A stretch of DNA of 32,688 bases. Source: Flavipsychrobacter sp. Lineage in GTDB: Bacteria; Bacteroidota; Bacteroidia; Chitinophagales; Chitinophagaceae. The notes under the pieces are model-generated. The model searched no databases, was not told where the DNA came from, and was given only the letters and a program-made list of their open reading frames with translations. Location: NCBI GenBank assembly GCA_025963465.1, contig JAOQAP010000236.1:1-32688 (forward strand). The letters run 5' to 3'. Made by a program: the position numbers and the translations under genes. Of this stretch, positions 1 to 32,688 are shown piece by piece. Positions within the stretch are counted from its first letter, which is position 1, and each line of letters opens with the position of its first letter.

Positions 1-3000
1 GCGGTTGACCCGGATATAGCAGCAGGTAAAGGATTAACAGTAGCCGTAATAACAGCAATACAACCAGTAGGCAATGTATATGTTATGACCGATGTACCGG
101 CAACAAGACCATTTACAATACCGGTGCCTGCACCGATAGTTGCAACTGTAGTATTACCACTGGTCCATGCGCCACCACCGGCATCAGTCAATGCAGTAGT
201 AAGGCCAGCACAAACAAATGCTGTACCGGAAATAGCAGATGGCAATGGATATACTGTTACAGTAGTCGCGACAGAACATCCGACACCCGCATTATATGTA
301 ATGGTCGCTGTACCAGCAACAGCGCCTGTAACCACACCTGTAGACAAACCAACAGTTGCAACAGATGTAGTACTGCTGGACCATGTACCACCACCCGCAT
401 TACTTAATGTAGTAGTAAGCCCGGAACAAACTGTAGCTGTGCCCGTTATTGCAGTAGGGAGCGCATTTACTGTAACAACAGTTGTAGCAGCACAACCTGT
501 ACCAAGTGTATATGTAATAGCAGCTGTACCGACAACAAGGCCGTTAGCTATACCGGTACCCAAACCAATGGTCGCAACAGTTGTATTCCCGCTGGTCCAT
601 GTACCGCCACCTGCATCACTGAGTGTTGTGGACGAACCAACGCAAACGATCTGCGCACCTGATATTGCTGAAGGCAATGGATTGACCGTAACTACAGCCG
701 TAGCGATGCATCCTGTTGCTAATTTGTAAGTAATAGTTGCCGTACCTGCGGCCACGCCAGTAACCACACCAGTTCCGGAAACAACCGACGCGACTGTAGC
801 TGCAGTACTCCAGGTGCCGCCGCCCACATCGCTCAGGGCGATGGTTGACGATACACATACTGGCGTATTACCGGTTATTGCTGATGGTAATGGATCTACA
901 GTAACTACCGCAGTTGTGAGACATCCGGTTGTTAAAGTATAAGTAATCACAGAAGTACCTGTAGTCACACCTGTTACTACGCCTGTACCTGAAACCACAG
1001 TAGCGACAGATGTAGTTCCACTCGTCCATGCACCACCACCTGCATCGCTTAGCGTTGTAGTGAGCCCTGCACAAACCTGTGTTGTGCCAGAGATGGCAGA
1101 TGGCAGCGGATTAACAGTCACTACCGTGGTAATGATACAACCCGTAGCCAGGGCATATGTAATAGTAGCCGTACCTGCAGCTACACCGGAAACAACACCA
1201 GTACCGGAAACCACAGTGGCAATAGTAGTATTTAGTGTGCTCCATGTGCCTCCTCCGGCATCACTAAGCGTTGTTGTTAAACCCGCACAGACACTTTTCG
1301 TGCCTGATATTGCAGCAGGCAACGGATTGACCGTAATCTGGATATTTGTAGCGCAACCAACGCCTAATGTATAGGTAATAGTAGCAGTACCAGCCGCAAC
1401 ACCTGTTACCACACCGGTTCCGGAAACCGTAGCAAATATAGTATTGGAACTTGTCCATGCGCCACCGCCTGCGTCGGTCAACGCAGTAGTAAGGCCGACA
1501 CAGACATTTGTTGTTCCTGTTATAGCACCGGGAAGGGAATTGACCGTAACCGTAGATGTTATCAAACAGCTTGTAGGCAACGTATATGTAATTACAGTGG
1601 TCCCGGCTACAAGGCCATTTACAATACCTGTACCCGCACCTATAGTGGCAACGGTAGTATTGCTGCTGGCCCATGCACCACCACCCGCATCGCTCAATGT
1701 AACAGAAGACCCGACACAAACAGATGTGGGCCCGTTAATAGCACCCGGCAATGGATTAATTGTAGCGACCTTTGTTGTGGCACAACCGGTACCCAATGTA
1801 TATGTTATTGTTGCAGTACCTCCGGACACTCCGGTAACAACACCTGTGCCCGATACAACAGTAGCAACAGTAGTATTTGCTGTGGTCCAAGCGCCACCGC
1901 CTGCATCTGTCAATGTTGTTGTGAGACCAACACAGGCAATACCTGTACCTGTTATAGCCCCCGGCAATGGATTGACCGTTACTACCGCTGTAGTAGTACA
2001 GCCTGTAGCAAGGGTATAGGTAATAGTAGCAGTACCCTGCGCTACACCAGAAACAACACCTGAACCCAGCACGACGGTAGCTATAGTAGTATTTGCAGTG
2101 GTCCATGTACCGCCACCGGCATCACTAAGCGTGATATTAGCAGATACACATACGGGTGTATTGGCGGATATCGCAGATGGTAGTGGATTGATAGTAACAG
2201 GAGTAGTAATAAGACAACCTGTACCTAATGTGTAAGTAATGGTAGTTGTACCAGCAGCAACACCGGTTACAACACCTGTGCCCGATACGACTGTAGCCAC
2301 AGACGACGTGCTGCTTGTCCATGCACCGCCACCCGCATCACTTAATGTAGTGCTGGTACCCGGGCATGCAAATTTATTTCCCGATATTGCTGATGGCAGA
2401 GGATTTACAGTAACTATGGTAGTTGCCGTGCAACCTGTACCCAATTTATAAGTAATGGTTGCTGTGCCTGCCGCCACACCGGATACCACACCACTGCCTG
2501 AAACGACGGTAGAAATAGTGGTATTTGCGGTAGACCATGTGCCGCCGCCTGCGTCACTTAATGTTAGCGTTGAAGCGCTTACACATACGTTGCCTGTACC
2601 TGCTGAAATAGCTGAAGGTAACGGATTGACCGTGACGACTGCCGTGATCTGGCAACCTGTCCCCAAAGTATAAGTAACTGTGGCCGTACCCTGCGCCACG
2701 CCCGTGACCACACCGGTACCCGAGACCACAGTGGCAACAGTAGTATTTGGAGTACTCCATGCGCCGCCACCTGCATCACTAAGCGTGACAGTCGACAATA
2801 CGCATACCGGAGTATTTCCGGATATTGCTGAAGGCAGCGGATTGACTGTAACCACAGTAGTAGCAGTGCAACCTGTACTTAATTTATAAGTTATTGTTGC
2901 GGTGCCTGCGGAAACACCTGAGACCACACCACTACCTGAAACGACAGTAGCAATAGTAGTATTAGCGGTAGACCATGTACCACCACCCGCATCGCTCAAA

Positions 3001-3290
3001 GTAGTATTGAGGCCAACGCAAACAGTTTTAGTGCCTGTTATTGCGGAAGGTGATGCGTTTACGGTAACAGGAGTGGTTACATAGCAACCTCCTAAAGTAA
3101 CGGTGTATGTAATAGTAGTCGTACCAGCAGCTACACCTGTAACAACACCCGTAGTTGATACAACAGTTGCTGTGGGTGTACCGGCACTGGTCCATGTACC
3201 CAGACTTGTAGCATCGGAAAGTGTAGTAGTAAGTCCCTGGCATACATTTGTTGTTCCGGTAATGGCTACGGGTACTACAGCTGTAAAGTC
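1..3290 (-). repeat. Tandem ~216-bp (72-aa) intragenic repeat array, at least 15 units
   Basis: The core marker (gcatcactNA, encoding SDAGG) recurs at 181, 397, 613, 826, 1042, 1258, 1471, 1687, 1903, 2119, 2335, 2551, 2773, 2989 and 3211. Spacing is 213, 216 or 222 bp, always a multiple of 3. The array continues off the left edge. Confidence 0.93.
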
Positions 3291-4979
3291 AGTGCCTACG
3301 CCAACGGCATACCATGCTTTGGTAACTGCGATCACCTCTGTAGCACAAGAACCGTACAGGGTAGTAGCGGCTGCAATAGACGCAGCCCTGCATGCTGTAT
3401 AGTCTGCCGTGCTGCTTAACAGCAACTCCGTATTATACGCTATATCGGCTGCTTTAGTGATGCCGATGCCTGATACCGAGAATACCTTACCCAGATCATT
3501 GGTACCGGAACCGCCCTGCCCGATAAGATAAAACCAATAATTTAATACTCCACTATTGGTATGCACGCCACAATAGTCGTTACCGGATACAGGGGTACAG
3601 CTAGTAACCGGGTACCATGAAGTACCTGTATAAGTATCCGGTTGGCCATGAGCATTAGGATTATCCATGCTCCTCAACGGGGTTGCACGTATCTCCTCCC
3701 CTATCTGGTAAGTACTTTTTGCTACTGCATCCACTTCATGGGGGTTACGGTAGTTTTCAATTACAGCACCCCAAATATCACTGAAGCCCTCATTCATACC
3801 ACCTGATTCAAGCTGGTAAACGAGGTCCGATGTGTACTGACAAATAGCATGACCCAGTTCGTGAGCGCAAACATCGAGGGAAACAAGCGGATCAAAACCT
3901 CCTGCTGATATACCGGAGCCGTCGCCATAGATCATTTCACTGCCATCCCAGAATGCATTGTTATAATTATTTGAGTAATGAACAAAGCTTTTTATATCGC
4001 TGTTCAAACCATCAAAGCTACCACGACCCTGTACATTCCACCAATAATCATAAACATTCTCCGCACCCCAGTGTGCATCTATTGCGGTATCAGTTGGCCA
4101 TGTAGTAGTTGCGTTAGTGATCTGTGCACCTGAAGTGGTACCGTGATTCAAATTATAAGTATAGATATTAGCCCCCCTGGTACCATCTATCAGGTAGTAC
4201 AGTCCACTTGATGAAAATGTTTCAAACGAAACCGTGCCGCTATATAAAGATGCACTTGTAGCTGTTGTCGTTTTGATCAGTGAATTTACCAGCAGTATTT
4301 TTCCTGTAGTAGCATCAACATATACCCTATCGTTGCTGAGTGGCTTTTCGGCATATACAATGAAGCGATAAGCAAGATGCAATTGATGATCGCGCTCACT
4401 TACCGGGCCAGACATATCTTCTATCCATACCAGGCTTCCTTTCGGGAAGTTAGTTGTATCCGGGTTTTTAGTGCTTGTTTTAAGGAAACGCTCCATGTTG
4501 GAGTCCTGCCACATGTAGGTTTCGGCGCCTATTTTATCAAGTGCATACTTCAATGCTGTTTCTTCACTTATTGCGGCAACCGATGCCTGACCAACCGGGA
4601 CATTATAAATGTTTGAAACAACAAAGTTCACCTTGTCCTCCTTAGAAGCCAGAGTAAATGAGCTGTACTCAACCTTGATACCTTTATAGAATTGAGCGTA
4701 ACGGTCCACAACCGTATTCTGTTTTGTATGGGTACTGCTTATCAACTGCAGTTTATCCGAGGCATCATTGATACCGGAATATTGCTCAAATATTTTCTGG
4801 GCGTCTGCAGGATGTATATCTGCGGATGCAGCAAAATTGATCTGCGTAGGTGTATTGTCTTTCTTATTTCTATCAATGGATAAAATGTTCTTATCCTCGC
4901 TTACTGCATTTTGCGCATATCCTGTTGCGGCGCAAAATGAGCATAGCATTGCCACTAAATAAAATATTTGTTTTTTCAT
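1..4979 (-). CDS. Secreted M4-family (thermolysin-like) metallopeptidase with C-terminal tandem Ig-like/Big-type repeats; C-terminus truncated by the window edge
   Basis: Minus-strand translation from ATG at 4979 (MKKQIFYLVAMLCSFCAATGYAQ, signal peptide) stays open to position 1. It has an FTP-like propeptide, HELGH plus GGMNEGFSD (M4 HExxH...E signature, ~3800-3870), then repeats of the type VCxGLTTTLSDAGGGxWxSxxTxVATVVSGTGVVTGVAAGTATITYTLGTGC. Not in the ORF track because there is no stop in the window. Confidence 0.95.
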   Translation of the reverse strand, partial: MKKQIFYLVAMLCSFCAATGYAQNAVSEDKNILSIDRNKKDNTPTQINFAASADIHPADAQKIFEQYSGINDASDKLQLISSTHTKQNTVVDRYAQFYKGIKVEYSSFTLASKEDKVNFVVSNIYNVPVGQASVAAISEETALKYALDKIGAETYMWQDSNMERFLKTSTKNPDTTNFPKGSLVWIEDMSGPVSERDHQLHLAYRFIVYAEKPLSNDRVYVDATTGKILLVNSLIKTTTATSASLYSGTVSFETFSSSGLYYLIDGTRGANIYTYNLNHGTTSGAQITNATTTWPTDTAIDAHWGAENVYDYWWNVQGRGSFDGLNSDIKSFVHYSNNYNNAFWDGSEMIYGDGSGISAGGFDPLVSLDVCAHELGHAICQYTSDLVYQLESGGMNEGFSDIWGAVIENYRNPHEVDAVAKSTYQIGEEIRATPLRSMDNPNAHGQPDTYTGTSWYPVTSCTPVSGNDYCGVHTNSGVLNYWFYLIGQGGSGTNDLGKVFSVSGIGITKAADIAYNTELLLSSTADYTACRAASIAAATTLYGSCATEVIAVTKAWYAVGVGTDFTAVVPVAITGTTNVCQGLTTTLSDATSLGTWTSAGTPTATVVSTTGVVTGVAAGTTTITYTVTLGGCYVTTPVTVNASPSAITGTKTVCVGLNTTLSDAGGGTWSTANTTIATVVSGSGVVSGVSAGTATITYKLSTGCTATTVVTVNPLPSAISGNTPVCVLSTVTLSDAGGGAWSTPNTTVATVVSGTGVVTGVAQGTATVTYTLGTGCQITAVVTVNPLPSAISAGTGNVCVSASTLTLSDAGGGTWSTANTTISTVVSGSGVVSGVAAGTATITYKLGTGCTATTIVTVNPLPSAISGNKFACPGTSTTLSDAGGGAWTSSTSSVATVVSGTGVVTGVAAGTTTITYTLGTGCLITTPVTINPLPSAISANTPVCVSANITLSDAGGGTWTTANTTIATVVLGSGVVSGVAQGTATITYTLATGCTTTAVVTVNPLPGAITGTGIACVGLTTTLTDAGGGAWTTANTTVATVVSGTGVVTGVSGGTATITYTLGTGCATTKVATINPLPGAINGPTSVCVGSSVTLSDAGGGAWASSNTTVATIGAGTGIVNGLVAGTTVITYTLPTSCLITSTVTVNSLPGAITGTTNVCVGLTTALTDAGGGAWTSSNTIFATVSGTGVVTGVAAGTATITYTLGVGCATNIQITVNPLPAAISGTKSVCAGLTTTLSDAGGGTWSTLNTTIATVVSGTGVVSGVAAGTATITYALATGCIITTVVTVNPLPSAISGTTQVCAGLTTTLSDAGGGAWTSGTTSVATVVSGTGVVTGVTTGTSVITYTLTTGCLTTAVVTVDPLPSAITGNTPVCVSSTIALSDVGGGTWSTAATVASVVSGTGVVTGVAAGTATITYKLATGCIATAVVTVNPLPSAISGAQIVCVGSSTTLSDAGGGTWTSGNTTVATIGLGTGIANGLVVGTAAITYTLGTGCAATTVVTVNALPTAITGTATVCSGLTTTLSNAGGGTWSSSTTSVATVGLSTGVVTGAVAGTATITYNAGVGCSVATTVTVYPLPSAISGTAFVCAGLTTALTDAGGGAWTSGNTTVATIGAGTGIVNGLVAGTSVITYTLPTGCIAVITATVNPLPAAISGST

Positions 4980-4998
4980 TAAACGACTATTTATTGCT

Positions 4999-5006
4999 CA
5001 AAAATA
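4999..5006 (-). promoter_or_regulatory. Candidate Bacteroidota -7 box (TATTTTTG) for the repeat-bearing metallopeptidase gene
   Basis: Reverse complement of 4999-5006 is TATTTTTG (TAnnTTTG), 20 nt upstream of the ATG; no clear -33 TTTG found. Confidence 0.35.
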
Positions 5007-5110
5007 TTATAAAAAGATGTTAATACATAACATTTAATACATTAATACTTATAATTAGACGCCGGAAAGGGAGAAAACCTTCGTGAACGCGGTATATTTT
5101 GTACCAGAGT

Positions 5111-5164
5111 ACGTTTTAAAATGAATAAGGCACTCTGAAGAGTGCCTTATTCATTTTAAAACGT
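5111..5164. terminator. Perfect 26-bp inverted repeat with 2-nt centre, probably the terminator of the 5175-10385 gene
   Basis: acgttttaaaatgaataaggcactct (5111-5136) / ga / agagtgccttattcattttaaaacgt (5139-5164), immediately 3' of the stop of the minus-strand gene. Confidence 0.7.
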
Positions 5165-5174
5165 CTGAAGTAAA

Positions 5175-8100
5175 TTACTTATCCAGTACTACATGGAATA
5201 CTGCGTGATCTTCACCTGAAGTGACATTCACCAGGTACATTCCATTAGCTGTAGCTGCAGGCAAAATAATATTCTCGCTAATCAGGTTGTTATCTGCAAC
5301 CACATTGTGTTTGTAAATGACCTGGCCCAGCATGTTTGTTATTGTTATATCAACATTGTTATCTGCTGTGTTCTTCAAAGTTCCGCTGATCGTAAATGTA
5401 CCCTTGTTAGGGTTCGGAACCAGCGTAAAGTTACTGATACTGTTACCCAGACCTGCTATGCCTGTACCACCTACGTGCACTTTAATACCTACACTGTAGC
5501 TGGTGGCCGGAGATACGCATGCATCAGTATTAGTAGCTGAACAAGTTACCACCTGACCTTCCGAAAGTGTCTTTGTAGTATACGTGGTAGTCGTTGCGCC
5601 CGGTATTATTACACCATCCAGGTACCACTGGTATGTGGTGCCCACAACCGGGGCAACAACAGAGAATGTAACTGCCTGGCCGGAAGCAATAACCAGCTTA
5701 GATGCGTGAATAGTAATCTTATTGACCACCAGCGGACTAACAGATGTAACAAAAGAATTGCTGGTAGCAAATGGCGTTAACAGGCAACCGTAATCACTTA
5801 CCATGCGGCAAACGAGAATATCGCCATTAGCAGGGTAATATTTGTAAGCAGGGCCTGTAGCTACCGGGATGCCATTCTTTGTCCACTGGTAAGTAGGCGC
5901 AGTGCCTCCAAACAGCGTGACAGCTGAATAGGTAGTATATGTACCCTCACAAACCGGATTACCCGGCATAGAAGTGATACTTACAGATGGCGTTTCGTAT
6001 GGACTTACTGTCATAGTAACGCTGGAAATAGCAGTATCAGGAGATACACATGCTGCATTGCTGGTCATCTTAACCTTAACTATATCGCTATTTGCAGGTG
6101 AATAGCTGTACGACGGGCCGGTGGTTTTCAATGTTCCATTCACGTACCAGTTGTATACAGGAGTTGTACCTCCATTTACAGGCACCGGAACATATGATAC
6201 AAACAAGCCGGAAGCGCAAACGGTAGTGCCCGGAGTAACATTAATACTTACGGAAGGAATTATAGCAATACCACTCAAAGTAACTGTTGTAACCGCAGAC
6301 TCATTGCCACAACCATTTCCATCAACAATGTTAACAGAATAGTTACCAACAGTGCTTGTAGTATATGAAGATGATGTAGCTCCCGCAATACCACCACCTG
6401 ACACCAGCCACTGGTAAGTATAACCGGCACCTGTAGTAGCACTCATAGTAAGTGAACCACCTGAACAAATAGTAGGAAGGCCCGGAGTTGTAATAACAGG
6501 ATTAGGAAGCGCGTTGACAGTAACTGAGCCAATGGCACTGGCCGTGCAACCAAAACCATTGGTAACACTATAACTTATTGGCGCTACGCCTGCAACACCT
6601 GCAGTTACCACACCGGAAGAATTTACAGTAGCCGTAGCCGTGCTGCCGCTGCTCCAAACACCTGACGGCGTAGCGTCAGACAGGGTTGTAGAACCCGAAG
6701 CCGCACAGATGCTCATGCCACCGGTAACTGCTGCTACAGCAGGTGATGAATTGACCGTGATGGTAGCAGTAGTTGTAGCTGCGCCGCAAGCATTGTTTAC
6801 ATCATAAGAGATAACGGCAGTACCTACTGCAACACCGGTAACAATACCTGAAGCACTACCTATAGTTGCAACAGAAGAAGTAGCGCTGCTCCACGTTCCC
6901 GCGATAGCATCACTCAATGTTATTGTTTGTCCTACACATGCATTCATGCTTCCTACGATAGTGCCTGCTGACGGCGGAGCGTATGATACCGTAATACCCG
7001 ACGATGTTGCATTACATGCTCCTGAAAATTCTTTTACGGTATAATTACCCGGTAAAGTAGCAGTATAAGTAGTATTTGTTTCCCCGAATATATCCAGACC
7101 ACCCTTCTGCCACTGATAAGTAAGACCTGTTCCTGTACTTGCAGAAAGCACAACATTGTCGCCAGGGCAAAATGCCGTAGGGCCACCCGCTGTAACAGAA
7201 GGCGATGGAGCAGTGCAAAGAGGACCATCTATAAGGAAGAAGCGGGAGAAGCCTGTAAACGTTCCTTTGAAACCTACATACCCAGGTGCATTGAACAATG
7301 TAGGCGACAATGCTACAGAATTGGTAGTATTGATAGTAGCATCTGTAGGCTCATCTGTTTTGATGAGGTATAAAGAAGACGGTGTTGCTCCTGCAAGCTC
7401 CGCAGTAGTAAAATATATAGTAGCATCGTAAGTAGTAGAGCTGCCGTTGATAGTTGGTGTAATAGTTATCTCTTTACGCGACCTGTTGACCGGAGAGAAA
7501 ACAGCCGGAGTAAACCCAACACCTGCCTGTGCAACAGTAGAAGTAACACAACCAAGATCGTTACTAATATTTTTCAGCCCTGCTATCAGCTTATTATCTG
7601 AGTTATTGAAAAAGTAAACTTCCTGACCTGCATGCACATCCCATGTACGTGTACTGGCTGCGGCAGTTTCAATACCTGCACCTGCTGATACAGTACCAGG
7701 AGGTACGGTCTGCTTAAAGCGCATAACCGGGCGGGCCGTGTTTGTGCCGCCGGAAGAGAACCCGAGTGCCGGACAAGCAGAACCAGAACCTGTGCTAGTA
7801 CCGTTATGATCATTTGCGATATAGGATGTAGTTATCGCATCCATCTGGTCATTACCGCCAGTGGTTGCATTTTTACCGTAGCAGATATCCACTATTACGT
7901 TGCTTGTACCATTCCATGTAAATGTAGCCAGGTTGTAATCCAATGTGTCCCAGCCAATGTATGTATCAGGAGACCCTGAATAAACAGCGGTAAGGCCTGC
8001 AGAAACCATAGAAGAATTAAGGTCTGTAAGTAAGGTATGGCCCATGCTTAATGTGTAATTCACAAAAGGCGATGTTGAATTCTTACCTACTATATGAAAT

Positions 8101-10385
8101 GCTATCTGTGAAATAGGCGAATTCGGTTTAACACCCGCCGCAGTAAGGTCAGCAACCCTTAACAAATATTGAGTATGCTCCCTACTGAAAGCACCCGGGA
8201 AAGCCGATGTAAGATTTGATGTACCGGGAGTACCAATATCCATCGTGTTGTACTCAATATGCTCAGGCGCAGCATCGTCATTAGTAATATTGATATAAAG
8301 GGAATCATTAGTAAAAGACAAAATTGCATTGCTGCCTGCAGGAGTGATCGTGAGTGCAAGCACCAGGTCCTTAGTATCATTCACCGCTCCGTTGTCCATT
8401 ACCGTTAGGGTTGCAGTTTTAGCGGCAGTGCTGCCGACAGGGAATGTAAGGCTGGATGGAGTAACTGTATAGTTGATACCTGCAACAGCAGAACCTCTGC
8501 CATAAACAATATTCACTATCGGATTACCACCGCTGATCAATGGGCCTGTAGTAGTAGGCTGAACACTGATCACATATGTTTTTGCAGCAGGACATGTCAG
8601 GGTAGCTGCATTTTCCGATATAGCCATATTGTGCGCTGTGAAACCGATCATTGGTACACATGGAACAAATGCAGTAGACCTTACATTAATTGCATACCAT
8701 GCATTTGTTATAGCCTGTACTTCACGGGAGCAAGGGCCATATATACCCGTAGCAATACCGATAGAAGTATTCATACAATCATTATAGTCTGCTGTACTTG
8801 TAAGTGCCAGCTCTGTAGCATAAAGTATCTGGGACGATACAGCAAAACCAAGGCCATCTACTATATATGCGTTACCTACATCATTAGTACCTGATCCGCC
8901 GTCTGTAATGAGGAAGTACCATTTATTAAGCAAACCACTGTTTGTATGCACACCACACTGGTCGTTACCACTTGTAGGTGTGCAAGCGATCTGGCTTACC
9001 CAGTTTGTTCCGTTATATGTATCCGGATCGCCCTTTATTTTCGGGAAGTCCATACGACGAAGCGGATTACCACATCCTAATTCTTCACCTAAATACCATG
9101 TTTTCTTTGTTACCGCATCTGTTTCATGCGGATCGGATACGGCTTCGATAGTAGCGCCCCAGCAATCGCTGAATCCTTCATTCATAGCGCCTGACTCACC
9201 CGCATACACAAGGTTTGCCGTATACTGGCATACTGCATGCCCGATCTCATGAGCCGTAACATCAAGTGCAGCTAAAGGTGTGAAGCCGCTTGCCGCACAA
9301 CCCGTACCATCACCATAGATCATCTCTGTGCCATCCCAGAATGCGTTGTTATAGTTGACATCGTAATGTACATACTGCTCCATTAAGCCGTCAGCACCGT
9401 CATAACTGAGACGCCCCATGCTCAACCAGAAATCGTATACCTTTTCTCCGCCCCATTGTGCATCTATTGCTACAGAATCAACCGTAGGACCTGTCCAGTT
9501 ATTTGTAGCGTTCGTTATCTCAACGCCCGGACCAGATGTTAAGCCTTGCATATCGAGCGTATGAACACCTGAACCTCTTGTAAGATCTTGCAGTATGTAA
9601 TCCGGGCCAACAAGATTTGTTTCTATAGTTACAGGGCCGCTGTATAATGAGTTGCTGCCGGGAGCAGTAATATGTTTGAGCAGGCTGTTAGAAAACAATA
9701 TCTTACCTGTGTTGGCATCAACAAATATCTCATTGCGGCTAACAGGTGCCTGGGCGTATACATCAAATTTGTAAGCAAGATGCAACTGCCTGTCGGCGTT
9801 CATACCGTTGCTGTAATCTTCTATCCATACCAGGTGACCTACCGGGAAGTAAGAAGTGTCTTTACCATAATGTCTTTTCAAACGGATGCCCATTGAAGCA
9901 TCTTCCCACATATATTTCTGTGCGCCTACAGAAGCAAGGGCACTCTTCAGCGCATCGCTTTCTGAAATAGCAGGGGTTGTGCTTAAGCTATTATCTGTAT
10001 TGTAAAAATTGCTGGTGAGGAAGTTTATATGTCCTTCCTTGCTTGTAAGCGTGACTACGCCATACTCAACCTTAATATCCTTAAAGTACTGGGCATACCG
10101 TACAGTAATGGTGTTGCTTTTGGTTTTTGCTGAATTTCCGGGCACAATCGTATTTTCTGCGCCATTCAGGCCCAGGTACTTACGAAAGATATCCTGCTCC
10201 TGCCCTACAGACCAATTCGCATTTGCCGAAAACAGAATTGTCTTTGGCGTGTTGTCTACTTTGTTGCGGGTAATTGTCTGAATGGTGTTGTCTGCACTTT
10301 GCTGTGCGACAGCGTTTGTTGCGGATAAATCAGCTGCTACCAATAGCAATAGCATAGCTTTTCCAAGCATACTTCTTAACTTCAT
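5175..10385 (-). CDS. Secreted M4-family metallopeptidase, multidomain, with T9SS-type C-terminal sorting domain
   Basis: ORF 5175..10448. The likely start is the internal Met at 10385 (MKLRSMLGKAMLLLLVAADLSATNAVAQ, signal peptide). HEIGHAVCQYTANLVYAGESGAMNEGFSD gives the M4 catalytic motifs. Also a Calx-beta-like segment (YGRGSAVAGINYTVTPSSLTFPVGSTAAKTATLTVMDN), Ig-like repeats, and a C-terminal FTLVPNPNKGTFTISG...NMLGQVIYK...NGMYLVNVTSGEDHAVFHVVLDK type A sorting domain. Confidence 0.95.
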   Translation of the reverse strand: MKLRSMLGKAMLLLLVAADLSATNAVAQQSADNTIQTITRNKVDNTPKTILFSANANWSVGQEQDIFRKYLGLNGAENTIVPGNSAKTKSNTITVRYAQYFKDIKVEYGVVTLTSKEGHINFLTSNFYNTDNSLSTTPAISESDALKSALASVGAQKYMWEDASMGIRLKRHYGKDTSYFPVGHLVWIEDYSNGMNADRQLHLAYKFDVYAQAPVSRNEIFVDANTGKILFSNSLLKHITAPGSNSLYSGPVTIETNLVGPDYILQDLTRGSGVHTLDMQGLTSGPGVEITNATNNWTGPTVDSVAIDAQWGGEKVYDFWLSMGRLSYDGADGLMEQYVHYDVNYNNAFWDGTEMIYGDGTGCAASGFTPLAALDVTAHEIGHAVCQYTANLVYAGESGAMNEGFSDCWGATIEAVSDPHETDAVTKKTWYLGEELGCGNPLRRMDFPKIKGDPDTYNGTNWVSQIACTPTSGNDQCGVHTNSGLLNKWYFLITDGGSGTNDVGNAYIVDGLGFAVSSQILYATELALTSTADYNDCMNTSIGIATGIYGPCSREVQAITNAWYAINVRSTAFVPCVPMIGFTAHNMAISENAATLTCPAAKTYVISVQPTTTGPLISGGNPIVNIVYGRGSAVAGINYTVTPSSLTFPVGSTAAKTATLTVMDNGAVNDTKDLVLALTITPAGSNAILSFTNDSLYINITNDDAAPEHIEYNTMDIGTPGTSNLTSAFPGAFSREHTQYLLRVADLTAAGVKPNSPISQIAFHIVGKNSTSPFVNYTLSMGHTLLTDLNSSMVSAGLTAVYSGSPDTYIGWDTLDYNLATFTWNGTSNVIVDICYGKNATTGGNDQMDAITTSYIANDHNGTSTGSGSACPALGFSSGGTNTARPVMRFKQTVPPGTVSAGAGIETAAASTRTWDVHAGQEVYFFNNSDNKLIAGLKNISNDLGCVTSTVAQAGVGFTPAVFSPVNRSRKEITITPTINGSSTTYDATIYFTTAELAGATPSSLYLIKTDEPTDATINTTNSVALSPTLFNAPGYVGFKGTFTGFSRFFLIDGPLCTAPSPSVTAGGPTAFCPGDNVVLSASTGTGLTYQWQKGGLDIFGETNTTYTATLPGNYTVKEFSGACNATSSGITVSYAPPSAGTIVGSMNACVGQTITLSDAIAGTWSSATSSVATIGSASGIVTGVAVGTAVISYDVNNACGAATTTATITVNSSPAVAAVTGGMSICAASGSTTLSDATPSGVWSSGSTATATVNSSGVVTAGVAGVAPISYSVTNGFGCTASAIGSVTVNALPNPVITTPGLPTICSGGSLTMSATTGAGYTYQWLVSGGGIAGATSSSYTTSTVGNYSVNIVDGNGCGNESAVTTVTLSGIAIIPSVSINVTPGTTVCASGLFVSYVPVPVNGGTTPVYNWYVNGTLKTTGPSYSYSPANSDIVKVKMTSNAACVSPDTAISSVTMTVSPYETPSVSITSMPGNPVCEGTYTTYSAVTLFGGTAPTYQWTKNGIPVATGPAYKYYPANGDILVCRMVSDYGCLLTPFATSNSFVTSVSPLVVNKITIHASKLVIASGQAVTFSVVAPVVGTTYQWYLDGVIIPGATTTTYTTKTLSEGQVVTCSATNTDACVSPATSYSVGIKVHVGGTGIAGLGNSISNFTLVPNPNKGTFTISGTLKNTADNNVDITITNMLGQVIYKHNVVADNNLISENIILPAATANGMYLVNVTSGEDHAVFHVVLDK

Positions 10386-10568
10386 ATTACAAACATTAAA
10401 ATTGGATAAAATCAGGTTGCAAGTTAATTTAATTTGACCACCTAACAATTACATAAACAAAAAATTACTTTGATAAAACGTTGCGTTTAAGAGAATGACA
10501 TACTATTTATAACTGTTAGTTAAAAATCGCATCGCCAATTGAGTTGTTTCCCTGCAATGTTTACTTTT

Positions 10569-10913
10569 ATGAAAAAAACCATGGTAGACAATCATCTGAT
10601 CACAACAGCAAATTCTCTTGAAGGCTATCGCATCGTTCAGCAACTGGGAGTGATACGCGGCATTACAGTTCGCTCACGAAGCGTACTGGGCAATATAGCA
10701 GGAGGCGTACAATCCTTTTTTGGCGGCGAGCTATCCATATTCGTAGAATTGTGCGAAAAAGCACGCGAAAACGCCTACATACACATGATAGAACATGCTA
10801 ACGCGGCAGGAGCCAATGCCATCATTAATATGAGGTATGATGCAAACGAAGTAATGCAGGGCATTACAGAAGTGCTGGCCTATGGCACAGCCGTAGTAGT
10901 TGAAAAAATATAA
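10569..10913 (+). CDS. YbjQ/UPF0145 family protein
   Basis: MKKTMVDNHLITTANSLEGYRIVQQLGVIRGITVRSRSVLGNIAGGVQSFFGGELSIFVELCEKARENAYIHMIEHANAAGANAIINMRYD is characteristic of the UPF0145/YbjQ fold. Start moved in from 10539. Confidence 0.85.
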   Translation: MKKTMVDNHLITTANSLEGYRIVQQLGVIRGITVRSRSVLGNIAGGVQSFFGGELSIFVELCEKARENAYIHMIEHANAAGANAIINMRYDANEVMQGITEVLAYGTAVVVEKI

Positions 10914-10940
10914 AACTGCAGAAATGAGTTTCAAAAAAGT

Positions 10941-10970
10941 AAATAGCCCCGTATTTCGGGGCTATTTTTA
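10941..10970 (+). terminator. Intrinsic terminator after the YbjQ-like gene
   Basis: aaatagcccc-gtattt-cggggctattttta hairpin followed by T-run. Confidence 0.8.
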
Positions 10971-11274
10971 TATAGATGCCTTCATGTAAGTACCAAATAA
11001 CAGGCTATGTGCGGGACGAAAATCATGTAAAATAAAAAAGCCAGCCTGAGAACAGACCAGCCCCTATAAACCCTATCAAGATAAAATTACAAACTATCTT
11101 TTGAATTTTGAACATTTTTTTCAAATTTTTTATTGCTTTTGGTTAAAAATTACCGGGATTTAACTTTTGGTGGGACATGAATATGCAAAATTCGGGTGAA
11201 GGGCTACTCACGGCGGATTTTTGCGTTCAGTTTACGGCATTATTTTTTTGGCCTGTCGGGAAAAACGAAGAATT

Positions 11275-11463
11275 ATGTCAGACGATAAAACAAAACGCGG
11301 TCCGCAGGACAGGAGCAGGATCAATTTGAATGAAGACTATGAAGTAGAATACTGGTCTTCAAAATTCGGGATAACACCTGATGAACTACGCAAAATAGTG
11401 GCAAAAGCAGGCCCTTCAGCAAGCGCTGTTGCAGCAGCATTGGGACACAAGGACAATGAATGA
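11275..11463 (+). CDS. DUF3606-like small protein
   Basis: MSDDKTKRGPQDRSRINLNEDYEVEYWSSKFGITPDELRKIVAKAGPSASAVAAALGHKDNE; the GPQDRxRINxNEDYEVxYW pattern is typical of DUF3606. Start moved in from 11221. Confidence 0.8.
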   Translation: MSDDKTKRGPQDRSRINLNEDYEVEYWSSKFGITPDELRKIVAKAGPSASAVAAALGHKDNE

Positions 11464-11467
11464 TGTG

Positions 11468-11507
11468 TAAGGAAAGGGCTGAAGTGTTAAGCACTTTAGT
11501 CCTTTCC
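11468..11507. terminator. Bidirectional terminator between the convergent DUF3606 and MscS genes
   Basis: aggaaagggctgaagtg-ttaag-cactttagtcctttcct imperfect inverted repeat between convergent stops. Confidence 0.6.
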
Positions 11508-12326
11508 TATTTCAATACCGGCACCCTGGAGTATGGCAAGCACCTTTTCATTGATGGCCATGCGCTGGTCCTCAAATCCATGTGCTTTTATCCAGAGGTT
11601 GCACACTATTGTATAGGTCTCTGCTTCAAATGCGGCTATCCCAATACGAAAGGCAGGATCTGCCTGCACTTCTGTGAAGCCTGCAAATGCTTTGCTGAGC
11701 AATTCCTTTATCTTTTTGAAGTCTTGCTTGTACGTAAAATCCAGTTTTATATCTACCCGCCTGGAGCCATTGAGCGTTATATTGATGATGACCTCATTGG
11801 ATAGCTTACTATTGGGCATGATGACCGTACGATTATCGAACGTGGTGACAACGGTGTAAAATATTTGTATTGACGTGACCGTACCTTCCAGGCTTTGCGC
11901 TATAATGTTATCACCTGTCTTGAAAGGTTTTAGTAAAAGAATAAGCACACCGCTTGCAAAATTCTGTAACGTGCCTGACAATGCAAGGCCCACGGCAGCG
12001 CCAAATGCTGCTATTACGGCCGCAAACAGGGTAAGTTTGATACCCAGTATCTCCATGACCAGAAAAATAAGCGCCACGTGAAGTGCTGTGAATACCACGC
12101 TTTCTATAAAAGGACGCAGCGAAGAATGAACATTTTTCTGCCCCATGCGTCTTGTTACCTTCTTCCGGATAATACGGATGATCCATAAACCAAAAAAGAG
12201 CATAAAAGCAGACAAGACGATCCTCGGGCCTACAGTGAACAGCCAGTCGAATATCCTGTCATATGCTCTTTTTATCTCCTCGTTAGCAAGGACAGTTAAT
12301 AAGATATTGGCTCGTAACATTGGCAT
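11496..12326 (-). CDS. Small-conductance mechanosensitive channel (MscS family)
   Basis: AAFGAAVGLALSGTLQNFASGVLILLLKPFKTGDNI is the MscS TM3/beta-domain signature, followed by TVTSIQIFYTVVTTFDNRTVIMPNSKLSNEVIIN. Confidence 0.92.
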   Translation of the reverse strand: MPMLRANILLTVLANEEIKRAYDRIFDWLFTVGPRIVLSAFMLFFGLWIIRIIRKKVTRRMGQKNVHSSLRPFIESVVFTALHVALIFLVMEILGIKLTLFAAVIAAFGAAVGLALSGTLQNFASGVLILLLKPFKTGDNIIAQSLEGTVTSIQIFYTVVTTFDNRTVIMPNSKLSNEVIINITLNGSRRVDIKLDFTYKQDFKKIKELLSKAFAGFTEVQADPAFRIGIAAFEAETYTIVCNLWIKAHGFEDQRMAINEKVLAILQGAGIEIGKD

Positions 12327-12386
12327 GATGTAATAGTCTGTAATGGTTACGATTACAAAAGTTATGCCTTCAAGTGCGCCTAAGCA

Positions 12387-13115
12387 TCATCCCCATATGT
12401 ATTGCGTAGTTTGCACAACCGAGGTGACAACTATTACGATCAGCACAATATACCTGAAGACCTTCTCTGACGTATATTTCAAAATCACTTTACCCAGGTA
12501 GCTGCCAATAATACTTATGCCAATTAAGAAAGGAATGAGGACGACCAGGCTCTTTGGGAAATAATCGTTAGCAACATATACTACACTCCTGCTTACATCT
12601 ACCCCAAGATCTATAATTGCCGATGTCGCAATAAAAACATCTTTAGGCAGGTTGAATGCGGCGATAGTGATACCCCTGACAGCGCCACCTGTACCAACAA
12701 GCCCGGCTAAAAGCCCTGAAATACTTCCACCAGCTATTAAATTAAAATTTGTCTGCTTTAGCTTTTTATTGATGTTCACTATTAAATACACACTAAGCAC
12801 GACGAGTGCAAAATTCATTAACAGCTCCATTTTCTGAACCTGGATCTTTGTAGTGATCAATGCGCCAATCAAGACAAACAGTATAGCAGGTATCCCAAGC
12901 TTCAAGGCTATATCTTTATTAATACCTTTATTGAACAGCACTATTTTCGAAATATTGCTGAACACATGAAACACAGCGGTTACACCAAGCACTGTTTTAA
13001 AGTCAAAAAACACAGAAGCTAGTGGTACAAATAAAATAGAGGAGCCGAACCCGGACACTGTCCCGATAATTTCTGATAATAAAGCCAGCAATAAGAAAAT
13101 CGTATATTTTTCCAT
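12387..13115 (-). CDS. TSUP/TauE-SafE family membrane permease
   Basis: Polytopic; repeated GxxxGxGSS...P and GLLAGLVGTGGAVRG motifs of the sulfite exporter TauE/SafE (DUF81) family. Confidence 0.85.
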   Translation of the reverse strand: MEKYTIFLLLALLSEIIGTVSGFGSSILFVPLASVFFDFKTVLGVTAVFHVFSNISKIVLFNKGINKDIALKLGIPAILFVLIGALITTKIQVQKMELLMNFALVVLSVYLIVNINKKLKQTNFNLIAGGSISGLLAGLVGTGGAVRGITIAAFNLPKDVFIATSAIIDLGVDVSRSVVYVANDYFPKSLVVLIPFLIGISIIGSYLGKVILKYTSEKVFRYIVLIVIVVTSVVQTTQYIWG

Positions 13116-13182
13116 CTACATAGTGGCAATAAGCCATGCGTTGCTCCCATGACTGTGAGCTATTCAAATACTATCACATCAT

Positions 13183-14592
13183 TTAAGCTCCGCCAAGCCC
13201 CACCTCTTCATGCAGTGAAGGAATCACTACATCCTGAAAGCCCTTTCGCAATAAGCGCTCGCGAAAGTTGACCTGTACATCATTTTCCCCATGTACTAAA
13301 AATAATTTCTTTACCATCTCCGGATCCTGGCAGGCCAGCCACTGACACATATCTTCATAGTCGCCGTGCGCGCTAAGGCTGCTAATTTCGGCGAGGGAGG
13401 CTTTAACGTCAAATCTCTTACCAAAAATACCTACATCACCATTATTATGCTTTAACCGTGCACCCAGAGATAATGGCTCACAGTACCCGGTAAGCAAAAT
13501 AGTATTCTTGGCATCTCCGATATTATTAGCTATATGGTGCTTCACCCTACCTGCTTCAGCCATACCAGATGCTGAAATAATAACGCATGGTTCTTCAATG
13601 TCGTTTAACGCAATAGAGTCTTTCACATCATTGATATACTTCAGTCCTTTAAAGGAAAAAACATCATGATCAGTTCTCAACAATTGCTGTACCTGTTTAT
13701 TAAAACAGTCAGGATACTTTTTAATAGTATCTGTGATTTTTATTGATAACGGACTGTCGACATAATAATTCAGCGGAGGAAGCCTGTTCTGCACCTCCAG
13801 CATATTCAACATATACAGTATCTCCTGGGTGCGGCCAAGACTGAATGCCGGCATAATAAGCTTACCCTTATTCTTCAGGCATGTTTGCACAATATGATTA
13901 AACATATCAGTGGATGCAGTCCTTTGCAGATCGTGCAGTTTATCGCCGTAAGTTGATTCCATGATGATATAATCAGCCTGGGGAAATGTATCCGGGGAGC
14001 GAAGCAGCATATCGCGATACCTGCCTATATCCCCGCTGAATGTGATACGTGTTTCCTTGCCACCTTCTCTTACTACAAGATTTACCGCAGCACTGCCGAG
14101 AATATGACCGCAATCTGTGAATAAGAGTTGAATGTCATTGTCAATTTTGTAATGCTCACCATATGGTATTGCTTCAAACAAAGGGAAAACATTCAGCGCA
14201 TCTTCTTCGGTATACAGTATCTCAACGGCTTCCCTGCCCTGCTTTTTTCTCTGCTTGTTGATGTACCGCACGTCCGCTTCCTGTATATGCGCAGAATCGA
14301 TCAGTAACAGCTTCGCGAGGCTGATAGTAGCCGGAGTACAATATATTTTTCCTTTATAACCATCTTTCACCAGTTTGGGCAGCAAGCCTATATGGTCGAT
14401 ATGTGCATGTGATATGATCACGTGATCTATTTCTGAAGGCTCAAAACCCCAGGTACTGTTCAGCGTAAGTGTTTCTTTGCCCAACCCCTGGAACATACCA
14501 CAGTCAAGGAGCACTTTTTTGTTTGGGTTTATGTGCAGGAGGTGCTTAGAGCCTGTTACTGTTCTGGCAGCGCCATGGAATGTTATTTTCAT
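13183..14592 (-). CDS. MBL-fold beta-CASP RNA-processing exonuclease/endonuclease-like protein
   Basis: MKITFHGAARTVTGSKHLL...LLDCGMFQG; SHAHIDHIGLLPKL (HxHxDH); GHILGSAAV; FSGDIGRYRD; MESTYGD; PAFSLGRTQEIL; IISASGMAEAGRVKHHI; SAHGDYEDMCQWL (beta-CASP plus RMMBL). Confidence 0.92.
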   Translation of the reverse strand: MKITFHGAARTVTGSKHLLHINPNKKVLLDCGMFQGLGKETLTLNSTWGFEPSEIDHVIISHAHIDHIGLLPKLVKDGYKGKIYCTPATISLAKLLLIDSAHIQEADVRYINKQRKKQGREAVEILYTEEDALNVFPLFEAIPYGEHYKIDNDIQLLFTDCGHILGSAAVNLVVREGGKETRITFSGDIGRYRDMLLRSPDTFPQADYIIMESTYGDKLHDLQRTASTDMFNHIVQTCLKNKGKLIMPAFSLGRTQEILYMLNMLEVQNRLPPLNYYVDSPLSIKITDTIKKYPDCFNKQVQQLLRTDHDVFSFKGLKYINDVKDSIALNDIEEPCVIISASGMAEAGRVKHHIANNIGDAKNTILLTGYCEPLSLGARLKHNNGDVGIFGKRFDVKASLAEISSLSAHGDYEDMCQWLACQDPEMVKKLFLVHGENDVQVNFRERLLRKGFQDVVIPSLHEEVGLGGA

Positions 14593-15407
14593 AATTGAGA
14601 TTGAATTTTGTTACTGAATGATAATTTTTGCGGGCCAAAAATAAAAATGACGGATATGCCCACTATAGTGATCAGCATGCCCATAATAGATACAATATGT
14701 TTATCAGCGGCAGGTGAAGTAAATGCGACATCTATCGTGGCGTGAAAAATAGCACATAGGAGAATGCTTCCTTTACTGGAATTAAATAACCAAGTCAGCA
14801 ATATTGAGCCTGTTAACAGGCTCAATATCCAGCCTGCAATATCTGCAGCACCCATATTGACATATCCCGGCCGATACAAGAATAACGGCAGATGCCAGCC
14901 AGCCCATATCAGGGTTAAAATAACCGATGCTTTAAGCGCATTAAATTTATCCTGCAATATGGGCAGGGCAAGTCCCCGCCAGCCAGTTTCCTCGCCTATA
15001 CCAAAAGTAACTATGTTATAAAAAATAACAGTTGCGATAGCCCATTGAGGGAACTCAGTGCTTTTACCCAACGGAGACAGGTTAACGTTTATACCAAAAT
15101 ACAAGTTACTGATCAACGAACTGATAATGTATAGTACAAAAGGACTTAATAAGCTTAGTAAGAAAAGGAAGATATTGCCCCAGTTCATTATTTTCTTTAA
15201 CAAACCGGCAAATTCTTTTTTACTGAAAATTAACGTAGTAACAAACGAGGCCAACATTGGGCCATAAGCCCCCAGAGCATGATTAAACGGAAGCTTTGGC
15301 AGAGCAGGCAATTCTATTGCCGGACCATACATAGGCAACCAAATAAGCCATGAGATGGCATAAGACAGGACAATGAATAAAGTTAATCGCTGAATACCCG
15401 GTTGCAT
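14589..15407 (-). CDS. CPBP-family intramembrane glutamic endopeptidase (ABI/CAAX protease-like)
   Basis: Polytopic protein with GEETGWRGLALPIL (EExxxR) and the downstream LIWAGWHLPLFLYRPGY motif. 4-nt overlap with the beta-CASP gene. Confidence 0.88.
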   Translation of the reverse strand: MQPGIQRLTLFIVLSYAISWLIWLPMYGPAIELPALPKLPFNHALGAYGPMLASFVTTLIFSKKEFAGLLKKIMNWGNIFLFLLSLLSPFVLYIISSLISNLYFGINVNLSPLGKSTEFPQWAIATVIFYNIVTFGIGEETGWRGLALPILQDKFNALKASVILTLIWAGWHLPLFLYRPGYVNMGAADIAGWILSLLTGSILLTWLFNSSKGSILLCAIFHATIDVAFTSPAADKHIVSIMGMLITIVGISVIFIFGPQKLSFSNKIQSQL

Positions 15408-15438
15408 AGCTGATTCTGAAGATGATCAATTATCTGTT

Positions 15439-15482
15439 CAAAGGTAGCCGGGGCCGGATTAAGCATTCCTGATTTGTATCAT
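15439..15482 (-). promoter_or_regulatory. FNR/CRP-like site plus -7 box driving CPBP-betaCASP (minus)
   Basis: Site ATGATACAAATCAG (minus, 15482-15469); box TACCTTTG (15446-15439) exactly 36 nt downstream (site start to box start). Confidence 0.65.
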
Positions 15483-15490
15483 GCCACAGA

Positions 15491-15534
15491 ATGACCTACG
15501 TCCTTTTTTACCTGTGCCTTATGCCGTCAATTTG
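15491..15534 (+). promoter_or_regulatory. FNR/CRP-like site plus -7-like box driving the MBL-rhodanese gene
   Basis: Site ATGACCTACGTCCT (15491-15504; one mismatch to TGAY-N4-RTCA); box TCAATTTG (15527-15534) at the same 36-nt offset. Confidence 0.5.
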
Positions 15535-15563
15535 CAGGAGATAACTACAAAAACGCCAGTATT

Positions 15564-16952
15564 ATGTACATCAAGCAACTTTATACCAATTGCCTGGCTC
15601 ATGCGGCCTATTATATAGAATCAGGAAAAGAAGTGGCTATCATAGATCCACTTAGAAACCCCGAGCCATACATGGCCTTGGCACACGAGAGAGGGGCAAC
15701 AATAAAATACGTGATGGAAACACATTTTCACGCTGACTTCGTATCGGGCCATATTGACCTCTCTAATAAAACAGGCGCAACAATAGTTTTCGGTCCTGAT
15801 GCAGCACCGGGCTATAAAGCTTATATAGCAACAGACGGTGAGCAATTGCCGTTAGGTAATGCGCACATCAAAGTAATACACACGCCGGGACATACCATAG
15901 AGTCAGCATGCTATTTACTGCTCGATGAAGCCGGCAAACCCAACTCTGTATTTACAGGAGATACCCTGTTCATAGGAGATGTGGGACGGCCTGACCTGCT
16001 GAGCGGCAATCTAAAAAAAGAAGAATTAGCGGCTATCATGTTCGAGTCGCTCAAAAAAATAAAAATGCTGCCAGACGAAATCACGGTGTACCCGGGACAC
16101 GGCGCCGGATCGGCCTGCGGAAAAAACATAGGCCCTGAATCACAATCGACCATAGGCCACGAGAAGCAATTTAACTATGCCCTTAAACTTAATGACAAAG
16201 ATTCATTTATCACAGCCATTACTACCGGTCAACCAATAATACCCGGTTACTTCTTTAGCGATGCGGCAATGAATAAATCCGGATATACCGGGTATGATGA
16301 AGTATTGCAAAAAAGCATGCAAGGTCTGTCAATAGATCAGTTCAAAGACATGCAGGCGAACGGAGCCACGGTATTAGATACACGGGATGCCCAGAGTTTT
16401 GCTGCTGCATTTGTTCCCGGGGCAATCAACGTAGGGCTAAGCGGCGATTTCGCAACATGGGTAGGTATATTTATTGCGCCTGACGCACAAATATTGCTGG
16501 TAACAGAACCGGGGAAAGAAGAAGAAGCTATAGAGCGTCTTGCGCGTATCGGCTATGACCATGTATCCGGCTACTTGCAGGGCGGAATGCATAGCTGGTT
16601 CACAAACAACCAAGGATATGAAAACATTCCAACGTTCGAAAGCCACACCATACAAGATGTAATAGAAGAAGGCTCATACAATCTGCTGGATGTGAGGAAC
16701 AGGAAAGAGGTGGCAAAAGACCGCATCACCGGATCCTTTCATATTCCTTTAAATGAGCTCATCACAAAATATACCAATATTGAAAAGAACAGTCGTTTGC
16801 TGATCTATTGTGCAGGTGGTTATCGCTCTATGATCGCTGCTTCGTTTTTACGATCAAAAGGATTCCATTTTGTGGCGAGTGTGGAAGGCGGAATAAACAA
16901 GGTAAGGAATAAGCGCCCCGAGATGATAGAAGCAGGCATGGAAACGGAATGA
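15564..16952 (+). CDS. MBL-fold persulfide dioxygenase-like hydrolase fused to two rhodanese domains (CstB-like architecture)
   Basis: METHFHADFVSGH, HTPGHTIESACYLL, FTGDTLFIGDVGRPDL, YPGHGAGSACG. First rhodanese-like domain lacks the catalytic Cys; second has LLIYCAGGYRSMIAASFL. Confidence 0.88.
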   Translation: MYIKQLYTNCLAHAAYYIESGKEVAIIDPLRNPEPYMALAHERGATIKYVMETHFHADFVSGHIDLSNKTGATIVFGPDAAPGYKAYIATDGEQLPLGNAHIKVIHTPGHTIESACYLLLDEAGKPNSVFTGDTLFIGDVGRPDLLSGNLKKEELAAIMFESLKKIKMLPDEITVYPGHGAGSACGKNIGPESQSTIGHEKQFNYALKLNDKDSFITAITTGQPIIPGYFFSDAAMNKSGYTGYDEVLQKSMQGLSIDQFKDMQANGATVLDTRDAQSFAAAFVPGAINVGLSGDFATWVGIFIAPDAQILLVTEPGKEEEAIERLARIGYDHVSGYLQGGMHSWFTNNQGYENIPTFESHTIQDVIEEGSYNLLDVRNRKEVAKDRITGSFHIPLNELITKYTNIEKNSRLLIYCAGGYRSMIAASFLRSKGFHFVASVEGGINKVRNKRPEMIEAGMETE

Positions 16953-16973
16953 TAAACAACCAAATGATATGAA

Positions 16974-17291
16974 ATGATCAGAAAAATAAAAAAACTCCTG
17001 GGAATAGCGCCTAAAGCAGATCTGAAGAAAATTATACAAAACGGAGCAATTGTAGTTGATGTCAGATCTCCTGGTGAATATGCCAGCGGGCATATAAAGG
17101 GTTCCCTGAATATCCCGGTGAGCCTGATTCCGGATCAAATGCACCAGCTAAAAAAGGATAAGGCAATTATTACCTGTTGCGCATCCGGTATAAGGAGCAA
17201 CACGGCAAGAACAATGCTCTTGTCAAACGGATTTACAGAAGTGTACAACGCCGGAAAGTGGAACAGATTATTGAAATATACTGATATATAA
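16974..17291 (+). CDS. Single-domain rhodanese-like protein
   Basis: VVDVRSPGEYASGHIKGSLNIPVSLI...AIITCCASGIRSNTARTML with active-site Cys loop. Confidence 0.88.
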   Translation: MIRKIKKLLGIAPKADLKKIIQNGAIVVDVRSPGEYASGHIKGSLNIPVSLIPDQMHQLKKDKAIITCCASGIRSNTARTMLLSNGFTEVYNAGKWNRLLKYTDI

Positions 17292-17384
17292 AAATATTGC
17301 AAAACTGAATTCAGAACAGGAACACACAAATATCTGAAAACAAGCGGACGCAATCTCATAAAGTGGATAAAGTAAATGCATGTA

Positions 17385-17428
17385 CTGATTTAAATCATTT
17401 TTCTGCTTACTGCAGCAACATACCTTCG
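17385..17428 (+). promoter_or_regulatory. FNR/CRP-like site plus -7 box upstream of the hemerythrin-like gene and ccoI
   Basis: CTGATTTAAATCAT (17385-17398; TGAT-N4-ATCA); TACCTTCG (17421-17428), offset 36 nt. Confidence 0.65.
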
Positions 17429-17442
17429 AAAAAAATACCAAA

Positions 17443-17997
17443 ATGGTCACAAAAGCATACGAAGAATATAGGAATATAGCATTGAAGCCTATTATAGAGA
17501 AACTTCAATCGGAGCATTATGACTCCATTGCAATGCTGTGCACAACATTGAAGAAGCAGTGCAATAAAATGCGTGAACTGGAAAAATCGGAATCGCCGCT
17601 TCAATATGTAGTATTATGCGAAAATGTGATCGCAGAAGTGGAACAGCATGTGACCAACAGAAGGTCTGTATACATTCCGTATGTCCACACGTTATCAGAT
17701 AAGGTAAAAGACAACCATAATTGCAGCAATTGTACCGGCACGTGTAAAATAAACCACGATATGCATATCATGGACCTGAATGCAACTAATGATACAATGG
17801 CAAAAGTGCTACACCGTCTACAAATGGCTACTTTACCACTTTACTCAGATACGCTGTACCCAGATGAATACAGGGTACTCCGTTCGGGAATGACCTTACT
17901 GGAAACAAGCCTCACTGAGCTATTCTTCCTGGAAAATAACTACCTGATACCAAAAATAGCAGAAGCACAAAAAAATATAAATGCCGGCAACAATTGA
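17443..17997 (+). CDS. Degenerate hemerythrin/RIC (YtfE/ScdA)-like protein with an inserted Cys cluster
   Basis: Pattern alignment to RIC: LQSEHYDS / EVEQHVTNRRSVYIPYV / HIMDLNATNDTMAKVLHRLQMAT / LETSLTELFFLENNYLIPKI. Several di-iron ligand positions are substituted; NCSNCTGTCKINHDMH insert. Confidence 0.55.
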   Translation: MVTKAYEEYRNIALKPIIEKLQSEHYDSIAMLCTTLKKQCNKMRELEKSESPLQYVVLCENVIAEVEQHVTNRRSVYIPYVHTLSDKVKDNHNCSNCTGTCKINHDMHIMDLNATNDTMAKVLHRLQMATLPLYSDTLYPDEYRVLRSGMTLLETSLTELFFLENNYLIPKIAEAQKNINAGNN

Positions 17998-20434
17998 AGC
18001 TGATATCGTCCAACCAGTAACACGTAAAAAAACACAGCCTACATGCTATCATTGCGGGCTAAGCTGCATTACTACCAACATTGCCATACAGGATAAGTAT
18101 TTTTGCTGCGAAGGATGCAAGCTCGTTTATGAAATTCTCAATGAGAACGACCTCTGTGACTACTACAAACTGCAGGTACACCCCGGAATATCACAGATAA
18201 AACCAATAAGGAACGACAAATATTCCTTCCTGGACAATGACGCCATAAGCAACAAATTATTCCGATTTACCAATGGCGACCTAACCATTGCTACGCTATA
18301 TATCCCTTCTGTTCACTGCAGCTCCTGTATGTGGCTGCTGGAACATTTAAACAGGATGGATGCCGGCATTACAGAAAGCAGGATCAGTTTTACTTCGAAA
18401 GAAGTCACCATTCATTTTTCGAGAAAAAAAACAAGCCTTCGTAAAATAGTAGAGTTGCTGACCACCATAGGATATGAACCATACATAAGCCTGGAAGATG
18501 CAAATGAAAAAGAAGCAAAATCATATAACAAACAACGCATCATAAAACTGGGTGTTGCCGGCTTCTGTTTTGGAAATATCATGATGATGAGCTTTCCTGA
18601 ATATCTGTCAGGAAAACCAGGCATAGGTACCGAATACACATACCTGTTCCGCTACCTGAACCTGCTGTTGTCGCTCCCGGTAATATTATATGCAGCAACA
18701 GAGTTCTACACTGCTGCGTGGGCAGGAATAAAACAAAAGATGCTGAATATTGATGCGCCCATAGTACTGGCACTTGCCATCACATTTTCGCGCAGCGTGT
18801 ATGAAATAGCAACCAATACGGGTGCAGGATACCTGGACAGTATGAGCGGAATAGTATTTTTCATGCTGGCCGGTAGAATAGTTCAGGAAAGAACTTACAA
18901 ATCATTATCCTTTACCAGGGACTACAAATCATACTTCCCTATTGCGGTAAACGTAAGAACTACGACAGGTATCATAAGCAAACAACTGCAGGACCTTAAA
19001 GAAAAAGACATCGTCATTTTACACAATGACGAAATAATACCTGCAGACTCTATAGTGCTTAATGACAATGCGCTGATCGACTACAGCTTTGTTACCGGAG
19101 AAGCGGAACCGGTAAAAGTGAAACGAGGTGAAACACTCTATGCCGGGGGTAAACAAACCGGAGAAGAATTGATCATACAGGTTGTAAAGCCAATATCAGG
19201 CAGCTATCTTACTTCCTTGTGGAACCATTATGCCTTTAAAAAAGACAAAACAGACAGTAATGACAAAGGCAGTATCATACATGTTTTAAGCAAGTACTTT
19301 ACTATAATTCTATTTAGCCTCGCATTACTGACAGCCACTTACTGGTACTTCCATGATCCTGCCAAGATCATCACCAGTGTATCTGCGATGCTCATTGTTG
19401 CCTGCCCCTGTGCACTGCTGCTCTCTGCAACATTTACCAACAGCAACATCCTGCGAATATTCGGCCTGAACGGACTATATCTCCGGGACGCAACAGTGAT
19501 CGAGCAAATAGCTGATATCGACCATATTGTTTTTGATAAGACTGGCACAATAACAAACGGCAGCAACAACCAAATAACAGTGTCGGGACACCAGCTAAGT
19601 GATGAGGAAAAAGACCTGGTGTGGTCTGTAGTACGACAAAGCAATCACCCTAACAGCAAAGCAATTGCAACATGGCTTAGAGAACGAAGGGCTGTGCGAC
19701 TTAGCGCATGGAAGGAGATTCCCGGGAAAGGTTTAATTGCCAGTTTCCGCGACACAATTATATTAATTGGCTCAGGTGAACACACGGGTATTTACACCTC
19801 GCGGGGTGCAGATAAAGCCACCCTATATATAAAGATCAATGAACAAGTAACGTCCATTCATCTGCAACCTGCATTCAGGGAGGCAATACCAGCGCTGATC
19901 GATAAGCTGAAAAGCATGTATTCATTGTCTCTGCTTTCCGGGGATAACGATAAGCAAAAAGCAGCTTTACAAAATTTATTCGGCACACAAAGCGAATTGT
20001 TATTCGAGCAAAAACCTGTTGATAAACTAAATTACATCCGGTCGTTACAAAAAGCAGGACGAAAAGTAATGATGATAGGTGACGGGCTAAATGACGCGGG
20101 AGCACTGCAACAGAGTAATGTTGGAATCACTCTTGCCGACAATATTAACAACTTTACTCCGGCATGTGATGTAATATTTGACGCAGGCAAAATGAACCGG
20201 CTCAATTCTTTGCTTACCCTGGCCAGGCAATCCAACTCCTTTGTAAGAGCGAGTTTTATTGTTTCTATCCTCTATAATGTAGCGGGGCTATATGTTGCTA
20301 TGCATGGACTTATGAAACCTATGGTGGCGGCTATACTCATGCCGTGCAGCACACTGAGCATTGTTATCATATCAAGCGGGCTCAGTAACTTTATCGCGTG
20401 GCGCAAAGGATTGCGCATTAACGGAGACAAATAA
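17981..20434 (+). CDS. ccoI: Heavy-metal translocating P-type ATPase, CcoI/FixI type (Cu export for cbb3 assembly)
   Basis: N-terminal CYHCGLSC...FCCEGCKLVYEIL cap, HMA-like CSSCMWLLEHL, CPCALLLSA, FDKTGTITNG, MIGDGLNDAGAL. Overlaps the preceding gene by 17 nt. Confidence 0.93.
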   Translation: MPATIEADIVQPVTRKKTQPTCYHCGLSCITTNIAIQDKYFCCEGCKLVYEILNENDLCDYYKLQVHPGISQIKPIRNDKYSFLDNDAISNKLFRFTNGDLTIATLYIPSVHCSSCMWLLEHLNRMDAGITESRISFTSKEVTIHFSRKKTSLRKIVELLTTIGYEPYISLEDANEKEAKSYNKQRIIKLGVAGFCFGNIMMMSFPEYLSGKPGIGTEYTYLFRYLNLLLSLPVILYAATEFYTAAWAGIKQKMLNIDAPIVLALAITFSRSVYEIATNTGAGYLDSMSGIVFFMLAGRIVQERTYKSLSFTRDYKSYFPIAVNVRTTTGIISKQLQDLKEKDIVILHNDEIIPADSIVLNDNALIDYSFVTGEAEPVKVKRGETLYAGGKQTGEELIIQVVKPISGSYLTSLWNHYAFKKDKTDSNDKGSIIHVLSKYFTIILFSLALLTATYWYFHDPAKIITSVSAMLIVACPCALLLSATFTNSNILRIFGLNGLYLRDATVIEQIADIDHIVFDKTGTITNGSNNQITVSGHQLSDEEKDLVWSVVRQSNHPNSKAIATWLRERRAVRLSAWKEIPGKGLIASFRDTIILIGSGEHTGIYTSRGADKATLYIKINEQVTSIHLQPAFREAIPALIDKLKSMYSLSLLSGDNDKQKAALQNLFGTQSELLFEQKPVDKLNYIRSLQKAGRKVMMIGDGLNDAGALQQSNVGITLADNINNFTPACDVIFDAGKMNRLNSLLTLARQSNSFVRASFIVSILYNVAGLYVAMHGLMKPMVAAILMPCSTLSIVIISSGLSNFIAWRKGLRINGDK

Positions 20435-20462
20435 AGAACAATCATCAATTAACTAACTAAAA

Positions 20463-20492
20463 AAATGGCCCCGAAAAGCGGGGCCATTTTAA
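20463..20492 (+). terminator. Intrinsic terminator after ccoI
   Basis: aaatggccccgaaaagcggggccatttt hairpin. Confidence 0.85.
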
Positions 20493-20553
20493 AAATCAGG
20501 TGTGTTATACTCTTTATCAGACATGTTCCATTACACCTGTTAACACACCTGAT
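20491..20553 (-). terminator. Possible large-loop terminator for the minus-strand 20579-20962 gene
   Basis: Perfect 13-bp inverted repeat atcaggtgtgtta (20495-20507) / taacacacctgat (20541-20553). On the minus strand it is followed by TTTTT; 33-nt loop. Confidence 0.4.
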
Positions 20554-20578
20554 CTTTTACTCTACCAGTCCCCCTGGC

Positions 20579-20962
20579 TCACATCCACTGTTCTGCAAAC
20601 TTGCGAAATGAACGTATGATATTCAACATCGTCTTTTCTTCTTCTTCTGTTTTGTTTCCCAATATTGTGTGATCTGCTACCAGCTGACCGTCAATGTAAC
20701 CTGCAGATGAATTCTGAACCTCTTTACTCATCGTGTCAATATTCACATGTATACTATGTGCTATGACGTCGATGTTGTCCGTCTGAACTTTGAACTGGTT
20801 TTCAAATTGCTCCACTTCCTTCAACATTGCCGCATCCGAATTTTTACCGGCAATCTCTGTAAGTATGCCTCTTAAAATGACCATTTCCGTCTTATAGAAA
20901 TTCAGGGTCCTTAACCATTGATTGTGCATGTTATTAACATGGCTGATGTTTATTCTGCTCAT
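20579..20962 (-). CDS. Uncharacterised 127-aa helical protein
   Basis: MSRINISHVNNMHNQWLRTLNFYKTEMVILRGILTEIAGKN...; start moved to 20962, downstream of a strong promoter signature. No recognised domain. Confidence 0.75.
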   Translation of the reverse strand: MSRINISHVNNMHNQWLRTLNFYKTEMVILRGILTEIAGKNSDAAMLKEVEQFENQFKVQTDNIDVIAHSIHVNIDTMSKEVQNSSAGYIDGQLVADHTILGNKTEEEEKTMLNIIRSFRKFAEQWM

Positions 20963-20981
20963 TTGATCGTTATTTTTTTTA

Positions 20982-21025
20982 CAAAAGTATATGGCATAGA
21001 AGCAGGGATAAATGACCATGGTCAT
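20982..21025 (-). promoter_or_regulatory. Perfectly palindromic FNR/CRP-like site plus consensus -7 box for the 20579-20962 gene
   Basis: ATGACCATGGTCAT (21012-21025) is a perfect 14-bp palindrome; minus box TACTTTTG (20989-20982) at 36 nt offset. Second degenerate site ATGATCTGTATTAT (minus, 21047-21034) is 22 bp upstream. Confidence 0.72.
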
Positions 21026-21135
21026 GCCGGAGGATAATACAGATCATAGGCGCAGCATCTGCATAATTATACTTTTGACATCCAATATCTGTTTAGCAAA
21101 GGTTATTCACTATGAATGGCATGCACTGAGACAGC

Positions 21136-21201
21136 ATGACAGGAAACATTTCAACTGCTGACCACAGTCAACAATATGATTTTGAGGCCTGACTATTTTT
21201 A
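21136..21201 (+). promoter_or_regulatory. FNR/CRP-like tandem sites plus -7-like box for the DUF2158-LOG-USP operon
   Basis: Proximal CTGACCACAGTCAA (21158-21171); box TATTTTTA (21194-21201) at 36 nt. Distal degenerate ATGACAGGAAACAT (21136-21149), 22 bp upstream. Confidence 0.62.
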
Positions 21202-21216
21202 CAAAAAAAAGATCTT

Positions 21217-21429
21217 ATGGAAATCAAATTTGTTCCGGGCGATAAAGTCAGGCTTATATCCGGCGGACCTGAAATGACCGTACGAGGCAAACACTACGAT
21301 GTGCTTGCCAATGAATACAGCGACAATATGTTTGATTGCATATGGTTCGCTAAAAATAAAGACGGTAAAGAAGAGGTGCATTATTGCCCGTTCCAGGCGG
21401 AAGAGCTTATCAAAACAAAAAACGCATGA
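21217..21429 (+). CDS. DUF2158/YodC-like small protein
   Basis: MEIKFVPGDKVRLISGGPEMTVRG... (GDxVxLxSGGPxMTV signature). Confidence 0.82.
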   Translation: MEIKFVPGDKVRLISGGPEMTVRGKHYDVLANEYSDNMFDCIWFAKNKDGKEEVHYCPFQAEELIKTKNA

Positions 21430-22196
21430 CCCCACCCGACCAGGCCTTTACACCGGTTGGTTCTAAACAGGAACGTATCTTCCTGGAGGGCCCTCATTCC
21501 CGATGGAGAGAGTTTGTATTTCTCATTGATGTAATAAAAGAGTTTATATCAGGATTTAGAAAACTACATTTTGTAGGTCCGTGTGTGACTGTTTTCGGCT
21601 CAGCACGATTCCCTGAAACTCATCCTTACTATAAGCTGGCCCGGCAGATGGGGCAGGAAATCGTAAAGTTGGGGTTTGCCGTTATTACCGGAGGTGGCCC
21701 CGGTATCATGGAAGCGGCAAACAGGGGTGCGAAAGACGAAAACGGACGATCCATAGGTTGCAACATTGTGCTGCCACTGGAACAAAAGCCCAATAAATAC
21801 CTGGACAGGTGGGTAAACATCAATTACTTTTTTATCAGAAAGGTACTACTCACCAAATATTCCTATGCATTTATTGTGATGCCCGGAGGCTATGGCACTC
21901 TGGATGAATTCTTTGAGGCCATAACAATGATACAGACCGGGAAAATATTCAAATTCCCGATTGTATTGATGGGTAAAGACTACCATGCCGAACTGGAGCA
22001 ACATATAGAACGTATGATCGCAGAAAAGACAATAAGTCCCGAAGATGCAATGCTGTACCTGTTCACTGATTCGGTGGACAACGCAATTGCGCATATCAGG
22101 AAGCATGCTGTTGAAAAGTATGGATTAAAACAAAAAGCCCCTATAAAGCCATGGGGTATACTTGGCGAAAAAAGATTACGACATATATTCCGATGA
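21426..22196 (+). CDS. LOG family (TIGR00730-type Rossmann fold) protein
   Basis: VTVFGSARFPETHPYY, VITGGGPGIMEAANRGAKD, VMPGGYGTLDEFFEAITMIQTGK. Start at 21426 gives a 4-nt overlap with DUF2158. Confidence 0.92.
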   Translation: MTPPDQAFTPVGSKQERIFLEGPHSRWREFVFLIDVIKEFISGFRKLHFVGPCVTVFGSARFPETHPYYKLARQMGQEIVKLGFAVITGGGPGIMEAANRGAKDENGRSIGCNIVLPLEQKPNKYLDRWVNINYFFIRKVLLTKYSYAFIVMPGGYGTLDEFFEAITMIQTGKIFKFPIVLMGKDYHAELEQHIERMIAEKTISPEDAMLYLFTDSVDNAIAHIRKHAVEKYGLKQKAPIKPWGILGEKRLRHIFR

Positions 22197-22271
22197 ACCC
22201 AAATAATCTTTCAAAACAAAAGACTCCTTTCGATCTAAAAAGTGAATTGCAGTCTTTGCAAAATTATCTTT

Positions 22272-23096
22272 ATGAAAAAAATACTACTTGCCTTTGACGG
22301 AAACCATTTCTCAGAAAATATTTTTGAGACCCTGAAAGAAATAAACAAACATCAGCCTGTGTTAGCGGTTGGTTTTTTTCTTCCTGCCGTAGACTACACG
22401 GAATTGTTATACTCCTTTGGCGGGGTACCCTCCGGACCTATATATATTGCTGAAGCAATGCCAGGCAACCCGGAAATTGTAGAAAAGAATATCATAAAAT
22501 TTGAACAGCTATGCGCGGAACATGGAATACAGTGTGCAGTGCACGAAGACTATACGAGGCCTGTAATGGCAACAATACAGGAAGAAACAAGATTTGCAGA
22601 CCTGTTGCTGATAGACGGAAAGACGTTTTACGAAAACAGTGACAAGGAAGTACATCATGAGTACATAACAAATACCCTGCATAAATCTGAGTGCCCTGTA
22701 ATGGTTATTCCCGGGCGCTACAGCCAACCGCAAAGTATCATCTTCACCTATGATGGCAGTGAGCAATCTGTTTTTGCTATCAAGCAATTTTATTACCTAT
22801 TCCCATTTTATTCCGAAATACGTGTGTTCTTAGTCAACTTTTCCTCTGCTAAAACAGACCTTCCGCAAAGAGATCACATATATGAGCTACTGCAATGCTA
22901 CTATAAAAATATAACCATTACAAAACTGAATATACATAGCAAAGAGGAAATTGAACACTGGCTGGAAAGCAACAACAGCCCCATCTTTGTAACAGGCTCA
23001 CACGGCAGAAGTTTATTCTCCGAATTCATTCATCATAGTTTTGCTTCTACACTTATTAAGAACAATAACCACTTCATTTTTACTGCACACAAATAA
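22272..23096 (+). CDS. Universal stress protein (UspA) family protein
   Basis: MKKILLAFDGNHFSENIFETLKEINK...LLIDGKTFYEN...CPVMVIPG...IFVTGSHGRSLFSEFIHHSFASTLIKNNNHFIFTAHK, diverged Usp domains. Start moved in from 22242. Confidence 0.75.
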   Translation: MKKILLAFDGNHFSENIFETLKEINKHQPVLAVGFFLPAVDYTELLYSFGGVPSGPIYIAEAMPGNPEIVEKNIIKFEQLCAEHGIQCAVHEDYTRPVMATIQEETRFADLLLIDGKTFYENSDKEVHHEYITNTLHKSECPVMVIPGRYSQPQSIIFTYDGSEQSVFAIKQFYYLFPFYSEIRVFLVNFSSAKTDLPQRDHIYELLQCYYKNITITKLNIHSKEEIEHWLESNNSPIFVTGSHGRSLFSEFIHHSFASTLIKNNNHFIFTAHK

Positions 23097-23198
23097 CAAC
23101 AGTTAAAAAAGGAGTGTGCATCAACTAAATAATTTACCCCACCCTCTTATTTCTTATCCGCAACTTTTCAGGTATATGATTTTAATCCCATTGGCATA

Positions 23199-23786
23199 GT
23201 GTACTATTTTTTCGTTTTTATTGCGTCTCTTCTTGTTGATATAATACCTTTCTTCGGGCCACCGGCGTGGACGGTAATGGTATTTTTTCAGATCAGGTAC
23301 GAGCTCAACACCTGGTTGGTATTAACTGCGGGAGTTGCGGGATCTGCGGTGGGGCGCTATCTGCTTAGTGCCTATATACCGGTATTCTTCGGCGGTTTCA
23401 TTAACAACAGGAAGAAAGAGGATATACTATTCATAGGGAGCAAACTATCAAATAACAGCTGGCAGGTGCAGGTCTTTGTTCTGCTATATACGCTGGTTCC
23501 ATTACCGTCCGCCCCTCTTTTCATTGCTGCAGGCATGGCAAAAATAAGAGCGGTCCATTTTATCCCATCATTCATACTGGGTAAGTTTTCCAGCGATATG
23601 GTCATGATGATATCAGGTGGCTATGCTGCTAAAAATGCGATTAACCTTGCAGCGGGTATCATGTCATGGGAAAGTATTGCCGGATGCAGCACAGGCATTT
23701 TTTTAGTTGTCTTATTCTTTTGCATAGACTGGCGGATACTGCTTCAGAAAAAACGGCTGCGATTCAGTTTTAACATATGGAAATGA
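23199..23786 (+). CDS. VTT/DedA-like (SNARE-associated) membrane protein; start codon uncertain (GTG)
   Basis: VDIIPFFGPPAWTVMVFFQ...GVAGSAVGRYLLSAYI...LVPLPSAPLFIAAGMAKIRAVHFIPSFILGKFSSDMVM. Confidence 0.65.
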   Translation: MYYFFVFIASLLVDIIPFFGPPAWTVMVFFQIRYELNTWLVLTAGVAGSAVGRYLLSAYIPVFFGGFINNRKKEDILFIGSKLSNNSWQVQVFVLLYTLVPLPSAPLFIAAGMAKIRAVHFIPSFILGKFSSDMVMMISGGYAAKNAINLAAGIMSWESIAGCSTGIFLVVLFFCIDWRILLQKKRLRFSFNIWK

Positions 23787-23851
23787 CCAGCTATCTATCC
23801 TGTTCCCCCTGTCAGAATTGTTGCCCTGCTGTTATATGCTCTAATCTATTC

Positions 23852-23917
23852 ATGACCATAATCATGTTTTAGTTTGAGCATGGTCATAAAACTCCTTTAT
23901 ATAACTAAATAGTTTTG
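23852..23917 (+). promoter_or_regulatory. Tandem FNR/CRP-like sites plus -7 box of the cbb3 oxidase (cco) operon
   Basis: Distal ATGACCATAATCAT (23852-23865); proximal TTGAGCATGGTCAT (23874-23887), 22 bp apart; box TAGTTTTG (23910-23917) at 36 nt from the proximal site. Confidence 0.75.
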
Positions 23918-23936
23918 TTCTAATAAAATCACAATT

Positions 23937-24107
23937 ATGAGCGCATTGATAGTACTGGTCTTAGTTAGCCTATTGGTAGCCGGGTCGTTTCTTGCTGCTT
24001 TCATCTGGAGCGTTGATGACGACCAATATATTGACCAGGAAGGTGCTGCAATGAGAATATTATTTGAAGAAGATTTTCAGAAAAAAATAAACAACGTCAA
24101 AAAATGA
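23937..24107 (+). CDS. ccoS: cbb3-type cytochrome oxidase assembly protein CcoS
   Basis: [56 protein letters not shown] (56 aa, below the ORF-track cutoff); overlaps the ccoNO start by 4 nt. Confidence 0.88.
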
Positions 24108-26260
24108 ATATGGAGCTCACAAACATGCCTGAAGTAAATGACAAGTTCTTCTACGACAATAAAATCGTAAAGTGGTTTGCCTATGCCACGATCGTCTGGG
24201 GCATTGTAGGTATGCTTGCCGGTCTGCTTGCTGCCTTTCAGTTAGTATTCCCGGTATTGAATATGAATACCGCCGCGACAACCTTTGGAAGAGTAAGACC
24301 AGTGCATACCAACGCGATCATATTCGCATTTGTGGGCAACGGTATTTTTATGGGTGTCTATTATTCCCTGCAACGGCTCTGTAAGGCAAGGATGTTTAGT
24401 GACAAACTGAGCAAATTCCATTTCTGGGGGTGGCAGTCCATTATTGTACTGGCCGCGATAACATTGCTTGCCGGATACACATCAGGAAAAGAATATGCTG
24501 AACTGGAGTGGCCTATTGATATCCTGATCGCTCTTGTATGGGTAGCATTCGGGTGGAATATGTTTGGCACTATACTTAAAAGGCGTGAGCGTCACCTGTA
24601 TGTGGCGATCTGGTTCTATATAGCCACTTTCGTTACCGTTGCGATGCTTCATATTGTCAACTCCATCGAGATCCCTTTCTCCTGGATGAAATCATACTCA
24701 TGGTATGCAGGTGTGCAGGACGCCCTTGTGCAATGGTGGTACGGACATAATGCTGTTGCGTTCTTCCTTACAACCCCTTACCTGGGTCTTATGTATTACT
24801 TCCTGCCGAAGGCAGCAAACAGGCCGGTATATTCTTACAGACTGTCTATTATCCACTTCTGGGCTTTAATATTCCTGTATATATGGGCTGGGCCTCACCA
24901 TCTTCTTTACACAGCGTTGCCGGACTGGGCACAATCATTAGGTACCGTGTTTTCTATAATGCTGCTGGCTCCATCATGGGGTGGTATGCTAAACGGCCTG
25001 TTCACTTTACGTGGCGCATGGGATAAAGTAAGGGAAGATCCTGTTCTTAAATTTATGGTAGTAGCGGTTACCGCGTATGGTATGGCTACGTTTGAAGGGC
25101 CAATGCTGAGCCTGAAGAGTGTAAATGCAATCAGCCACTTTACTGACTGGACGATAGCGCACGTGCACGTTGGGGCATTAGGCTGGAACGGCTTCCTTAC
25201 TTTTGGTATTCTTTATTACCTGATCCCTAAAATATTCCGCACCAAGCTATATTCTGTAAAGCTGGCCAACAGGCACTTCTGGATAGGCACACTGGGCATT
25301 GTATTCTATGTGGTGCCTATGTACTGGGCAGGATTTATGCAGAGCCTTGCATGGAAAGAATTTACAGCGGAAGGAACGCTTAAATATCAGTTCCTCGACA
25401 CAGTAAAACAGATGCAGCCGTTCTATGCGATGCGCGGTGTAGGTGGTGTGTTATTCCTGATCGGTGCGCTCATCATGTGCTATAATTTATACAAAACAGT
25501 ACAGGCAGGCAACGCGCTGGACCAGGAACCGGCAGAAGCTGCACCATTAAGTAAGATATATGTAGCACATAGCACACAGCACTGGCACAGATGGATAGAG
25601 CGCCGCCCGATACAGCTACTTGTATTTAGCCTGGTCGTGGTAGCATTGGGTGGTATGATAGAAATGATCCCAACCTTCATGGTAAAGTCAAATATACCTA
25701 CAATAGCAAGCGTGAAACCATACACTCCGCTGGAATTACAGGGACGCGACATATATGTACGCGAAGGTTGTTACCTGTGCCATAGCCAGATGATCAGGCC
25801 ATTCAGGAGCGAGGTGATCCGTTACGGCGAATACTCTAAGGCCGGAGAGTTTGTCTACGACCACCCATTCCAGTGGGGCAGCAAACGTACCGGACCGGAC
25901 CTGGCAAGAATAGGCGGGAAGTATCCTGATAGCTGGCACTTCAACCATATGTATGAGCCATCGAGTATTTCTCCGGGAACTATAATGCCTAATTACCCAT
26001 GGTTATTTAACTCTAACATAGATACGTCACTGACCGGCGCTAAAATAAGAGCCATGATAACACTTGGCGTGCCTTATGAAAAAGGGTATGATAAAATTGC
26101 CAATGATGAGCTGATGAAGCAGGCTAACGGAATAGCAGCCAACCTGGCAAAAGAAAAAATAACTATTAAAAGCGACAGGGAGATCATAGCGCTGATAGCC
26201 TACCTGCAAAGAGTAGGCACAGACATCAAACTGGAACATAAAGTCACCTCTAATAACTAA
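24104..26260 (+). CDS. ccoN: cbb3-type cytochrome c oxidase, fused subunits I and II (CcoNO)
   Basis: Heme-copper oxidase core ([62 protein letters not shown]) followed by CcoO-like [33 protein letters not shown]. Confidence 0.96.
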
Positions 26261-26263
26261 ACA

Positions 26264-26434
26264 ATGAAATTCATACACTACCTGGAGCAAATAACGGGAG
26301 TAGGTATTTACCCGCTTATATCACTAACTGTATTCTTCGTGTTTTTTACTGCCATGACGCTCTGGTCGATAAAAGCAGATAAGAAGTATATAGAAGCGTT
26401 AAAGAACATTCCGTTTCCCGAAAAGAACAATTAA
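26264..26434 (+). CDS. ccoQ: Small CcoQ/FixQ-like cbb3 oxidase subunit
   Basis: MKFIHYLEQITGVGIYPLISLTVFFVFFTAMTLWSIKADKKYIEALKNIPFPEKNN (56 aa, not in ORF track); position between ccoNO and ccoP. Confidence 0.8.
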   Translation: MKFIHYLEQITGVGIYPLISLTVFFVFFTAMTLWSIKADKKYIEALKNIPFPEKNN

Positions 26435-26457
26435 TCATCTTCAAAGATAAAAGACGT

Positions 26458-27615
26458 ATGCATTCAAATAAAAAAGCAGTCATTTTTTCTGCAGTAAGCG
26501 CGTTGTTATTGCCGGCCGTAAGTTTTGCAGCCACAACTACACCGGATGAGAAAGCTCCGGAATACAACATGACGCTACTGTGCCTGGTGGGACTTATATT
26601 GATCCTGGTATTTGTGATCGGGATGGTCGGCAATACATTGCGCCAGCTTACCGCAATGGTGAGGGAAAAAAACAGGAAAGAAAGGCAAAGCAAAGCAAAC
26701 GCGGCAAAAACCACGTTGGTATTATTGCTCCTCTTCTCTTCATTTCATTCGTTTGCAGGCACATGGATCGATGAATTCATGATGCATACGCCTAAATCCA
26801 TCAGTGGTATCCCAACAGCCGACTTCTATACACTTGTAGGCATTATCTCTCTGGAGTTGCTCGTGATATTCGTACTGACCATCTGCACCAATATCATGTT
26901 AAAAATAATCCGCAACATTCCTGATCTGCAGGTAAAGGCAACAGCGGTTGTAAAAAAGAACTGGTTCTGGGACAAATTCAACAGTGCGGCTTCTATTGAA
27001 AAAGAGAAAGACATCCTGCTTGACCACAACTATGACGGCATCATGGAGTTGGATAACAGCCTGCCGCCATGGTGGAAGTATGGTTTCTACGTCACCATAC
27101 TAGTCAGTTTTATTTACGTCTATCGTTTTCATGTTTCTCATGACGGCTTAAGCCAGCTGGAAGAATACACCGAAGAGATGAGACAAGGCGAAGAAGACAA
27201 AGCCGAATACCTGGCCAAGTCTGCAAACAATGTAGATGAGAATACAGTAACGCTTCTTACATCAGGCACCGACGTTGCTGCCGGCAAAGAAACCTTTGTT
27301 AAGAACTGCGCGGCTTGTCACCTGGCAGACGGTGGCGGTACTGTGGGGCCAAACCTGACCGATGATTACTGGCTTCATGGTGGTGGCCTGAAAGACATTT
27401 TCAAAACAATAAAATACGGCTGGCAGGACAAAGGAATGAAGAGCTGGAAGGACGACCTATCGCCAAAGCAGATACAGGAAGTGGCCAGCTTTATCAAATC
27501 ACTGAAAGGAACGCATCCGCTGACGCCTAAAGCGCCACAAGGAGATATCTATCTAGAAGCTGTACCAAAAGAAAATACAGATAGTGCAAAAACGCCAAAA
27601 ATAGCAGGCAAATAA
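26458..27615 (+). CDS. ccoP: cbb3-type oxidase subunit III (CcoP) with N-terminal membrane extension and a single CxxCH heme site
   Basis: DHNYDGIMELDNSLPPWWKYGFYVTI (CcoP N-terminal signature), KNCAACHLADGGGTVGPNLTDDYWLHGG, GMKSWKDDLSPKQIQEVASFIKSL. Confidence 0.92.
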   Translation: MHSNKKAVIFSAVSALLLPAVSFAATTTPDEKAPEYNMTLLCLVGLILILVFVIGMVGNTLRQLTAMVREKNRKERQSKANAAKTTLVLLLLFSSFHSFAGTWIDEFMMHTPKSISGIPTADFYTLVGIISLELLVIFVLTICTNIMLKIIRNIPDLQVKATAVVKKNWFWDKFNSAASIEKEKDILLDHNYDGIMELDNSLPPWWKYGFYVTILVSFIYVYRFHVSHDGLSQLEEYTEEMRQGEEDKAEYLAKSANNVDENTVTLLTSGTDVAAGKETFVKNCAACHLADGGGTVGPNLTDDYWLHGGGLKDIFKTIKYGWQDKGMKSWKDDLSPKQIQEVASFIKSLKGTHPLTPKAPQGDIYLEAVPKENTDSAKTPKIAGK

Positions 27616-27632
27616 CAGTTGCAATCATTATT

Positions 27633-29042
27633 ATGAGTGATCAAACAGGAATACCATCATCTTTTCGGGATAAGGTAGCGACGATAGATAAGAAGGGAAA
27701 GAGAGTATGGATATTCCCGCAGCAGCCTGATGGCAAATTTTATTCGTTGCGCAAAGCATTTACTATATTCTACCTGCTGCTGTTCTTTGGTTTGCCCTTT
27801 TTGAAAGTAAAAGGCCACCCGCTGTTTTTGATCAATATCCTGGAGCGTAAGTTCATTCTTTTCGGGCAAATATTCTGGCCACAGGATTTCTTCATATTTG
27901 CTTTGGGCATGGTAGTATTTATTGTGTTCATTGCATTGTTCACCGTTGTTTTTGGAAGGGTGTTTTGCGGCTGGGCCTGTCCACAAACAATTTTTATGGA
28001 AATGGTATTCAGGAGAATAGAGTACCTGATAGAAGGCACGGCGGCAGAACAAAAGCTTCTGGCGAAAGCTAAATGGGATACAGATAAAATTTTTAAGAAA
28101 GTAGGTAAATGGATAGCTTTCTGGTTGATGAGTTTCCTGATAGCCAATACATTTCTTGCATACATCATTGGGGTATCGGAAATGTACAAAATGATCACAG
28201 ACCCTTTCCTGTCGCATATCGGCACCTTCATATCATTGGCAACATTTACAACAATTTTCTTTTTTGTCTACCTCTGGATGCGTGAACAGATATGTACCGT
28301 CATCTGCCCATACGGACGTATGCAGGGTGTGCTGCTCGACCGCAATTCCATGATCGTGGCCTATGATTATAAAAGAGGTGAATCAAGGGCTAAGTTCCAT
28401 AAAAATGAACAGCGTACTGCAGGCGACTGCATCGATTGTGAGCAGTGTGTTAAGGTTTGCCCAACAGGTATAGATATACGTAACGGCACACAACTGGAGT
28501 GCATTAACTGTACCGCCTGCATAGATGCCTGCGACAAAATGATGGACGCTGTAAACCTGCCAAAGGGGTTGATAAGGATGGCATCTGAAAATAATATCGC
28601 AAAAAACAGACCTTGGGTATTCACTGTTAAAATGAAAGCTTACAGCCTTGTGATGTGTATCTTATTAGGCGTTCTTGTATGGTTATTGACAAGCCGCACT
28701 GACATAGGCATTACACTGTTACGAACGCCCGGACAGCTATACCAGGAACAACCTAAAAATGAAATGAGCAACCTGTACAATTACAAAATGCTCAATAAAA
28801 CCTTTGAAGAAAAAGAAATAGAACTGGTACCGGAAAACTTTACCGGATCTATAAAACTGATCGGAGAGACCAGGTTGAAGATACCCAAGGACGGGATAGT
28901 GTCAGGAAGTATGTTCGTATACCTGAACAAGAGCTCAATTAAATCAAGGAAGACCCGCTTGAAAATAGGCGTTTATGAACATGGTAAGAAGATCAGCACT
29001 ATCACGACATCATTTTTGGGGCCATTTAATGACGGTAACTAA
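27633..29042 (+). CDS. ccoG: Cytochrome c oxidase accessory protein CcoG/FixG (polyferredoxin)
   Basis: GRVFCGWACPQTIFMEMVFRRIEYLIEG; CTVICPYGRMQGVLLD; CIDCEQCVKVCPTGIDIRNGTQLECINCTACIDACD. Confidence 0.95.
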   Translation: MSDQTGIPSSFRDKVATIDKKGKRVWIFPQQPDGKFYSLRKAFTIFYLLLFFGLPFLKVKGHPLFLINILERKFILFGQIFWPQDFFIFALGMVVFIVFIALFTVVFGRVFCGWACPQTIFMEMVFRRIEYLIEGTAAEQKLLAKAKWDTDKIFKKVGKWIAFWLMSFLIANTFLAYIIGVSEMYKMITDPFLSHIGTFISLATFTTIFFFVYLWMREQICTVICPYGRMQGVLLDRNSMIVAYDYKRGESRAKFHKNEQRTAGDCIDCEQCVKVCPTGIDIRNGTQLECINCTACIDACDKMMDAVNLPKGLIRMASENNIAKNRPWVFTVKMKAYSLVMCILLGVLVWLLTSRTDIGITLLRTPGQLYQEQPKNEMSNLYNYKMLNKTFEEKEIELVPENFTGSIKLIGETRLKIPKDGIVSGSMFVYLNKSSIKSRKTRLKIGVYEHGKKISTITTSFLGPFNDGN

Positions 29043-29052
29043 AAATAATTTT

Positions 29053-29499
29053 ATGAACATAAGTTGGGGATGGAGAATAGGAATAGGTTACGGAGGATTT
29101 GTCATCCTGATACTATGCCTTGTTACGGCAAGTAGCCGTCAGAAGATAGATCTTGTTTCCAAAGACTATTATAAAGATGAAATTGCCTACCAGGGTGTAC
29201 TGGATGCTAGTAAGAACCAGGCAAATCTTGCCGGCTCTATAGCTATACATGCAAATGCAAGTGACATCATTATTGATTTTCCCGGAGAATTCAATAACAC
29301 CTTACTCAAAGGCAATGTGAACCTTTATTCGGCAGCAAACAAGGACTGGGACAAGAACTTCGCGATCAATACCAGCAATAACCAGCTAACCATTCCAAGA
29401 ACCCAACTGATGCCGACTATATACACCATCAAAGTGAGCTATACCGCAGGAGGGAAAACCTACTATTACGAGACCGAGATAAACCTGCACACTTCATGA
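29053..29499 (+). CDS. ccoH: FixH/CcoH-like protein
   Basis: MNISWGWRIGIGYGGFVILILCLVTASSRQKIDLVSKDYYKDEIAYQGVLDASKNQ; follows ccoG. Start moved in from 28975. Confidence 0.85.
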   Translation: MNISWGWRIGIGYGGFVILILCLVTASSRQKIDLVSKDYYKDEIAYQGVLDASKNQANLAGSIAIHANASDIIIDFPGEFNNTLLKGNVNLYSAANKDWDKNFAINTSNNQLTIPRTQLMPTIYTIKVSYTAGGKTYYYETEINLHTS

Positions 29500-30203
29500 T
29501 ACCCGTAGCTGCAATGGCTTTTTTAATGGGTCTCACAGGAAGCCTGCATTGTGCAGGCATGTGCGGCCCCATCATGCTGTTCATGCCATTTCATCATTTT
29601 TCCGGCTTTCGCAAGGCTGCGGCTATTGCATTATACCACCTCGCCCGCATATCAGTATATGCATCTATGGCTTTGATCGTTTATTCATTCAGAGAAGCCT
29701 TTAACCCAAAGATCCAGCAATTTATCTCTATAACACTGGGAAGCCTGTTCCTGGTAGCCGGAATTTTGTCATTCGTGCCGGTAAACAGGAAAATCAACAT
29801 AAAACTTCCCTGGGCAGAATTTGCAAAGCGGCAACTGAGCCATTTTATCGGCAACCCTACATTTTCATCTATTGCAATATCAGGTGTGCTCAACGGGATG
29901 CTCCCATGCGGGTTAGTTTACATGATGCTATCCGCCATACTGGTATTACATTCCCCTCTGCAGGCAATATCTTTTGCGTATTTTTTTGGCGCAGGTACAC
30001 TCCCAATGTTAATCAGCATCATTTTGTTCAGAAGTCGCATTAATCTGGGGCGAGATGCCCGCATAAAGGCCCTTACACCAATTATAGTATTCTCTTTCGG
30101 GTGTCTGTTCCTGTTAAGAGGCTTAAATCTTGGCATTCCTTATCTAAGCCCGAAAGTGACCATAACAAACGGACAGATGCACTCCTGCTGTCATAAAAAA
30201 TGA
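29496..30203 (+). CDS. Sulfite exporter TauE/SafE-like (DsbD_2-type) membrane protein associated with cbb3 biogenesis
   Basis: MGLTGSLHCAGMCGPIMLFMPF...YHLARISVYASMALIVY...GVLNGMLPCGLVYMMLSAI; CcoG-H-SafE synteny. Confidence 0.85.
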   Translation: MIPVAAMAFLMGLTGSLHCAGMCGPIMLFMPFHHFSGFRKAAAIALYHLARISVYASMALIVYSFREAFNPKIQQFISITLGSLFLVAGILSFVPVNRKINIKLPWAEFAKRQLSHFIGNPTFSSIAISGVLNGMLPCGLVYMMLSAILVLHSPLQAISFAYFFGAGTLPMLISIILFRSRINLGRDARIKALTPIIVFSFGCLFLLRGLNLGIPYLSPKVTITNGQMHSCCHKK

Positions 30204-30265
30204 TCGTAATCACGTGACTTCCTGATTTTAATCATGTTTTAGCACTCATTGACCTTCTAAATTTA
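30200..30265 (+). promoter_or_regulatory. Tandem FNR/CRP-like sites plus -7-like box of the histidine kinase / response regulator operon
   Basis: Distal ATGATCGTAATCAC (30200-30213); proximal CTGATTTTAATCAT (30222-30235), 22 bp apart; box TAAATTTA (30258-30265) at 36 nt. Confidence 0.7.
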
Positions 30266-30273
30266 TCTGTATT

Positions 30274-31989
30274 ATGCCCAATAAAAAGATAAATAAAAAG
30301 TCAGCAAGCAAATCAGGAGAAATGGGCTTACATTTAAGCATGCCGTTTACTACAAATAATGATACATTTCATGCTTTATTTAATTATGCGAGCATAGGAA
30401 TTCTCATCACCAATGCCAGCGGTGAGATACTGATGGCCAACAAATACATTGAGCAGCAATTCGGCTATGAGCTGGGAGAACTCATTGGCAAGAAAGTTGA
30501 GATATTGATACCGCCACGTTATGGCGCCAGGCATGTAAAGCACAGGGAGGGGTATAGCGAAAATCCGCACAGCCGCCCAATGGGCCTGGGCATGGAACTA
30601 TCCGGATTGAGAAAAGATGGTTCTGAGTTCCCGGTAGAGGTGAGCCTGGGGCATTATAAAATAGAAAACGACAACTATTCACTGGCGTTCATAAATGACA
30701 TTACCCAAAGAAAAGAAACCGAGCAGGCCGTTATTCAATTAAATGCGCACCTTGAAGAAAAAGTGAAAGAAGGTTCTCAATCTTTAGCTATTACTGTTGA
30801 ACAACTAAGCAGCCAGATAAAGGAAACAGAAAGAAAAGATGCCGAACTGGAACGTGTCAATACTTTTTTAAATAACATCTGGAACCATGCCGGCGCTATC
30901 ATATTTGTTTCTGACAAAGCAGGCCTGTTACAGTTTTTCAATCCATCGGCAGAGAAATGGCTGGGCTATAGCGCAGCAGAGGCAATAGGAAAGCTGAACG
31001 TGCTGGATTTTCACCTGGAAGAAGAACTTGTTCAAAAGGCCCATGAACTTTCAGGCAGATCTGGGCAAACGATAAGTTCCGGATTCGACGTTTTCGTAAC
31101 AGCTATGGCTTTAGGCGTCAATAATAACCAGGAGTGGCATTATGTAAGAAATGACGGCAGTACTTTTTTTGTATCGTTAAACATTACGCAGCTTAAGGAC
31201 AATCACAACAACGTGTCGGGCTACCTGGGCATAGCGATCGACATATCTGAAAAAAAGAAAGCGGAAACGGAGCTGAGAGCTGCTCTTGAGAAAGAAAAAG
31301 AGCTGAACGAGCTGAAATCCCGTTTTGTATCAATGGCATCCCATGAATTCAGAACGCCTTTGAGTGCCGTATTATCTTCGGCATACCTGCTATCAAGATA
31401 CGAGAAAACGGAAGAGCAACCTCAGCGGGAAAAACACATACAGAGGATCGTTTCTTCGGTAACATCACTTACAGAAATACTGAATGATTTTCTTTCTGTC
31501 GGGAAAATTGAAGAAGGAAATATTGAAGCCAACTACAAAGAATACGATATTAAAGAACAAATGCACGAAATAGTGCAGGAAGTGCAGCATCTGCTAAAAA
31601 AAGAACAAACCATATCGTACCAACATAACGGCACTACTTCATCAGTATACATGGATGCGTCCATGATGAAGCATATTGTGATCAATCTGCTTTCCAATGC
31701 GATCAAGTTTTCTAGTGAGCAATCCATCATAGAACTACTTACCGAAACAACAAAAGGCAAACTAGCTTTATCTGTAAAAGACTATGGCATAGGAATACCT
31801 GAAGAAGATATACATAACTTATCGAAGCGCTTTTTCAGATCTTCTAACGTTACAAATATACAAGGCACGGGGTTGGGCTTACATATAGTAAGCAAGTACG
31901 CAGAGCTGATGAATGGCATTATCAACTGTAAAAGCGAATTAGGCACAGGAACAAAGTTTACAATCACGTTTGCAAACAACAAACCATAG
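30274..31989 (+). CDS. PAS-PAS sensor histidine kinase (cytosolic)
   Basis: Two PAS domains (…LAFINDITQRKETE, …LGIAIDISEKKKAE), HisKA MASHEFRTPLSAVLSSAYLL, HATPase VINLLSNAIKFS, DYGIGIPEEDIHNLSKRFFRSSN, GTGLGLHIVSKYAELMNG. Confidence 0.95.
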   Translation: MPNKKINKKSASKSGEMGLHLSMPFTTNNDTFHALFNYASIGILITNASGEILMANKYIEQQFGYELGELIGKKVEILIPPRYGARHVKHREGYSENPHSRPMGLGMELSGLRKDGSEFPVEVSLGHYKIENDNYSLAFINDITQRKETEQAVIQLNAHLEEKVKEGSQSLAITVEQLSSQIKETERKDAELERVNTFLNNIWNHAGAIIFVSDKAGLLQFFNPSAEKWLGYSAAEAIGKLNVLDFHLEEELVQKAHELSGRSGQTISSGFDVFVTAMALGVNNNQEWHYVRNDGSTFFVSLNITQLKDNHNNVSGYLGIAIDISEKKKAETELRAALEKEKELNELKSRFVSMASHEFRTPLSAVLSSAYLLSRYEKTEEQPQREKHIQRIVSSVTSLTEILNDFLSVGKIEEGNIEANYKEYDIKEQMHEIVQEVQHLLKKEQTISYQHNGTTSSVYMDASMMKHIVINLLSNAIKFSSEQSIIELLTETTKGKLALSVKDYGIGIPEEDIHNLSKRFFRSSNVTNIQGTGLGLHIVSKYAELMNGIINCKSELGTGTKFTITFANNKP

Positions 31990-31993
31990 CGAA

Positions 31994-32688
31994 ATGAAAA
32001 CAATTCTGGTAATAGAAGACAATGAAGATATAAGGGAAAATGTAGAAGAGATACTAACACTGTCTGGCTATAATGTATTGACGGCACCAAACGGGAAAGA
32101 AGGCGTAGATACTGCTCAAAAAAACATTCCGGATCTTATCATTTGTGACATTATGATGCCCGGCATTGACGGCTACGGCGTATTACACGTACTGCATAAA
32201 GACCCGCAAACACAGAATATTCCTTTTATCTTTCTTACTTCTAAAAGTGAAAGAGGCGATTTCAGGGCAGCAATGGAGATGGGTGCGGATGACTACATAA
32301 CAAAACCTTTTTCGGGCAATGAACTACTTAATGCTATAGAAAGCAGGCTAAAAAAGAATGAGATCATTAAGAAAAATTTTTCTGCTGACCTACAAGGATT
32401 GAATGAACTGAGATCTTCAATAAGCAACAATAAAACACTGGAAGAACTTACCGCGGAAAGCAATGTAAACGGCTATAAGAAAAAACAAGTAATTTATAAG
32501 CAAGCCAATCATCCGCATTACCTGTTCTACATAGTGAAAGGGAAAGTAAAAACTTTCAAAACACATGAAGATGGAAAAGATCTTGTTATAGACCTGTATA
32601 ACGAAGGAGATTTTTTTGGCTATACTACCCTCCTTGAAAGTGCTATTTATAAGGAAACCGCAGAAGCAATTGAAGAAACCGAACTGGC
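31994..32688 (+). CDS. Response regulator receiver fused to a Crp/Fnr-type cyclic-nucleotide-binding-like domain; C-terminus truncated by window edge
   Basis: MKTILVIEDNEDIRENVEEILTLSGYNVLTAPNG...DLIICDIMMPGIDGYG...TSKSE...GADDYITKPFSGNELLNAIESRL, then KKQVIYKQANHPHYLFYIVKGKVKTFKTHEDGKDLVIDLYNEGDFFGYTTLLES (Crp-like beta-roll). Not in ORF track because it runs off the edge. Confidence 0.9.
   Translation, partial: MKTILVIEDNEDIRENVEEILTLSGYNVLTAPNGKEGVDTAQKNIPDLIICDIMMPGIDGYGVLHVLHKDPQTQNIPFIFLTSKSERGDFRAAMEMGADDYITKPFSGNELLNAIESRLKKNEIIKKNFSADLQGLNELRSSISNNKTLEELTAESNVNGYKKKQVIYKQANHPHYLFYIVKGKVKTFKTHEDGKDLVIDLYNEGDFFGYTTLLESAIYKETAEAIEETEL

Follow-up and report, generated by a model that had tools for sequence, protein, structure and literature searches.

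Two Crp-type dyads 22 bp apart form a mirror-symmetric, putatively bidirectional promoter in Flavipsychrobacter and belong to a promoter class that recurs in Chitinophagaceae

Results

Two dyads and two boxes lie between divergent CPBP and MBL-rhodanese genes

The window that we analyzed is a stretch of 32,688 nucleotides (G000:C208) from the genome of a Flavipsychrobacter sp., an assembly of 4.18 Mb in 277 contigs. Near its middle, genes assigned by Pfam run in opposite directions from an intergenic region that carries the sites considered here:

12387-13115, minus strand: TauE gene, after the beta-CASP MBL gene on the same strand
13183-14592, minus strand: beta-CASP MBL gene, after the CPBP gene on the same strand
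14589..15407, minus strand: CPBP (Rce1-like) membrane protease gene, 272 aa
15439..15446, minus strand: -7 box of the CPBP promoter, TACCTTTG (forward letters CAAAGGTA), a perfect TAnnTTTG
15469..15482, no strand: left dyad cTGATTTGTATCAt, letters CTGATTTGTATCAT; the -41.5 (proximal) site of the minus gene and the -63.5 (distal) site of the plus gene
15491..15504, no strand: right dyad aTGACCTACGTCCt, letters ATGACCTACGTCCT, with one mismatch in its core; the proximal site of the plus gene and the distal site of the minus gene
15527..15534, plus strand: -7 box of the MBL-rhodanese promoter, TCAATTTG, one mismatch against TAnnTTTG
15564..16952, plus strand: MBL-fold gene, 462 aa, two rhodanese domains
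16974-17291, plus strand: rhodanese gene, after the MBL-rhodanese gene

A sequence-only reading of this DNA had placed two dyads 22 bp apart between the divergent genes, and it proved correct to the base: read from the sequence, TGATTTGTATCA (left) and TGACCTACGTCC (right) have their centres at 15475.5 and 15497.5, a spacing of exactly 22 bp. The equal distance of about 36 nt from dyad to box that it had claimed for both sides was borne out as well, at 36.5 nt from each dyad centre to the last base of its own -7 box, and because this distance is the same on the two sides the block from 15439 to 15534 (96 bp) is geometrically symmetric. The spacing and the shared distance together give each site a proximal role at one gene and a distal role at the other, and with these roles swapping by direction one pair could serve both the CPBP gene (minus) and the MBL-rhodanese gene (plus).

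The elements themselves are of unequal quality, in the way that had been described: the minus box is perfect, and the right dyad and the plus box each have one mismatch. The plus box TCAATTTG lacks the A of TA, with its TTTG perfect and its register exact; the left dyad has a perfect core, and the outermost pair of its 14-mer (C..T) is non-complementary. In both directions the block thus presents an in-register box (0 and 1 mismatch, respectively) with a gene start shortly 3′ (272 aa and 462 aa). The predicted +1 of the CPBP promoter is 15434 (minus strand), giving a leader of 27 nt, and that of the MBL-rhodanese promoter is 15539 (plus strand), giving a leader of 25 nt, with 105 bp between the two predicted start sites.

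The beta-CASP MBL protein encoded at 13183-14592 scored 371 bits against a type VII CRISPR Cas14 model, below the cut-off of 800.

Dyad pairs in the window keep one spacing and one box register

Scanning the whole window for dyad pairs with at most one mismatch over both dyads combined returned five pairs at 22 bp (15470/15492, 21013/21035, 21137/21159, 23853/23875 and 30201/30223). The other spacings between 12 and 52 bp gave no pair, and those of 53 and 56 bp gave one each. In all five 22-bp pairs the -7 box stands at the identical register and has no more than one mismatch. Single one-mismatch dyads were not enriched over the window (53, versus 47.8 expected from shuffled sequence), such that one lone site carries little meaning; the significance rests in the spacing of the pair and the register of the box. 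Besides the pair at 15439-15534, the sites and their neighbors are as follows:

17386..17397, no strand: single dyad TGATTTAAATCA, followed by the 17443 ORF and the gene for a CcoI/FixI-type metal ATPase (17981-20434)
17421-17428: box TACCTTCG of this single dyad, in the same register as in the pairs
20982..21077, no strand: second reciprocal divergent promoter, with dyads at 21013-21024 and 21035-21046
20989-20982 and 21070-21077: boxes TACTTTTG on both sides of the second reciprocal promoter, perfect
21137..21170, plus strand: dyads 22 bp apart, in-register box TATTTTTA at 21194-21201, then a DUF2158 gene at 21217-21429
23853..23886, plus strand: dyads 22 bp apart, perfect box TAGTTTTG at 23910-23917, then the cbb3 oxidase cluster
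24104-26260: CcoNO fusion gene of the cbb3 oxidase cluster
30201..30234, plus strand: dyads 22 bp apart, each of them perfect, box TAAATTTA at 30258-30265, then a histidine kinase gene

The second reciprocal promoter (20982-21077) lies 5.5 kb from the block at 15439-15534 and is flanked by a 127-aa gene (minus strand, no Pfam family) and the DUF2158 gene region. The perfect reciprocal promoter of the 127-aa gene is kept in another genome (G227, L209), where the partner gene is a different one. Elsewhere in the window, positions 85-3402 form a repetitive region, with proline-rich ORFs repeated in overlapping frames and long antisense ORFs.

The 22-bp pair and its box register recur across the family

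The source genome has nine 22-bp pairs, versus none for a reversed-pattern control. When the spacing was left free, exact pairs in this genome fell twice at 22 bp and once at 37 bp, matches too few for use alone. Across 150 genomes of the family the count was 1184 pairs at 22 bp versus 55 for the reversed control, and 400 kb of loci chosen without regard to spacing held 15 pairs at 22 bp versus a mean of 0.43 per other spacing. Eight further genomes of the same genus contributed 191 pairs (5 in the control), with two of these genomes carrying 61 and 68.

The box register was equally sharp. Among 120 pairs from relatives, fetched without regard to boxes, a perfect TAnnTTTG stood at the 36.5-nt register 38 times versus a background of 0.11 per position, and near-perfect boxes stood there 81 times (81 of 240 pair sides) versus a background of 2.3; a second, smaller peak lay 22 bp beyond the main register, as expected of triple arrays. 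Where the gene context was one-sided, the box lay toward the gene in 31 of 60 cases and away from it in 7 of 60. When 79 oriented pairs were aligned into a metapromoter, TGAYnnnnRTCA came out at -69..-58 and again at -47..-36, together with the -7 box, in which the A of TA is nearly invariant (0.99). No -33 element appears in this metapromoter, which suggests activator dependence.

This numbering follows from a mapped Flavobacterium transcriptome, in which the same -7 box occupies -12 to -5 (PMC9723704), placing the dyad centres at -41.5 and -63.5. With start sites predicted from the Flavobacterium box placement, the dyad at about -41.5 is at the class II Crp/Fnr position, and the dyad at -63.5 would be an adjacent upstream site next to it. 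The TAnnTTTG motif of Bacteroidota primary-sigma promoters is present on both sides of the locus, perfect on the minus side and with one mismatch on the plus side, and is enriched family-wide. In E. coli, class II/III promoters of CRP and FNR have a dyad at -41.5 with another dimer bound upstream of it, and they need no strong -35/-33 element. The promoters described here share with them the Crp-type dyad centred at -41.5 and the provision for a second dimer upstream, but their second site keeps a fixed distance of exactly 22 bp upstream (-63.5) where the E. coli promoters use spaced class I positions, their box is the Bacteroidota -7 box, and the candidate regulator has a receiver domain.

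The reciprocal layout is a real minority form

The proposal that one pair of sites serves both directions stood in part: the geometry is real and recurs in the family, but most pairs are one-sided. The 120 unbiased pairs had an in-register box on one side in 75 cases, on both sides in 3 and on neither in 42, and one box in register with the other one shifted was seen between 0 and 3 times for any given shift under two ways of counting. A search of 399 genomes for the full 96-bp mirror pattern, allowing up to 3 mismatches over the 96 bp, found 268 matches in 150 genomes and none for the reversed control. We judged this control too weak for a reciprocal claim and added one in which one box was moved by 5 bp, which gave 158 matches in both orientations, or 79 per orientation. 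The reciprocal pattern exceeds this control about threefold: a real core remains once the many weak matches that belong to the background are set aside.

This minority form recurs in other genera. A reciprocal promoter between genes for an Rrf2-family regulator and a small cytochrome c is conserved in three genera (L142, L144, L149, L150 and L158), with boxes that are perfect or nearly so, and another (L160) lies between a gene for a PAS kinase resembling the window's own and a divergent 126-aa gene. The expectation that both dyads would be conserved in the orthologous intergenic region fared less well. We found no orthologous divergent region around orthologues of the MBL gene, which sit downstream of paa genes or in tandem, and in such contexts conservation of both dyads has no place to appear. 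The orthologues in G091, G271, G378, G227 and Flavipsychrobacter are behind paa genes and lack the pair, and the one in G174 (L175) has a 22-bp pair, a weak in-register box GCTATTTG and a codirectional upstream gene in place of a divergent partner. The MBL protein has its closest named-genome relative in a Flavipsychrobacter stenotrophus MAG (68% identity), and among 11 named-genome relatives those from outside the family lacked a 22-bp pair in the 400 bp that precede the MBL gene.

It is possible, if on balance unlikely, that only the minus promoter, that of the CPBP operon, is real and of the one-sided tandem type, with the plus box TCAATTTG a coincidence and the MBL-rhodanese gene expressed from elsewhere. 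The preponderance of one-sided pairs in relatives (75/120, with 3/120 two-sided), the 79 matches per orientation that survive in the shifted-box control, and the loss from the plus box of an A that is nearly invariant elsewhere (0.99) are all consistent with such a promoter. Against it stand the exact register of the plus box, its perfect TTTG and its 25-nt leader to a good gene start, as well as the 22-bp pair and weak in-register box of the G174 orthologue and the fully perfect second reciprocal promoter only 5.5 kb away.

A REC-Crp fusion protein is the likeliest binder of the dyads

The last genes of the window, continued on a second contig of the same genome, encode a histidine kinase and a Crp-type regulator:

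30274..31989, plus strand: histidine kinase gene with two PAS domains, HisKA and HATPase_c, behind the 22-bp pair 30201..30234
31994..32688, plus strand: N-terminal part (REC and cNMP_binding) of a REC-cNMP-HTH_Crp fusion regulator, cut by the contig end at 32688
G000:C60:40057-40412: HTH_Crp_2 part of the fusion regulator, at the contig end

Aligned with a 352-aa protein of the same genus, the two regulator halves fit with about three residues missing, and with the gene split in this way over two contig ends the window contig and C60 very likely adjoin. On C60 a universal-stress-type gene (281 aa, L005 409-1254) lies 3′ of the regulator part. The fusion regulator is the only HTH_Crp_2 gene found in the source genome, whose three other Crp-like cNMP proteins are short and have no recognised HTH_Crp_2. 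None of the best 25 NCBIfam models reaches its cut-off for the fusion regulator, and the 4Fe-4S cysteine set of FNR is absent from it, with one Cys in the 349 residues read.

The cbb3 oxidase genes are followed by the histidine kinase gene and then by the fusion regulator gene, and the adjacency and order of kinase and regulator are kept in 6 of 6 loci read. For the first PAS domain of the kinase the best PDB matches are FixL heme PAS domains (8e-13); the heme histidine is aligned and the FixL arginine is absent, and we regard heme binding by this domain as a candidate property, a lead suggested by the alignment.

Pair number follows the regulator. The 111 of 150 genomes that have a close homologue (E no higher than 1e-20) contain a mean of 10.0 pairs, compared with 1.9 in the other 39 (p 8e-14 by a Fisher test, which ignores relatedness), and the reversed controls are equal in the two groups (0.37 with the homologue and 0.36 without it). 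Within genera, 8 contrasts between presence of the homologue and pair number agree, 1 goes against and 2 are ties (sign test, p 0.04). Some genomes have pairs despite having no close REC-Crp homologue (12 in G089, 8 in G067 and 7 in G081). Taken from these sequence comparisons, the fusion regulator appears to be the likeliest binder of the dyads.

That the dyads belong instead to another Crp/Fnr-type protein, for example one of the three short cNMP proteins without recognised HTH_Crp_2, we consider improbable. Such cNMP genes are present in the source genome, and pairs do occur in some genomes without a close REC-Crp homologue, but the only recognisable Crp-type HTH of the source genome is in the fusion protein, whose gene is in the same cluster and tracks pair number across as well as within genera.

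Discussion

We propose, with a probability of roughly two in three, that the block at 15439-15534 is a bidirectional activator-dependent promoter whose dyad pair is bound by the REC-cNMP-HTH_Crp regulator, which is probably phosphorylated by the FixL-like kinase. The sequence statistics establish the sites, their spacing, register and recurrence, and the association with the regulator gene; that this protein binds them and is phosphorylated, that oxygen is the signal, and that both directions are active at this locus is inferred. Each TGAYnnnnRTCA dyad would hold one dimer of the fusion regulator. Of these, the proximal one would take up the class II position (-41.5) and act in place of a -33 element, and the dimer at -63.5, two helical turns further up, could supply a second contact of the class I type or bind cooperatively. 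The adjacent FixL-like PAS kinase would probably phosphorylate the regulator under low oxygen or a related redox signal, in which case both genes would join the cbb3 oxidase regulon. The plus side is expected to be the weaker one, and with its weak right dyad and weak box it may be silent or driven otherwise.

Alternatively, dimers at the two sites might make the pair a switch element that renders the two promoters mutually exclusive. The predicted start sites, 15434 and 15539, would be a tight fit for two holoenzymes that also make upstream contacts, and at 105 bp apart the polymerases would abut, which could produce such exclusion. The proximal dyad is nonetheless at -41.5, the classical activating position, and the lack of a -33 element suggests activator dependence; we therefore find a switch quite improbable, and the mutual exclusion that it entails would in any case be compatible with activation. 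A functionless chance arrangement, for which one might point to single one-mismatch dyads being as frequent as in shuffled sequence, is very improbable given the spacing, register and recurrence tests, which rule out chance as the origin of this promoter class.

Parts of the proposed bidirectional promoter have precedents. A single CRP target is reported to activate divergent promoters (El-Robh and Busby 2002, as cited in PMC5434802); as that work is represented in the citing paper, its target resembles ours in that a Crp-type site serves two divergent promoters, and it differs from the two role-swapping sites in a 96-bp mirror block described here, which are natural and recurrent. In rhizobia, a FixL-FixJ-FixK cascade leads to cbb3 oxidase through an anaerobox, TTGAT-N4-ATCAA (PMC7888657, PMC4999443). 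Our candidate pathway likewise comprises a FixL-related PAS kinase, a Crp/Fnr-type regulator, cbb3 oxidase targets and a near-identical dyad. Unlike in rhizobia, the roles of FixJ and FixK appear to be merged in one REC-cNMP-HTH_Crp protein, with no separate FixJ-type regulator seen in the cbb3/kinase gene cluster, and the FixL arginine is not conserved in the first PAS domain. The similar dyad type and the low-oxygen-type targets also recall E. coli FNR, but without the 4Fe-4S cysteine set the regulator would receive its signal by phosphorylation.

Class II Crp/Fnr promoters are thus known, as are a single CRP target that activates in both directions and the FixL-FixJ-FixK route of rhizobia. 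In a literature that excluded most subscription journals, we found no earlier description of the fixed 22-bp two-dimer code, of its mirror-symmetric use or of the merged REC-Crp regulator in Chitinophagaceae. The same non-exhaustive search, which covered few subscription journals, turned up nothing relevant on tandem 22-bp sites, on REC-Crp regulators in Bacteroidota or on the motif of such a regulator, and no low-oxygen-type regulon of this kind for the family. A meta-regulon study worked with matrices limited to E. coli FNR/CRP, DNR, NnrR and Bacteroides MalR (PMC8510549).

For the family as a whole, we give even odds to a wider proposal: that Chitinophagaceae use a compressed FixL-FixJ-FixK pathway, consisting of a PAS kinase and one REC-Crp protein, that reads a rigid two-dimer code (-41.5/-63.5, 22 bp), and that boxes on both sides of the pair turn this code into a symmetric two-way promoter. 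Such a code would give a large bacterial family a concrete cis-code for controlling genes of the low-oxygen type, and it comes with a named candidate regulator. The natural mirror-symmetric promoters, in which two activator sites would swap roles with direction, allow one to ask whether one activator pair serves two polymerases at once.

The reach and the variants of the pair can be glimpsed in other genomes. In a Cyclobacteriaceae MAG and in Chryseotalea (L067 and L068), single TGAYnnnnRTCA dyads upstream of MBL genes are found with other spacings (24 and 38 bp), suggesting that the 22-bp rule may stop at the family. Triple dyad arrays occur in G025, G124 and G332, and in the last of these a row of four dyads in 22-bp steps is present (L237 879-967; G332:C39:25778-25855).
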